Below are positions 1 to 51,682 of a DNA stretch of 51,682 nucleotides, piece by piece (position 1 is the first letter of the stretch; every line of letters starts with the position of its first letter). Source of the stretch: Phytoactinopolyspora limicola (GTDB taxonomy: Bacteria > Actinomycetota > Actinomycetes > Jiangellales > Jiangellaceae). The stretch spans positions 1 to 51,682 of the forward strand of contig NZ_JAAOEN010000026.1 of NCBI RefSeq assembly GCF_011320225.1, given 5' to 3'. A program made the position numbers and the translations under genes. The notes under the pieces were generated by a model, which was not told the DNA's origin, did no database searches, and worked only from the letters and a program-made list of their open reading frames with translations.

Positions 1-240
1 CCGGTGCCGCTGGCGCCAAGCACGCTGTCGGCCTCCCAATGACCGAACTCGGCTCGGTCCTCGATCACCGCGGGGCGCTGGTGGATCGGGATCCGATAGC
101 GGATCTGGGGTGCTCGGCGGACCTTGCGGGCGGGTCCTCGCTTGCGACGTTTGCGCTGTCCACGTGCCAGGTATTGCCACAGGGCCAGCCCACGTTGGAC
201 TGGTGAGTAGATCCACGCATAGAGGGTTTCGTGGCTGACT
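1..240 (-). mobile_element. IS30-family transposase fragment (truncated, runs off left edge)
   Basis: Read on the minus strand this stretch encodes an IS30-type transposase core without a start codon. It begins with SHETLYAWIY, continues through a basic KRRKRGPARK segment, then a RIPIHQRP stretch, and ends at the window edge with EDRAEFGHWEADSVLG, which holds the first catalytic Asp of the DDE triad. IS30 enzymes normally have an HTH domain before the SHET motif; here the reading breaks off at about 237-240, where homology switches to an SDR gene on the other strand. This is therefore a 5'-truncated remnant on this side. Whether the downstream end is intact cannot be seen. Confidence 0.75.
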
Positions 241-584
241 TGGTGAACCGGGCCCTGTACAGCGCGAGCAAAGGCGCGGTCGCGGCGTTGACGTTGGCGA
301 TGGCCGCTGACCACGTGGGCGAGGGGATCCGGGTGAACTGTGTGAATCCGGGCACGGCGGACACGCCGTGGGTGCAGCGGTTGCTAGACGCGGCGGAGGA
401 TCCGGCGGCCGAGCGGGCCGCTCTGGACGCGCGTCAGCCGTTGGGGCGGCTGGTCACCGCGAATGAGGTGGCGGAGCCGATCGTGTATCTGGCAAGCCCA
501 GCGGCGGGTTCGGTGACCGGGACGGCGCTGGCGATGGATGGCGGGATGCAGGGGTTGCGGGTCCGCCCGGTGGGTCAGCGATGA
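231..584 (+). pseudogene. 5'-truncated short-chain dehydrogenase/reductase (C-terminal part)
   Basis: Only the C-terminal half of an SDR is present. It has the active-site motif YSASK, the substrate-loop region VNCVNPGTADTPW and the C-terminal VTGTALAMDGG. The Rossmann TGxxxGxG motif, the NNAG motif and the catalytic Ser are missing because the sequence becomes IS30 transposase upstream of about 240. The ATG at 231 is a chance start inside the IS-derived part. The stop overlaps the next gene's start (ATGA at 581-584), so it was the first cistron of the IclR operon. It resembles the SDR at 6113-6877 closely, suggesting a paralogue. A functional enzyme is very unlikely. Confidence 0.8.
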
Positions 585-1390
585 GCGGCCCGGCGGGGCA
601 CGGTGGGGCTGCCGGTCACCCCGGCGAGCCGGGCGAGGGTGCGGAGCGGGTGGTCGGCGCCGAGCGGGTGCTGGTGGTGTTGCGGGAGCTTGCCGGGCAT
701 GCGGACGGCGCGACGTTGGACGAGGTATCTCGGGCGGTGGGTGGGTCGAAGCCGACTATTCACCGCGCCTTGGGGGCGCTGCGCAAGGTCGGGTTCGCCC
801 GTCAGGATGAGCGGGGGCGGTACGTGCTGGGGGATGAGTTCCTGCGGTTGGCCTTCGCCCACCATGAGCAGCGCCCGGAGCATGTGCGCATCCGCCCGGT
901 GCTGCAGGCGCTGGCGTCGAGGTTCGGGGAGACCGCGCATTACGCGGTGCTGGACAGGCGGGAGATCGTGTACCGGGCGAAGGTGGACCCACCTACGGGC
1001 GCGGTGAAGCTGACCTCAGAGATCGGGGGCCGTAACCCTGCGCATTGCACCGGGGTAGGCAAGCTGCTGCTGTCCCACGCGTTGGGGTCGGATGAGGCGG
1101 TGCGGGTTTGGGTGCATGCGGGCGGGGACCTGCCGCGGCGCACCGCGAACACGATCACCCGTGCCGACGCGTTCGTGGCGGAGCTGACCCGGATCCGGGA
1201 ACGCGGGTATGCGGTCGATGACGAGGAGAACGAGGACGGCGTCGCGTGTGTCGCGGTGCCGGTGTGGCTGGGCTCACCGTCGGTGCCCAGCGGCGCGGTG
1301 AGTGTCAGCGCCATCGCCTACCGCACCCCGTTGCGCACCCTGGTGGGCGCGGTGGACGAGATCCGCTCGATCACCGGGGGGATCGGATGA
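581..1390 (+). CDS. IclR-family transcriptional regulator
   Basis: A 269-residue protein with typical IclR architecture. An N-terminal winged helix-turn-helix (about residues 30-85, with TLDEVSRAVGGSKPTIHRAL) is followed by a ligand-binding domain containing RNPAHCTGVGKLLLSH and the late IRERGYAVDDEEN and VAVPV motifs seen across the family. The first 20 residues are a Gly-rich extension. The start overlaps the stop of the SDR remnant (ATGA), and the stop overlaps the next start (ATGA at 1387-1390), so translation is probably coupled. It most likely controls this D-amino-acid-type operon in response to a small organic acid; the ligand is not predictable. Confidence 0.9.
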   Translation: MSGPAGHGGAAGHPGEPGEGAERVVGAERVLVVLRELAGHADGATLDEVSRAVGGSKPTIHRALGALRKVGFARQDERGRYVLGDEFLRLAFAHHEQRPEHVRIRPVLQALASRFGETAHYAVLDRREIVYRAKVDPPTGAVKLTSEIGGRNPAHCTGVGKLLLSHALGSDEAVRVWVHAGGDLPRRTANTITRADAFVAELTRIRERGYAVDDEENEDGVACVAVPVWLGSPSVPSGAVSVSAIAYRTPLRTLVGAVDEIRSITGGIG

Positions 1391-2946
1391 ACTTCGATGT
1401 GGTGATCCACGGTGGGCTGGTGGTGGACGGGACGGGGGCGCCGCCGTGGCGGGCTGATGTCGGCATCACTGGTGGTGCGGTGTCGGCGTTCGGGCAGCTG
1501 GCCGAGGTGTCGGCGGGGGAGGTTGTCGACGCTGCTGGGCGGCTGGTGATGCCGGGATTCGTCGACGCGCATTCGCACGCGGATGTGCGGGTCCTCGACG
1601 ACGACGTGCAGCTGGCGTTGTTGCGCCAGGGTGTCACGACGGTGGTGACCGGGCAGGACGGGGTTTCCTTCGCGCCCGGTGGTGCTGCGGCGGTGCAGTG
1701 GGCGGGGGAGTACTTCGCGGGAATCAACGGTCCGGCCGAGGTGTCGTGGCGGGATGGGTTGTCGCTGGCGGAGTATCGGGCCGGGCTGGATGGGCGGGCG
1801 CGGGTGAATACGGCGCATCTGCTGCCGCATGGCACGCTGCGCTACGACGTCGCCGGTCTGCAGCCGGAGCTGGATGGTGATCAGCTGCGAGGGTTGGTGC
1901 GCCGGGTCGAGGATGGTCTGGGCGAGGGCGCGGTCGGGTTGTCGACCGGGTTGCATTACGTGCCTGGCCTGTATGGGGATGTGGATGAGTTCACCCTCAT
2001 CGGTGGGGCGCTGGCGGCTGCGGGCCGGCCGTGTGTGACGCATATGCGCGGGTATGAGGCCGATGCGTGGATCGGGATGGGCGAGGTCCACACCATCGCG
2101 ACCCGGTCCGGGGCGGCGGTGCACGTGTCACATTTCCACGGCCCGTCGAACATGCTCGTGGACCTGGTCGACCAGGCCCGCGAGGACGGTGTTGACCTCA
2201 CCTTCGACTCCTACCCGTACCTGCGGGGATTCACCCTGTTGACGGTGCCGCTGCTGCCCGCGGATCTGCTCGCGCTGCCGCCCAGGGTTCTGGTGGACCA
2301 GCTCGGCGATGCCGGTGTGGTGAGCCGGCTGCTCACCGACTGGTTTCCCAAGGTTGGGGACGTGTTCGACCGTGCCGTGATCGCGGGCGCACCCGCGGTG
2401 GAGTTCACCGACGTCGAGGGCCTGTCGGTGACGGAGGCCGCGGCGAAGGCGGGGATGGGCCCGGGGGAGTTCGCCATCGCGTTGCTGCGGGCGACCGGCG
2501 CGGCGGCGACGGCGGTGTTCTGCCAGCCTCCGACCAACACCGACGCAGATGTGCGGGCCCTGCTGCGGCACGAGGCACACATGGGCGGCTCGGACGGGAT
2601 CTTCCTGGGCGGTCACCCGCACCCGCGGGCCTGGGGCACCTTCGCCCGCTACCTCGCGCTGCACACCCGAGACCTGGGCGATTGGACGTGGGGCGAGGCG
2701 AGCCTGCACCTGGCTGGGCATCCGGCGCGCCGGTTCGGCCTGGCGAGGCGGGGTGTGCTGCGCCCGGGCGCGGCGGCGGACGTCGTGCTGGTGGACCCGG
2801 GCCTGGTGCAGGACACCGCGACCTACCCGGACCCGGCCCGGCTGGCAGTGGGGATCGACGAGGTGTGGGTCAACGGTCAACGCGTCCTGCACTCCGGCGA
2901 GCTCACGCCGCAGTTGGCGGGACGGGCCCTGTCATGGGGCGACTGA
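1387..2946 (+). CDS. N-acyl-D-amino-acid deacylase (D-aminoacylase) family amidohydrolase
   Basis: A 519-residue metal-dependent amidohydrolase starting at the ATG that overlaps the IclR stop; a longer reading upstream would run through the IclR gene. The N-terminus FDVVIHGGLVVDGTGAP is the usual beta-sandwich entry. Then come the metal-binding HSHADVR, GLSTGLHYVPG, the HVSHFHGP histidine segment and the late GSDG plus HPHPRAWGTFARYL, which is the D-aminoacylase signature. The family releases D-amino acids from N-acyl derivatives. Its place beside RidA and a D-amino-acid PLP enzyme supports a D-amino-acid-type substrate, although dihydropyrimidinase-like specificities cannot be excluded. Confidence 0.85.
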   Translation: MNFDVVIHGGLVVDGTGAPPWRADVGITGGAVSAFGQLAEVSAGEVVDAAGRLVMPGFVDAHSHADVRVLDDDVQLALLRQGVTTVVTGQDGVSFAPGGAAAVQWAGEYFAGINGPAEVSWRDGLSLAEYRAGLDGRARVNTAHLLPHGTLRYDVAGLQPELDGDQLRGLVRRVEDGLGEGAVGLSTGLHYVPGLYGDVDEFTLIGGALAAAGRPCVTHMRGYEADAWIGMGEVHTIATRSGAAVHVSHFHGPSNMLVDLVDQAREDGVDLTFDSYPYLRGFTLLTVPLLPADLLALPPRVLVDQLGDAGVVSRLLTDWFPKVGDVFDRAVIAGAPAVEFTDVEGLSVTEAAAKAGMGPGEFAIALLRATGAAATAVFCQPPTNTDADVRALLRHEAHMGGSDGIFLGGHPHPRAWGTFARYLALHTRDLGDWTWGEASLHLAGHPARRFGLARRGVLRPGAAADVVLVDPGLVQDTATYPDPARLAVGIDEVWVNGQRVLHSGELTPQLAGRALSWGD

Positions 2947-3019
2947 GAAGAACCATCAACAAGAGGAATCATCGGCCAATCGCGTGTCCGATACATGCGA
3001 CGCACGAAGGGGATCAGTA

Positions 3020-3409
3020 GTGCCTGAGTTCATCATCAGCGAGAATTTGCCGGAGCCGGCCGGCCCGTACAGTCATGTCGCCCGCGCGGGAGGCACCGTG
3101 TGGACGGCCGGGTTTGGCCCGTTCGACCCGGCCACGGGGGAGGTCCCGGAGGGGATCGAGGCGCAGACCGAGGTCACCATCGACAACGTCGAGCGAGCGT
3201 TGAAGGCGGCCGGGCTTGGGCTCGGCGACGTGGTGAAGGTGACCGCGCATTTGCAGCATCTGCATGAGCACTTCGCCCCGTTCAACGAGGTCTACGCGCG
3301 CCGGTTCACCGGCACTCGCCCGGTGCGCACCACGGTCGGCTCGGACCTGCTGAACATCCTGGTCGAGATCGACGTCGTCGCTGTGGCCGACACGACTGAA
3401 ACGTCGTGA
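3020..3409 (+). CDS. RidA/YjgF-family reactive imine/enamine deaminase
   Basis: A 129-residue protein, the normal RidA length. It carries the family motifs PAGPYSHVARAGGTVWTAG near the N-terminus, a central VTIDNVERALKAAG, and the C-terminal RPVRTTVGSDLL around the conserved Arg. RidA proteins hydrolyse 2-aminoacrylate-type imines released by PLP enzymes. The GTG start follows an AAGGGG Shine-Dalgarno about 5 nt upstream. The stop overlaps the GTG start of the PLP enzyme (GTGA at 3406-3409), so the pair is translationally coupled. That fits clearing the reactive intermediate of a D-serine or D-threonine dehydration reaction. Confidence 0.85.
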   Translation: MPEFIISENLPEPAGPYSHVARAGGTVWTAGFGPFDPATGEVPEGIEAQTEVTIDNVERALKAAGLGLGDVVKVTAHLQHLHEHFAPFNEVYARRFTGTRPVRTTVGSDLLNILVEIDVVAVADTTETS

Positions 3410-4767
3410 CCCAGCCGATCGGCGTGAACGGGCAGGTCGCCGTCAACCAGACAGCAGATGCGAACCGACGGTCTGCGAGCGCGGATGGGTGGGTGATCGA
3501 CTGGCGGTGCAAGAGCTTCCCACCTTCCGCGGACGGGGTGCACGCCGCGCAGGTCCACACCGCCGGGTGGGACCTGTTCGACGACTTCAGCACCCCGATC
3601 GCGGTGCTGGATGCCTCGGCGTTGGAGCACAACCTGGACACGATGCGCCGCTTCTGCGCCGAGCGTGGGGTGCGCCTCGCCCCGCACGGCAAGACGACGA
3701 TGTCCCCGGAGCTGATCACCCGCCAACTCGCTCACGGGGCGTGGGGGATGACCGCCGCGACGGCGTGGCAGGCGCGCGCCATGGTCACCATGGGGGCGCG
3801 GCGGGTGATCATCGCGAACGAATGCCTCGATCCGCCCGGGCTGGGCTGGATTGTGGAGCGGATGCGCGACGACCCCGGTCTGGAGTTGTTCGTGTTCGCT
3901 GATTCCTCCGCGGCGGTGCGCCAGATGACGCTGATCGTGAACCAGATCGATGGCGGGCGGGCGTTGCCGGTGCTGGTGGAGGTCGGCGTCCCGGGTGGAC
4001 GCGCCGGCGCCCGCGACGTCGCGTCGGCGGTGGCGGTCGGTGAGGCGATCGCGAGCGCGCCGGGCCTGGAGCTGGCCGGGGTGGCCGGGTTCGAAGGTGT
4101 GATCGGCGGGGCACGCGATCCCGCCACCCTGACCCAGGTCCGGGCGTTCCTGGCCACGATCAGGACCACGGCTCAGGAGTTGATGACCCGGCGGGCGTTC
4201 CGGTCCGGTGCGCCGGTGCTGCTGTCGGCCGGTGGGAGCATGTTCTTCGACCTGGTCGCCGATCAGCTCACCCCGGCCAGTGGCGGCGTGGGGTATCACC
4301 TGCCGGTGGAGGTGGTGATCCGCTCGGGCTGTTACCTCACCCACGATCACGGCATCTACCACGCGAACACACCGCTGGGCGGCCCGGACGGGCTGCGCCC
4401 GGCGATGCGGGTGTGGTCCAGGGTGATCTCCACCCCCCAACCGCACCTGGTGATCATCGACGCGGGCAAACGGGACATCTCCAGCGACACCGGGATGCCC
4501 ACGGTGCTGGCACGCCGCCGCGACGGGCACGTCACCGACATCAACAATGCCACCAACCGTGGCTCGGTGGTGGACGACGTGGTCGTGGTCGATCACTTCA
4601 ACGACCAGCACGGCTTCGTCCACACCACCACCCCCGGGACGCTGCAGGTGGGTGACCTGGTCGCACTCGGGGTGTCGCACCCGTGCACCACGTTCGACAA
4701 GTGGCGCGCGATCCCCGTCGTCGACCACGAGCATCGGGTGATCGAAGCGATCCGCACCTGCTTCTAG
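3406..4767 (+). CDS. D-threonine aldolase / D-serine dehydratase-like PLP enzyme (DSD1 fold)
   Basis: A 453-residue fold-type III PLP enzyme. The PLP-binding Lys lies in APHGKT (Lys96), followed by a TIM barrel, a GGS phosphate-binding stretch (LLSAGGSMFF), and the C-terminal GVSHPCTTFDKW whose His425 and Cys427 match the zinc site of eukaryotic-type D-serine dehydratases. The family cleaves or dehydrates D-3-hydroxy amino acids. The GTG start overlaps the RidA stop. An N-terminal extension of about 55 residues precedes the conserved barrel, so an internal start is possible. Substrate choice between D-threonine, D-serine and other beta-hydroxy-D-amino acids cannot be made from sequence. Confidence 0.83.
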   Translation: MTQPIGVNGQVAVNQTADANRRSASADGWVIDWRCKSFPPSADGVHAAQVHTAGWDLFDDFSTPIAVLDASALEHNLDTMRRFCAERGVRLAPHGKTTMSPELITRQLAHGAWGMTAATAWQARAMVTMGARRVIIANECLDPPGLGWIVERMRDDPGLELFVFADSSAAVRQMTLIVNQIDGGRALPVLVEVGVPGGRAGARDVASAVAVGEAIASAPGLELAGVAGFEGVIGGARDPATLTQVRAFLATIRTTAQELMTRRAFRSGAPVLLSAGGSMFFDLVADQLTPASGGVGYHLPVEVVIRSGCYLTHDHGIYHANTPLGGPDGLRPAMRVWSRVISTPQPHLVIIDAGKRDISSDTGMPTVLARRRDGHVTDINNATNRGSVVDDVVVVDHFNDQHGFVHTTTPGTLQVGDLVALGVSHPCTTFDKWRAIPVVDHEHRVIEAIRTCF

Positions 4768-4799
4768 CGCACGAGTGAAGGGACCGTGAGGAGAGGGCT

Positions 4800-5606
4800 A
4801 TGACTGACTGGACATCGAAGACTGTGGTGATCACCGGCGCCGCCGGAGGGATCGGTTCAGTGTTGAGCCGCTGGTACGCCACGGCCGGTGCCCGGGTGGC
4901 GCTGGTCGGCCGCACCGAGGCGATTGTCGCGAAGCTCGCCGCCGAGCTCCGCGACGACATCGACAGCGACGGCGACGTACGGGTCAGTCACCACGCCGCG
5001 GACATCTCCGACGCCGACGACGTCGACCGGCTCTTCACCGACGTTTATGCGGCTTGGGGGAGCATCGATGTGATGGTCAACAATGCGGCGTTCGCCTACG
5101 ACGAGGACCTGCTCGCCACCACCCCGCAACAGTGGGACGAACAGGTCGCCACCACCCTGCGTGGTCCGTACCTGTGTGCCCGCGCGGTGCTGCCCGGCAT
5201 GCGCGAACGCGGGAACGGGGTGATCCTCAACATCTCCTCGGTCAACGCCCAGGTCTATGTCGGCAACGAGGCCTACAGCGCCGCGAAAGCCGGCCTGGAC
5301 TCACTCACCCGCAGCATCGCCGTCCGGTACGGCCCCGACGGTGTCCGCGCGGTCGGGCTCGGGGTCGGCACCGTCGTCACACCCGGGGCATGGGACGCCC
5401 GCATCGAACGCGACCCCGGCGTGCTGGAGCGGCTCACCCGCTGGTACCCCGCCGGGCGCCTCGGACAGCCCGACGACATCGCCCACCTCGCCGGATTCGT
5501 CACCTCCGATCAAGCATCCTGGATCACCGGCACCACCATCATGATCGACGGCGGGCTCACCGCCGGCAACCCCGTCATGGCCGCCGACATCCTCAGCGAG
5601 GTGTGA
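4800..5606 (+). CDS. SDR-family NAD(P)-dependent oxidoreductase
   Basis: A 268-residue classical SDR. It has the cofactor motif TGAAGGIG (from residue 12), the NNAA motif, the active-site Ser in LNISSVN, the YSAAK Tyr/Lys pair and the C-terminal SWITGTTIMIDGG. A GAGGAGAG ribosome-binding site precedes the ATG. It sits 32 bp after the PLP enzyme and 5 bp before the truncated alcohol dehydrogenase, all in one direction, so it is probably part of the IclR operon. It would oxidise or reduce a hydroxy/keto intermediate; the actual substrate is not predictable. Confidence 0.88.
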   Translation: MTDWTSKTVVITGAAGGIGSVLSRWYATAGARVALVGRTEAIVAKLAAELRDDIDSDGDVRVSHHAADISDADDVDRLFTDVYAAWGSIDVMVNNAAFAYDEDLLATTPQQWDEQVATTLRGPYLCARAVLPGMRERGNGVILNISSVNAQVYVGNEAYSAAKAGLDSLTRSIAVRYGPDGVRAVGLGVGTVVTPGAWDARIERDPGVLERLTRWYPAGRLGQPDDIAHLAGFVTSDQASWITGTTIMIDGGLTAGNPVMAADILSEV

Positions 5607-5611
5607 CACGC

Positions 5612-6058
5612 ATGCGAGCACTAGTGTTCAACGGGGCATGGGACCTCGCCGTCACCGAAATCCCCGAACCCGCCCCGGGCGAGGGCGAGGTGCTGATCCG
5701 GGTGATCGCCACCGGGATCTGCGGCTCGGACATCCACGGCTACACCGGCAAGAACGGTCGCCGCTTCCCTGGCCAGATCATGGGCCACGAAACCGTCGGC
5801 CGCATCGAGACCCTCGGCCCCGGCGTGCCCACCTCTTCCGGGCTGCACCCCGGCACGCTCGTCACCGTGAACCCCGTCATCGGCTGCAGCACCTGCCCAG
5901 CCTGCACCGGTGGGCAGGAACAGCGATGCGCCGACCGGCAGGTGATCGGAGTGACACCCGAGATCCAGTCCGCATTCGCCGACCTGTTCACCGCCCCCGC
6001 GACCAACGTCGTCGCACTCCCCGACAGCATACGCGCGGAGATCGGCGCACTGACGTGA
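5612..6058 (+). pseudogene. Zinc-dependent alcohol dehydrogenase, truncated after the GroES-like half
   Basis: The 148 residues match the N-terminal catalytic domain of medium-chain (Zn) alcohol or sorbitol dehydrogenases. GICGSDIHG holds the catalytic Cys, GHETVG the His/Glu ligands, and CSTCPACTGGQEQRC the four structural-zinc cysteines. Reading stops at EIGALT followed by TGA, exactly where family members normally continue into the Rossmann NAD domain, so about 190 residues are absent. The next 50 bp are more AT-rich and belong to another transcription unit. This marks a deletion or recombination junction at about 6050-6058. It should not be catalytically active. Confidence 0.8.
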
Positions 6059-6081
6059 GTGTCGACTATTTGATTCTGTTC

Positions 6082-6096
6082 TAGTTGTTCGAACTA
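6082..6096. promoter_or_regulatory. Small inverted repeat upstream of the SDR/FAD-oxidase operon
   Basis: TAGTT-GTTCG-AACTA forms a 5+5 bp inverted repeat in an AT-rich island between the truncated dehydrogenase and the SDR start. It lies 16 bp before the GTG start and is the only symmetric feature in this short gap, so it is a possible operator or promoter-overlapping site. No convincing -35/-10 pair was found. Confidence 0.3.
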
Positions 6097-6112
6097 TGCC
6101 TGGAGGGCTGTG

Positions 6113-6877
6113 GTGGAAAGCGGTAATGACCTCGCTGGAGTTTCGGTCGTTGTGACGGGCGGTGCGTCGGGTATTGGCTTGGCTACGGCTCAACTGTTGG
6201 CGCGCGGAGGAGCGCAGGTGGCGGTGTTCGACCGCGACGTGGGCGTCTTGCCGGCTGGTCTGTACGGCGTTAGGTGTGACGTGAGTAACGACGCGTCGGT
6301 GCGGCGCGCCATTGACGGCGTCGCCGACCGGTTAGACGGCGTGGACGTGTTGGTGAACAACGCTGGTGTCGGTGCAGCAGGCACGGTAGAGGACAACAAC
6401 GATGCCGAGTGGCATCGGGTATTGGACGTGAATGTCGTCGGAATTGCCCGAGTGACCCGTGCGGCGTTGCCGCACCTGCGCCGCTCGGGTCGGCCGGCGA
6501 TCGTCAATGTCTGCTCAATTGCCGCGACAGTCGGGCTGCCACAGAGTGCGTTGTACAGCGCGAGTATGGGTGCGGTGCTGGCGTTGACTAAGGCGATGGC
6601 CGCCGATTATCTGAGTGAAGGGATCCGAGTGAACTGCGTAAACCCGGCCCCAGTGGATGCATTTTGGGCGCACCGGCAGGTGGATGGGGCAGGGGACCGT
6701 GATATCGAGCGCACCGCGCTACAGGCTCGTCAATCGCCCGGGGTCACAGTGAGCGCGGAGCAGGTGGCCTCGGCGATCGTCTATCTGGCGAGTCCAGCGG
6801 CCGCATCCGTGACCGGTGCCGCGTTGGCTGTGGATGCTGGCACGCATGGCGTGCGATTACGTGCGGAGGCGACATGA
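6113..6877 (+). CDS. SDR-family protein with the catalytic Lys replaced by Met
   Basis: About 254 residues of classical SDR fold, with TGGASGIG, NNAGVG, the Ser in NVCSIAA and a C-terminal VTGAALAVDAG. The GTG at 6113 is chosen because GGAGGG ends 5 nt upstream; the GTG at 6110 is too close. The active-site pair is abnormal: Tyr148 is followed by S-A-S-Met152, where YxxxK has Lys; the codon is ATG at 6566-6568. The usual PGxxxTPW loop is also altered (PAPVDAFW). Catalysis by the standard mechanism is doubtful. The last four bases overlap the next gene (ATGA). It is closely related to the truncated SDR at the left edge. Confidence 0.8.
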   Translation: MESGNDLAGVSVVVTGGASGIGLATAQLLARGGAQVAVFDRDVGVLPAGLYGVRCDVSNDASVRRAIDGVADRLDGVDVLVNNAGVGAAGTVEDNNDAEWHRVLDVNVVGIARVTRAALPHLRRSGRPAIVNVCSIAATVGLPQSALYSASMGAVLALTKAMAADYLSEGIRVNCVNPAPVDAFWAHRQVDGAGDRDIERTALQARQSPGVTVSAEQVASAIVYLASPAAASVTGAALAVDAGTHGVRLRAEAT

Positions 6878-9126
6878 TGGCGCTGGGGGACACCGTGCAT
6901 GTTGATGAGATTTCTACTGATGTCGTGGTCGTGGGAGGTGGTCTTGCTGGTGTTTGCGCTGCGGTTGCCGCCGCTCGGATGGGTCGGTCTGTTGTGTTGA
7001 TTACGAACCGACCGGTTCTCGGGGGGAATTCGTCCAGCGAGGTTCGTGTCTGGGTGGTCGGCGCGACCGCACACGGAAAGCACCGATACGCGCGAGAGAC
7101 CGGAATCATCGGTGAATTGTTGGTGGAGAATCAGTACCGTAATCCGGATGGAAACCCGTACTACTGGGATCTCGTCGTGCTGGAGGCGGTGCGTTCCGAG
7201 CCGAATATCCAGCTTTTTTTGAACACGGATGTGCGAGAGGTCGTCGCGTCTGGGCCCGAAGATGCCAGATCGATTGATGCAGTTGTCGGGTGGACGATGG
7301 GTTCGGAACGCTTGACCACATTCCGTGGCTCGATGTTCCTCGACTGCACCGGTGACGGGCTGGTGGGGTGCCTGGCTGGCGCGCGGTACCGGATCGGGCG
7401 GGAGGCCCGTTCCGAGTACGGCGAGCTCTGGGCTCCAGACGTCGCCGACGATCTGACGTTGGGCTCGACGATCCTCTTCTACACCAAGGACGTCGGCCAT
7501 CCGGTGCCTTACGTTCCACCTAGTTTCGCCCGGGATATTACGGCCACGCCGATCCCGGAACAGCGCATCATTCGGACCGGCAGCAACGGGTGTTTCTACT
7601 GGTGGATCGAGTTCGGTGGTGAGCTGGACACGGTCCACGACAACGAAGCGATCCGGGACGAGCTCTGGGCCGCAATCTACGGAGTCTGGGACTACATCAA
7701 GAACTCCGGCCGGTTCGATGACGCGGAAAATCTCACCCTGGAATGGGTCGGCGCTGTGCCAGGCAAGCGCGAGTATCGGCGATTTATCGGCGATTACACG
7801 CTGACGCAGCAAGACGTTGTCGGCCAGTACGACTTCTCTGACGCTGTAGGCTTCGGTGGCTGGTCAATCGACCTGCACCCTCCGGGCGGAATGTATGCCA
7901 CGGAGCCCGGTGCGAAGAAGTGGCATATCGACGGCAGCTATCATATTCCGCTGCGGTGCCTGTATTCCGCTAACGTTTCTAACCTGTTCTTTGCTGGGCG
8001 GAACATCAGCGCCAGCCATGTCGCGTTCGGTAGCACGCGAGTGATGGCTACGTGTGCCGTGGTCGGCGAGGCCGCGGGCACAGCAGCCGCGCTCTGCGTC
8101 GATAAACAGGTCAACCCCAGGAGCTTGGCGCAGAATCACGTCGAGGAACTCCGCCAGACGCTACTGCGTCACGACGCCGCAGTCCTCGGATTGGCGAACA
8201 CCGATCCCACAGATCTGGCCCGATCCGCAATGGCGTCAGCCTCTAGCACAATGGCCCGACTGACAGTCGACGAGCCCGACGGGCGCCACTTGCTGGAGGC
8301 CGATCTGGGTCTCATCGTCCCTGTCGATCCGGCGCTCAGCGGCATCGACCTGCTCCTCGACGCCGACGAACAGACCGAGGTCACCGTCGACATCTACGAC
8401 ACGGCGAAACCGCAGAACTACGTGCCCCACACGTTGATCGCGTCGACGACGACGGTGCAGCCATGCGCGGACGAGTGGGTCCGGTTTGATCTGCCATGGC
8501 ACCCCAGCACACCGCGAAACGCGTTCGTTGTCGTCAGGGCCAATCCCGCTGTCACCGTCCACACTGAAACCGGCCGTACTCCGGGCGTGCTGTGTTTCAC
8601 CCGTACCGAACCACCGGAGGCGGATTATCCACAGCCGTTGTTGGAATGGCGCAACACCCTGGGCCGGGAGACAGCGTGTTTCCGGCTTGATTCGGACACC
8701 AGCGCATACACGCCCCAAATGGTTGTCGGTGGGTATGCGCGTCCGTATGGTGGGCCGCAGATGTGGGTGTCCGAGCCGCTGTCGCGCGATGATCGGCCGT
8801 GGCTTCAACTCACCTGGCAGCGTCCTGTCGTGGTTGGTGCTGTGGAGATCATTTTCGATGACGATGTCCATGAGGATCTGATCAATCTTCATCACCACTA
8901 CACGCCGGAACGGATCCTGCCCACGCTCGTGCGTGACTTCCGGATCGAAGCCAGGATCGGCGGCGGATGGACCACGCTGGTCGAGGTCAGAGGCAATCGT
9001 CGACGCAAACGTGTCGTGAAGCTCGACCAGGCGGTCACGACCGGCCGTCTACGTCTGGTCGTTGAAGCCACAAACGGCGCACCGCGAGTTCACGTCGTCT
9101 CGTTTCGTGTGTTTCCGCGAGCGTGA
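6874..9126 (+). CDS. Large FAD-dependent oxidoreductase (PF12831-type) with C-terminal extension
   Basis: A 750-residue protein. The N-terminal dinucleotide motif VVVGGGLAGVCAAVAAARMG, then LGGNSSSEVRVW and FLDCTGDGLVG, are typical of the FAD_oxidored group found with polysaccharide and sugar-acid genes. A second FAD contact region (FFAGRNISASHVAFGSTRVM ...GEAAG) ends the flavoprotein part near residue 420. The last 300 residues look beta-rich and contain repeated WVRF/WLQLTW segments like discoidin or carbohydrate-binding sandwiches; this is inference. No signal peptide is evident. The start overlaps the SDR stop, so the two are coupled. Codons are noticeably less GC-biased than those of flanking operons at the 5' end. 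Confidence 0.8.
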   Translation: MMALGDTVHVDEISTDVVVVGGGLAGVCAAVAAARMGRSVVLITNRPVLGGNSSSEVRVWVVGATAHGKHRYARETGIIGELLVENQYRNPDGNPYYWDLVVLEAVRSEPNIQLFLNTDVREVVASGPEDARSIDAVVGWTMGSERLTTFRGSMFLDCTGDGLVGCLAGARYRIGREARSEYGELWAPDVADDLTLGSTILFYTKDVGHPVPYVPPSFARDITATPIPEQRIIRTGSNGCFYWWIEFGGELDTVHDNEAIRDELWAAIYGVWDYIKNSGRFDDAENLTLEWVGAVPGKREYRRFIGDYTLTQQDVVGQYDFSDAVGFGGWSIDLHPPGGMYATEPGAKKWHIDGSYHIPLRCLYSANVSNLFFAGRNISASHVAFGSTRVMATCAVVGEAAGTAAALCVDKQVNPRSLAQNHVEELRQTLLRHDAAVLGLANTDPTDLARSAMASASSTMARLTVDEPDGRHLLEADLGLIVPVDPALSGIDLLLDADEQTEVTVDIYDTAKPQNYVPHTLIASTTTVQPCADEWVRFDLPWHPSTPRNAFVVVRANPAVTVHTETGRTPGVLCFTRTEPPEADYPQPLLEWRNTLGRETACFRLDSDTSAYTPQMVVGGYARPYGGPQMWVSEPLSRDDRPWLQLTWQRPVVVGAVEIIFDDDVHEDLINLHHHYTPERILPTLVRDFRIEARIGGGWTTLVEVRGNRRRKRVVKLDQAVTTGRLRLVVEATNGAPRVHVVSFRVFPRA

Positions 9127-9220
9127 CCTACCCCGGCGACAGAGCCGCTGGCAAGAAACGAACAGAAGGCAGATCCGAGCAATCAGTAGATCGGACTATC
9201 TCGATGCAAGGAGCATGAGG

Positions 9221-10540
9221 ATGGCTAGGAAGCGGTATGTGGTGGTGGGTTTGGGTTCGCGGTCGCGGATGTATACGCGGGCGTTGCTGGCGGATCACCG
9301 GGATGACGGCGAGTTGGTGGGTTTGTGTGATGTGAACCAGAACAGGATGGATGTCCAGAACAAGTGGTTCGCTGACGAGTTTCACGTCGGCCCGGTGCCG
9401 ACCTATGACGCGGCGGAGTTCGCTCGGATGCTGGATGAGCAGCGCGCGGACGCGGTGATCGTGACGTCGGTGGACCGTACGCATGATCATTACATCGTGG
9501 CGGCGATGCGGTCTGGCCGGGATGTGATCACCGAGAAGCCGCTCACCACGGATGAGGTGAAGTGTCAGCGGATCCTGGACGCCCAGGCCGACACTGGCCG
9601 GGCGGTGACGGTGACGTTCAACTACCGGTACGCGCCGCGTAACAGCAAGGTCCGTGAGGTCATCGCCTCCGGCGCGATCGGTGACGTGGTGTCGGTGCAT
9701 TTCGAGTGGCTGCTGGACACCCGGCACGGGGCGGACTACTTCCGTCGGTGGCATCGGGACAAGCGCAACTCCGGCGGGTTGATGATCCACAAGTCCAGCC
9801 ACCACTTCGATCTGGTGAATTGGTGGCTGGGTGCGGTACCGGAGACGGTGTTCGGTTTCGGGGGGCTGCATTTCTACGGTTGGGACAACGCCCAGGCGCG
9901 CGGCGAGGCGGTCCGTAGCTACCGCAGCCACGGCAGCGACGATCTGGTGACGAATCCGTGGGCGATCGATCTGGCCGAGTCGCCGGAGCTGAAGGGCCTG
10001 TACCTGGATGCCGAGCATGAGGACGGCTACCTGCGCGACCGTAATGTGTTCACCGACGGGATCAGCATCGAGGACGACATGGCGGTGCTCGCCCGGTATG
10101 ACACCGGGGCCACGCTCACTTACCACCTGACGGCATACTCGCCGTGGGAGGGCTACCGGGTCGGGTTCAACGGCACGAAGGGGCGGCTCGAGCTCGACGT
10201 GGTGGAGCGGTCCTATGTCTCTGGTGGCGTCATCGATCCCAACGCTGCGGGTGTCGATCAGCCCGGAAACGAGGCGATTGACCGCACCCGGATGACGCTG
10301 CGGCCACACTGGGAGCCGCCGCAGCCGGTGGAGATCGACGAGGAGGGCGGCGGCGGGCACGGCGGCGGCGACCGCCGGCTGCTGGCCGATATCTTCGGTG
10401 AGCGCCCCGAGCCGGACCCGCTGGGCCGCGCCGCTAAGCACACCGACGGCGCCTACGCCATGCTCACCGGAGCGGCCGCCAACCGCTCCTTCGCCACCGG
10501 ACAACCCGTGTCCATCTCCGACCTGATCGACCTGCCGTGA
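9221..10540 (+). CDS. Gfo/Idh/MocA-family oxidoreductase
   Basis: A 439-residue NAD(P)-dependent sugar-type dehydrogenase. It has an N-terminal Rossmann fold (YVVVGLGSRSRMY), the EKPLTT motif holding the catalytic Lys, and a central SSHHFDLVNWWLG segment typical of the longer family members. The ATG at 9221 is preferred over that at 9215 because AAGGAG lies 7 nt upstream of it. It is separated from the FAD oxidase by 94 bp without an obvious terminator and probably belongs to the same unit. Such enzymes oxidise a sugar ring hydroxyl; with two FAD oxidases and two glycosidases nearby, processing of a plant glycoside is plausible. Confidence 0.87.
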   Translation: MARKRYVVVGLGSRSRMYTRALLADHRDDGELVGLCDVNQNRMDVQNKWFADEFHVGPVPTYDAAEFARMLDEQRADAVIVTSVDRTHDHYIVAAMRSGRDVITEKPLTTDEVKCQRILDAQADTGRAVTVTFNYRYAPRNSKVREVIASGAIGDVVSVHFEWLLDTRHGADYFRRWHRDKRNSGGLMIHKSSHHFDLVNWWLGAVPETVFGFGGLHFYGWDNAQARGEAVRSYRSHGSDDLVTNPWAIDLAESPELKGLYLDAEHEDGYLRDRNVFTDGISIEDDMAVLARYDTGATLTYHLTAYSPWEGYRVGFNGTKGRLELDVVERSYVSGGVIDPNAAGVDQPGNEAIDRTRMTLRPHWEPPQPVEIDEEGGGGHGGGDRRLLADIFGERPEPDPLGRAAKHTDGAYAMLTGAAANRSFATGQPVSISDLIDLP

Positions 10541-10824
10541 ATTTCATCGCTGTGAGCCGAGGCAAGGTCTGCGAACGAGTTCGTTCGTTCTGAACCGCCT
10601 GCACGACGATCCGGCTGACTATGGCTGATTGAGATGTACGAACACCGCAAGACGAGGCGTTGGAGTGTGCACATGCCACGCCTCGACGCCGTCAATCACG
10701 CGATCTGAGCGATGTGTCCATGTCTGAGGCTGCTGCTCCATGGTTGGCCGGGGTCGGGAGGGTGATGATCGACGGAAAGGCATGAAACGTGTGCTGATGA
10801 TGTCGAGATGGAACGGGTTGAGCG
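10541..10824 (+). promoter_or_regulatory. 284-bp intergenic region with a perfect palindrome (10572-10587)
   Basis: No supported gene lies here. The notable element is CGAACGA-GT-TCGTTCG at 10572-10587, a perfect 7-bp inverted repeat about 240 bp before the next start, suitable as an operator. A weaker inverted pair is ACGCCTCGTC-like sequence around 10641 facing CACGCCTCGACG around 10676. A GGAACGGG stretch 7 nt before the GTG at 10825 may be the ribosome-binding site. The region marks the start of a second transcription unit of the carbohydrate island. Confidence 0.35.
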
Positions 10825-12462
10825 GTGTTGCGCAGGGTCGATGTCTGTATCTACGGAGGGACGCCAGCGGGGTGCGCGGCCGCGGTGGCGGCGCGCCAGG
10901 AAGGCGCATCTGTGGTCTTGGTGGAGCCGAGCCGGTGGTTGGGTGGGATGTTGGGGGCGGGGTTGGGTCCGGCGCAGGATTGTCCGATGCCCGACGCGGT
11001 GGGGGGTATGACCCGAAACGTGGTGTTCGGCTTTGGCGATTGGCCGCCACGGGCCCGGAAGGGGTTTGCGGCTTGGTTGGACCGCGAGGGAGTGCCGGTG
11101 TTGTTTGATCACCGGGTGCAGGAGGTACAAGCGGAGGCCGCGCGGATCGGCACGGTGCGGTTTGGTCATGCTCCGTTCGATGGATGTGGAGTGCCCGCAC
11201 CCGGGTTTAGCTCGGAGGGCTCCCACGTGGTGGAGGCAAAGATCTTCATCGATGCATCCTACGAAGGTGACTTGATGGCGCAATCAGGCGTGAGCTACCG
11301 AGTTGGGCGGGAGAGCACTGATGCGTTTGGCGAGCCTCTGGCAGGTGTGGGCGAGCCAACGAACTGGACCCCCATCGACCCGTACCTGGATCCCGGTCAG
11401 CCGGAGAGCGGGTTGTTGGTTGGCGTTGACCCTGATCACGGACTGGCTCAAGGTTCGGCCGATGGATACACCCAGGCGTACAATTTTCGGTTCTCAGTGA
11501 CGACTGACGCGCGCCGCCGGGTGCCGTTTGGTCGTCCGCGGCGGTACCGGTGCGAGGAATATGAGCTGGTTGGGCGGTACGTGCAGCACCTGGTTCAAGA
11601 ACACGGCGACGACCAGGATGAGCTGGCTCGGCGCCTAGTTGGGATCTTCCCTGGGTGGTTGAACGAAGGGGACTACAACTATCAGCGCGCGTCGTTGGTG
11701 ACCATCGCTCCGCTAGGGGAGAGCCGCCACTACCAAGACGCCGGCTGGGATGAACGCTCGGCGATCTGGCGGCACCACATCGAGTACCTGCGCGGTCTGC
11801 ATTACTTCATGAGCACCGACCTGCGTGTACCGGAGTTCTTTCGCGTTCGCACGGCCGAGCTAGGGTTGGATCGGGCGATGTACCCGGATACGGAGGGGTG
11901 GCCGCATCAGCTGTATGTGCGAGTAGCCCGTCGCATGCGTGGCCGCTACACCCTCACGCACCAGGACGTGACCGACCAATTTACTGTCGACGACTCCGTT
12001 GGGTTGGCGCTGTACGGAGTCGACGTGTACCCGGTGCGCCGCTACGCGTGCCGCGGCTCAGACTACGACTCGCCGCAGATAGGTGTGGCCACTGAGGGCA
12101 ATATGTTCATAGGTGGCTCTAACGGGACGGGCCGCCCTTTTCAAGTTCCATACCGCGCGATCACTCCCCAGCGAGACGAGTGCGTCAACCTCCTGGTTCC
12201 GGTCTCGTTGTCCGCGACCCACGTCGCCTACGCTGCGACCCGGATGGAACCCGTATTCAGTGTCCTCGGCGAATCCAGCGGCGTCGCCGCCGCGCACTGC
12301 GTACAAGAAGACCATGACGTGCAAGACCTTGACATCCCCAAACTACAGGAACGACTCCAGACGCGAGGACAAGTGATTAGTTGGCCAGAGTTGCCGACAG
12401 ACGGATCATCACCCATTGTCGCGGCGCGATCGATCCCCGTTGCCGATGGCAGAGCGCGATGA
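10825..12462 (+). CDS. FAD-dependent oxidoreductase (PF12831-type)
   Basis: A 545-residue flavoprotein starting at GTG. The FAD motif is atypical, YGGTPAGCAAAVAARQEG, followed by LGGMLGAGLG, the IDASYEGDLMAQSGVSYRVGRE segment and the C-terminal SATHVAYAATRMEPV...GESSGVAAA, all characteristic of this family. It is a second, shorter relative of the protein at 6874-9126 and lacks that protein's C-terminal sandwich region. The stop overlaps the start of the GH10 pseudogene (ATGA at 12459-12462), so both were one operon. The substrate is unknown; relatives occur with polysaccharide-utilisation genes. Confidence 0.8.
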   Translation: MLRRVDVCIYGGTPAGCAAAVAARQEGASVVLVEPSRWLGGMLGAGLGPAQDCPMPDAVGGMTRNVVFGFGDWPPRARKGFAAWLDREGVPVLFDHRVQEVQAEAARIGTVRFGHAPFDGCGVPAPGFSSEGSHVVEAKIFIDASYEGDLMAQSGVSYRVGRESTDAFGEPLAGVGEPTNWTPIDPYLDPGQPESGLLVGVDPDHGLAQGSADGYTQAYNFRFSVTTDARRRVPFGRPRRYRCEEYELVGRYVQHLVQEHGDDQDELARRLVGIFPGWLNEGDYNYQRASLVTIAPLGESRHYQDAGWDERSAIWRHHIEYLRGLHYFMSTDLRVPEFFRVRTAELGLDRAMYPDTEGWPHQLYVRVARRMRGRYTLTHQDVTDQFTVDDSVGLALYGVDVYPVRRYACRGSDYDSPQIGVATEGNMFIGGSNGTGRPFQVPYRAITPQRDECVNLLVPVSLSATHVAYAATRMEPVFSVLGESSGVAAAHCVQEDHDVQDLDIPKLQERLQTRGQVISWPELPTDGSSPIVAARSIPVADGRAR

Positions 12463-13830
12463 CACGTGCCGAGAAGGCGGATCTGAGCGGATTCGGTGAC
12501 CTTTCCCGATCAGGAATCGAGATCGAGAAACACCGAGTGGCCGATTGCGTGTTGACGGTACAGACGCCAGCAGGGCCAGTGGAGCGAGGCGAGGTCAGAG
12601 TGACCATCCAACGTCATGGCTTCATGTTCGGCGCCAACGCGTTCGGCCTGGGAAAGATGGCCCTGGTGCCCGAGGGCGACAACCCAGACCAGAACGGCGC
12701 GGATGCTGCGGTGAGTGGTGCGAGGGTGAGCGGATTACCTCACGAGGTGGCGGGCAAGATCGCGGATGCGGCGATAAACCGGCGGGTTCAGCAGCACGGA
12801 GCAGAATATGAACCCCAACGCGCTACTGACGATCTGGTGTACTCCGAGTTGTTTACGCGGGTGTTCAATCTCGCGGTGGTCCCGGTTTACGAGGGAAGCC
12901 TCTCTCCTACGCCGGGCATGTTTAGGCTTTGCCGACCTGCGTCGATCATTAGATGGGCAAGAACGCACGGGCTCACTGTGAAAGGGCACCCGCTAATATT
13001 TCACAACCGCAGGCTCCTCCCACCATGGTTGACGCGCATAGATGAGGCCGCCTACTGGCCATGGGCGGAACGACGGATCCAGACCCTCCTCGCTCGGTTC
13101 GACTGCGTGGTTGACATTTGGGACTGCGTAAACGAACCCCTCGGCCACCCCCCACCGGGGTGCCTTGGCAGCGGTTCACCGAGCGTTCAGCTATGCGAGA
13201 GCACAAGCCCCACGTGGACCGCTGACGCTGAACATCAGCGGCTCAGAAGCGTTCAGCGCGCAGAAGATGCCACTCTCGGTCGAACTCCTAAAACGGGCAT
13301 TCGATGCCGGAGCCCCTCCAGATGTAATTGGCCTCCAAGCCCACCTAGGCAAACTGAACGGTGTGGCCGAACGCCTAGTCCGTGGGCTGGACGCGTTCAG
13401 CGAGTTCGGGCTGCCGATCCACATCACCGAGATCACGTTCAAGACTGATGGCGATAACACGTTTGCCGATGAAGACCGCCAAGCCCGCGATGTCGAGGCG
13501 TTCTACACCTATATGTTCTCTCGTCCTGAGGTCAAAGCGTTGAACTGGTGGGATCTGACCGACCGCCACAGTTTCTCCGAAGTGGGCGGACTACTGCGAC
13601 GAGACCTTTCGCCGAAACCCGCCTACGATGTGCTCACGGAGTTGATCCGGCGACGCTGGTCAACCGACACCACCACCTCGATTGAGAATGGAGAAGCTCA
13701 CTTCCGGGGCTTCTTCGGAGACTATGAAGCGGAAGTCCGGCTTCCGAACGGCTCTACCGAACATGCGACCTTTACCTTGCATCCCGAAATTGACCAGCCT
13801 GTTGCGCTCCAAGTGGGAACGGGGTGCCGC
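12459..13830 (+). pseudogene. GH10 endo-1,4-beta-xylanase, interrupted by a frameshift
   Basis: Two overlapping frames together make a GH10 enzyme. The first (from ATG 12459) has the entry FMFGANAF, KGHPLIFHN and WDCVNEP with the acid/base Glu. Just after it, at a run of six C (13148-13153), the homologous sequence moves to the +1 frame and continues with AFSYARAQAPRGPLTLNISG, GLQAHLG, LPIHITEI with the nucleophile Glu, and ALNWWDLTD. One extra base in the C run explains the shift. The catalytic pair is thus split across frames, so the gene is inactive unless the base is a sequencing error or the ribosome slips. GH10-like sequence ends near 13800-13830, where another gene begins. Confidence 0.8.
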
Positions 13831-14140
13831 GAACTTCGTCCAGTGTGGGATACGCCCACACGCCGAGGGGTACGACCTTCTGCGGCCGCACATCGACTAC
13901 GTCCAGATCAAGGATGCGCTGATGGTCGATAGAACGGTGGTGCCTGCGGGGGAAGGTGACGGTGAGGTGGCCGCGACCGTTGTCGCGCTGCTAGCGGATG
14001 GGTTCGGCGGGTTCTTCTCCCTGGAGCCGCACCTGAAAGCTGGCGAACGCTACGGCGGCTACAGCGGACCGGACCTGTTCCGCGTGGCGACACATGCATT
14101 CACCGCCATCCTTGACCGCCACGACATCCCGTACCACTGA
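13800..14140 (+). pseudogene. C-terminal fragment of a sugar phosphate isomerase/epimerase (TIM barrel)
   Basis: In frame 2 the sequence reads NFVQCGIRPHAEGYDLLRP, DYVQIKDA, PAGEGDGEV, FFSLEPHL and ends at TGA 14138-14140. This is the C-terminal third (about 105 residues) of an AP-endonuclease-family-2/xylose-isomerase-like epimerase, including the metal-ligand region VQIKDA and the late EPHL Glu. No N-terminal two thirds are present; upstream sequence in the same frame is the shadow of the GH10 gene. It therefore looks like a fusion scar where a deletion joined the ends of two genes. Confidence 0.65.
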
Positions 14141-14244
14141 TGACCCGTGGCCCATCTGATGGCCGTGCGACAACCGCGACGGCGCGATGTGTTCACCCAG
14201 GCCGTGACCGGCCTGATCAGCACGAGTGTTTGGAGTTTCGAGTG

Positions 14245-16722
14245 ATGACGCAGTTAGGTACACCGCCAGCAGAGCCGATCGATGATGAGGAGCTGCGGGA
14301 ACGTGTTGAGAGGCTGACGCTTGAGCAGAAGATCCGCCTGCTGACCGGAGCCGACAAGTGGCGTCTTCATGTCGAGCCCGCGGTGGGGCTGGGGCAGGTG
14401 GTGTTGTCCGATGGCCCGTCGGGGGTTCGTGGGGCGTTCTGGGATGAACGTGACCCTAGTGTGAATCTGCCGTCGGCGACGGCCCTTGGTGCGACCTGGG
14501 ATGCTGCGTTGGCGTACCGGTATGGCGCGGCCCTGGCGGCAGAGGCCCGGGTAAAGGGCGCGCACGTGGTGCTGGGCCCGACGATCAACCTTCACCGTAC
14601 CCCGTTGGGCGGGCGCCATTTCGAGGCGTTCTCCGAGGATCCGCTGCTGACCTCGCGGTTGTGCGCGAGCTATGTCCGGGGTGTGCAGGACAACGGGATC
14701 GGCGCGTGCCCGAAGCATTACGTCGCCAACGAGTTCGAGACCGACCGTAAGACGGTGAACATGGTCGCCGGGGAACGTGTGCTGCGAGAGGTCTACCTGG
14801 CCGCGTTCGAGGACACGGTCATCACCGAGCGGCCGTGGCTGGTGATGGCCGCCTACAACTTTGTGAACGGCGCCGCGATGACGGAGAACCCGCTGCTGGC
14901 GGAGCCGCTGTGCGGGGAGTGGGGCTTCGACGGCGTCGTTGTCTCGGACTGGGGCGCAGTGTATAGCGTCGAGCCGGCCGCACGGGCACGGATGGATCTG
15001 AGAATGCCCGGCCCGGACCGAGGGTGGGGCCTGCAGGTGCTAGACGCGGTGCGAGCCGGGCGGGTCAACGACGACGCGGTCGATGAGAAGGTGATCCGGC
15101 TGCTCAGGCTGGCTGGGCGGGTTGGTGTGCTTGATGGTGTCGAGCCGGTGGTGGCCTCGTCGGCGCCGCCGGTGGATGGTGCGGAGCTGGCCCGTGAGGT
15201 CGCGGCCGACGGCATGGTGCTGGTCCGCAACAACGACAACGAGCTGCCTTGGAACGCCTCGACGCTGGGCTCGGTGGCCGTGATCGGCAATCACGCTCTG
15301 GTGCCGCGTTCTCAAGGCGGCGGAAGCGCCCGGGTGGCACCCGCCCACGTGGTGTCCCCACTCGAGGGGCTTCGCCAGGCACTCCCGGGAACGCAGATCA
15401 GCTGGACCCTCGGCGCGGCGGTCGCGCACGGCAAGATCGCGCCGCTGGCGTTGGACTCGCTGTCTGACCCGGTGACAGGCGAGCCCGGGATCAGGGTCCG
15501 GTTCCTCGACGCCCAAGGTGAGGAACTGCTCAGCGAGAACCGCCGCAGCGCCGACCTCGCCGCACTGAATATCCGCACGCGTCCGGACGTCGCCAGTGTC
15601 GAGGCTCGGACCCGGTACCTGCCGCCGCACACCGGAACGGTCCAACTCGGGGTCGCCACGAGGGACCCTGTCCAGCTTGCCGTGGACGGGTCTGGCGTTC
15701 TGGAAGCTGGCCTTGGCCGGGCTGACAATGCTGGCCTGGATAGTCCGCTGCTGCCGCGCCCGGTCAGCACCCCAATTGAGGTGACCGCAGGACGGCCGGT
15801 GGAGCTCCTGGTCCGTCTAGACGTGCGGGCCCGTGGAACAGCGGAAGGGCCATTCTCGCTCACGATCGGCATCGACCACGCCACCAGCACACCGCAGGAG
15901 GAGATCGCCGCGGCGGTGCGGGCTGCCCGTGAGGCTGATGTCGCGGTCGTCGTGGTGGGCACGAGCGACGCCGAGGAGAGCGAAGGATACGACCGGACGA
16001 CGCTGGCGCTCGCTGGAGGTCAGGACGAGCTCGTCCACGCGGTGGCAGCCGCGAACCCGCGCACGGTGGTGGTCGTCAACGCTGGTGCGCCGGTCCTCAT
16101 GCCGTGGCGGCATGAGGTCGCCGCGGTACTGCTCACCTGGTTCGGTGGGCAAGAGTTCGGGCATGCGCTGGCCGACGTGCTTCTCGGCGTTGTTGAACCC
16201 GGTGGGCGTCTGCCCACCACATGGCCAGCGGCCGAGGCCGACGTGCCGCTGCTCGCCACCGCCGCGACCGACGGGGCCGCGGACTACGACGACGCCGGTG
16301 TCCACGTCGGATACCGCGCGTGGCTGAAGTCCGGTGCCGAGCCTGCCTACCCGTTCGGCTTCGGCCTGGGCTACACCACGTGGCAGATCACCGACCTGCA
16401 GGCACCCCAGACCATTCGCCCGGGCGAAAGCCTGGACGTCATCGTCACTGTGCGCAACACCGGCCACCGTGACGGCAAATACGTCGCCCAGCTGTACCTA
16501 TCACGCGACACGACCGAGATCGACCGCGCGCGGCGGTGGCTAGCCGGATACGCCGTCGTCCGTGCCCGTGCTGGCTCCGAGGAGTCGGTCACCATCAAGG
16601 TACCGGCCCGGGCCTTCGCGCACTGGGACAACGGCTGGCACACCGAATGCGGCCCGTACACGATCCACGTCGGCCCACACATCAACGACCTACCCCACCG
16701 CGGCCAGGTCGACATTCACTGA
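14245..16722 (+). CDS. Glycoside hydrolase family 3 beta-glycosidase with PA14 insert
   Basis: An 825-residue GH3 enzyme. The N-terminal barrel has LSDGPSGVRG, the conserved GRHFEAFSEDPLL, ACPKHYVANE and the nucleophile Asp235 in VVVSDWGAVYS. The second domain contains the GGSARV loop. An inserted PA14-like beta-domain spans about residues 400-560, then VVGTSDAEESEGYDR supplies the acid/base Glu region. A C-terminal fibronectin-III-like domain follows YPFGFGLGYT. A TGGAG site lies 9 nt before ATG 14245; a reading from ATG 14140 lacks family support and is not used. No signal peptide is seen, so it is probably cytoplasmic. It would release monosaccharides from imported glycosides. Confidence 0.9.
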   Translation: MTQLGTPPAEPIDDEELRERVERLTLEQKIRLLTGADKWRLHVEPAVGLGQVVLSDGPSGVRGAFWDERDPSVNLPSATALGATWDAALAYRYGAALAAEARVKGAHVVLGPTINLHRTPLGGRHFEAFSEDPLLTSRLCASYVRGVQDNGIGACPKHYVANEFETDRKTVNMVAGERVLREVYLAAFEDTVITERPWLVMAAYNFVNGAAMTENPLLAEPLCGEWGFDGVVVSDWGAVYSVEPAARARMDLRMPGPDRGWGLQVLDAVRAGRVNDDAVDEKVIRLLRLAGRVGVLDGVEPVVASSAPPVDGAELAREVAADGMVLVRNNDNELPWNASTLGSVAVIGNHALVPRSQGGGSARVAPAHVVSPLEGLRQALPGTQISWTLGAAVAHGKIAPLALDSLSDPVTGEPGIRVRFLDAQGEELLSENRRSADLAALNIRTRPDVASVEARTRYLPPHTGTVQLGVATRDPVQLAVDGSGVLEAGLGRADNAGLDSPLLPRPVSTPIEVTAGRPVELLVRLDVRARGTAEGPFSLTIGIDHATSTPQEEIAAAVRAAREADVAVVVVGTSDAEESEGYDRTTLALAGGQDELVHAVAAANPRTVVVVNAGAPVLMPWRHEVAAVLLTWFGGQEFGHALADVLLGVVEPGGRLPTTWPAAEADVPLLATAATDGAADYDDAGVHVGYRAWLKSGAEPAYPFGFGLGYTTWQITDLQAPQTIRPGESLDVIVTVRNTGHRDGKYVAQLYLSRDTTEIDRARRWLAGYAVVRARAGSEESVTIKVPARAFAHWDNGWHTECGPYTIHVGPHINDLPHRGQVDIH

Positions 16723-17418
16723 CGACCTGTCATGTCCGCGGGCTGGCGAGAGTCAGTTGGTTTCGGAGGATTGCCGGATGTCGTCGGCAGCCACGATGGT
16801 GTTGATCTCTGCGGAGGAGTGGTGGCGGGAAGGAAGGGCGCACACGGATAGGTCCTTCGGCCCAGCCTGCTCGGGCGGTCCAGGCGTCCGATGCTCGGCG
16901 GGTGGCAAGCTTTGTGAGCCTTCCTGCCTGACTGTGCGCGGCGTCGACTTCCCTCACGCCCGATTGCCTGGCGTGGTGCCGGTCGTGGTGCGAAATGGAG
17001 TGAACGAGGGTGGCTACAGGCATGTCGTGCAGCTGCCAACGCGACTGTTGTTGCTGGTAGTGGTTGTATGAGGCGCCGTCAGGTGGTCTTACAAACCAGG
17101 GGTCGCTGGTTCGAAACCAACTATGCCCACGCGATCGAACAGCGGGACGCGGGATCGTCCATGGGAATCCCATACCACGGGCGGTTGCCGTCGCCACTGT
17201 GCAAGCCGCGGACCCCGACGGCCTCGCAGGGGCCAGCGAGCGTGGGGGCTCGGTTCATCTTCTACTTCGTGCCCTGGCGAGTGGCTGTGCGCGTTGCAGG
17301 GGCTCCCTAAAGCTAGATGACACCTTCGGCGGTTAGGCAACGGCGCGCGCTCCGCTTTGGCCTCGTGTGCCTTTTGAGCTGGCGTGGGAGGTGCGAACCA
17401 GAAGAGGGACGTGGTCTT
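16723..17418 (+). other. Gene-free stretch after the GH3 gene, with a tRNA-like remnant
   Basis: About 700 bp without a convincing gene on either strand; open frames here lack recognisable motifs and ribosome-binding sites. It contains the tRNA-like 3' remnant described separately and leads into the excisionase-like gene. I see no terminator hairpin directly after the GH3 stop. The stretch looks like debris from an integrated element. Confidence 0.5.
17082..17130 (+). pseudogene. tRNA-like 3' remnant (possible attachment site)
   Basis: The sequence resembles the 3' half of a tRNA: an anticodon-loop-like CTTACAA, a variable-loop-like GGGGTC, a T-arm GCTGG-TTCGAAA-CCAAC with one mismatched pair, and an acceptor-like TATGCCCA end. 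No matching 5' half (GGGCATA) lies upstream. Elements that integrate into tRNA genes often leave such a 3' duplicate. The anticodon would be UAC (Val) if the loop is read this way, which is uncertain. An excisionase-like gene 290 bp downstream supports the att-site reading. Confidence 0.4.
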
Positions 17419-17664
17419 ATGGCACGGGTAACAGGGACGCTCAGTGATTCCCCAAAACGTCGTCGGGCACCGCAGGCATATACACCGCGCCTCGGGTCGA
17501 TCGCTGCCGCAGCAGAGTTTCTGGACGTTCACCCGCGTACTGTTCGCCGAATGATTCACGTGGGTCATCTGCGGTGCTATCGCGTGGCGCGGCTGCTCAA
17601 GGTGGACATGAACGAGGTTCATGCCCTCGCGCAGCCGGTTCCGCCAGAGTCCGTCAGCGCGTGA
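17419..17664 (+). CDS. Excisionase-like helix-turn-helix protein
   Basis: An 81-residue basic protein. After a disordered Ser/Arg-rich start, residues about 28-70 read SIAAAAEFLDVHPRTVRRMIHVGHLRCYRV...LLKVDMNEV, the MerR-like winged HTH found in Xis/excisionase proteins of actinobacterial integrative elements and in phage Xis. The ATG at 17419 has a GAGGGA site 9 nt upstream, so I prefer it to a longer reading from 17317. No integrase or replication protein is adjacent, so it is probably a leftover of a degraded element; it could also be a free-standing small regulator. Confidence 0.6.
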   Translation: MARVTGTLSDSPKRRRAPQAYTPRLGSIAAAAEFLDVHPRTVRRMIHVGHLRCYRVARLLKVDMNEVHALAQPVPPESVSA

Positions 17665-18109
17665 TGGGCCGATGGCCGGCCGTGCTCTTTGCCTGTTGGG
17701 GCGAGGGTGGGGAGCTTGGCGAACTGCTTGAGAGACGGACAAAGACGCATCGCGGGGATGTCTGGGTTCGCGCCGCATGAGCCGCCTCTGAAGGTCCTGC
17801 GGTCTCTAGGCAGCGCTTCGCCGGGAAGTTCTGTGCTGCTTAGCGTGGTGAGGCATGTTCCTAGGTGACTTCCAGCGGCGGGGGTACGGAAGCGTCACGC
17901 CAGGACGATCCATGCGTGCACGACGGCCAGTTGCGCTTTACCGATCGGGTGAGGGTGGTCTCGACCGAGTGGCGTCGGCACCCGCCGCGCGACGCGGTGT
18001 TCGTCCCGACGACGAACACCGCGTCTGGCGGTGTACTCAGTGGCACGATAGTGGCACGGTCGCCACGATCGACTTCGTTGCTTCGGCTCTGAACTGCGCA
18101 AATGTGTAG
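17665..18109 (+). other. Non-coding stretch between the excisionase-like gene and tRNA-Asn
   Basis: No supported coding region. It contains a perfect 15-bp inverted repeat (17991-18025). The frames that cross into tRNA-Asn are chance readings of the tRNA. The position next to a tRNA and after an Xis-like gene fits the remains of a tRNA-targeting element, but no integrase motif could be read. Confidence 0.4.
17991..18025. terminator. Perfect 15-bp hairpin without U-tract
   Basis: GACGCGGTGTTCGTC (17991-18005) and its exact reverse complement (18011-18025) flank a 5-nt loop CCGAC. No T-run follows on either side. Actinobacteria do use U-less I-shaped terminators, so it may end transcripts from either direction; it could also be a protein-binding palindrome of the lost element. 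Confidence 0.5.
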
Positions 18110-18182
18110 CTCCCGCACCTGGACTCGAACCAGGAACCCTCTGATTAACAGTCAGATGCTCTGCCAATTGAGCTATGCGGGA
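18110..18182 (-). tRNA. tRNA-Asn (anticodon GTT)
   Basis: On the minus strand a complete 73-nt cloverleaf is present. The acceptor stem TCCCGCA pairs with TGCGGGA (18111-18117 against 18176-18182), followed by discriminator G. The D-arm is AGCTCAATTGGCAGAGC, the anticodon arm CTGAC-TGTTAAT-CAG with GTT at 18147-18149 (written on the plus strand as AAC), and the T-arm CCTGG-TTCGAGT-CCAGG. CCA is not encoded. All stems pair well, so it is probably functional. Confidence 0.95.
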
Positions 18183-18515
18183 CCGCTGGCGCGTAACGCC
18201 AGCCGCCGCAGAAGGTTACCAGGAAACGGGGGCTGTTTCCCAATCGGCGAGCTGGCTCGGTGTGGGCTGGACGGGCCGGTTCGAGGGGTGCCTCACGGTC
18301 CCAATGTCACGGCAGGCATAGTAGGTTAGGACAGGACGTAAGAATGTCAGGACAAAGTCTTGACGAGTGACGTTTGCCCGAGCAAGACTCGCACCAAGCC
18401 TCGCGGCCAGGGCCACCCTGGTCAGCCGTTGTTACCGGGTGAGGCCCAGCGGGTGGGTGAGGTGCCGGTGCGCCTGTGGCCGGCTAGGGCAGACCGATAT
18501 GAGGAGCGTAGAAGC
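18183..18515 (+). promoter_or_regulatory. Upstream region of the inositol operon
   Basis: A 333-bp stretch without a gene between the divergent tRNA-Asn and iolG. It contains the 19-bp inverted repeat at 18346-18364 and GAGGAG 9 nt before the iolG ATG. I could not assign a convincing -35/-10 pair. Confidence 0.45.
18346..18364. promoter_or_regulatory. Candidate operator of the inositol operon
   Basis: GTCAGGAC-AAA-GTCTTGAC is an inverted repeat with 7 of 8 arm positions matching. It lies 152 bp before iolG in its long leader. Partial half-sites (ACAGGACGTAAGAATGTC) precede it. No iol regulator gene is present in the window, so the binding protein is unknown; GntR-type or LacI-type inositol regulators are known in related bacteria. 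Confidence 0.45.
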
Positions 18516-19517
18516 ATGCGGATCGGGTTGGTGGGTGTTGGACGCATCGGGGCGTCCCATGCGCAGGTGGTCCGGGACCACCCGGAGGTCACCGAATTGG
18601 TGTTGGCAGATGCCGATGCCGCCCGGGCCGCCAAGGTGGCTGCCGACCTCGGTGTACGCGCCGTCGAGACACCGGAGCAGGCGTACGAAAACGTCGACGC
18701 GGTCGTCATCGCGGCGGCCACGGCGGCACACGCCGAGCTGCTGATCGCGGCGGCCCGGCGCGGGCTGCCGGCCTTCTGCGAGAAACCGGTGGCGCCGGAC
18801 ATCGCCGGCACGGTACGTGTGCTGGATGAGGTGCGACGTGCCGGCATCCCGAACCAGATCGGCTTTCAGCGCCGGTTCGACGCCGGCTACGCGGCAGCGC
18901 GTGAGGCCGTCCGCACCGGAAAGATCGGCGGGCTACGCCGGGCGCACCTGGTGACCGCCGACGCCGAGCCGCCACCACCCGGATACATCCCCACCTCCGG
19001 CGGCATCTTCCGCGACTGCCACGTGCACGACTTCGACATTCTGCGGTGGGTCACCGGGCGGGAGGTGGTCGAGGTGTATGCCATCGGCGCCGCGCGCGGT
19101 GCGCCGGAGTTCGCCGAGTCCGGCGACGTCGATCAGTCCGCGGCGCTGCTCACGCTGGACGACGACACCGTCGTCACGCTCCAGGGGTCGCGCTACAACG
19201 GCGCCGGTTACGACGTGCGAATGGAGGTGGCTGGAACGGAGGGCACCTACGCCGTGGGTCTCGACGACCACACCGCACTCGTCTCAACCGAACCGGATGT
19301 CACCTTCCCGGCCGGAGAACCGTTCCGGGAGTTCTGGTCCCGCTTCTTGCCCGCGTATCAGGCCGAGATCAACGCGTTCGTCGACGTTGCCGCGGGTACC
19401 CGGCCGAGTGCTTGCACGGTGGCCGACGCCTTGGAGAGTTTCTACATCGCCGAGGCCGCCACCCGCTCCCGCGTCGAACACCGCCCGGTGCGCATCGAGG
19501 AGGTCCGGATCGGATGA
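18516..19517 (+). CDS. iolG: Inositol 2-dehydrogenase (Gfo/Idh/MocA family)
   Basis: A 333-residue NAD-dependent enzyme that oxidises myo-inositol to scyllo-inosose. It has the Rossmann motif GLVGVGRIGASHAQ, the EKPVAPD motif with catalytic Lys, the NQIGFQRRFDAGY segment typical of IolG, and DCHVHDFDILRWVTG with the substrate-binding Asp/His. GAGGAG lies 9 nt upstream of the ATG. The stop overlaps the iolC start (ATGA). It opens the inositol operon, so the assignment rests on both motifs and context. Confidence 0.92.
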   Translation: MRIGLVGVGRIGASHAQVVRDHPEVTELVLADADAARAAKVAADLGVRAVETPEQAYENVDAVVIAAATAAHAELLIAAARRGLPAFCEKPVAPDIAGTVRVLDEVRRAGIPNQIGFQRRFDAGYAAAREAVRTGKIGGLRRAHLVTADAEPPPPGYIPTSGGIFRDCHVHDFDILRWVTGREVVEVYAIGAARGAPEFAESGDVDQSAALLTLDDDTVVTLQGSRYNGAGYDVRMEVAGTEGTYAVGLDDHTALVSTEPDVTFPAGEPFREFWSRFLPAYQAEINAFVDVAAGTRPSACTVADALESFYIAEAATRSRVEHRPVRIEEVRIG

Positions 19518-20488
19518 GCGGAGCGCCACCAGACGCCATGAACGGCCCTCACGAGGTCCTCACCATGGGCCGCATCAGTGTCGACGTCTACCCCCAACAG
19601 GTAGGTGTCGGCCTGGAAAACGTGGAGACCTTCGGCAAATACCTCGGCGGCAGCTCCACCAACGTCGCCGTCGCAGCCGCCCGCCACGGCCGCCGGGTAG
19701 GCACCATCACCCGGACCGGTGATGACCCCTTCGGTCGTTTCCTGCACCGGGCGCTGCGCGAGTTCGGCGTCGACGACTCGATGGTTGCCGCCGTTCCCGG
19801 CCTGATGACGCCGGTGACGTTCTGCGAGATCTTCCCACCGGACGATTTCCCGCTCTACTTCTATGGGCGCACTCCAGCGCCGGATCTGCGGATCGCCGCG
19901 GACGAACTCGATTACGACGCGATCCGTGCCGCCGAGGTGTTCTGGGTGACCGTCACCGGGCTGTCCGAGGAACCCAGCCGCAGCGCCACCCTTGCCGCTC
20001 TGGAGGCGCGGGGGCGCGCCGGCATCACCATCCTCGATCTCGATTACCGGCCGATGTTCTGGGTGTCGCGTGAGGTGGCCCGAGAGCAGATCGAGCGGGC
20101 CCTCCCGCACGTCACGGTCGCCGTGGGCAATCTCGACGAGTGCCTGACCGCGGTCGGCGAAGACGAACCCCGAGCCGCCGCGGCGGCCTTGCGAGCTCGT
20201 GGCATCGACGTCGCCGTCGTCAAACAGGGACCCAAAGGGGTACTGGCCCAGGACACCACCGGCACCTACGAAGTCGCACCAACACCGGTCGACGTCGTCA
20301 ACGGCCTGGGCGCCGGAGACGCGTTCGGTGGCGCGCTGTGCCACGGGTTGCTGTCCGGCTGGGACCTGGAGCGTGCCATCCGCTTCGCCAACGTCGCAGG
20401 TGCGATCGTCGCGTCTCAGATCGCTTGTTCGTCGGCGATGCCGACCACGGCCGAGGTCGAGACGCTCCTGAAAGGGGCTACGTCGTGA
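19514..20488 (+). CDS. iolC: 5-dehydro-2-deoxygluconokinase (PfkB family)
   Basis: A 324-residue ribokinase-type sugar kinase. It phosphorylates 2-deoxy-5-keto-gluconic acid in the inositol pathway. LTMGRISVDVYPQQVG, GKYLGGSSTNVAVAAARHG and the ATP/anion-hole motif NGLGAGDAFGGAL, with its catalytic Asp, are all present. Start and stop overlap both neighbours (ATGA with iolG; TGATG with the aldolase), showing tight coupling. Length and motifs match stand-alone IolC, not the fused kinase-aldolase of proteobacteria. Confidence 0.92.
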   Translation: MSGAPPDAMNGPHEVLTMGRISVDVYPQQVGVGLENVETFGKYLGGSSTNVAVAAARHGRRVGTITRTGDDPFGRFLHRALREFGVDDSMVAAVPGLMTPVTFCEIFPPDDFPLYFYGRTPAPDLRIAADELDYDAIRAAEVFWVTVTGLSEEPSRSATLAALEARGRAGITILDLDYRPMFWVSREVAREQIERALPHVTVAVGNLDECLTAVGEDEPRAAAAALRARGIDVAVVKQGPKGVLAQDTTGTYEVAPTPVDVVNGLGAGDAFGGALCHGLLSGWDLERAIRFANVAGAIVASQIACSSAMPTTAEVETLLKGATS

Positions 20489-21435
20489 TGGGTGAGATGA
20501 TCGAACACGACCACCCGGTCGCCGCGGGCCAGCAGGCACCGGACGCTGACCGTGATGGGCGGCTGCGGACCATCGTGCGGGCCCGGACCGGCCGCCCGGG
20601 GGCGATCGCCGAGGCGGCCGCGCGGCGGATCCGCCCGGACAGCCTCGTGGGCCCGTCCGGCAAGCTGATGGTGATCGCGGCCGACCATCCAGCGCGTGGA
20701 TCGCTACGGGCCGGCAGTGATGCGATGGCTATGGCCGACCGCGCCGACCTGCTCGACCGGATGTTGATCGCGCTCTCGAGGCCGGGGGTCAACGGAGTGT
20801 TGGGTACCGCGGACCTCCTTGAAGACCTCTTGCTGCTGGGGGCGCTGGACCGGAAGGTCGTCGTGGGCTCCATGAACCGCGGCGGGCTAGCCGGCACCTG
20901 CTTCGAGATCGACGACCGCTTCACCGGATACAACGCCGAAACCATCGACCGGATGGGTTTCGAGATGGGGAAGATGCTGCTGCGCATCGACCCCGAGGAC
21001 CCAGCCACCGTCGCCACGATGGAAGCATGTGCCACAGCGGTGTCGCAGCTGGCGGCGCGGCAACGAGTGGCCCTGGTCGAGCCGTTCATCTCGCACAAAG
21101 TGGACGGCCGGGTCCGCAACGATCTGTCCACCGACGCGGTGGTGCGGTCGGTCGCGGTCGCGGCCGGGCTCGGCACCACGTCGGCCTATACCTGGCTGAA
21201 GCTGCCCGTCGTCGATGACGACCCCGAAGGTATGGAGCGGGTGCTGGCCGCTTCGACGCTGCCGGCGGTGCTGCTCGGCGGGGAGGTCCCCGACGACCCC
21301 GACGCCGCGTTCCGGCAGTGGGAGAAGGTGTTGCGGCTGCCGACGGCGATGGGGCTGGTGGTGGGGCGTACCCTGCTGTATCCGCCGGACGGTGACGTCG
21401 CTGGGGCGGTGGACACCGCGGTGAGTTTGTTGTGA
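20488..21435 (+). CDS. Cgl0159-type (beta/alpha)8 aldolase, probable IolJ-equivalent
   Basis: A 315-residue TIM-barrel protein of the Cgl0159-like group that recurs in actinobacterial inositol clusters. Readable motifs are LMVIAADHPARGSL, VVGSMNRGGL, RFTGYNAETIDRMG and ALVEPFISHK. Known chemistry in the pathway at this step is cleavage of 2-deoxy-5-keto-gluconate-6-phosphate to dihydroxyacetone phosphate and malonate semialdehyde. As no classical IolJ (FbaA-like) is in the cluster, this protein is the natural candidate. The start overlaps the iolC stop. The role is inferred from context; the family membership is better supported. Confidence 0.8.
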   Translation: MGEMIEHDHPVAAGQQAPDADRDGRLRTIVRARTGRPGAIAEAAARRIRPDSLVGPSGKLMVIAADHPARGSLRAGSDAMAMADRADLLDRMLIALSRPGVNGVLGTADLLEDLLLLGALDRKVVVGSMNRGGLAGTCFEIDDRFTGYNAETIDRMGFEMGKMLLRIDPEDPATVATMEACATAVSQLAARQRVALVEPFISHKVDGRVRNDLSTDAVVRSVAVAAGLGTTSAYTWLKLPVVDDDPEGMERVLAASTLPAVLLGGEVPDDPDAAFRQWEKVLRLPTAMGLVVGRTLLYPPDGDVAGAVDTAVSLL

Positions 21436-21463
21436 GCGGCGAGTGTGGTTCGAGGTGGATGTG

Positions 21464-22378
21464 ATGACGCGCAACGATCATTTTCTTCCGGCGGGGGATG
21501 CGGTCGGCGGGCCGTTCGTGCTGGCGGTGTCGCCGGCCACGGACGGCCCGCTCGGCTACTCGTCGTTGCGGATCGTCGAGCTGGTAGCCGGCGAGACACA
21601 CACGTTCGATACCGGCGACGAAGAGATGTTCGTGCTGCCGCTGTCCGGATCGTGCACGGTGGTGTGCGACGGCGAGGAGTTCACCGTCGACGGTCGGGAG
21701 AACGTCTTCGCCCGGGTGACGGACTCGGTATACGTGCCACGCGACGCCGGGGTGTCGATCACGGCGACGGGACCTGGCCCCGGGCGGTTCGCGCTGCCAG
21801 CGGCGCGGTGCACCAACCGGCTGCCGGCGCGGTACCGGGCGGCTGAGGACGTCCCGGTGGAGATCCGCGGTGCTGGTCACGCCACCCGCCAGGTGAACAA
21901 CTTCGGATCGGCCGGGGTGTTCGAGGCGGATCGGCTGATCGCGGTCGAGGTGATCACTCCGGCGGGCAACTGGTCGTCGTACCCGGCGCATAAACATGAT
22001 GAGCACCGCCCGGGTGAAGAAACCGAACTGGAGGAGATCTACTACTTCGAGATCTCCGACGGTCCTGGAGCGGACGGGGCCGCCAGCCGTGGCACCACGG
22101 ATCGGCAGGGGTTCGGCTTCCACCGGGTCTATGGGACTCCCGGCCGGCCGATCGACGTGCTCGAGGAGGTGCGTACCGGCGACGTCGTGCTGATCCCGCA
22201 TGGCTGGCATGGCCCGTCGGTGGCAGCGCCCGGCTACCACATGTACTACCTGAACGTGATGTCCGGTCCTGGTGAGAAGCGGGAGTGGCTGATCTGTGAC
22301 GACCCCGCGCACTCCTGGGTCCGCGACGAGTGGCCGGACCAAAACCCGGACCCCCGCCTACCCCTCACCTCCCCATGA
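21464..22378 (+). CDS. iolB: 5-deoxy-glucuronate isomerase
   Basis: A 304-residue bicupin enzyme converting 5-deoxy-glucuronate to 2-deoxy-5-keto-gluconate. It has ETHTFDTGDEEMFVLPLSG in the first cupin and WSSYPAHKHDEH, EEIYYFEI and the HGWHGPSVAAPGYHMYYLNV metal-ligand segment in the second. GAGGTGG 5 nt upstream selects ATG 21464 over GTG 21443. The TGA stop (22376-22378) lies inside the left arm of a 58-bp perfect palindrome, so the last codons overlap that structure. It ends the first half of the inositol cluster. Confidence 0.93.
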   Translation: MTRNDHFLPAGDAVGGPFVLAVSPATDGPLGYSSLRIVELVAGETHTFDTGDEEMFVLPLSGSCTVVCDGEEFTVDGRENVFARVTDSVYVPRDAGVSITATGPGPGRFALPAARCTNRLPARYRAAEDVPVEIRGAGHATRQVNNFGSAGVFEADRLIAVEVITPAGNWSSYPAHKHDEHRPGEETELEEIYYFEISDGPGADGAASRGTTDRQGFGFHRVYGTPGRPIDVLEEVRTGDVVLIPHGWHGPSVAAPGYHMYYLNVMSGPGEKREWLICDDPAHSWVRDEWPDQNPDPRLPLTSP

Positions 22379-22429
22379 TCGTTGGCTTTCGACTACCGGA
22401 TCCGGTAGTCGAAAGCCAACGATCATGGG
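22372..22429. repeat. Long palindrome, copy A (58 bp, perfect)
   Basis: Two 29-nt arms meet at GGATCC (centre 22400/22401) with no mismatch. From the outside in it reads CCCATGATCG, then TTGGCTTTCGACTACCG, then the centre. The iolB stop codon is in the left arm. The right arm ends only 27 bp before the iolD ATG, with iolD's ribosome-binding site in between. No U-tract follows. It belongs to a family with the copies at 26829, 31203 and 34637. It may act as an I-shaped terminator, an attenuator or RNA-processing site, or a mobile repeat. Confidence 0.9.
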
Positions 22430-22456
22430 ATGGGGTGTGGACGAAGGAGAGATGAG

Positions 22457-24337
22457 ATGGCGACGACGGTGCGGCTGACGGTCGGGCAGGCGACGGTCCG
22501 CTTCCTCGCCCAGCAGTACACCGAACGCGACGGCGTCGAGCACAAGTTCGTCGACGGCTGCTTCGGTATCTTCGGCCACGGCAACCTCGCCGGACTCGGT
22601 CAGGCGCTGCTCGAGGCTGAGGTCAACGACCCGGGCGCGCTCACCTATCGGCAGGCCCGCAACGAGCAAGGTATGGTGCACGCCGCGAGCGCGTTCGCCC
22701 GGATGCGCAACCGCCTCTCCACGCTGGCGTGTACCGCCTCGATCGGACCTGGCGCCACGAACATGGTCACCGGCGCCGCGTTGGCCACCATCAACCGGCT
22801 GCCGGTGCTGCTGCTTCCCGGCGACGTCTTCGCCACCCGCGTCGCCAATCCCGTGCTGCAAGAACTGGAGAGCCCGGCCGGTTACGACGTGTCGGTGAAC
22901 GACACGTTCCGCCCGGTGTCCCGGTTCTTCGACCGCGTCTGGCGCCCGGAACAACTACCGTCGGCCCTGATCGGCGCCATGCGGGTGCTCACCGACCCGG
23001 CCGAAACGGGGGCCGCCACCATCGCGTTGCCACAAGACGTACAGGCGGAGGCTTTCGACTGGCCGGTCGAGCTGTTCGAGCGCCGCGTATGGCATGTGCC
23101 GCGGCCGGTGCCGGAACCAGCCGCGCTGGCCCGCGCCGTCGAAATGATCCGGTCCGCGCAGGCCCCGATGATCGTCGCCGGCGGCGGCGTCATCTACAGC
23201 GAGGCATCCGAGGCCCTGCGGGAGTTCGCGGAAGCCACTGGTATTCCGGTGGGGGAGACCCAGGCCGGCAAGGGTTCGCTGCCGTACGATCACCCGCTGG
23301 CACTGGGGGCGGTGGGGGCGACGGGCACGACGGCGGCCAACCGGATCGCCCGCGACGCCGACGTCGTCATCGGGATCGGCACCCGGTACAGCGATTTCAC
23401 GACGGCCTCCCGCACCGCGTTCCAGCATCCCGACGTGCGCTTCGTCAACGTCAACATCACCGGGTTCGACGCGGCCAAACACGCCGGCGTGCCGGTGGTG
23501 GCCGACGCGCGGGAGACGCTGGTAGCGCTGACCAGAGACCTCGCGGGATACGACACCGGCGCGGACTACCGCGAGCAGGCGCGGGCGCTGGCCGCCGACT
23601 GGGACACCACGGTGGAGCGGGCCTACCGGTTGGGGCACGAACCGCTGCCGGCACAGTCCGAGGTGATCGGCGTGGTGAACGACCTCTCCGGGCCGCGCGA
23701 CGTGGTGATCTGTGCGGCTGGTTCCATGCCCGGCGACCTGCACAGACTCTGGCGCACCCGCGACCCGAAGGGTTACCACGTCGAGTATGGGTACTCCTGT
23801 ATGGGCTACGAGATCGCGGGTGGGGTCGGCGCGAAGCTGGCTAGCCCGGACCGGGACGTCTACGTCCTGGTGGGCGACGGCTCCTACCTGATGATGGCGC
23901 AGGAGCTGGTCACGGCCGTTCAGGAAGGTATCAAGATCATCGTGGTGCTGGTGCAGAACCACGGCTTCCAATCCATCGGGGCACTCTCCGAGACGGTTGG
24001 TGTCCAGCGATTCGGCACCAAATACCGGTATCGCGACACCACCACCGGGCGCCTCGAAGGGGACCGGCTGCCGGTCGATCTCGCCGCCAACGCCGCCAGT
24101 CTCGGCGTCGAGGTGCATCGGGCCCGCGGCATCGACGAGTTCCGCGCCGCACTCCGTCAGGCACGAGAAGCGACGGGGCCGGTGTTGGTGCATATCGACA
24201 CCGACCCGCTGGTCTCCGCACCGGACAGTGAGTCCTGGTGGGACGTACCGGTAGCCGAGGAGGCCGAACTCGACGCCACCCGTGCGGCACGCACCGCCTA
24301 CGAACAAGGCAAAGCCGCTCAACGCGACTACCTGTGA
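22457..24337 (+). CDS. iolD: 3D-(3,5/4)-trihydroxycyclohexane-1,2-dione hydrolase
   Basis: A 626-residue thiamine-diphosphate enzyme that opens the inositol-derived ring to 5-deoxy-glucuronate. The N-terminal domain has the ThDP-activating Glu in YRQARNEQGMVHAA and ACTASIGPGATNM. The C-terminal domain has the cofactor motif GDGSYLMMAQELVTAVQ...LVQNHGFQSIG with the Mg-binding GDG...N. AAGGAGAG lies 8 nt before the ATG at 22457. The gene directly follows palindrome A, which leaves no room for a normal promoter between them, so it depends on read-through or on a promoter inside or upstream of the palindrome. Confidence 0.93.
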   Translation: MATTVRLTVGQATVRFLAQQYTERDGVEHKFVDGCFGIFGHGNLAGLGQALLEAEVNDPGALTYRQARNEQGMVHAASAFARMRNRLSTLACTASIGPGATNMVTGAALATINRLPVLLLPGDVFATRVANPVLQELESPAGYDVSVNDTFRPVSRFFDRVWRPEQLPSALIGAMRVLTDPAETGAATIALPQDVQAEAFDWPVELFERRVWHVPRPVPEPAALARAVEMIRSAQAPMIVAGGGVIYSEASEALREFAEATGIPVGETQAGKGSLPYDHPLALGAVGATGTTAANRIARDADVVIGIGTRYSDFTTASRTAFQHPDVRFVNVNITGFDAAKHAGVPVVADARETLVALTRDLAGYDTGADYREQARALAADWDTTVERAYRLGHEPLPAQSEVIGVVNDLSGPRDVVICAAGSMPGDLHRLWRTRDPKGYHVEYGYSCMGYEIAGGVGAKLASPDRDVYVLVGDGSYLMMAQELVTAVQEGIKIIVVLVQNHGFQSIGALSETVGVQRFGTKYRYRDTTTGRLEGDRLPVDLAANAASLGVEVHRARGIDEFRAALRQAREATGPVLVHIDTDPLVSAPDSESWWDVPVAEEAELDATRAARTAYEQGKAAQRDYL

Positions 24338-24377
24338 CCCACCTGCCGCAGCCAGCTTGAAATAGGAAGAGGACACC

Positions 24378-25874
24378 GTGACAACCATCCAGCACTGGAT
24401 CGGCGGACGGACCACCGCCGCAACGTCGAACCGGACCAGCCCGGTGTGGAACCCGGCCACCGGCCAACAGCAGGCCGAGGTACTGCTGGCCGAATCCGCC
24501 GACGTGGCCACCGCCGTCGCTGCCGCTCGTGCGGCCTTCGAGGGATGGTCGCAGACGTCGCTGTCGAAGCGAGCCAAGATCCTCTTCAGCTTCCGGCAGC
24601 TGGTGGACGCCCGCGCGCAGGACCTGGCCGAGATCATCGCCGACGAGCACGGCAAGGTGGTCTCCGACGCCCTCGGTGAGGTGCAGCGCGGCCTGGAGGT
24701 CGTCGAGTTCGCCTGTGGCATCCCGCACTTGCTCAAAGGCGACTACTCCGACCAGGTGTCCACCGGTGTCGACGTGTTCAGCTTCCGCGAGCCGCTGGGT
24801 GTAGTCGCCGGGATCACGCCGTTCAACTTCCCGGTCATGGTCCCGATGTGGATGCATCCGGTGGCCATCGCCTGCGGCAACACCTTCGTGCTCAAACCAA
24901 GTGAACGGGACCCGTCGGCGTCGATGCTGGTCGCCGAGCTCTGGGCGGAGGCCGGGTTGCCCGACGGCGTCTTCAACGTCGTCCATGGCGACAAGACGGC
25001 CGTCGACGCGATTCTCGACCACGACGACGTCGCGGCCGTGTCGTTCGTCGGCTCCACCCCGATCGCCCGGTACATCCACCAGCGGGCCAGCGCCAACGGC
25101 AAGCGGGTCCAGGCGTTGGGCGGCGCGAAGAACCACGCCATCGTCATGCCCGACGCCGACGTCGACTACGCCTCCGAGCACATGGTGGCCGCCGCGTTCG
25201 GCTCGGCGGGGGAGCGGTGTATGGCGATCTCGGCCGCGGTGACCGTGGGTGACGCGGGCGACGGGTTGGTGGACGCGGTAGCGGCGAAGGCGGCCAACGT
25301 TCGCGTCGGCCCCGGCCGCGACCCGCGGAGCGAGATGGGCCCGGTCGTGACGGCGGCTGCCCGCGACCGGATCGTCGGGTTGATCGGCACCGGCGCCGAC
25401 CAGGGAGCCACCCTCGCCGTGGATGGCCGAGGATATACCGTCGACGGGCACGAGAACGGATTCTGGGTTGGTCCCACCGTCATCGACCGGGTGACTCCGC
25501 AGATGGACGTCTACACCGAGGAGATCTTCGGGCCGGTGCTGTCCGTCGTCCGGGTGGACACGGTGGACGACGCGATCGCGCTGATCAACGCCAACCCGTA
25601 CGGCAACGGTACCGCCGTGTTCACCTCCAGCGGGGAGACCGCGCGCCGGTTCCAGCGAGGTGTGCAGGTCGGCATGATCGGCATCAACGTGCCCATTCCG
25701 GTACCTATGGCGTACTACTCGTTCGGCGGGTGGAAAGACTCCCTGTTCGGTGACAAACACGTCCACGGCCCCGAGGGTGTGTCGTTCTACACCCGGGCCA
25801 AGGTGATCACCTCCCGTTGGCCCCGCGTGGACAACCCAGTCGGCGCCAGCTACCACTTCCCGACCAACCAGTGA
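24378..25874 (+). CDS. iolA: Methylmalonate-semialdehyde / malonate-semialdehyde dehydrogenase (CoA-acylating)
   Basis: A 498-residue aldehyde dehydrogenase of the MMSDH group. It converts malonate semialdehyde to acetyl-CoA, the last inositol step. It starts at GTG with AGGAAGAGG upstream and reads IQHWIGGRT, then GITPFNFPVMVPMWM typical of MMSDH, LGGAKNHAIVMPDAD, the catalytic Cys in AGERCMAIS and the EEIFGPVLSVVRV motif. It follows iolD by 40 bp and precedes iolE by 16 bp in one direction. The context makes the IolA role strong. Confidence 0.92.
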   Translation: MTTIQHWIGGRTTAATSNRTSPVWNPATGQQQAEVLLAESADVATAVAAARAAFEGWSQTSLSKRAKILFSFRQLVDARAQDLAEIIADEHGKVVSDALGEVQRGLEVVEFACGIPHLLKGDYSDQVSTGVDVFSFREPLGVVAGITPFNFPVMVPMWMHPVAIACGNTFVLKPSERDPSASMLVAELWAEAGLPDGVFNVVHGDKTAVDAILDHDDVAAVSFVGSTPIARYIHQRASANGKRVQALGGAKNHAIVMPDADVDYASEHMVAAAFGSAGERCMAISAAVTVGDAGDGLVDAVAAKAANVRVGPGRDPRSEMGPVVTAAARDRIVGLIGTGADQGATLAVDGRGYTVDGHENGFWVGPTVIDRVTPQMDVYTEEIFGPVLSVVRVDTVDDAIALINANPYGNGTAVFTSSGETARRFQRGVQVGMIGINVPIPVPMAYYSFGGWKDSLFGDKHVHGPEGVSFYTRAKVITSRWPRVDNPVGASYHFPTNQ

Positions 25875-25890
25875 CGGTGGAGGCCGCAGC

Positions 25891-26799
25891 GTGACGATCA
25901 CAGGAATCGCGAATGCCCCGGTCAGCTTCGGGATCTTCGAGCTGACCACCGGCGCGGACTTCCCGGAGCCGGAAGCCATTCTCGCTCCGCTACAAGAGCA
26001 GGGATACACCGGGATCGACCTCGGCCCGGTTGGCTGGTTAGGCACCGGCGAGGTGCTCCGGGAGCGGCTGCGCCGGTTCGGGTTGGCCCTGGCCGGTGGT
26101 TGGCTCGACCTACCGTTCACCGCGGCCGATGACGAGTTCGACGCCGCACTCGACGGGCTCGACGAGGCGCTGAAGATCTTCGTCGCGGCCGCCGAGGAGT
26201 TCCCGGACCGGCCGCCGCTGCCCACCCTGGCGGACATGGGTTCCGACGCCCGCCGGGCCAACCCGGGTGGTGGCCCGGATCTGATGCTCGATGACGCGGG
26301 CTGGGAACGGCTGGCGACCAACGTGGCGCGGGCGGCGGCCCGGGTCCGTGCGGCTGGACTGAAACCGACGTTCCACCACCACGCATGTACCCATGTGGAG
26401 ACGCCGGACGAGATCGACATCTTCCTGGACCGCACCGACGTCGACCTGACGTTCGACACCGGTCACCTGCTCATCGGCGGGGGCGACCCGGTGGAGGGCT
26501 GGAAGCGGTGGCGGACCCGGATCAACCACCTGCACCTGAAAGACGTGCGCCGCGAGGTGCTCGACCAGGTGGTGCGGGAACGGGCCGGCATGCGTGCGGT
26601 GTGGGAACGTCAGGCGTTCGTGGCGCTCGGCGCTGGTGACCTCGATCTTGCCGGGTTCATGGACGCGGTGACCGGTGATGGGTTCGACGGGTGGATCGTC
26701 GTCGAGCAGGACGTCGTTCCGTCGCCGGCGGATCCGCCGCGACGTGCCGTCGACGACCAGAGGGCGAACCGGGAAGCGCTGCGCCCCTGGGCTCCGTAG
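25891..26799 (+). CDS. iolE: IolE-like sugar isomerase / inosose dehydratase family protein
   Basis: A 302-residue AP-endonuclease-family-2 TIM-barrel protein, starting at GTG. It has SFGIFELTTG, YTGIDLGPVGWLG, LKPTFHHHACTHVET and FDTGHLLIGGGDP with metal ligands, then INHLHLKDVR and a C-terminal WIVVEQD Glu. This matches the inosose-dehydratase (IolE) or IolI/IolH type. No other IolE candidate occurs in the cluster, so inosose dehydratase is the best call, although the IolH/IolI isomerase role cannot be excluded. It is the last gene of the operon and converges on the FHA-ABC gene across palindrome B. Confidence 0.8.
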   Translation: MTITGIANAPVSFGIFELTTGADFPEPEAILAPLQEQGYTGIDLGPVGWLGTGEVLRERLRRFGLALAGGWLDLPFTAADDEFDAALDGLDEALKIFVAAAEEFPDRPPLPTLADMGSDARRANPGGGPDLMLDDAGWERLATNVARAAARVRAAGLKPTFHHHACTHVETPDEIDIFLDRTDVDLTFDTGHLLIGGGDPVEGWKRWRTRINHLHLKDVRREVLDQVVRERAGMRAVWERQAFVALGAGDLDLAGFMDAVTGDGFDGWIVVEQDVVPSPADPPRRAVDDQRANREALRPWAP

Positions 26800-26828
26800 C
26801 CCGCCCAGCCCTCCCCACCCCGGCCCCA

Positions 26829-26878
26829 TGATCATTGGCTTTTGACTACCGAATTCGGTAGTCAAAAGCCAATGATCA
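26829..26878. repeat. Long palindrome, copy B (50 bp, perfect)
   Basis: Two 25-nt arms meet at GAATTC (centre 26853/26854). The core is TTGGCTTTTGACTACCG as in copy C. It sits between convergent genes, 29 bp after the iolE stop, and its right arm contains the TGA stop (26878-26876) of the minus-strand ABC gene. A G-rich run follows on the plus strand. A bidirectional terminator is the natural role here. Confidence 0.9.
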
Positions 26879-29122
26879 CCGGGGGGAGGGGGAGAGGGTG
26901 TTTACCCGGCGGTGGGTCAACACCGCGAACCCGCTAGCCATCACCAGAAGGACGGCCAAGGACAGCAGCCACCACCCCGGAGCATGCGACCACAACGGGT
27001 CCTGCGGCCCATCCGGGACCAGCGTGCGCAGGTCGGACGTCGCGGCACTGGCTGCGTAACCCCATCGCGACGGGGCGAGCCAGGAGATCACACTCAACAC
27101 CGCGCGTCCCGTCACCGGAATCAGACCACCACACAACACGAGCTGCGCCATCACCGTGATGACGAGGATCGGCATCACCTGTTCGGCCGACTTCACCATC
27201 GACGAAAGCCACAACGCCAGCAGACACGACGCGTAGGCGGTCAACGCGACCGCCATCGTGATCTCGACCGCGCCAGGTAGGACGGTGACACCGCTGGCAG
27301 GCATCGCCTTGACGATCGACACCGTGCCGACCAGCAGCAGCGCCTGCACGCAGCACACCGCGAAGAAAACGGTGAATTTGGCGCCGACGTAGGCCCATGG
27401 GGCCAGGCCGGCCATCTGTTCCCGGGCCAGGATCGCCCGCTCACCGATCACTTCACGCGCCGACACGGCCGCGCCCATAAACGACGCACCAACGATCAAC
27501 ACCACCAGCAGTTGGGTGGGTTCGGTCGGCGCGTCGATCGCCGGTGTGCGCAGGCCCTGGCCACCTGGCACCGCGAAGGCAAGCAAGGCGAGCATGACCG
27601 GCAACACCGCCAGGAACGCCGCGTAGGGCCGGTCGGCGACGATGAGCCGGCAATGACGAGCAGCCAGCGTGCGTGCCTGGCGCAGCCATCGCTGATCGGG
27701 ATCGCTGGAGGTGGAACGGGTCTCCACACTGCTGTGCCGGGCCGATCGATCCGCCTGCTTCTGCCGGTCGGCTCGGTAAGCGGCGTGTGCGCCGGCCGGA
27801 TCGTTGCTGACCGCGTTGAACACCTCCGACCACGACGACCAGTCGGCGCGGCGCAGGAGATCGGCGGATGTGCCCACGTAGGCGGGTAACCCACCAGGTG
27901 CCAGGAGCAGCACCTGGTCGCACAGGTCGAGGTTGGTCGGGCTGTGGGTGATGACCACCACGATCCGCCCGGAATCGGCGATCTGCCGCAACCCGGCCAT
28001 GATCTGCTGATCCAGGCCGGGGTCCAGGCCCGACGTGGGTTCGTCGAGAATGAGCAGCGATGGCTCCGTCAGCAGTTCTAGTGCCGTCGACACCCGTTTA
28101 CGCTGGCCACCGGAGAGCTGATCGACCCGGGTATCCGCGCGTGGCGTCAGCCCCAACTCCGCCAACACGTCGTCGACTCGGGCGTCCGCATCGTGCTGGT
28201 CGACATCGGGTGGAAGCCGTAGCCGAGCGGCGTAGGTCAGCGCGCGCCGGGTGCTGAGTTTGCCGTGCACGATGTCGTCCTGCGGGACGTATCCGATCCG
28301 GGTACGGACGACGTGTACGTCGCGATGTACGTCGAAGCCGTCGTACTCCACGCTGCCCGACGTGGGCGTGAGTATGCTGGTCAGCACCTTGGCGAGAGTG
28401 GACTTTCCGGCGCCCGACGGTCCTATGACGGCGACTAGGCTACCGGCGGACAGCTCGAGGTCCACGTCGTCGAGGAGGGTGACGCCGCCCGGCAAGGAGT
28501 ACCCGAGCCGGCGCACGCTCAGCCAGGACCGTTCGGTAGCGACAACCAGCTCACCGTCGTCGAACACGAGGTCGGTGTTGCCGATCGTGATGGTGTCGCC
28601 GTTTCTCAACTGGGCCTGGCGCACTGGGCGGCCGTTGACGAAGGTGCCGTTGGGGCTGTCCAGATCGGTGATCGTCCATCCGGTGTTGGTGCTGGCCAGG
28701 ACCGCGTGGTGGCGGGACGCGGTCAGATCGGGCACCACCATGTCGTTGCCCGCTCCCCGGCCAATGCGGATCTGCGCGGATGGAGTTGGTGTGTGCTGGG
28801 GCTCGGGCGTGGCCTCGGTTGTCTCGAGCTGGACGACAGGACCGCTCGCCGGGTCCGCCAGCCGGATCGTCGTGGGCTGTTCCAGTGGTAGCGACGACAC
28901 GCGTTGCCCGTCGGCGAAGCTGCCAGACGTCGACTGGTCCCGAAACCACCAATGGCCATCGTCATGGACAAGGGTGGCGTGGATCCGGGACACCCGTAGA
29001 TCACCGACGTGAAGTGCCGCCTCGTCGTCGCGCCCGATCGTGTACGGCCCCGGAGGGGATAACACGCGGCGCTGTGATGCTCCCAAGCCGTCGTCGACGA
29101 CGACCACCAACGGAACCGGCAT
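26876..29122 (-). CDS. FHA-domain ABC transporter (ATPase-permease fusion, Rv1747-like)
   Basis: A 748-residue half-transporter. Two N-terminal FHA domains (about residues 15-90, GRDDEA...SRIHATLV, and 115-190, IGRGAGNDMVV...SRHHAVL...GTFVNGRPV) are followed by an ABC ATPase (about 205-430: GPSGAGKST, LSGGQRKRVS, LLILDEPTSGLD). A hydrophobic ABC-2 permease domain with about six membrane spans occupies residues 515-740. In Mycobacterium, Rv1747 has this layout and is regulated by the adjacent kinase PknF through FHA phospho-threonine binding. Here a PASTA kinase lies 6 bp upstream in the same operon. The transported substrate is unknown; lipid-linked envelope components are possible. Confidence 0.88.
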   Translation of the reverse strand: MPVPLVVVVDDGLGASQRRVLSPPGPYTIGRDDEAALHVGDLRVSRIHATLVHDDGHWWFRDQSTSGSFADGQRVSSLPLEQPTTIRLADPASGPVVQLETTEATPEPQHTPTPSAQIRIGRGAGNDMVVPDLTASRHHAVLASTNTGWTITDLDSPNGTFVNGRPVRQAQLRNGDTITIGNTDLVFDDGELVVATERSWLSVRRLGYSLPGGVTLLDDVDLELSAGSLVAVIGPSGAGKSTLAKVLTSILTPTSGSVEYDGFDVHRDVHVVRTRIGYVPQDDIVHGKLSTRRALTYAARLRLPPDVDQHDADARVDDVLAELGLTPRADTRVDQLSGGQRKRVSTALELLTEPSLLILDEPTSGLDPGLDQQIMAGLRQIADSGRIVVVITHSPTNLDLCDQVLLLAPGGLPAYVGTSADLLRRADWSSWSEVFNAVSNDPAGAHAAYRADRQKQADRSARHSSVETRSTSSDPDQRWLRQARTLAARHCRLIVADRPYAAFLAVLPVMLALLAFAVPGGQGLRTPAIDAPTEPTQLLVVLIVGASFMGAAVSAREVIGERAILAREQMAGLAPWAYVGAKFTVFFAVCCVQALLLVGTVSIVKAMPASGVTVLPGAVEITMAVALTAYASCLLALWLSSMVKSAEQVMPILVITVMAQLVLCGGLIPVTGRAVLSVISWLAPSRWGYAASAATSDLRTLVPDGPQDPLWSHAPGWWLLSLAVLLVMASGFAVLTHRRVNTLSPSPR

Positions 29123-29128
29123 CGCCGG

Positions 29129-31171
29129 CTACTCGTCTTCGTCCGTTGTCTCGGGAACCTCGTCCGGGCTGCCCAGTACCTGGGCGTCGCCCCAGACGAC
29201 ATAGGTGCTCGAGCTGTTGGCCAGCGTGACCAGTTCCAGCCGGAGCACCCCGGTGACGTCGATGTCGATCTGCGCGGCGTCGCCGAGCCCCAACGTCTCC
29301 TCGAACAGCAGGCGACCGTCACCGTAGACCCCGATCTGGACTTCGGAGTCCGACGGTGCGTCGTCCCGCGGGCCCACCACGGCCCGGAACTCCCGGTAGC
29401 CCCGGCCGAGATCGAAGCCGGCCCGCCGGGGTTCGCTGCTACTCCTGGTCCACGTCAGCACCGACCGGGTGAACGTGTCGCCGGAGATCCGGGCGGCCGC
29501 GGTGTCGACCGAGCCCTCGACCGGTGATTGGTCGGCGAGGAAGGTGATCACGGGGCGCCGGGAGACGGTGAGAAGAACGTCGTCGGAGAACGGTTGCCCG
29601 GCGGCGGGTTCCTGCTGGATCACCTCGCCATCGGGAACGTCCTCGTCGAGAACGTCGATGGTCTCCACCGTCACACCCAAGCTTTCCAGTTCTCGCAAGG
29701 CGCTACCCAACCGTTCACCCACGACGTCGGGTGCGGTGACCGGCTGTTCGGCGACCACCAGTGTGACGGACTCGGTGGTGGTCGAGCCGGCCCGCGGCTG
29801 CTGAGACAGCACCGTTCCGGACGGCTCCGCGCTGGCCTCGCGCTCGACGTGGACGTCGAAGCCCAACTCGGCGAGCTGGTCCCGGGCGGCATCGACATCG
29901 TGTCCGGTGACGTCGGGGACCTCCGGGTCGTCCTCAGGTTCGTCGCCGGATTCACTTGCACCGACCTGCTCGGTGGAGTCCGCGTCGGTGTTTGCCGCGG
30001 GGTCGGCGTCTGCGGTGGCGTCGGCGTCGGTGGCGATGGGCGTGGTGTCACCGTCTCGCCCGGCGAGCGCGATGACGATGGCGATGGCCGCCCCGACGAG
30101 GATCACCGCCGCCGCGGCGATCCCGATGAGCCGTCCGCGCCGGGACCGGCCGCCGCCGGCGGCTCGGACTGGCTGAAACTTCTGTGACACCGTGCCCACC
30201 GCCAACGCTTGGGCCCATTCGACGACGTCGGTTGGCCGCCGAGACGGATCGCGTTCCAGCATCGACAGCACATGGCTGGCGAAGCCTTCGTTGTCGTCGA
30301 CCCCGGTGACGGCCAGCAACCGCGTCCGCATTCCCGCGGTATCCAGCGGGTTCGGTGGTTCGCCGGTGAACAGGTAGTACGCGATGGCACCCAGGCCGAA
30401 CCGATCCGACGCCTTCGATGGCGGGGCGCCGGCCACGATCTCGGGAGCCAGGTACGCGGGAGTGCCGACGAGCGTCGCGGAATCGGCGTCCGCGAACCGG
30501 GCGAAGCCGAAGTCGACCAGCCGGACCGCGCCGTCGGGGGTGACGATCACGTTCGCCGGTTTGACATCGCGGTGCAGCACTGCCGTGCCGCCGGTGGCCT
30601 CACCTCGGTGGAGGTAGTCGATGGCGGCGGCCAGCCGCGAGATGATGCGGGTGGCCTCGAGCGGATCCCGGTCGGGTCGGCGCTCCACCCAGGTGACCAA
30701 GTTCTCGCCCGGTACGAGGTTCATGACGAAGTACAGGGCGCGAGTAGACGGGTCCGACTCGCCGGGGCGGTGCGGTGCCGGTCCCTCGAATGCCTCTCGC
30801 ACCTTGACCAGGTTTGGATGGTCGAGGCTGCGGAGAAGCTCGGCCTGTCCGCGTAGCCTTTCGGACAGTTGGGTATTACGTGCGTCGCTTTCCGCCGGGA
30901 GGATCTTCACCGCGACCGGCAGTTCCTGGCCGTCGACGTCGACGCTGCCCGCCCAGAGCTCACCCTCGCCGCCGCGGGATCGCAGCTCGGTCAGCTTGTA
31001 ACGGTCGGGCGCGCCGAATGGGCCGACTCTGTCCTGCTCACCGTCACTCGCACTTGTCCCGGCGTCATGGTGCCGCACGCTTCCGCCTCTCCTGTCCACC
31101 AGCTGGTCGGGCCAAGCCGCGTCCCCGCCGGACACGTCGTCGGCCATAGTTGATCTCGGGAAGTTTTCCAT
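29129..31171 (-). CDS. Membrane Ser/Thr protein kinase with PASTA repeats and NPCBM-like end
   Basis: A 680-residue PknB-type kinase. The cytoplasmic kinase domain (about residues 55-325) has an unusual Gly loop RSRGGEGELW, the catalytic HRDVKPANVI, DFGFARF and TPAYLAPE motifs. A basic juxtamembrane part leads to one membrane helix (about 350-372), an acidic Asp/Ala-rich linker, and two PASTA repeats (VPDVTGHDVDAARDQL; APDVVGERLGSALREL). The end (from about 555) resembles an NPCBM sugar-binding domain (GFDLGRGYREFRAVVG). It is coupled to the FHA-ABC gene by a 6-bp gap. The ATG at 31147 is an alternative start; neither has a strong ribosome-binding site. Confidence 0.87.
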   Translation of the reverse strand: MENFPRSTMADDVSGGDAAWPDQLVDRRGGSVRHHDAGTSASDGEQDRVGPFGAPDRYKLTELRSRGGEGELWAGSVDVDGQELPVAVKILPAESDARNTQLSERLRGQAELLRSLDHPNLVKVREAFEGPAPHRPGESDPSTRALYFVMNLVPGENLVTWVERRPDRDPLEATRIISRLAAAIDYLHRGEATGGTAVLHRDVKPANVIVTPDGAVRLVDFGFARFADADSATLVGTPAYLAPEIVAGAPPSKASDRFGLGAIAYYLFTGEPPNPLDTAGMRTRLLAVTGVDDNEGFASHVLSMLERDPSRRPTDVVEWAQALAVGTVSQKFQPVRAAGGGRSRRGRLIGIAAAAVILVGAAIAIVIALAGRDGDTTPIATDADATADADPAANTDADSTEQVGASESGDEPEDDPEVPDVTGHDVDAARDQLAELGFDVHVEREASAEPSGTVLSQQPRAGSTTTESVTLVVAEQPVTAPDVVGERLGSALRELESLGVTVETIDVLDEDVPDGEVIQQEPAAGQPFSDDVLLTVSRRPVITFLADQSPVEGSVDTAAARISGDTFTRSVLTWTRSSSEPRRAGFDLGRGYREFRAVVGPRDDAPSDSEVQIGVYGDGRLLFEETLGLGDAAQIDIDVTGVLRLELVTLANSSSTYVVWGDAQVLGSPDEVPETTDEDE

Positions 31172-31202
31172 GACAACGAGAAGAGTGCTAGTGCCCCTTC
31201 CT

Positions 31203-31268
31203 CCTCCCGGTGATCATTGGCTTTTGACTACCGGATCCGGTAGTCAAAAGCCAATGATCACCGGGAGG
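31203..31268. repeat. Long palindrome, copy C (66 bp, perfect)
   Basis: Two 33-nt arms meet at GGATCC (centre 31235/31236), with CCTCCCGGTGATCATTGG outside and CTTTTGACTACC inside. It is the longest copy. The TGA stop of the upstream minus-strand isomerase (31260-31258) is in one arm, and the kinase start lies 31 bp beyond the other arm in the same transcription direction. It may end the DUF993 operon, but then leaves almost no space for a kinase promoter. Confidence 0.92.
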
Positions 31269-32175
31269 GGGAGGGGGTGGGGTCGAGCACCGTGGCGGCG
31301 TAGCGCTGCTTCATCAGGGTGACGACGTCGTCCGGGGCGGCCGCCCAGATGTCGGCGTTGAAGATCTCCACCTCGATGTCGCCCCGGTAGCCCGCGGCCT
31401 CGACGAGCCGGCGCAGGTGCCGCAGGTCGATGTGGCCGTCGCCCATCATCCCGCGGGCCAGCAGGGTATCGGCGGGCAGCGGGGTGATCCAATCGCACAC
31501 CTGGAAGCTGGCGATCCGCCCGGAGGCGCGTCGGATCTGCCGCTCCACGTCCGGATCCCACCACACGTGGAACGTGTCGACGACGACGCCTACCGCCTCG
31601 ACCGGATGCTGTTCGGCGAGGTCTAGTGCCTGCCCGAGGGTCGACAACACACCTCGGTCGGCGCAGTACATCGGGTGCATCGGTTCGAGCGCCAGCTGCA
31701 CACCGCGGTCAAGGGCGTAGGGGACCAGTTCGGCGATACCGTCGGCGACCCGTTGCCGGGCGCCGTGTAAGTCGCGGTCTCGGCGTTGGCCCGCTTCGTC
31801 GTCGGCCGACTGATCGTGGGTGGTGCTGCCCGGCAGGACGGGCGCGCCGGAACCGCTGCCGTCCGGCAGTCCGCCCACCACCATGACCAGGCACCGGGCG
31901 TTCAGGTCGGCGGCTTCGTCGATGGCACGGCGGTTGTCGTCGATGGTCCGTCGCCGGTGTGCATCGTCGGCGACGGTCAGAAACCCGCCGCGGCACAGTG
32001 ACGAGACCCGTAGGCCGGCGTCGCGCACCAGCCGCGCCGACTCGGCGACCCCGTACTCGCGCACCGGTTCCCGCCACAGTCCGATCGCTTCGAGCCCGGC
32101 CCGGACGCACCCGTCGACAGCTTCCGGCACCGACCACCCGTTGGTGGTCTTCTGGTTCAGCGACAGCCGCCGCAT
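31258..32175 (-). CDS. Sugar phosphate isomerase/epimerase (xylose-isomerase-like TIM barrel)
   Basis: A 305-residue AP-endonuclease-family-2 protein. The start is the ATG at 32175, one base after the stop of the DUF993 gene; a longer reading would run back through that gene. It reads LSLNQKTTNGWSVPEAVDGC, LVMVVGGLPDGS, the metal-ligand LALEPMHPMY, VGVVVDTFHVWWDP, FQVCDW and a final GDIEVEIFN Glu. Typical enzymes in the family isomerise or epimerise keto sugars using a divalent metal. It is the last gene of the Gfo/Idh-DUF993 operon. The stop codon lies inside palindrome C. Confidence 0.83.
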   Translation of the reverse strand: MRRLSLNQKTTNGWSVPEAVDGCVRAGLEAIGLWREPVREYGVAESARLVRDAGLRVSSLCRGGFLTVADDAHRRRTIDDNRRAIDEAADLNARCLVMVVGGLPDGSGSGAPVLPGSTTHDQSADDEAGQRRDRDLHGARQRVADGIAELVPYALDRGVQLALEPMHPMYCADRGVLSTLGQALDLAEQHPVEAVGVVVDTFHVWWDPDVERQIRRASGRIASFQVCDWITPLPADTLLARGMMGDGHIDLRHLRRLVEAAGYRGDIEVEIFNADIWAAAPDDVVTLMKQRYAATVLDPTPSPSR

Positions 32176-32176
32176 C

Positions 32177-33334
32177 TCAGGCCACCCCGTAGGTGCGCAG
32201 GAGCGTCGCCATCCGCGCCGCGGCAAGCTCCGGGTCGGGGAACAGCCGCGCGGCGTCGGCCAGCCGGAACGTCTCCACCAGATGCGGCAGGCTGCGGGCG
32301 CTCTGCAGGCCGCCGACCATGGTGAAACCCGGTTGGAAACCGGATAACCAGGACAGGAACGCGATCCCGGTCTTGTAGTAGTACGTCGGCGCACCGAACA
32401 CGTGCCGGGCCAGCGGGACGGTTGGTCCGAACGCCGCCTCGTAGGCGTCGTCGTCGCCCCGATCGAGGGCTTCCAAAGCCGCGGCGGCCGCGGGTGCGAT
32501 CGCGGCGAAGATGCCGAGCAGCGCGTCGCTGTGGTGGGTGCCGTCGCCGCCGATCAGCTCGGGATAGTTGAAGTCGTCCCCGGTGTAAACGCGGACCCCG
32601 GCCGGCAAACGAGTACGTAGCGCCTTCTCGTGACCGGCGTCGAGCAGTGACACCTTGATCCCGTCGATCCGCGCCGCATGATCGTGGATCAGCCCGACGA
32701 CGTGGTCCGTGGCGGTCTCGACGTCGTCGCTACCCCAGTAGCCCCGCAACGCTGGGTCGAACATCGGGCCTAACCAGTGCAGAATGACCGGCTGGTCGGT
32801 TCTAGAGATGATCCGGTCGTAGACCGCCCGGTAGTCATCGGCTGTCTGGGCGACGGCGGCCAGGTGCCGGCTGGCCATCAGGATGATCTGCGCACCGGTA
32901 CTTTGCACGACATCGATCTGGGTCTCGTAGGCGGCGGCGACGTCGTCGAGGCTGTTGGTGGGCTGGTCCAGGTGGTCGGTGCCGGCGCCGGCGGCGATCC
33001 GGTGTCCCGACGACGACGCTTCGGCGGCGCTGCGGCGGATGAGCTCCTGCGTCGTCGGCCAATCGAGGCCCATGCCGCGTTGTGCGGTGTCCATCGCCTC
33101 GGCGACACCGAACCCGTACCCCCACAGGTGGTGCCGGAAAGCCAGGGTGGCGTCCCAGTCGACGACGGCCGGCGCACCGGGCGTGTTGTCGCCCAACGGG
33201 TCGGCGACGACGTGCGCAGCGGCGAAGGCGATCCGGGACTGGAACGGCCGCTGGGGGAGGGGCCAGTCCGCAGCGTCGTTCATGGTGTGCCGGGTGCTGC
33301 CGCCGTCAGCGGTGGGCAAGGTGATCGTGGTCAT
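32177..33334 (-). CDS. DUF993-family TIM-barrel protein
   Basis: A 385-residue protein of the DUF993 group, distantly like dihydrodipicolinate synthase. Readable landmarks are PFQSRIAFAAAHVVADP near the start, WDATLAFRHHLWGYGFGVAEAMDTAQRGMG, ILMASRHLA, VILHWLGPMFDPALRGYWG, IKVSLLD with a candidate Schiff-base Lys, and YTGDDFNYPELIGGDG. The IKVSLLD Lys sits where class-I lyases carry theirs, which is inference. It is always worth reading with its neighbours: Gfo/Idh upstream and sugar isomerase downstream form an operon that looks like oxidation, isomerisation and retro-aldol cleavage of a sugar. Confidence 0.8.
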   Translation of the reverse strand: MTTITLPTADGGSTRHTMNDAADWPLPQRPFQSRIAFAAAHVVADPLGDNTPGAPAVVDWDATLAFRHHLWGYGFGVAEAMDTAQRGMGLDWPTTQELIRRSAAEASSSGHRIAAGAGTDHLDQPTNSLDDVAAAYETQIDVVQSTGAQIILMASRHLAAVAQTADDYRAVYDRIISRTDQPVILHWLGPMFDPALRGYWGSDDVETATDHVVGLIHDHAARIDGIKVSLLDAGHEKALRTRLPAGVRVYTGDDFNYPELIGGDGTHHSDALLGIFAAIAPAAAAALEALDRGDDDAYEAAFGPTVPLARHVFGAPTYYYKTGIAFLSWLSGFQPGFTMVGGLQSARSLPHLVETFRLADAARLFPDPELAAARMATLLRTYGVA

Positions 33335-33348
33335 GGCGTCTCCGTCCG

Positions 33349-33396
33349 TTGCGTCCTGCTCCCCGAGCGCCCCCGGCCACGCGTTGCAGGACGCAA
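33349..33396. promoter_or_regulatory. Intercistronic inverted repeat
   Basis: TTGCGTCCTGC (33349-33359) and its exact complement GCAGGACGCAA (33386-33396) lie 26 bp apart in the 67-bp gap between the Gfo/Idh and DUF993 genes. In the operon mRNA this would form an 11-bp stem with a GC-rich loop, suited to modulating expression or mRNA stability between the two cistrons. Confidence 0.5.
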
Positions 33397-33401
33397 GGTG
33401 G

Positions 33402-34553
33402 TCACGGCGTCAGCTCCGGCAGTTCGACGCGCGCGCCACGCCGCGAGGATTCGAGCCCGGCCTCGGCCAGTCGGACACCGCGTGCTCCGGCCAGGAAGTT
33501 GTACGGGTGCGGGCCATCGTCGACCACGTGCCGGATGAAGTCTTCCCACTGCGCCTTGAATCCGTTGTCCGTCGTGGAATTGGCGGGGACGTCTTGCCAC
33601 TGGTCGCGGAAGGGTTCGGTCTCGACGAGGTCGGGGTTCCACACTGGCCGGGGGGTGGCGCCGCGGTGCTGGGCGACGCAGTTGTGCAGCCCGGCGACGG
33701 CGCTGCCGTGGGTGCCGTCGACCTGGAATTCGACCAGTTCGTCACGGTGCACCCGTACACACCACGACGAGTTGAGCTGGGCGACGACGCCGTTCTCCAG
33801 CTCGAAGATCGCGTACGCGGCGTCGTCGGCGGTGGCGTCGTACGGTTTGCCCTGCTCGTCCCACCGCTGGGGGATGTGGGTGACGGCGCGGGCGGTCACC
33901 GCCTCGATCCTGCCGAACAGGTTGGTGAGCACGTAGTCCCAATGGCAGAACATGTCGGTGACGATGCCACCGCCGTCTTCGGCGCGGTAGTTCCAGCTGG
34001 GCCGTTGGGCCGACTGCCAGTCGCCCTCGAAGACCCAGTAGCCGAACTCGCCGCGGACGGAGAGGATGCGCCCGAAGAACCCGCTGGCGATCAGCCGGTG
34101 CAGTTTGAGCAGACCCGGCAGGTACAGCTTGTCGTGGACAACACCGTTCTTGATGCCGGCCGCCTGAGCCCGGCGGGCCAGGTCCAGTGCGCCGTCGACC
34201 GTCTCGGAGATCGGCTTCTCGGTGTAGATGTGTTTACCGGCATCGATCGCTTTGATCAACGAAGCTTCGCGGACCGAGGTGAGTTGCGCGTCGAAGTAGA
34301 TCTGCATCTCTGGGTCGGCGAGCGCGGTGTCGACGTCGGTGGTCCAGCGGCTGAGGCCGTGGCGGTCGGCGATCTCGCGAAGCTTGGTTTCGTTACGCCC
34401 GGCCAGTAGTGGCTCGACCCGCACCCGGGTGCCGTCGGCGAGCTCCACTCCGCCCTGCTCGCGGATAGCCAGGATGGATCGCACCAGGTGCTGGCGGTAG
34501 CCCATGCGGCCGGTGACGCCGTTCATGATGACACCGATCGACGTGCGTGCCAT
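33402..34553 (-). CDS. Gfo/Idh/MocA-family oxidoreductase
   Basis: A 383-residue enzyme. The N-terminal cofactor region is unusual, IGVIMNGVTGRMGYRQHLVRS, a dihydrodipicolinate-reductase-like GxxGRMG loop. The EKPISE motif carries the catalytic Lys, followed by KNGVVHDKLYLPG and DMFCHWDYVLTNLFG. It leads the operon with DUF993 and the isomerase. A near-perfect LacI-type palindrome ends 10 bp before its start codon, so the operon is probably repressed until an inducer sugar is present. The substrate is unknown. Confidence 0.85.
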   Translation of the reverse strand: MARTSIGVIMNGVTGRMGYRQHLVRSILAIREQGGVELADGTRVRVEPLLAGRNETKLREIADRHGLSRWTTDVDTALADPEMQIYFDAQLTSVREASLIKAIDAGKHIYTEKPISETVDGALDLARRAQAAGIKNGVVHDKLYLPGLLKLHRLIASGFFGRILSVRGEFGYWVFEGDWQSAQRPSWNYRAEDGGGIVTDMFCHWDYVLTNLFGRIEAVTARAVTHIPQRWDEQGKPYDATADDAAYAIFELENGVVAQLNSSWCVRVHRDELVEFQVDGTHGSAVAGLHNCVAQHRGATPRPVWNPDLVETEPFRDQWQDVPANSTTDNGFKAQWEDFIRHVVDDGPHPYNFLAGARGVRLAEAGLESSRRGARVELPELTP

Positions 34554-34562
34554 TCGTCCTCC

Positions 34563-34586
34563 TCGTCGGAAAGCGCTTACCGACGA
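34563..34586. promoter_or_regulatory. LacI-type operator of the Gfo/Idh-DUF993 operon
   Basis: TCGTCGG-A-AAGCGCTT-A-CCGACGA is a 24-bp palindrome with a single mismatched pair. Its centre AAGCGCTT is the classic core recognised by LacI/GalR regulators. It lies directly upstream of the Gfo/Idh ATG (34553), where a bound repressor would block transcription. The LacI protein encoded at 38718-39761 is the nearest candidate. Confidence 0.75.
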
Positions 34587-34636
34587 AGCTACACCACGCT
34601 GCCGCGTTTCGGCCAGCTCCCACCACCTCCCGCCTC

Positions 34637-34688
34637 ATGATCGTTGGCTTTTGACCCCCATATACGGTGGTCAAAAGCCAACGATCAT
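34637..34688. repeat. Long palindrome, copy D (52 bp, two mismatched pairs)
   Basis: The arms share TGATCGTTGGCTTTTGACC with the other copies, but the centre has changed to CCCATATACGG, leaving two unpaired positions (34657/34668 and 34660/34665). It sits 15 bp after the stop of the minus-strand NmrA-like gene and 50 bp upstream of the LacI-type operator. A terminator role for the NmrA gene fits its place. Confidence 0.88.
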
Positions 34689-34703
34689 CGGAGCGAGAGG
34701 GGG

Positions 34704-35561
34704 TCACTGGGTTAGGGCGTGTTTGATGGTTTCGTCGATCTCGGTGGTGCATTGGTGGACCCGGTCGCCCGCTGGGCGCAGCAAGCCGTCTTCGCCGGCG
34801 GCGTACATCTCGGCCAACTGCTCGGCGAAGTCCGACGGCAGTCCCGCCTGCTCCAACGTGCTGACCCACTCCTGGCGTGGCACGTTGACGACAGTGGCGG
34901 TCGTGTTGAGCGCCGCCGCCAGCTTCTCCGCAACCTGGCGTTCGGTGTAGGCGTGGCCGTCAAGGTCGATGACTTCGCTGTGTGTAGGTGGTTCGACCAG
35001 GAGGTTGGCCGCGACCGCGCCGATGTCCCGGGTGGCGATCATCGGGATCGCAACGTCGGCGGACGAACCGAAGTTCGGATAGATACCGTCGTGCCGAACG
35101 GCGTCGATCGCTTCCTCGAACTTCTCCTGGAAGTGGGCCGACCGGACTGCGGTCAGCACCGTCCCGGTGTCACGTAGTTCGTTCTCCAGATGGTGCAGCC
35201 AGCGGATCGGACCGGTACCCGCCGGTAGGTGAGCACCGATAGAAGACAACATGACGACGTGTGGCACGCCGCTGTCGCGTACCGCACCGGCAATGGAATC
35301 GATCAAACCACGCTGGGCTTCGGCGTCGGTAGCGCCCGGTATAAACGGCAACATCACGAAGAAGCCGTCGACACCGTCGATCGCCTTCGCCAAGCCGGCG
35401 CGGTCTCGCAGATCGACGACGGCGGCTTCGGCACCTAGATCGGTCCACGCCGCTGCCTTGGCCGAGTCCCGAACCAGGGCTCGGACGGGCACCCCCTTAG
35501 CCCGCAGCTCGCGCGCGGTGGCTCCTCCGACGTGTCCTGTTACTCCGGTGATGGCGTACAT
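34704..35561 (-). CDS. NmrA-like / atypical SDR NAD(P)-binding protein
   Basis: A 285-residue protein with the NmrA/HSCARG-type start YAITGVTGHVGGATAREL, then RALVRD, VDLRD, VVMLSSIGAH and a C-terminal region typical of NAD(P)H:quinone-reductase-like or regulatory atypical SDRs. The classical YxxxK is absent. ATG 35561 has GGAGCG 7 nt upstream; the 40 extra codons before it lack family support. It is transcribed away from the AraC regulator gene (166-bp shared gap), the usual arrangement for a redox enzyme and its regulator. Confidence 0.85.
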   Translation of the reverse strand: MYAITGVTGHVGGATARELRAKGVPVRALVRDSAKAAAWTDLGAEAAVVDLRDRAGLAKAIDGVDGFFVMLPFIPGATDAEAQRGLIDSIAGAVRDSGVPHVVMLSSIGAHLPAGTGPIRWLHHLENELRDTGTVLTAVRSAHFQEKFEEAIDAVRHDGIYPNFGSSADVAIPMIATRDIGAVAANLLVEPPTHSEVIDLDGHAYTERQVAEKLAAALNTTATVVNVPRQEWVSTLEQAGLPSDFAEQLAEMYAAGEDGLLRPAGDRVHQCTTEIDETIKHALTQ

Positions 35562-35715
35562 GGGCTCGCTCCGTTCGATCGTGGATGTGGTGAGCCTGAA
35601 CGGCTCTGAAGTGGCGGTGGCCGTGTCTCTATTCGACCGGAACGCCGCTGCGCGGACCATGGTTGGAACGCCTGCCCACATGTCTGTGCGTCTGGCTCAC
35701 CGCACACCGGCCTCG

Positions 35716-35727
35716 TAAGCTGGACCC
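35716..35727 (+). promoter_or_regulatory. Possible leaderless promoter of the AraC gene
   Basis: TAAGCT (35716-35721) is a good -10 box 6 bp before the ATG at 35728, with a weak TGGCTC -35 17 bp upstream. No ribosome-binding site precedes the ATG. Together these suggest transcription starting at or near the start codon, which is common in actinobacteria. Confidence 0.35.
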
Positions 35728-36684
35728 ATGGATGCGCTCGATGGCCTGCTGGATGGAGCCCGGGCGCGTGGGGCGATGTTTCACCAGACGATGCTGGAAC
35801 CGCCGTGGTCGTTGTACATCGCCGAAGAAGCGCCGCTGACCCTGCTCACCATGCCCCGCGGTGACTGCTGGATTCTGCCCGAGGGCCTGCCGCCGGTACG
35901 GCTGAACACCGGCGACGTCGCGGTAGTCCGAGGCACCGTGCCGTACGTCGTCGCCGACGATCCGTCTACCCCGCCGCAGCTGGTGATCCATTCGGGAAAC
36001 CGGGCGAAGACGATTGATGGGGTCGATCTCACCGACGAGCTGACCATGGGTGTGCGCACCTGCGGGCTGGACCCCCACGGGTCCGACGTGTTGCTCAGCG
36101 CCGCGTACCCGGTTCCGTACGACGTCAACGAGCGGCTACTGGCCACCCTTCCCACCGTCCTCGTCGTGCCGGATGCCGACGCTCGCGGGCCCCTCATGGA
36201 TCTGATCGTCGTCGAAGCGGACCGAGACGATCCTGGCCAGCAAGCCGTCCTGGACCGCCTGCTCGACCTAGCCTTGATCGCCACTCTGCGGACCTGGTTC
36301 GCCCGTCCGGAAGCCGAAGCACCGGGATGGTACCTGGCGCAGCGCGATCCGATGGTTGGTCCGGCGCTTCAGCTCATCCACGATCAGCCGGCCCGGCCAT
36401 GGACAGTGGCGGCGCTGGCCGGCGAGGTAGGGCTGTCCCGGTCGGTGTTCGCCCAGCGCTTCACCGAGCTGGTGGGCGAGTCGCCGATGGCATACCTGAC
36501 CGGGTGGCGGCTGGTGAAGGCCGCCGACCTGCTGCGGGAGACCGACGCGACGATCGAGTCGATTGCCCGCAAGGTCGGCTATGCCAACGCCTTCGCGCTG
36601 AGTGTCGCCTTCAAACGGGTTCGTGGGGTCACACCGAGTCAGTTCCGGGCGTCAGCGCCGCGAGAGTTCGTCGAGGCGCCCTAG
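35728..36684 (+). CDS. AraC-family regulator with N-terminal cupin (Cupin_6 type)
   Basis: A 318-residue regulator. Residues 1-190 form a cupin-like sensor (LTLLTMPRGDCWILP, VRLNTGDVAVVRG). Residues about 220-310 hold the double HTH (TVAALAGEVGLSRSVFAQRFTELVGESPMAYLTGWRL ... IARKVGYANAFALSVAFKRVRGVTPSQFR). Members of this subgroup usually control an adjacent oxidoreductase, here the divergent NmrA-like gene. Its 3' end overlaps the convergent SRPBCC-like gene by 33 bp. Confidence 0.9.
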   Translation: MDALDGLLDGARARGAMFHQTMLEPPWSLYIAEEAPLTLLTMPRGDCWILPEGLPPVRLNTGDVAVVRGTVPYVVADDPSTPPQLVIHSGNRAKTIDGVDLTDELTMGVRTCGLDPHGSDVLLSAAYPVPYDVNERLLATLPTVLVVPDADARGPLMDLIVVEADRDDPGQQAVLDRLLDLALIATLRTWFARPEAEAPGWYLAQRDPMVGPALQLIHDQPARPWTVAALAGEVGLSRSVFAQRFTELVGESPMAYLTGWRLVKAADLLRETDATIESIARKVGYANAFALSVAFKRVRGVTPSQFRASAPREFVEAP

Positions 36685-37113
36685 CTCGGCGTCGAGTGCG
36701 GGCCGCAGCGCCGGTGCCACCACCATCCGGATCGGCGCGGGGAAGCGTAGCACCTGGAGCCGGCCGAATCGGGTGCCGTCCGGGTGCGGGGCAGCGGCCA
36801 TGCCGATGACGAGGAACCTGCTCTGCATCCAGCACCAGCGTGGTCTCAACACCACACTCATCCGGGCCCGCAGGCCGAGCCGGCCCCGCACGTCGGCAGT
36901 GAGCTGGTCGCCGCTGCGGTCGGTGATGCGTAACGAGCGGACGTGTGGCTGGATGTCCGGCACGGTGTGTTCCAGGTCGGCGGCGAGCGGCCACAACTGG
37001 TCCGGATCGACACCGATGACACGTTCGGCTACGACGGCGCCAGGCAACGCCGCAGCAAGGATATGCAGGCGCGCGACGGGATCGATGTCGGCGACGGGCC
37101 ATGGTGTGTTCAT
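36652..37113 (-). CDS. SRPBCC-like (polyketide cyclase/START-type) protein
   Basis: A 153-residue protein whose ATG (37113) overlaps the stop of the ECF sigma gene. The body reads ERVIGVDPDQLWPLAADLEHTVPDIQPHV, then alternating strands, VRGRLGLRARMSVVL, and a long C-terminal helix ALRPALDAELGRLDEL. This pattern fits the START/SRPBCC helix-grip fold, but sequence evidence is modest and no catalytic residues are evident. Coupling with the sigma factor suggests it could influence sigma activity or be its first target; this is inference. Confidence 0.6.
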   Translation of the reverse strand: MNTPWPVADIDPVARLHILAAALPGAVVAERVIGVDPDQLWPLAADLEHTVPDIQPHVRSLRITDRSGDQLTADVRGRLGLRARMSVVLRPRWCWMQSRFLVIGMAAAPHPDGTRFGRLQVLRFPAPIRMVVAPALRPALDAELGRLDELSRR

Positions 37114-37622
37114 CGTTGCCACTCCTGACGGAAGCGTCGGCGGGCGCGGAACAGCCGTGAGCGTACGGTGCCTGCCGGGACGTCGAGTACGTCGGCGATC
37201 TCGGTTTCGGTCAGCCCTTCGACACCGCGGAGGACCAGCACGGCCCGATGTTCGGGGGCGAGACGTTCGAGGACAGAGGTGATGTCGGTGTGTAGTTCGG
37301 GATCGTCCGGTGCTGGTATGTCCGCGAACCAGTCGACCGGCCCGGGGGGAACCGCCTGGCGCTGACGTGTGGTCCGGATGGCGGCACGGATCGCGATCCG
37401 CCTGGCCCAGCTCCACAGGGCGGCCGGTTCGCGGAGCTGGCCGAGCTTCTGGAAGATCGTCGTGAGCGCTTCTTGGGCGGCGTCGGGACCGTCGTGCAGG
37501 GCGATCGGGCCGCACCACCGGCCCACCGCGGGTTCTAAGCGGGCCAGGAGGTCATGCATGGCCATCGCGTCGCCGGCCTGCGCCGCCCGGACCAGGCTCG
37601 CGTCGTCACTCTCACTCAGCAA
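37110..37622 (-). CDS. ECF-type RNA polymerase sigma factor (TTG start)
   Basis: A 170-residue sigma-70 family protein with region 2 (DAAQEALTTIFQKLGQL...LWSWARRIAIRAA) and region 4 (LAPEHRAVLVLRGVEGLTETEIADVLDVPAGTVRSRLFRARRRF). The best start is TTG at 37622, overlapping the end of the alpha/beta hydrolase gene by 11 bp; later in-frame ATGs would cut region 2. No zinc-finger anti-sigma gene is adjacent. Its operon partners are a hydrolase upstream and an SRPBCC-like gene downstream, an unusual setting for an ECF factor. Confidence 0.85.
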   Translation of the reverse strand: MLSESDDASLVRAAQAGDAMAMHDLLARLEPAVGRWCGPIALHDGPDAAQEALTTIFQKLGQLREPAALWSWARRIAIRAAIRTTRQRQAVPPGPVDWFADIPAPDDPELHTDITSVLERLAPEHRAVLVLRGVEGLTETEIADVLDVPAGTVRSRLFRARRRFRQEWQR

Positions 37623-38577
37623 GGAAGTTCAGGAGCAACTGCTCCACCTGCTCAGGGCAGTCGGCGTGGACATTGTGCCCGCACCCTTTCAGCCGGTGGA
37701 CCTGGGAGTTCTCGATGCCACGGCCTAGCCGGTCGGCGAACTCGGCCGGTAGGAAGGCGTCTTGTTCACCCCACACGATCAGCGTCGGTACGTCAACTAA
37801 GCCCAGGTCATCTTCGGTATCGGCCCAGTCCAGCCGGCGTTGAGAGAGAACCAGCGCACGCCGGTTGTCGACCTGCAGCGCGGTACGCGAGATCTCCTCG
37901 ACGACCTCATCGGTCACGCGGTCGCCGTTGACAAAGGCTTTGTTGAGGAAGCCGCCGACGTCTGCGCGGCCCATCACGTTGGCCGCCGCCTCGCCGATCA
38001 TCGGAATCTCGAAGATCCGCCAGTCCCACACATCGGGCTCGTCGATGCCGCTGGCGCCGAGCAGCGTGAGGGAACCGACCCGGTCTGGATGCAGCTGGGT
38101 GTACCGCAACGCCCAACCACCGCCCCATGAATGCCCGACCAGGGCGAATTCGGTGAGCCCGACAGCGTCGACGAAGACACCTAGCGCCGAGGTCATCGCG
38201 GGAACGTCGTAGGCGAAGCCGGCATCGGTGGTGGTCGTATAGCCGTTTCCGGGCATGTCCACCAGGTAGACGGTGTAATCCTCCCGTAGCGCCTCAACGG
38301 TGTCCCGGAACGTGTAGGACCACTCACCACCGCCGTGCACCATGACGACGGCAGGCCCGTTCCCGAGCTTCTGGTAGGAGAAACGCGCGACCTCGGTGTC
38401 AACGATGGACGGTGGGTGTTCGCGGTGAAACTGTGAACCAGACAACTCCGGTGACGGAGGAGTCCATAGGTACGCCAGACCCGTGAGTGCGAGAACGGCG
38501 GCTGCGACGAGGCTGCCGAAGACGAGCAGGATCCGGCGCGTCCAGACGCGTCGCGCGGGTTGGCTGGTCGGTGCCAT
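37612..38577 (-). CDS. Membrane-anchored alpha/beta hydrolase
   Basis: A 321-residue protein. Residues 14-38 (RRILLVFGSLVAAAVLALTG) form a membrane anchor or uncleaved signal, putting the enzyme outside the membrane. The hydrolase fold has the oxyanion HGGGEWSY, the nucleophile GHSWGGGW, the acid Asp in VWGEQDAFLP and the His in GCGHNVHADCPEQ. The triad is complete. The substrate is unknown; epoxide hydrolase or haloalkane-type relatives are close. It overlaps the ECF sigma gene, so the two are co-expressed. Confidence 0.88.
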   Translation of the reverse strand: MAPTSQPARRVWTRRILLVFGSLVAAAVLALTGLAYLWTPPSPELSGSQFHREHPPSIVDTEVARFSYQKLGNGPAVVMVHGGGEWSYTFRDTVEALREDYTVYLVDMPGNGYTTTTDAGFAYDVPAMTSALGVFVDAVGLTEFALVGHSWGGGWALRYTQLHPDRVGSLTLLGASGIDEPDVWDWRIFEIPMIGEAAANVMGRADVGGFLNKAFVNGDRVTDEVVEEISRTALQVDNRRALVLSQRRLDWADTEDDLGLVDVPTLIVWGEQDAFLPAEFADRLGRGIENSQVHRLKGCGHNVHADCPEQVEQLLLNFLAE

Positions 38578-38717
38578 GAGACTCCTTCACTAGATAGCTA
38601 TGAAGAAGGAGCCACGAGGAAGGCGCCGGCACTCCATCAAGTGATGCAGCACACACCGCTTCGGTGCGTCGAGTCAGCTCACGCCGGAGTCCGTGCGGCC
38701 GAGCCGCGCGACGGGCG

Positions 38718-39761
38718 CTACCCGTTGTCGCGTGGTGGGGTGCTCTGGCGGATGACGACCTCGCCCGAGATCCTGCGTACCCTCGGCGGGTCGCCGGGTT
38801 CGGCTTCGAGTGCGAGGTCGAGGGCGATCGCCCCGGCAGTTTCCAGAGGCAGCTGAACCGTGGTGAGCGCGGGGCTGAGGTCGCGCAGGGTGGTGATGTC
38901 GTCGAAGCCGGCCATACCAAGCTGGCGAGGTAGGTCTAGGCCGTGCTCGCGGCAGGCCGTCATAGCGCCGACAGCCATGACGTCGTTGGCGGCGAACACA
39001 CAATCGAGGTTCATACCTCGGTCCAGCATCTCGGTCATGGCGGCGTAACCGCCGTCGCGGGTGAAGCCACCGTGAACGACGTCGGCTGGTGCGACCGCCA
39101 ACCCGCGGGCCACCAGGCCGGCCCGGAAACCTTCGACGCGGTCGCGGGCGGTGAGCAGAGTTTCCGGTCCGCCGAGGATGCCGAACCGCTGATACCCCAG
39201 GTCGACCAGCTGGACGGCGAGGTCATAGGCACCGGAGTAGTTCTCCAGCACGACGGTGTCGACCGGCAGAAGATCTTGGCTGATCATCACCACTCGGCCA
39301 CCGATGCCTTCGAACGAGGCCACCTCGCGGCGCAGCGCGTCGTCGTCCGGGCTGTCGGCCATCCGGCTGCCGACCACGATGACCACCCGGCTGTGCTGCC
39401 CGCGTAGTGCGCCCAGGTGTTCGACCTCCCGGTCGGTGCGGCGTCCGGTGTTGGCCAGGGTGACGAGCATCTGATGTGCTTCCGCGGCCCGGATGACACC
39501 GGTGGCGATCGAGGAGAAGTAGGGGTCGGCGATGTCGTGGACCAGGAGGCCGGCGATGTTGGTGCGGCCTTTGGCCACCGCCTGCGCCTGGGAGTTGGCC
39601 GCGTAGTTGAGTTTGTGCGCAGCGGCCAAGACACGTTGGCGGAGTTCGTCGCCGACCTGGCGCGTGCTGCCGTTGATGGCGCGCGAGGCGGTGGCGAGCG
39701 ACACACCTGCCTCCCGAGCGACGTCGGTCAGCGTGACCGCGCTGCTTCGCTGGTCGGGCAT
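38718..39761 (-). CDS. LacI-family transcriptional regulator
   Basis: A 347-residue LacI/GalR repressor. The HTH is at residues 10-55 (VTLTDVAREAGVSLATASRAING ... KLNYAANSQAQAVAKGRT), followed by a periplasmic-binding-protein-like sensor (GLLVHDIADPYFSSIATG, RFGILGGPETLLTARDR, FAANDVMAVGAMTACREHGLDLP, GFDDITT). It is the only LacI protein in the window and is therefore the candidate for the AAGCGCTT palindrome before the Gfo/Idh-DUF993 operon. The degenerate GGAAGGCGGTTTCC at 39789-39802, just before its own start, could allow autoregulation. Confidence 0.9.
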   Translation of the reverse strand: MPDQRSSAVTLTDVAREAGVSLATASRAINGSTRQVGDELRQRVLAAAHKLNYAANSQAQAVAKGRTNIAGLLVHDIADPYFSSIATGVIRAAEAHQMLVTLANTGRRTDREVEHLGALRGQHSRVVIVVGSRMADSPDDDALRREVASFEGIGGRVVMISQDLLPVDTVVLENYSGAYDLAVQLVDLGYQRFGILGGPETLLTARDRVEGFRAGLVARGLAVAPADVVHGGFTRDGGYAAMTEMLDRGMNLDCVFAANDVMAVGAMTACREHGLDLPRQLGMAGFDDITTLRDLSPALTTVQLPLETAGAIALDLALEAEPGDPPRVRRISGEVVIRQSTPPRDNG

Positions 39762-39788
39762 GGAGTCCCCGTTCCTGACGTGCCGGCT

Positions 39789-39802
39789 GGAAGGCGGTTT
39801 CC
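39789..39802. promoter_or_regulatory. Degenerate LacI-type operator before the lacI-family gene
   Basis: GGAAGGCGGTTTCC keeps the symmetric outer GGAA...TTCC and central CG of the GGAAAGCGCTTACC site at 34568-34581, but its inner bases differ. It lies 28 bp upstream of the regulator's start, a suitable place for autorepression. Support is weak without binding data. Confidence 0.4.
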
Positions 39803-39885
39803 ACTCTAACGCGAGCCAACCGGCTCCGGTGATGTTTTGACGGTGAGCGTCCGTCGTCGGGGGAGTGGGGCCGGTCCCACAAGAC

Positions 39886-39926
39886 GATCGCCTGGTTGTG
39901 GCCGCGGCGGCGACAACCAGGCGATC
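39886..39926 (-). terminator. Hairpin terminator of the sigma-70 factor gene
   Basis: GATCGCCTGGTTGT (39886-39899) and its perfect complement (39913-39926) form a 14-bp stem with a 13-nt GC loop. It starts 21 bp after the sigma gene stop. No U-tract is present on either strand. Confidence 0.75.
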
Positions 39927-39947
39927 TCGGTGCTGTTGGTGATGTGG

Positions 39948-40934
39948 TTAGCTGGCCCAGGCGAGCAGCGTGTGTTTGCGCTGTGGCTCGCGGAGGGCGG
40001 CCAACGCGTGCTTCTCGAGTTGGCGCACGCGTTCCCTGGACACCCCGACCTCGTCGGCCACGTCCTGGAGTGTGTGTTCGCGGCCGTCGGCGAGGCCGTA
40101 GCGCAGTTCGATGATCCGTGCCTCACGTGGCGGCAGGGAGTCGAGCACGGTGCGCAGGGAGTCGACCAACGCGTGGTGTTCGGCGACGTCCTCGGCCCGC
40201 ACGACGTCGTCGTCCTCGATGATCTCGCCGACCGAGGTGTCGCCGTCTTCGCCGATGGGGGTGTCGAGGCTCAGCGGATCCCGCGAGACCCGTCGCAGTT
40301 CGATTACCCGCTCGACCGGAAGCCCGGCCTCTTCGGCGATCTCTTCGACCGTCGCGTCGCGGCCCAGCAAACGCTGGAGGTCACGCCCCACCCGATGCAG
40401 CTTGGCGACCGTCTCGGCGACGTGGACCGGCAATCGGACCGTCCGAGTCTGCTCAGCCAGTCCGCGCTGGATCGACTGGCGGATCCACCACGTCGCGTAG
40501 GTGGAGAACTTGAACCCCTTGGCGTAGTCGAACTTCTCGACCGCCCGCATCAAGCCGAGGTTGCCCTCTTGGATGACGTCGAGGAAGGGAAGCCCGCGGT
40601 TGGACAGCTTTCGGGCGACCGACACGACCAGGCGGAGGTTGGCCCGGATCATGTGGTCTTTGGCATGCTCGCCGTCCTGGGCGATGGACTCGAGCTCCCG
40701 GCGATGCTTCGGGGTGATCTTGCGCTCGCCTTCGCCGGCGCTGGCGGCTCGAAGCAACTCGGCCGCGTATACGCCCGCCTCGATGCGCTTGGCAAGATCC
40801 ACCTCCTGGGCCGCCGTGAGAAGTGGTGTCTTTCCTATTTGCGCGAGGTAACGACCGACCAGGTCAGGTTCCCCGTCGGAGCCGCCGCCGCGCTTGTTGG
40901 CGCGGGTGACACTCGTGTCTGTGGCCACGGTCAT
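39948..40934 (-). CDS. Group-2 (RpoD-like) sigma-70 factor
   Basis: A 328-residue sigma factor with regions 1.2 (DLVGRYLAQIGKTPLLTAAQEVDLAKRIE), 2 (NLRLVVSVARKLSNRGLPFLDVIQEGNLGLMRAVEKFDY...STYATWWIRQSI), 3 and 4.2 (TLQDVADEVGVSRERVRQLEKHALAALR). The short N-terminus lacks the long region 1.1 of the essential HrdB/SigA, so this is an alternative SigB-like factor. AGGAAGGGAGGAG precedes the ATG. A LexA-like box lies 48 bp upstream of the start, suggesting induction by DNA damage. Confidence 0.92.
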   Translation of the reverse strand: MTVATDTSVTRANKRGGGSDGEPDLVGRYLAQIGKTPLLTAAQEVDLAKRIEAGVYAAELLRAASAGEGERKITPKHRRELESIAQDGEHAKDHMIRANLRLVVSVARKLSNRGLPFLDVIQEGNLGLMRAVEKFDYAKGFKFSTYATWWIRQSIQRGLAEQTRTVRLPVHVAETVAKLHRVGRDLQRLLGRDATVEEIAEEAGLPVERVIELRRVSRDPLSLDTPIGEDGDTSVGEIIEDDDVVRAEDVAEHHALVDSLRTVLDSLPPREARIIELRYGLADGREHTLQDVADEVGVSRERVRQLEKHALAALREPQRKHTLLAWAS

Positions 40935-40970
40935 GGCTCCTCCCTTCCTGTGGTAATCGGACGGTACCCA

Positions 40971-40993
40971 GTTCGTCCGACGAACATACGTTC
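40971..40993. promoter_or_regulatory. LexA-like SOS box and overlapping palindrome upstream of the sigma gene
   Basis: GAACATACGTTC (40982-40993) matches the actinobacterial SOS-box form GAAC-N4-GTTC. It overlaps a second perfect repeat, GTTCGTC-C-GACGAAC (40971-40985), so three GTTC/GAAC half-sites lie side by side. The cluster is 37-59 bp before the start codon, within the probable promoter of the minus-strand sigma gene. Confidence 0.55.
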
Positions 40994-41158
40994 ACAACGT
41001 CCGGGGCGTCCGAGAGATTCCGAACTAGCTGAGAAGTTGCTGAGAATGAGGGCAACCGAAAGGGCCGGCGTTCGGCATATGGGCCCGCGATTGGCAGCCG
41101 TCGTCGTCGATCGCTGCCGCACCGACCCCAGTTCCAACGTCGCTACTCCGCCCCCTAT

Positions 41159-41218
41159 TCCCATGATCATGAACACTTTGCCGTGTCATGACACGGCAAA
41201 GTGTTCATGATCATGGGA
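41159..41218. terminator. Long palindrome, copy E (60 bp, perfect, different sequence)
   Basis: Two 30-nt arms meet at TCATGA (centre 41188/41189). The outer part CCCATGATCAT resembles copies A and B, but the inner GAACACTTTGCCGTG is unrelated. It begins 9 bp after the MFS stop (on the minus strand) and ends the MFS transcript before the sigma gene. No U-tract follows. Confidence 0.88.
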
Positions 41219-41226
41219 GGGGTGGG

Positions 41227-42669
41227 TCAGCGGGCGGTGGTGACGAGCTCACGGGTGTCCGCTGCGGCGGTGCCACCGGGGGTCTGGTCCGGATCGGGAC
41301 TGGTGGTCGAGGCCTGGGCGTGGGCGGTGCGGTGCTGCCGGGTGACGCGGACGAGTGCCAGCACGCTCACCGCGGCGAGCACGGTGGCCATGACGAGCGC
41401 CAGGCTCATCCCCGCCGTGTCGTCGCCGCTCATCCGCCAGACCACCGTGGCCAGCGCGGGCCCGAGGGCGATACCCAACTGGCGGACGAGGCTGGTGGTA
41501 GCGCCGATGGTGGCCATGAGGTGCCGTGGTGCCCGCGACATCGCCATGTTCTGGTTCTGGCCGGCGAACAGTCCGGCCCCGACACCGGCGATAGCCAGTC
41601 GCCACGCGAAGTCGAGCGGGCCCCATCCGGCGTTCAGCGGCACCAACAGCACGATCCCGGCGGTGACGCCGACCGCCCCGGCGATGGCTACCGGCCGGGC
41701 TCCCCAACGGTCGGCCAACGCGCCTCCGAGCAGGCCGAACAGCATGACCCCGGCCGGGAAGGCGAGAACGGTCAGTCCGACGGAGCTGGCGGAGAGGCCG
41801 GACTCGCGTTGCAGGTAGAACGGGATGAGGAACTGTACGGCCATCACGGCGGTCATCTCGACTAGCAGAGCGATATGTAATCCGAGCATTCCTGGAGCGC
41901 GGACCGCTTGGAGCACCTGGGTGCTGCCGGGCTGACGGCGCCAGAGGACGAGCAGCGGTAGCGCGACGAGGGTGACGGCCAGCCACGCGGCCCCGTGTTC
42001 GGCGGTGAGGGACAACGCCAGCAGGATCGCGACGCCCGCGCCGCTGAGCACGGCGGTTTCGGCCAGCCAGGCCCGGCCGGGCAGCTTCGGTGCCGGCCCG
42101 GGGGAGAGCTGGGTGGCGGCGATGGTGATGACGAGGGCGCTCACGGGGACGTTGAGATAGAAGATCCAGGACCAGCCGAGAGAGTCGATCAGGAGGCCGC
42201 CCAACGCCGGTCCGCTGATAGCGCCGAGCGGGCCGAGGGTCATGAAGATGGACATGCCGCGCCCGCGGGCCTGGGGGAGTACCGCGGTGGTGACCAGGAC
42301 TGGCAGGATCGCGAACAGCGCTGCGCCGAAGGCTCCTTGGATCACCCTGGCGGCGATGAGGGTCCCGATGTTCGGTGCGAGACCAACGGCGATGCTGGCG
42401 AGTGCGAAGCCCGCGACGGAGCCGAGGAACGCCTGGCGTTGTCCCATCTGATCGAGCCAGCGGCCGGCCGGCAGGCTCAACGCGACCATGGGTAACACGT
42501 AGCCGAGGATGATCCATTGGGTGAGTGTGGTGCCGATGCCGAAGTCGGCCTCGATCGTCGGCAGCGCGACGTGGACGACTGTCACGTCGGCTTGTGCCAT
42601 GAAGACGGCGAGGCCGGCGGCGATGACCAGCCACCAGCGGTTGCGTTGAGTCGTGTCGTTGGTGTGCAT
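41227..42669 (-). CDS. MFS drug-type efflux transporter (DHA2-like)
   Basis: A 480-residue membrane protein with about 14 hydrophobic spans. Motif-A-like segments LPAGRWLDQMGQRQ and GGALADRWGARPV and the motif-C-like GPLGAISGPALGGLLIDSLGWSWIFYLNVP place it in the DHA2 drug:H+ antiporter group. A GGAGGAT site precedes the ATG. It is transcribed divergently from a TetR gene, the standard arrangement for a substrate-induced exporter. Palindrome E ends its transcript. Confidence 0.9.
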   Translation of the reverse strand: MHTNDTTQRNRWWLVIAAGLAVFMAQADVTVVHVALPTIEADFGIGTTLTQWIILGYVLPMVALSLPAGRWLDQMGQRQAFLGSVAGFALASIAVGLAPNIGTLIAARVIQGAFGAALFAILPVLVTTAVLPQARGRGMSIFMTLGPLGAISGPALGGLLIDSLGWSWIFYLNVPVSALVITIAATQLSPGPAPKLPGRAWLAETAVLSGAGVAILLALSLTAEHGAAWLAVTLVALPLLVLWRRQPGSTQVLQAVRAPGMLGLHIALLVEMTAVMAVQFLIPFYLQRESGLSASSVGLTVLAFPAGVMLFGLLGGALADRWGARPVAIAGAVGVTAGIVLLVPLNAGWGPLDFAWRLAIAGVGAGLFAGQNQNMAMSRAPRHLMATIGATTSLVRQLGIALGPALATVVWRMSGDDTAGMSLALVMATVLAAVSVLALVRVTRQHRTAHAQASTTSPDPDQTPGGTAAADTRELVTTAR

Positions 42670-42692
42670 GGCATCCTCCGAAACTTCACATG

Positions 42693-42734
42693 GTGTGCAT
42701 AAAGTAAACTACACACAGCGAGTAATTTCGTCAA
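42693..42734 (-). promoter_or_regulatory. Promoter of the MFS gene with TetR-type operator
   Basis: On the minus strand TTGACG (42734-42729), a 17-bp spacer and TAGTTT (42711-42706) form a good sigma-70 promoter. An imperfect inverted repeat GTGTGCA...TACACAC (42693-42716) covers the -10 box and start site and also lies just upstream of the divergent tetR gene, so one bound dimer could repress both. Confidence 0.65.
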
Positions 42735-42745
42735 TAGGAGGGCGC

Positions 42746-43357
42746 ATGACTCGATCCATCGACGCGCCACGTAACGCGCGCAGCCAGCGCACCCGCGACG
42801 CCCTGCTCGGCGCCACCCGCGACATCCTCGAGGGGGACGGATTCGAGGCGCTGACCATGGCGGCAGTGGCTGAGCGGGCGGGGGTGTCCCGGCGTGCGGT
42901 CTACCTGCATTTCACGTCGCGCGTGGAGATGGTCAACGCACTGTTCGACTACATCGCGCGGCACGAAGGCCTAGCTGACTCGTTAGCCCGGATTTGGCGG
43001 GCGCCGGACGCTGAGGCGGGATTACGAGAATGGGTGGCACACCTGGTCCGGTATCACCCGAGGGTCATGGCCGTCGATCGTGCTATCGAGCGGGTCCGGC
43101 GGGTGGACCCTGACGCCCAGCGGCACCGGAATGCGGTGACCGAGAGTCAGCTGGCCAGCTGTCAGCGCCTGGCCCGGTGGCTAGAGACGGAGGGTCGCCT
43201 GGCGCCGGAGTGGACCGTCGACGGCGCGGCCGACCTGCTTTTCGGGCTGATCTGCACGGAGCTGTTCGAGCGGCTCCTCGAGACTCGGTCGTGGACGCCG
43301 GATCAACTGGAAAAGAACCTGTGGGTGGTGTGCCGTTCGGTGCTTGTATCGGGGTGA
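42746..43357 (+). CDS. TetR-family transcriptional regulator
   Basis: A 203-residue repressor. The N-terminal HTH reads SQRTRDALLGATRDILEGDGFEALTMAAVAERAGVSRRAVYLHFTSRVEMVNALF; the rest is a helical ligand-binding domain. TAGGAGGG 5 nt upstream fixes the start at ATG 42746 rather than at 42653, which lies inside the MFS gene. It is divergent from the DHA2 exporter and most likely its repressor. A strong hairpin follows the stop. Confidence 0.92.
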   Translation: MTRSIDAPRNARSQRTRDALLGATRDILEGDGFEALTMAAVAERAGVSRRAVYLHFTSRVEMVNALFDYIARHEGLADSLARIWRAPDAEAGLREWVAHLVRYHPRVMAVDRAIERVRRVDPDAQRHRNAVTESQLASCQRLARWLETEGRLAPEWTVDGAADLLFGLICTELFERLLETRSWTPDQLEKNLWVVCRSVLVSG

Positions 43358-43437
43358 GGTTCGCTACGGGCCGGCTGCTGCCGCCTGTTGCGGCGTGCCA
43401 TTCATTGACGACAGCAGCACCTGAACCCGGTTGAGAA

Positions 43438-43470
43438 CCCGCGCGAATAGGGCGCCCCTATTCGCGCGGG
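43438..43470. terminator. Bidirectional hairpin terminator
   Basis: CCCGCGCGAATAGGG (43438-43452) and its perfect complement (43456-43470) flank a CGC triloop, giving a 15-bp stem. It lies between the convergent TetR and PPOX genes, 80 bp after the former and 5 bp after the latter, so it can serve both. Confidence 0.8.
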
Positions 43471-43475
43471 GAACA

Positions 43476-43823
43476 TTAGGAGGCGTCGAGCCCCCAGGAG
43501 CGAACGCGGTCGGGGTGGATGCGGATCAGTGGCTGCGGTCCGTCGATGGCCTCGGCTCGGCCCCGGATCTCGACGGCGCGGGGCCGCCATGGAGGCAGGA
43601 TGTCGTCGACGACGATGGCCGCCCGCCCGGACCGGCCGACGTCGCGGAACTTCTTGGTTGCGGAGAAATCGCGTCCGCCGACGTCGATGGTGTCGAGGTC
43701 GCGGTTGTAGGTCCAGCCGACGGGGGTGACGTGTGGTGTGCCGTCCGGGCCGACGGTGGCGATACGTGCGAGCCGCCGCTCCGACAGTAGATAGTTCAGC
43801 TCTTGGTCGCTGAAGACACTCAT
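43476..43823 (-). CDS. PPOX-class (F420/FMN-type) oxidoreductase
   Basis: A 115-residue split-barrel protein with SERRLARIATVGPDGTPHVTPVGW at the start, a GGRDFSATKKFRDVGRSGRAAIVVDD centre and the late VEIRGRAE motif, as in actinobacterial PPOX-class F420-dependent enzymes. GGGAGG 6 nt upstream selects ATG 43823; the longer reading to 44072 runs into the ECF promoter region. It is probably cytosolic, reducing a small molecule or binding F420/FMN; substrate unknown. Confidence 0.85.
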   Translation of the reverse strand: MSVFSDQELNYLLSERRLARIATVGPDGTPHVTPVGWTYNRDLDTIDVGGRDFSATKKFRDVGRSGRAAIVVDDILPPWRPRAVEIRGRAEAIDGPQPLIRIHPDRVRSWGLDAS

Positions 43824-43953
43824 GAATGACCTCCCGAGAACGATGCAAGAAGTATACGTTATGTGAACTTTCTGGTCGAGATGGTTGTCCCGAAATCTGC
43901 GCTCCGAGCCAAGCGGTGCATCTAAGCTGACCAAAATAGCCTCGCTGACCTGC

Positions 43954-43981
43954 GAGAACCGAACGAGCAGAGGATGCGTCT
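43954..43981 (+). promoter_or_regulatory. ECF-type promoter upstream of the ECF sigma gene
   Basis: GAGAACC (43954-43960) and CGTCT (43977-43981) are separated by 16 bp, matching the general ECF promoter form GGAAC-N16/17-CGTC. Transcription would start about 7-9 bp later, at or next to the GTG at 43990, suggesting an autoregulated, possibly leaderless message. Confidence 0.5.
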
Positions 43982-43989
43982 CTACTGAC

Positions 43990-44571
43990 GTGAGAAGACG
44001 ACGGTCGAAACCGAGCACCACCGTGTCCGGTGCGCGGGCCGAACCCAGCGACGACGAGCTGCTCCGCGCCATCGGCCGCGGCAGCCAGGAGGCGTTCGAG
44101 GAGTACTACACCCGGAACGCAGCCTGGCTGCTACTCCGCCTGCGTCGCCGATGCGGCGATGCCGAACTGGCCGCCGACGTCGTCCAAGAGACCTTCCTGG
44201 CGGTGTGGCGGGCAGCTGGGTCCTATCGTGGGCGGGGCCAAGCGGGAGGCTGGTTGTGGTCGATCGCCACCCGGCGACTGATCGACGCTCATCGGCGACG
44301 GGTGGCCCGTGGTGAGTCCGTGGCCGTCGACCTGGACCACGACCCAGCCGTAGCTCCATCCGCGGAAGAGGAAGCCCTGGCCGCCTCGTTGGACGCGGAT
44401 CTGGCCAGCGCCCTGCACCGGCTCGCGCCCGAGTTGAGAGCTGTTCTACAGGCCACTGTGCTGGACGGGTTGTCGGTCCGAGAAGCCGCCGTCCTCCTGG
44501 ACATTCCCGAGGGAACGGTGAAAACCCGGGCCCGGCGGGCGCGGCTGCACCTCAAGGAGGCACTGACATGA
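43990..44571 (+). CDS. ECF-type RNA polymerase sigma factor
   Basis: About 193 residues. Region 2 reads SQEAFEEYYTRNAAWLLLRLRRRCGDAELAADVVQETFLAVWRAAGSY and region 4 LAPELRAVLQATVLDGLSVREAAVLLDIPEGTVKTRARRARLHLKEAL. The GTG at 43990 is chosen because an ECF-like promoter ends just upstream; GTG 44023 is an alternative. Translation is coupled to the anti-sigma-like gene (ATGA at 44568-44571). It probably controls the ABC export system that follows. Confidence 0.87.
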   Translation: MRRRRSKPSTTVSGARAEPSDDELLRAIGRGSQEAFEEYYTRNAAWLLLRLRRRCGDAELAADVVQETFLAVWRAAGSYRGRGQAGGWLWSIATRRLIDAHRRRVARGESVAVDLDHDPAVAPSAEEEALAASLDADLASALHRLAPELRAVLQATVLDGLSVREAAVLLDIPEGTVKTRARRARLHLKEALT

Positions 44572-45410
44572 CCTGGCATGTTGCACGTCCCACCATCCTG
44601 GCCTACGTCGACGGTGACGCGGCCGAGGCCGATGCCTGGTCCATCGAGGCCCACGTGACCGACTGCGAGCGCTGCCGAACTGAGCTCGCAGCGGCCGCCG
44701 CCGACGATCCGGCGCTCGCCGCCGATCTGGCCGCCTCGCGGACCGCCCTTCTCGCGGGGTTGCCGCCGCAGGGCCGGATACGCCGTGGTTCACCTGCGCG
44801 CGGCCTGCGGATTCTGCTCGCGTCGGGGCCCGCGGCACGCGGCCCGTGGTTGCTGGCTACCCTGATGGTTCTCGCCCTGGCCATCGGGCTTGACCTGGCC
44901 AGTTCCGGAGCGGGCCTGCTCGGCTCGACGGCGCCGGTGCTCGTGCTTTTAGCACCGCTGCTGCCGGTGCTGGGGGTAGCGGCGTCGTACGGATCCGGCC
45001 TCGACGACGCACACGAGATCATCGCGACGACGGCGGCGGGCGGCCTACGTCTGCTGCTGATCCGCACCACCGCGGTGCTCGCCGTCACCGTCCCCGCGAC
45101 GATCGCCGCCGGCCTGGTGACCGGCCTGGCGTGGTCGGCGACGTGGCTGGTTCCCGGGTTGGCGCTGACGACACTCACCCTCCTGGGCGGGACCGTCGTC
45201 GGCGTTACCCGTGCCGCCGCCCTCGTCGGGGGCGGCTGGGCCTTGGTGGTGGCCGTCGATGTGATCAGCGAGACCACCATCGCACTCCTCACCGGTCCAG
45301 CGACACCGGCCTGGCTGGCCGTATTCGGGCTCAGCGCCGCCGCCCTGGTGCTGCGACGCGCGGCGTTCAACCATCTCCCCACCTCGATCCGACCCCATAG
45401 CGAGGCTTGA
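44568..45410 (+). CDS. Membrane anti-sigma-like protein with zinc-finger start
   Basis: A 280-residue protein. Residues 1-45 contain EAHVTDCERCRTEL, the HxxxCxxC motif of zinc-binding anti-sigma domains (zf-HC2), with a first Asp/His-rich helix before it. From residue about 90 on there are roughly six membrane spans (WLLATLMVLALAIGLDL; VLVLLAPLLPVLGVAA; AVLAVTVPATIAAGLV and others), more than the single span usual for such anti-sigmas. The start overlaps the sigma gene and 1 bp separates it from the ABC ATPase. It probably holds the ECF factor and may form part of the transporter. Confidence 0.82.
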   Translation: MTWHVARPTILAYVDGDAAEADAWSIEAHVTDCERCRTELAAAAADDPALAADLAASRTALLAGLPPQGRIRRGSPARGLRILLASGPAARGPWLLATLMVLALAIGLDLASSGAGLLGSTAPVLVLLAPLLPVLGVAASYGSGLDDAHEIIATTAAGGLRLLLIRTTAVLAVTVPATIAAGLVTGLAWSATWLVPGLALTTLTLLGGTVVGVTRAAALVGGGWALVVAVDVISETTIALLTGPATPAWLAVFGLSAAALVLRRAAFNHLPTSIRPHSEA

Positions 45411-45411
45411 T

Positions 45412-46197
45412 ATGACCGCTCCAACCACACTCGGCACCCATGTCGAGGTCCGCGATCTCGTCGTGCGATTCAAGAACCGGACCGCACTCGAAGGGCTGGA
45501 TCTGAACCTGGATGCGGGCGTCCATGGCCTGCTCGGCCCCAACGGCGCGGGGAAGACGACCCTGATGCGAGTGCTCGGCACCATCGCCCGGCCAACGTCT
45601 GGTCAGGTGGCGGTTCTCGGGCACGACCTCGGCAACCAGCGCGCACTACGTGACGTCCGCCGCCGGCTGGGATATCTACCGCAGCATTTCGGCTACTACC
45701 CGCGCTTCACCGTGCGGGAATTCGTCGAGTATTTCGCCTGGCTCAAAGAGATGCCATCGGCCTCGATTCCGCTGGCCGTCGATCGAGCCATCGAACGGGT
45801 CGGCCTGGCTGACCGCGCCGACGATCGGTTGAAGCGGCTCTCGGGTGGGATGTTGCGACGGGCCGGAATCGCACAGGCGATCGTCAACGACCCCGACCTG
45901 CTCCTGCTCGACGAGCCGACGGCCGGCCTCGATCCGGAGCAGCGAGTGGACTTTCGCCACCTGCTCCGCGCCATCGGTGTCGACGCCTGTGTCTTGGTGG
46001 CCACGCATCTGGTCGAGGACGTCGCCGTGGCCTGCACCGAGGTGAGCCTCGTGAACGGCGGCCGGACTGTGTTCAGAGGTACCCCCGACGAGCTGGCCGC
46101 CGCCGGCGAGCATGCGCCGGACGGCGAGTTGAACTCCGGCGATTCGCCGATCGAACGCGGCTACACCGCGGTGCTCCGCGCGGATCGGGCCCGATGA
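45412..46197 (+). CDS. ABC transporter ATP-binding protein
   Basis: A 261-residue ABC ATPase with Walker A GPNGAGKTT, Q-loop YLPQHFGYYPRFTVREFVEYFAWLK, signature LSGGMLRRAGIAQ and Walker B LLLLDEPTAGLDP, followed by the H-loop ATHLVED. It is of the single-domain exporter type. It lies 1 bp after the anti-sigma-like gene, and its stop overlaps the next membrane gene (ATGA). It should energise the two membrane proteins that follow. Confidence 0.93.
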   Translation: MTAPTTLGTHVEVRDLVVRFKNRTALEGLDLNLDAGVHGLLGPNGAGKTTLMRVLGTIARPTSGQVAVLGHDLGNQRALRDVRRRLGYLPQHFGYYPRFTVREFVEYFAWLKEMPSASIPLAVDRAIERVGLADRADDRLKRLSGGMLRRAGIAQAIVNDPDLLLLDEPTAGLDPEQRVDFRHLLRAIGVDACVLVATHLVEDVAVACTEVSLVNGGRTVFRGTPDELAAAGEHAPDGELNSGDSPIERGYTAVLRADRAR

Positions 46198-47597
46198 CGA
46201 TGGCGACGTGGCGGATTTTCCGTACCGAGTTTGTCCGCGGCGTGGCGCCGGTCGCCCTGGTCGCGATGGCCGGGGCAGCCGTGGTGCTGCTGGCCGCTGA
46301 GGCTTCGGCATGGGTGGGCCGGTGGGGTGCGCTGGCCGAACAGATCCGGGTGATCCTGCTGGTCCTAGCGCCGGTCGCTGTCACCGCCGGCGCATGGCAA
46401 GGGGGACGGGAACACCGCCGCCGGATGCCCGAGCTGACCGGAACGACGTCGCGGCCGCCGTTTCATGCGGTGTTTATGGCCTGGGGGTCGACCACCGTCG
46501 GAGTGTGGCTGGGATTAGGTGTGGCGTGGCTGGTGGCGGTGTTGTTGGTGGCGCCGAACGCGACATATAGCGGCGGTAGCTGGTGGTGGACATTGGTGGT
46601 GTCACTGCTGGGCCTCGCGGCGGCCAGCGCCATCGGGGTTTGTGTCGGACGGCTGGTGCCGGGCCGGCTGGTGGCACCGATCGCCGGAGTACTCATGTTC
46701 GTGGTGGGCGGTGTGGCCACCGGCCGCAGCGACGGGTTGAGCTGGGTTGTGCCGGCGATGGGCTATCAAAGCCGTGGGCTGAGCAGCCTGGATACCGGGT
46801 TCCAACTGCTTCAGATGGGCTGGTTCGCGGCGTTGGCGGCGACGGCCCTGGTGCTGGCCGGCGCGATCCGGACATCGCTCGCCGTTGTGCCCGCCGTGCT
46901 GGCGGCGGTGGTGGCGGTCCCGATCATGACTGGGCCGGGCGATGAGCGATGGCAACCCGATCCAGCGGCGCGGGCCTTGGTGTGTGCCGGTGAACGCGGT
47001 GCCGAGGTGTGTCTGACCAGGGTTAACGCGTTCCTCATGGACGAGGCGGCGCCTCGGGTCCAGGCCCTGCTCAAGCGGTGGGACGACGTGCCAGGTGGGT
47101 TCGAACGAGCCGTCGACTCGTCGGCGCTTAGTTCTGACGAATGGCTGATCGAGCCGGATGGTCAGACTGGACGCCGCACGGCGGTGCTGGATATCACTGG
47201 TGGGCTGATGACGTGGGATGGCGGATTGATCCCCGAGGACGATCCGGGGATCACCATCGAGACCGTCTTCGGGTGGAATCTTCCCGGGGTGTTGATCCAG
47301 AGCTGTGAGACCGCTGGCCGCTTCGACGACGTCCCGCTCGAGATCTGGGCGGTAGGAACCGTCGCCGAAGAATGGGCGGGCGGCAACCCGGATGTCGGCA
47401 CGGTCCGGGTGTCCGACGTCGGCCCAGGTGAACAGCCGAGTTCGGCTGAGACCGGCCCGGGGCCCGAGGCTAGTGCGGCCCAGCACCTAGCAGCGCTTCC
47501 GGAGGCCGAGCAGAAGGTGTGGATGGGGCGGTATCTGGAAGCCGCCAGCATCTGCGACGCCGACACCCTGCTGGCCCTCGGTGGTGAACTCCAATGA
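46194..47597 (+). CDS. Membrane protein of the ECF/ABC operon
   Basis: A 467-residue protein. The first 250 residues have about six to seven membrane spans (VALVAMAGAAVVLLAAEA; VILLVLAPVAVTAGAW; VGVWLGLGVAWLVAVLLV; LVAPIAGVLMFVVGGVATG; FAALAATALVLAGAI; VPAVLAAVVAVPI), typical of an ABC-2-like permease. The last 200 residues are soluble, acidic and contain two Cys (VCAGERGAEVC); they probably lie outside. No known domain is recognised there. Both ends overlap neighbours, so it is a transporter partner. Confidence 0.75.
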   Translation: MTMATWRIFRTEFVRGVAPVALVAMAGAAVVLLAAEASAWVGRWGALAEQIRVILLVLAPVAVTAGAWQGGREHRRRMPELTGTTSRPPFHAVFMAWGSTTVGVWLGLGVAWLVAVLLVAPNATYSGGSWWWTLVVSLLGLAAASAIGVCVGRLVPGRLVAPIAGVLMFVVGGVATGRSDGLSWVVPAMGYQSRGLSSLDTGFQLLQMGWFAALAATALVLAGAIRTSLAVVPAVLAAVVAVPIMTGPGDERWQPDPAARALVCAGERGAEVCLTRVNAFLMDEAAPRVQALLKRWDDVPGGFERAVDSSALSSDEWLIEPDGQTGRRTAVLDITGGLMTWDGGLIPEDDPGITIETVFGWNLPGVLIQSCETAGRFDDVPLEIWAVGTVAEEWAGGNPDVGTVRVSDVGPGEQPSSAETGPGPEASAAQHLAALPEAEQKVWMGRYLEAASICDADTLLALGGELQ

Positions 47598-48274
47598 TGG
47601 GTGCACTGGCCACGGCCGGTGTCCGCGGGCACCGGTTCACGAGCAGCAGTGGTTATGGAGCCTTCCTCGTCCTGCACCTGCGGGCCCGGGGTGTCATGTT
47701 CAGTGTGATCGCCGTCGGCGTCGTGGCCCTGATCGCCTGGGCAGGTGCCAACCACCTCATGAGCCAGCCGTTCTCGTCCGGGCCGGACGCACGGATTCCG
47801 GTGGTGATGGGGGCACCGTTGCTGGCCGCCATCGTCGTGTCGTTCGGGCTCAGCGGGCGCGACGAGTGGCTGGAGCGTTCTACCGCCTTTCCATGGCGGC
47901 GGGTCAGGGCGGTGCACGCTACCGTGATGGCGGTCGTGGCAGGTGCGATCCTGGCGCTGACCGGGCTGCGAGCGGCGCAAACGTACGGATCTTTCGAGCT
48001 GGTGCGTAATACCGTCGGGTTCCTGGGGCTGGTGCTGGTGGCGGCGGCGGTTGTGGGGGTCGGCTTGGCGTGGCTCCCGGTGAGCGCGTATGCCGCGGTG
48101 ATCTACCTGGCCGCACCTCGTGACCTGGGAGGGCACACGGTGTGGTGGACGTGGCCGCTCCAGCCGTGGAGCACATCCACCGCGGCGTGGATGGCGGCCA
48201 TGCTCGTCGTCGTCGGCGTCGTCGCCTATTCGTGGTGTGGTGCCCGGCTGACGAGCGACAACAGTCACACCTGA
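47594..48274 (+). CDS. ABC-2-like membrane protein of the ECF/ABC operon
   Basis: A 226-residue protein with about six hydrophobic helices (VMFSVIAVGVVALIAWAG; VVMGAPLLAAIVVSFGLSG; ATVMAVVAGAILALTGL; VGFLGLVLVAAAVVGVGLAWL; AAWMAAMLVVVGVVAYSW). Its start overlaps the previous stop (ATGATG at 47594). It is the last gene of the operon and probably the second permease subunit. It converges on the helicase-associated gene with only 32 bp between stops. Confidence 0.75.
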   Translation: MMGALATAGVRGHRFTSSSGYGAFLVLHLRARGVMFSVIAVGVVALIAWAGANHLMSQPFSSGPDARIPVVMGAPLLAAIVVSFGLSGRDEWLERSTAFPWRRVRAVHATVMAVVAGAILALTGLRAAQTYGSFELVRNTVGFLGLVLVAAAVVGVGLAWLPVSAYAAVIYLAAPRDLGGHTVWWTWPLQPWSTSTAAWMAAMLVVVGVVAYSWCGARLTSDNSHT

Positions 48275-48306
48275 CGCTGATCAAAGGTGAGGCAAACGAG
48301 CTGAAC

Positions 48307-50910
48307 TCACCGGACGTCGCCCGATGTGCTCAGGGGTTCGATCCGCGACAGGTCGAGGCGCCGGTAGTCGGCAGTGTCCCAGCACCACACCTCGAGTGCT
48401 TCACCGTCGTACGTCACGTCGGAGATCAACAGGCTTGATGTCTGGCCGTCGTCATCGTGGTAGGTGATCCGGGTCGGCACTCCGTACTGCAGTCGTATGA
48501 TCAGCTGAGTCCAATCCGGCCCAGAGGACTTGCCGAACAAATCCCGGAATGCGGGACGGATCCCGCCGCTGCGACCAGGACCGGCTACTGCCGTCTCTAC
48601 TTCCGGCGGCTCCCCGAGTAGCCGTTTCGCGTGTTCGACGGGGTCTTGAGGCGCTTCCATCTGACGGCGGATGAGATCGTCATCCGGATCGGGCTCGGCG
48701 TCGTCCAGCGGAGGGCCGAGTTCGGTGAACGACGCATCACGGCCGCCCATATAGACCTTGCCTGTCGACCGGGGGGCGGCCGCCGATGAGGGAGTCGCGT
48801 CGGCGGCGCGCTCGACGCTGAGCACTGCGCTTCCGTCGACCCGCTTCTGGACGGGGACATATCCGGCAGAGCGTAGCGCCTCCAGGGTGTCGGACACGCC
48901 CGACGACGCGACCAGCACGGTCGGAGCGACCTGACCGAGCTGGAGCTTGGCGAGTCTGCGGTGAGCTGCGATTTCGGTCACCAGTGTGGAGTCGGCGCTG
49001 ACGATGACACTCGCGGCGTGGATGACGCTGACCTCACCGTGCCGCCGTTCGACGTCGTTGATCATGTACACGAGTGGCTGCGGAAGCTCATGGTTGGCGG
49101 AGATGCTGGTGAGGTCGCCGATCAGCTTCTGGGCGGTGCTGCCGGTGTCGAAGGCCCGACGAATGCTGGCCGGCGTGAATCGCCAGCTGGTGGCCGCACC
49201 TTGGGATTCGCGATCCGCGGCTTGGTCGAGCAGGCTCGCCAGGTCGGCGTCGGCGGATCCAGTGACGACGGCGGTCAGGTCGGTGCCGAACAGCGCCGTG
49301 GTGCGGGCACCGGCGACGAGGACGTCGACTGCGTCGACCAGGTCGGATGAGTTGACGTCGACGGCAGGAGAGGGATGAGCGACGAGCGCCCGGCCGGCGT
49401 CGCTGAGAACGCCGGCAGCGACGAGCCCGAGGAGAGACGCCTCGGTGAGCGTGGCGTTCGTCAACTCGGCGATGACATCGTCGCGAATCCTGGGTACGTG
49501 CCAGCCAACTGACGTGGCCAGCGCACTACGGTCGGTCAATGCACCGTCGTGCTCGCTGAGAACCTGGAAGACGATCCCGTGCACCTCGTGAAACAGTCCG
49601 TGGGGACCATCGAAGACGCTGTTCAGGAACTTCTGATCGGCTAGCGGCGCCCATCCGAGGTTCCACCAGTCGACGAGCAGAGAACGCAACCGAGTGCTCG
49701 ATGGCATCGCTTGCCATGGGGCGAAGGCGGCGGACGGCACTAGTTGTTGCGCCGGTTCGGGTTCGGCACGGCGCTTTCTGGATCTGCCCTTCCGCCTGGA
49801 GGGTGGTTGGTCGTCGCCGGAGTCAACTGGCTGGCGCTCCAGCAGGAGGCCCTGGATGGCGAGTTCGACCGCCAGCGTGGTCTCCGGTGTCGACGATCCG
49901 AGCTTCTTGGTGATGGCCGAGATCGCTCGGGTGCCGACGCCGCCGCTCTTGAGTAGTGGTATCGGTGTGGTCGAGGCGTACTCGACGACGCTGACGACAC
50001 GATCGAGCGCCCGCAACGCGGTGGCGGACGCTTCAGCGGAAACCTGCTGAGGTTCCATCGGCGTGACCGGTAACGCGGGACGATTGGGCGTGAACGGGAG
50101 CCTGAAGTCGGGCCCGCGTAGCGCGAGGCAGATCTCGAGCGGCATGTGCGACGTGTATTCATACGCGTCGTACACCACGAACCCGTGCCGGACCGCCCAC
50201 ACACCCGGTGACATTGACTGATCAGCGCGGTGTGGGTAGCCGGAGGTATAGCCGAACCTGGGCGTAAGGTCGCTGTTCGGCCCGCGCCACGCGATCTCCT
50301 CGAGGATCTCGCGAGTGTCCGCGGTGGCTTGCGCGAAGAGGTGACGCACGTTGCCTGCCCGCCCGAACCAGACGACGAGCCGGTCGACGATGTTTTGCTT
50401 TCGTCCAGCGATGCTAAGGCCCAGCGCTGCGGCGATCTGTTTCAGTTCCTCGACGGTGAACCTCGGCAGGAGTTCGGCCATCGGCGACCCGAGATTGTGC
50501 AGCTTGACCTCGTCACCGACCACCTGGTTGAGATGGATGCGGCCGCCGTTGTCAGTCCACGCCAGGCCGTGCGCGGCAAGCTGGCGGAGAACCGATTCGA
50601 CATCGCCGGGCAAAGCTCGATCAAGCCAGCCGACGACGTCGGCGGACGCCGGTGCCGTGCCGCCGCCCAGGTCGGTCGCCAGCCGGATCGCGTCTATCAG
50701 CTCCAAGCACGGCAGCGGCAGCTGGTCGATGACCACGGCTGCGGACTTGGGCTCGGAGAGTCGAAGCGCCAGCTGGTCGAGGTCGCGGGGCCACGGCGGC
50801 ACCAGGACGTCGGCCCGGTGCGCCAGGACCTGTGCCAGATCGTCCGTGCTTAGACGCCGCAGCCAGGCGATCAGCTGCGGGTCAGCTTCCTGGGGGTGGG
50901 AGTGAAACAT
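48307..50910 (-). CDS. Helicase-associated (Helicase_C_3/XPB-N-like) domain protein without motor
   Basis: An 867-residue protein of the actinobacterial group with an XPB/Ssl2 N-terminal-like helicase-associated domain. LIAWLRRLSTDDLAQVLAHRADVLVPPWP opens it. A SAP-like segment follows near residues 155-190 (FTVEELKQIAAALGLSIAGRKQNIVDRLV). A basic Arg/Lys-rich linker (RRKGRSRKRRAEP) lies mid-protein, the XPB-type segment (LPQPLVYMINDVERRHGEV ... ADSTLVTEIAAHR) comes after about residue 620, and a WYL-like C-terminus (RITYHDDDGQTSS ... VWCWDT) ends it. No Walker A or DEAD box is visible. The ATG at 50910 has GAGG upstream. Relatives lie next to an XPB-type helicase; here none is within the window. 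Confidence 0.78.
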   Translation of the reverse strand: MFHSHPQEADPQLIAWLRRLSTDDLAQVLAHRADVLVPPWPRDLDQLALRLSEPKSAAVVIDQLPLPCLELIDAIRLATDLGGGTAPASADVVGWLDRALPGDVESVLRQLAAHGLAWTDNGGRIHLNQVVGDEVKLHNLGSPMAELLPRFTVEELKQIAAALGLSIAGRKQNIVDRLVVWFGRAGNVRHLFAQATADTREILEEIAWRGPNSDLTPRFGYTSGYPHRADQSMSPGVWAVRHGFVVYDAYEYTSHMPLEICLALRGPDFRLPFTPNRPALPVTPMEPQQVSAEASATALRALDRVVSVVEYASTTPIPLLKSGGVGTRAISAITKKLGSSTPETTLAVELAIQGLLLERQPVDSGDDQPPSRRKGRSRKRRAEPEPAQQLVPSAAFAPWQAMPSSTRLRSLLVDWWNLGWAPLADQKFLNSVFDGPHGLFHEVHGIVFQVLSEHDGALTDRSALATSVGWHVPRIRDDVIAELTNATLTEASLLGLVAAGVLSDAGRALVAHPSPAVDVNSSDLVDAVDVLVAGARTTALFGTDLTAVVTGSADADLASLLDQAADRESQGAATSWRFTPASIRRAFDTGSTAQKLIGDLTSISANHELPQPLVYMINDVERRHGEVSVIHAASVIVSADSTLVTEIAAHRRLAKLQLGQVAPTVLVASSGVSDTLEALRSAGYVPVQKRVDGSAVLSVERAADATPSSAAAPRSTGKVYMGGRDASFTELGPPLDDAEPDPDDDLIRRQMEAPQDPVEHAKRLLGEPPEVETAVAGPGRSGGIRPAFRDLFGKSSGPDWTQLIIRLQYGVPTRITYHDDDGQTSSLLISDVTYDGEALEVWCWDTADYRRLDLSRIEPLSTSGDVR

Positions 50911-51084
50911 GTGTCCTCGCAGCGATGCGGAGCCGAAATCACCGCCGAGACTACGCGATTTGTCTAGCCTGCCGTTTGAGCCTCTGCATTTGAGTGCTGG
51001 CAGCCGTGGTCTGATCTTGTTCGGCGTTCCGCCGTGTCGCGGTGGAACCCGTCGCCACCGGGTGCGCCCACCCTCCCCCACGTG
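50911..51084. other. Non-coding leader before the repeat element
   Basis: No gene is supported. It holds the probable promoter region of the minus-strand helicase-associated gene. A reading from ATG 51081 would extend that gene by 57 residues without any family-like sequence, so I exclude it. Confidence 0.4.
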
Positions 51085-51560
51085 TGCACCTGATCTCCGT
51101 TTTGACGCCTGATCGTCTTCGTGGGGGTAATCAGATGCGGTCGACGACGCGTTGACGGCGTGTGACGCGACGGTGGATGCATCTGATCGGGTCTTGGAGT
51201 CTGGACGCGCAAGCGATCAGATGCATAACCGGGACTTACCGGTGCGTTGGTGCATCTGATCGTCAACACCCTGGACGCGTCGATTTGCGTCGTGCGACAA
51301 ACCCGCGGCACGGGCGCACCCGCCCCCGTGCTCCGGACCGCCGAGAGTGCCTGGGTGCCTGACCCACTAGATGATCAGCGAAAGATAGACGGCCCGACGG
51401 TGCACCGTTAGCCCATTTCACCCCGCAGGGATGGGCAACCTGCCCGTCACCCGATCAGATGCATAACGCGCCGTAAAACGCCTGTCCGTGCATCTGATCG
51501 TTATGCGTCCAGACTCTAAGACCCGATCAGATGCAGCCACCGCGCTGTCACGCGCTGTCC
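51085..51560. repeat. Symmetric array of TGCATCTGATCG sites (MITE-like inverted repeat)
   Basis: Exact TGCATCTGATCG or its complement occurs at 51178, 51214, 51251, 51452, 51489 and 51524, with degenerate copies at 51085, about 51105 and 51130. The outer blocks 51178-51225 and 51489-51535 are inverted copies of each other (30 of 31 bases match over their GGGTCTT-GAGTCTGGACGC part). Each block can itself fold as a stem closed by the 12-mer. The inner pair is symmetric about the same centre, with 25-bp gaps on both sides. The outer flanks (about 51155-51177 and 51536-51560) are also inverted and similar. There is no coding capacity. Confidence 0.8.
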
Positions 51561-51607
51561 TGTTTCGGGACATCGCTGACAGTTGATGTCTCGGGACATC
51601 GCTGACA
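51561..51607 (+). mobile_element. Left end of an IS481-type insertion sequence
   Basis: Two direct copies of TCGGGACATCGCTGACA (51565-51581 and 51591-51607) follow an initial TGTT. Such TGT...TCGGGACATCGCTGACA ends are typical of actinobacterial IS481-group elements. A transposase-like start follows 47 bp later. The element truncates or abuts the symmetric repeat array at about 51560. Its other end is outside the window. Confidence 0.65.
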
Positions 51608-51654
51608 CCTGAATTGTTGTGGACTGTGTGTTCATGACGGGGAGAGTGGCAGCG

Positions 51655-51682
51655 ATGGATATCAGGATGGCCGCGGCGTTGG
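51655..51682 (+). CDS. Start of an IS481-type transposase (runs off right edge)
   Basis: Only MDIRMAAAL can be read. It follows the terminal repeats of the element, has GAGAG 9 nt upstream, and matches the usual N-terminus of IS481-group transposases, which begin with a short MD-x(3)-AA stretch before the HTH. An in-frame ATG at 51634 is an alternative without a ribosome-binding site. The identification rests largely on the repeats. Confidence 0.45.

Follow-up and report, generated by a model that had tools for sequence, protein, structure and literature searches.

Why should long palindromes that share one sequence stand at the 3′ ends of several genes, and what keeps their two arms complementary? 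This question is raised by a 51,682-nt stretch of the genome of Phytoactinopolyspora limicola (the window), a soil actinobacterium of the Jiangellaceae in the genus of P. halotolerans. A first-pass annotation had described four such palindromes there, A to D, with paired changes between copies, and had proposed either that selection acts on a hairpin or cruciform or that the sequence is copied as a unit. All four were found where it had placed them, with arms of 25-33 nt, and we detected a fifth one, which it had missed. The features are as follows (the palindromes and their elements are without strand):

22372-22429: palindrome A, class F1, perfect, 29-nt arms
22376-22425: 50-nt element of palindrome A, TGATCG..CGATCA, flanks CCCA/TGGG
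22376-22378: stop of the plus-strand gene 21443-22378 (KduI/IolB family), the first TGA of palindrome A
26829-26878: palindrome B, class F1, perfect, 25-nt arms
26876-26878, minus strand: stop of the minus gene 26876-29110, the right-hand TGA of palindrome B
31203-31268: palindrome C, class F1, perfect, 33-nt arms
31211-31260: element of palindrome C, flanks CCTCCCGG/CCGGGAGG
34637-34688: palindrome D, class F1 variant, 26-nt arms, 92% complementary
34638-34687: element of palindrome D, its edge 15 nt past the stop of the minus gene 34704-35660
41159-41218: fifth palindrome, perfect, class F2, core TGAACACTTTGCCGTG
41164-41213: element of the fifth palindrome, its edge 8 nt past the stop of the minus gene 41227-42669

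Palindrome D has two mismatched pairs near its centre. The paired differences were also as described: TTTCGAC/GTCGAAA occurs in A only and GATCGTT/AACGATC in A and D, while the centres are GGATCC in A and C, GAATTC in B, and ATATA in D. The 17-mer TTGGCTTTTGACTACCG, said to be common to all four, is exact in B and C; A has TTTCGAC, and D has CCCCC or CCACC after GAC. According to our own ORF caller, whose stops are firm and whose starts are less so, at least one gene ends at each of A to D, as had been claimed. A further point missed by the first-pass annotation is that in A, B, and C the stop of the adjoining gene is the TGA of a terminal TGATC. Palindrome B sits between the convergent genes 25891-26799 (plus) and 26876-29110 (minus), and no ortholog of the latter was found in the relatives' sequence blocks examined. 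The right-hand TGA of palindrome C, read on the minus strand, is the stop of the minus gene 31258-32175. Against 11 relatives with no element there, the C-terminus of this gene extends 4-7 residues further in 8 comparisons (the remaining three gave 0, +2, and one misaligned value of -97). The predicted RNA hairpins of the five palindromes range from -50.8 to -76 kcal/mol, and for each of them 0 of 200 shuffles were as stable. An Rfam search of the window returned tRNA only, with no palindrome above the gathering score, and the plasmid collection searched for relatives of palindrome A gave no match.

How large is this family? A search of the 6.59-Mb genome for the arm GATCRTTGGCTTTYGAC with at most 2 mismatches gave 105 forward and 103 reverse matches, and none for the arm read backwards. 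The first-pass annotation had allowed that there might be only these four copies, or that they might be random intergenic repeats; the copies far outnumber four, covary, and are placed non-randomly relative to genes. The pattern TGATCAT-N34..38-ATGATCA matched 209 times in this genome and at least twice in 21 of 22 genomes of the family, and its reversed control had 0 matches in 22 of 22. Element length was 49-50 nt in 205 of 223 elements (46-60 allowed), and 5 of the 223 lay inside called ORFs; this set took all loci then examined except L001-L003, L031, L152, and L153, many loci having been sampled for holding an element, and dropped repeats and elements less than 250 nt from a locus end. 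A separate set of 226 elements left out L214-L229, L152, L153, and most 3-kb loci of the arm search. For P. endophytica, the assignment of loci L079 and L141 to G003 is an assumption. In a census by stem length only, this class made up 8 of the 13 long stems in 400 kb of own-genome sequence and 4 of the 10 in an equal length of genome G001; 200 kb each of G004 and G014 yielded 1 of 3 and 0 of 1.

Two cores, F1 and F2, are each present in about 90-100 near-identical copies at unrelated loci of the own genome. Among the own-genome copies examined, those of 50 nt (34 of F1 and 34 of F2) are 94-95% identical inside, and their flanks drop to a mean pairwise identity of about 0.28 beyond 20 nt, which upholds copying as a unit. 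The 50-nt element thus has the terminal inverted repeats and whole-unit copying of a MITE-type unit, and the family has the many short extragenic palindromic copies of a REP-like one.

F1 is one core among several, and cores, whose classes (F1, F2, and others) were grouped by eye, vary between species. Six end pairs never vary in 59 aligned elements while the cores do, although five of the six are fixed by the search: the TGATC bases are constant by construction, because TGATC ends were demanded. The first flanking pair of the 59 elements is A/T in 37, G/C in 10, C/G in 5, and another in 7. Such constant ends, together with the length of 49-50 nt, would suit a binding site for a protein dimer (a DNA-binding or nucleoid protein) that recognises the TGATCAT/ATGATCA ends, with the core serving as a fixed-length spacer. 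However, a spacer needs no complementarity, yet the cores and outer flanks covary strongly, and the position of the elements is tied to stop codons. We know of no protein that reads these ends in this way, and we regard such a site as improbable.

Could the elements be moved by a known system? In 0.86 of 6.59 Mb of the own genome, in stretches largely picked for elements, no split-arm F1 or F2 copy was found that could represent an autonomous partner. The same 0.86 Mb held 74 forward arm matches and 2 partnerless arms, both beside a visibly degenerate one. REPs are imperfect palindromes with a GTAG foot. In the excerpted text of PMC12306157 they are many short palindromes per genome, extragenic and in some cases directly after stop codons, and our elements resemble them in all these respects. 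The inverted pairs of DNA-uptake sequences in Neisseria and Pasteurellaceae also place a repeated sequence at gene ends, where, by the available part of PMC1852404, they are used as terminators. Movement of REP elements by a Y1 (HUH, RAYT) transposase, or uptake-sequence pairs acting as terminators, would account for palindromic, intergenic, many-copy repeats at gene ends. Against the first, PF01797 matched in 0 of 22 family genomes (E 0.001) versus 5 of 14 control genomes, which argues against HUH/RAYT mobilisation, and the fixed TGATCAT ends are absent from REP. Against the second, single arms are almost missing in the own-genome sequence examined, as the partnerless arms show, and only the 7-nt end is common across species. 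We consider both origins extremely unlikely.

The MITEs RUP, Correia, ERIC, and the Rickettsia palindromic elements are described, in the portions of PMC10969869 and PMC2229807 at hand, as short non-autonomous inverted-repeat units that spread and can reshape ORFs, and our elements are like them in being units of this kind. MITEs of this sort are mostly 100-200 bp long, with TA-type ends and target duplication, whereas the present elements have 50 bp, almost all of it palindrome, with no general target duplication apparent and no partner element in the own-genome sequence examined. SPRITE, as far as the text of PMC3049150 at hand goes, is likewise a small hairpin repeat dispersed near the 3′ ends of genes, with an excess between convergent genes and no matching IS ends. 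Its sequence is rich in AT and combines a duplex of 18 bp with a uridine-rich tract; in contrast, our elements have C-rich/G-rich flanks, no T-tract, and arms of at least 25 bp, and they go beyond that description in their interchangeable cores and in stop codons supplied by the element end. No earlier description was found in the open-licence literature searched, judged by titles and abstract openings among the matches listed; for one query the matches listed had TGATCATTGGC only and concerned unrelated subjects.

What, then, maintains the symmetry of the arms? The covariation seen among the four copies held when relatives were included: both partners change in 31 of 38 pairs, and two-sided cells number 438 versus 168 when shuffled, a value that 0 of 500 shuffles reached. 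One of the five measures, pair types, was an exception, being reached by 2 of 500 shuffles. The locus-specific flanks also pair in cis above shuffled partners (z 19 for pairs 1-5, 11.8 for pairs 6-10, and 6.6 for pairs 11-15). The innermost pairs 19-22 showed less cis pairing than shuffled in P. halotolerans (z -4.3), and in the 49-nt copies of P. halophila pairing there was not above shuffled (z 1.0).

On the gene-sense strand the stems contain 30 G-U and 42 A-C combinations, and in flank pairs 1-5 of codirectional elements the ratio of cis to shuffled is 0.46 for G-U and 0.58 for A-C. In the reading direction of the upstream gene, neither stems nor flanks show the asymmetry of G-U over A-C that an RNA strand would leave, and the compensatory changes come without the G-U tolerance of a selected RNA structure. 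G-U is avoided as much as A-C, and therefore pairing looks enforced in DNA rather than RNA. Selection on an RNA hairpin, one form of the other origin first proposed, is not supported as the cause of the covariation. A cause at the level of DNA fits better, be it copying templated by the other arm, palindromic insertion, or a cruciform.

One DNA-level explanation is mutation alone: template switching of the polymerase between the arms would keep them alike, re-perfecting, and sometimes converting, old hairpins that have no function and do not move. This mechanism is documented in the part of PMC8794818 available to us, and Watson-Crick covariation without G-U preference agrees with it. Alone, however, it gives no 90-100 or so near-identical copies per core at unrelated loci, and it leaves unexplained the sites filled in one species and element-less in a relative. 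Nor does flank pairing grow visibly with element age, because exact-core copies pair as well as diverged ones (p 0.62, F1 and F2 each). We judge this explanation very improbable.

The position at gene ends brings in transcription termination. Elements were present in 18 of 257 gaps between convergent genes, in 23 of 1092 between codirectional genes, and in 6 of 253 between divergent ones. The count covers five stretches, two of which, the window and its counterpart in G001 with 8 of the 49 elements, had been selected for elements; divergent gaps were not poorer in them than codirectional ones (p 0.81). Among 116 codirectional elements, 2 are followed by a TTTT within 40 nt, and none of the 7 terminator-like predictions in 22000-41500 is one of the palindromes. 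The elements are not the stem-loop followed by a U-tract of a canonical intrinsic terminator, against which the rarity of TTTT counts. This rarity leaves untouched the possibility of two-way terminators without a U-tract (I-shaped), or of hairpins that stabilise 3′ ends, in which selection on the stem of the RNA would preserve perfection and occasional copying between sites would account for the shared sequence. The gene-end position, the excess between convergent genes, and the very stable predicted hairpins of the window speak for it. There are also precedents in Streptomyces, where the sections seen of PMC8269248 and PMC12207403 report U-poor structured 3′ ends and long-stem bidirectional ends; the long stable stems, lack of a U-tract, and C-rich sequence before and G-rich sequence after are shared with our elements (PMC8269248). 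The G-U test, too, leaves room for hairpin selection in both transcription directions. But the sense strand of the gene does not favour G-U over A-C, the covariation shows no G-U tolerance, and the 24 divergent elements show an equal pairing excess. Terminators have no need of near-identical 50-nt copies at unrelated loci, and the same sections of PMC8269248 mention no family of repeats that have their ends in common and exchange their cores. We hold such terminators or stabilising hairpins to be a possible but rather unlikely explanation.

In 91 of 278 genes reading into an element, its first TGA is the stop codon, and ORFs that end inside elements use the three frames 87, 21, and 5 times. 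Where the element supplies the stop, 119 of 190 ortholog pairs (47 genes) differ by more than 2 residues at the C-terminus, compared with 65 of 208 pairs (51 genes) where the stop precedes the element. The shift runs both ways, 59 of the 190 being longer and 60 shorter.

If the elements spread, then we can ask: Do they come and go at orthologous sites? At site A, nine further genomes have an element at the matching position, in eight of them with a different core; about eight cores occur at this one orthologous gene end in ten genomes. A strict recount, with both neighbours at least 60% identical and the elements well paired, gave 21 orthologous sites, 8 of them filled in at least 2 species (one partner doubtful) and 13 filled in one species and element-less in 1 or 2 relatives. 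A looser count (33 sites: 9 and 24) took in neighbours of 24-40% identity and doubtful elements. Some sites scored as empty keep degenerate remnants, as does the P. halotolerans partner of L202:1644, and 6 of 136 element-less ortholog pairs aligned gap-free across the junction, 5 of them at the one clean empty site. This sole clean site contrasts CCCCCA[50 nt]TGGGC in genome G013 with CCCCATGGGC in G015, G017, and G018, a net difference of 50 nt; other genera have elements at this position, and as there is just one such site, it does not divide insertion from excision. It is compatible with no target duplication or with a 2-bp AT duplication, and the first flanking pairs G/C and C/G of other copies misfit target duplication. 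Insertion into pre-existing hairpins was not supported: in 57 orthologous empty gaps, low-identity pairs included, the mean best stem was 5.32 versus 5.75 in length-matched gaps.

The middles vary between species and the fixed ends often give the stop codon; therefore the palindromes look like tiny spreading elements, not ordinary gene-end signals. The family is probably a REP/MITE-like dispersed repeat, a nearly loop-less palindrome of 49-50 bp with fixed TGATCAT..ATGATCA ends and an interchangeable core. It would have spread into spots resembling CCC[CG]A^T[GC]GGG, either by insertion or by being copied through template switching or recombination; its symmetry may be kept or regained by a DNA-level process, and copies would survive mainly where ending an ORF does no harm. 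The elements may plausibly serve in addition as two-way hairpins at mRNA 3′ ends. More tentatively, this could be a minimal mobile 50-bp palindrome with fixed 7-nt ends, inserted, removed, and exchanged at preferred gene-end spots (the centre of CCCATGGG-like sites) by a candidate non-HUH activity, handing the host gene a ready stop codon in either direction.

Covariation is usually read as strong evidence for selection on an RNA structure. In the present family, hundreds of naturally occurring copies covary with no preference for G-U, and selection on RNA versus copying of arms in DNA is therefore directly testable. The replacement of cores at fixed positions points to an exchange mechanism, of which none turned up in the open-licence literature searched. 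The elements also illustrate how a repeat can spread in a compact genome: it lands on stop codons and takes their place.

The four palindromes A to D that the first-pass annotation had described were all recovered in the window. Together with a fifth perfect palindrome, whose core is unlike theirs, each lies at the 3′ end of at least one gene called by an ORF caller trained on the P. limicola genome; the proposed placement at gene 3′ ends stands. We designate the core class of A to D as F1 and that of the fifth as F2. At A, B and C the stop codon of an adjoining gene is the TGA of the terminal TGATC. Ten genes adjoining these palindromes have ordinary Pfam matches.

Palindromes of the window, Pfam matches of adjoining genes, and the sole Rfam match
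22372-22429: palindrome A (F1); genes with KduI/IolB and TPP enzyme matches
26829-26878: palindrome B (F1)
31203-31268: palindrome C (F1)
34637-34688: palindrome D (F1)
41159-41218: fifth palindrome (F2)
Other adjoining genes: two xylose-isomerase-like barrels; ABC transporter with FHA domains; protein kinase with PASTA domains; oxidoreductase; NmrA-like protein; sigma-70 factor; MFS transporter
18110-18182, minus strand: tRNA gene; Rfam matches nothing else in the window

These palindromes belong to a repeat family. With up to two mismatches, the F1 arm GATCRTTGGCTTTYGAC occurs 105 times forward and 103 times reverse in the 6.59-Mb genome, and the same arm read backwards has no matches there. 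At one mismatch at most it was found in 3 of 40 genomes, P. limicola included. The F2 arm is equally common (90 forward and 88 reverse at up to two mismatches, about 90 copies); among the matches listed, those with names all come from Phytoactinopolyspora, a genus within Jiangellaceae (P. halophila, P. halotolerans and P. endophytica). The general pattern TGATCAT-N34..38-ATGATCA, which does not require inner pairing, so that a few of its matches are chance, occurs 209 times in P. limicola, 101, 157, 133 and 46 times in four other genomes of the genus, 158 times in P. halophila, 19-122 times in the twelve genomes that make up genus g3 (probably Jiangella), and 70, 2, 8 and 0 times in four other family genomes. 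A control with the pattern reversed had no matches in any of these 22. In 0.86 Mb of P. limicola sequence single arms are almost absent, which speaks against uptake sequences.

Beyond the family, 371 genomes were scanned: the general pattern matches 1-10 times in 46 of them, and the control has matches in 4. Among the matches listed, those in G026 (10), G050 and G101 (5 each) and G168 (2) are clearly palindromic with other cores, and further ones are evidently chance; G109, also outside the family, has six matches. The genomes G026, G050, G101 and G168 represent other actinomycete families, with a few palindromes of 48-52 nt that have TGATCAT ends and cores like TGCAATCCCGCCACC. The motif at the ends may long predate this family.

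Of 223 elements, 118 are 50 nt long and 87 are 49 nt, flanked by CCC[CG]A on the 5′ side and T[GC]GGG on the 3′ side. Over about 20 nt the left flank is C-rich and the right flank G-rich, unlike gene ends generally. In P. limicola, identity between copies is 0.95 (F1) and 0.94 (F2) within the 50 nt, 0.70-0.83 in the five bases on each side and about 0.28 past 20 nt; the copied unit in this genome is the 50 nt. Larger, compound palindromes are also present. Two of about 118 nt in P. limicola (L208:17515 and L212:1568) have outer arms TGATCGTTAGCGGATTTCCGCC in common and a central inner element of 52 nt, and may represent either nesting or a further family, the third, of larger size. In P. halophila (L101, about 1920-2010) an F2 element lies exactly midway within a palindrome that surrounds it, TGATCATGGTTCCGG..CCGGAACCATGATCA. 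A 94-nt palindrome of G004 (L163:14046-14139), with nearly perfect 47-nt arms and TGATCATGTAAACC ends, looks like a longer class sharing its end with the 50-nt elements. Two nearly identical F1 elements of P. limicola (L211:18467 and 18585) are separated by 118 nt, resemble each other in their C-rich flanks and adjoin an N run; tandem duplication or an assembly edge is possible.

Where do the elements lie relative to genes? In 1.87 Mb from three species an element is present in 18/257 gaps between convergent genes, 23/1092 between codirectional genes and 6/253 between divergent genes, and one more lies inside an ORF. Convergent gaps are in excess over codirectional (p = 0.0002) and divergent ones (p = 0.02), and the latter two do not differ significantly in occupancy (p = 0.81). 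All 223 elements divide into 81 convergent, 116 codirectional, 21 divergent and 5 within ORFs. The first TGA of the element is the stop codon in 91 of 278 genes reading towards one; another 17 stop at position 14-16, where many F2 copies have a TAG or TAA, 8 at other points within the element, 134 at most 60 nt before it and 28 farther off. ORFs ending within elements use the three frames 87/21/5 times (p = 1.6e-22). Both genes stop inside in 19 of 78 convergent elements and one gene in 30. The TGA of an element serves as stop codon for 87 genes out of the 2862 called.

All 22 family genomes have DNA matches to 19.8 kb of the window. Orthologous blocks were compared in 15 genomes besides P. 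limicola, four further g3 genomes lying outside the comparison. At the gene end holding palindrome A, ten genomes have an element, with about eight cores, and G012 and G015-G018 have none; a further one, in G009, is visible by eye and absent from the scripted set. A strict recount gave 21 orthologous sites, 8 filled in at least two species and 13 in one only; at the latter, one or two compared relatives lack an element. Core replacement is seen at three of the eight, where core classes differ: site A, a site with F1 in P. limicola and F2 in G001, and one with two classes in G003 and G004. At three others the outer arm is shared and the inner core differs, one has two diverged F2-like copies and one has a doubtful partner. 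One clean empty site, filled in G013 and empty in G015, G017 and G018, differs by a net 50 nt between the A and T of CCCCATGGGC.

Genes stopping on the element's TGA differ by more than two C-terminal residues from element-less orthologs in 119 of 190 pairs (47 genes), and genes stopping before it in 65 of 208 (51 genes), the pairs not being independent. Constant shifts of +5 in 13 of 13 relatives (L179:1645) and +6 in 12 of 13 (L178:333) are as expected of a derived insertion. Three elements (G014:C1:402623, G014:C1:1011682 and L180:10094) seemingly have arms of different core types, TCGGCNTTCGAC.. and TCGGCGATCC.., and are perhaps core-exchange intermediates or an asymmetric class.

The paired changes noticed between copies A to D are seen in relatives too. 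When 59 elements were aligned together with 15 nt of flank, Watson-Crick covariation altered both partners at 31 of 38 pairs; two-sided cells number 438 versus 168 when shuffled (none of 500 shuffles as high), and the score is 0.454 versus 0.172 shuffled and 0.077-0.145 when slid. Inner pairs covary within species in most sets, except the innermost pairs of P. halotolerans (z = -4.3). Even in locus-unique flanks, pairing in cis exceeds that of shuffled partners to about 15 nt out. A selected RNA stem of the upstream gene should tolerate G-U and not A-C. Gene-oriented stem mismatches in codirectional elements are 30 G-U and 42 A-C (p = 0.19), and both are depleted alike in flank pairs 1-5 (ratios 0.46 and 0.58; 0.83 and 0.88 in pairs 6-15). 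Elements between divergent genes pair equally well. Symmetry thus looks like a property of the DNA; RNAs of both strands may matter as well.

We file the elements among small palindromic repeats as a new variant, outside REP and the named MITE families; nearest in behaviour is SPRITE of pneumococcus, as described in PMC3049150. No Y1 transposase match was found in the 22 family genomes, which speaks against a resident REP/RAYT enzyme. We infer that elements would spread by insertion or templated copying at CCCATGGG-like centres, and that selection would purge badly placed copies and leave those in TGA frame. Copying between arms at the DNA level would restore or create symmetry; template switching is given as a known mechanism of this kind in PMC8794818.

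The absence of a T-tract speaks against canonical terminators. Streptomyces is described as having structured 3′ ends that are poor in U (PMC8269248, PMC12207403). Folding as RNA is predicted to give stems of -50.8 to -76 kcal/mol, and a role as a two-way 3′-end hairpin deserves a test. Ribosomes are said to stall at REPs at most 15 nt from a stop codon (PMC12306157), and by analogy these elements could possibly affect translation ends.
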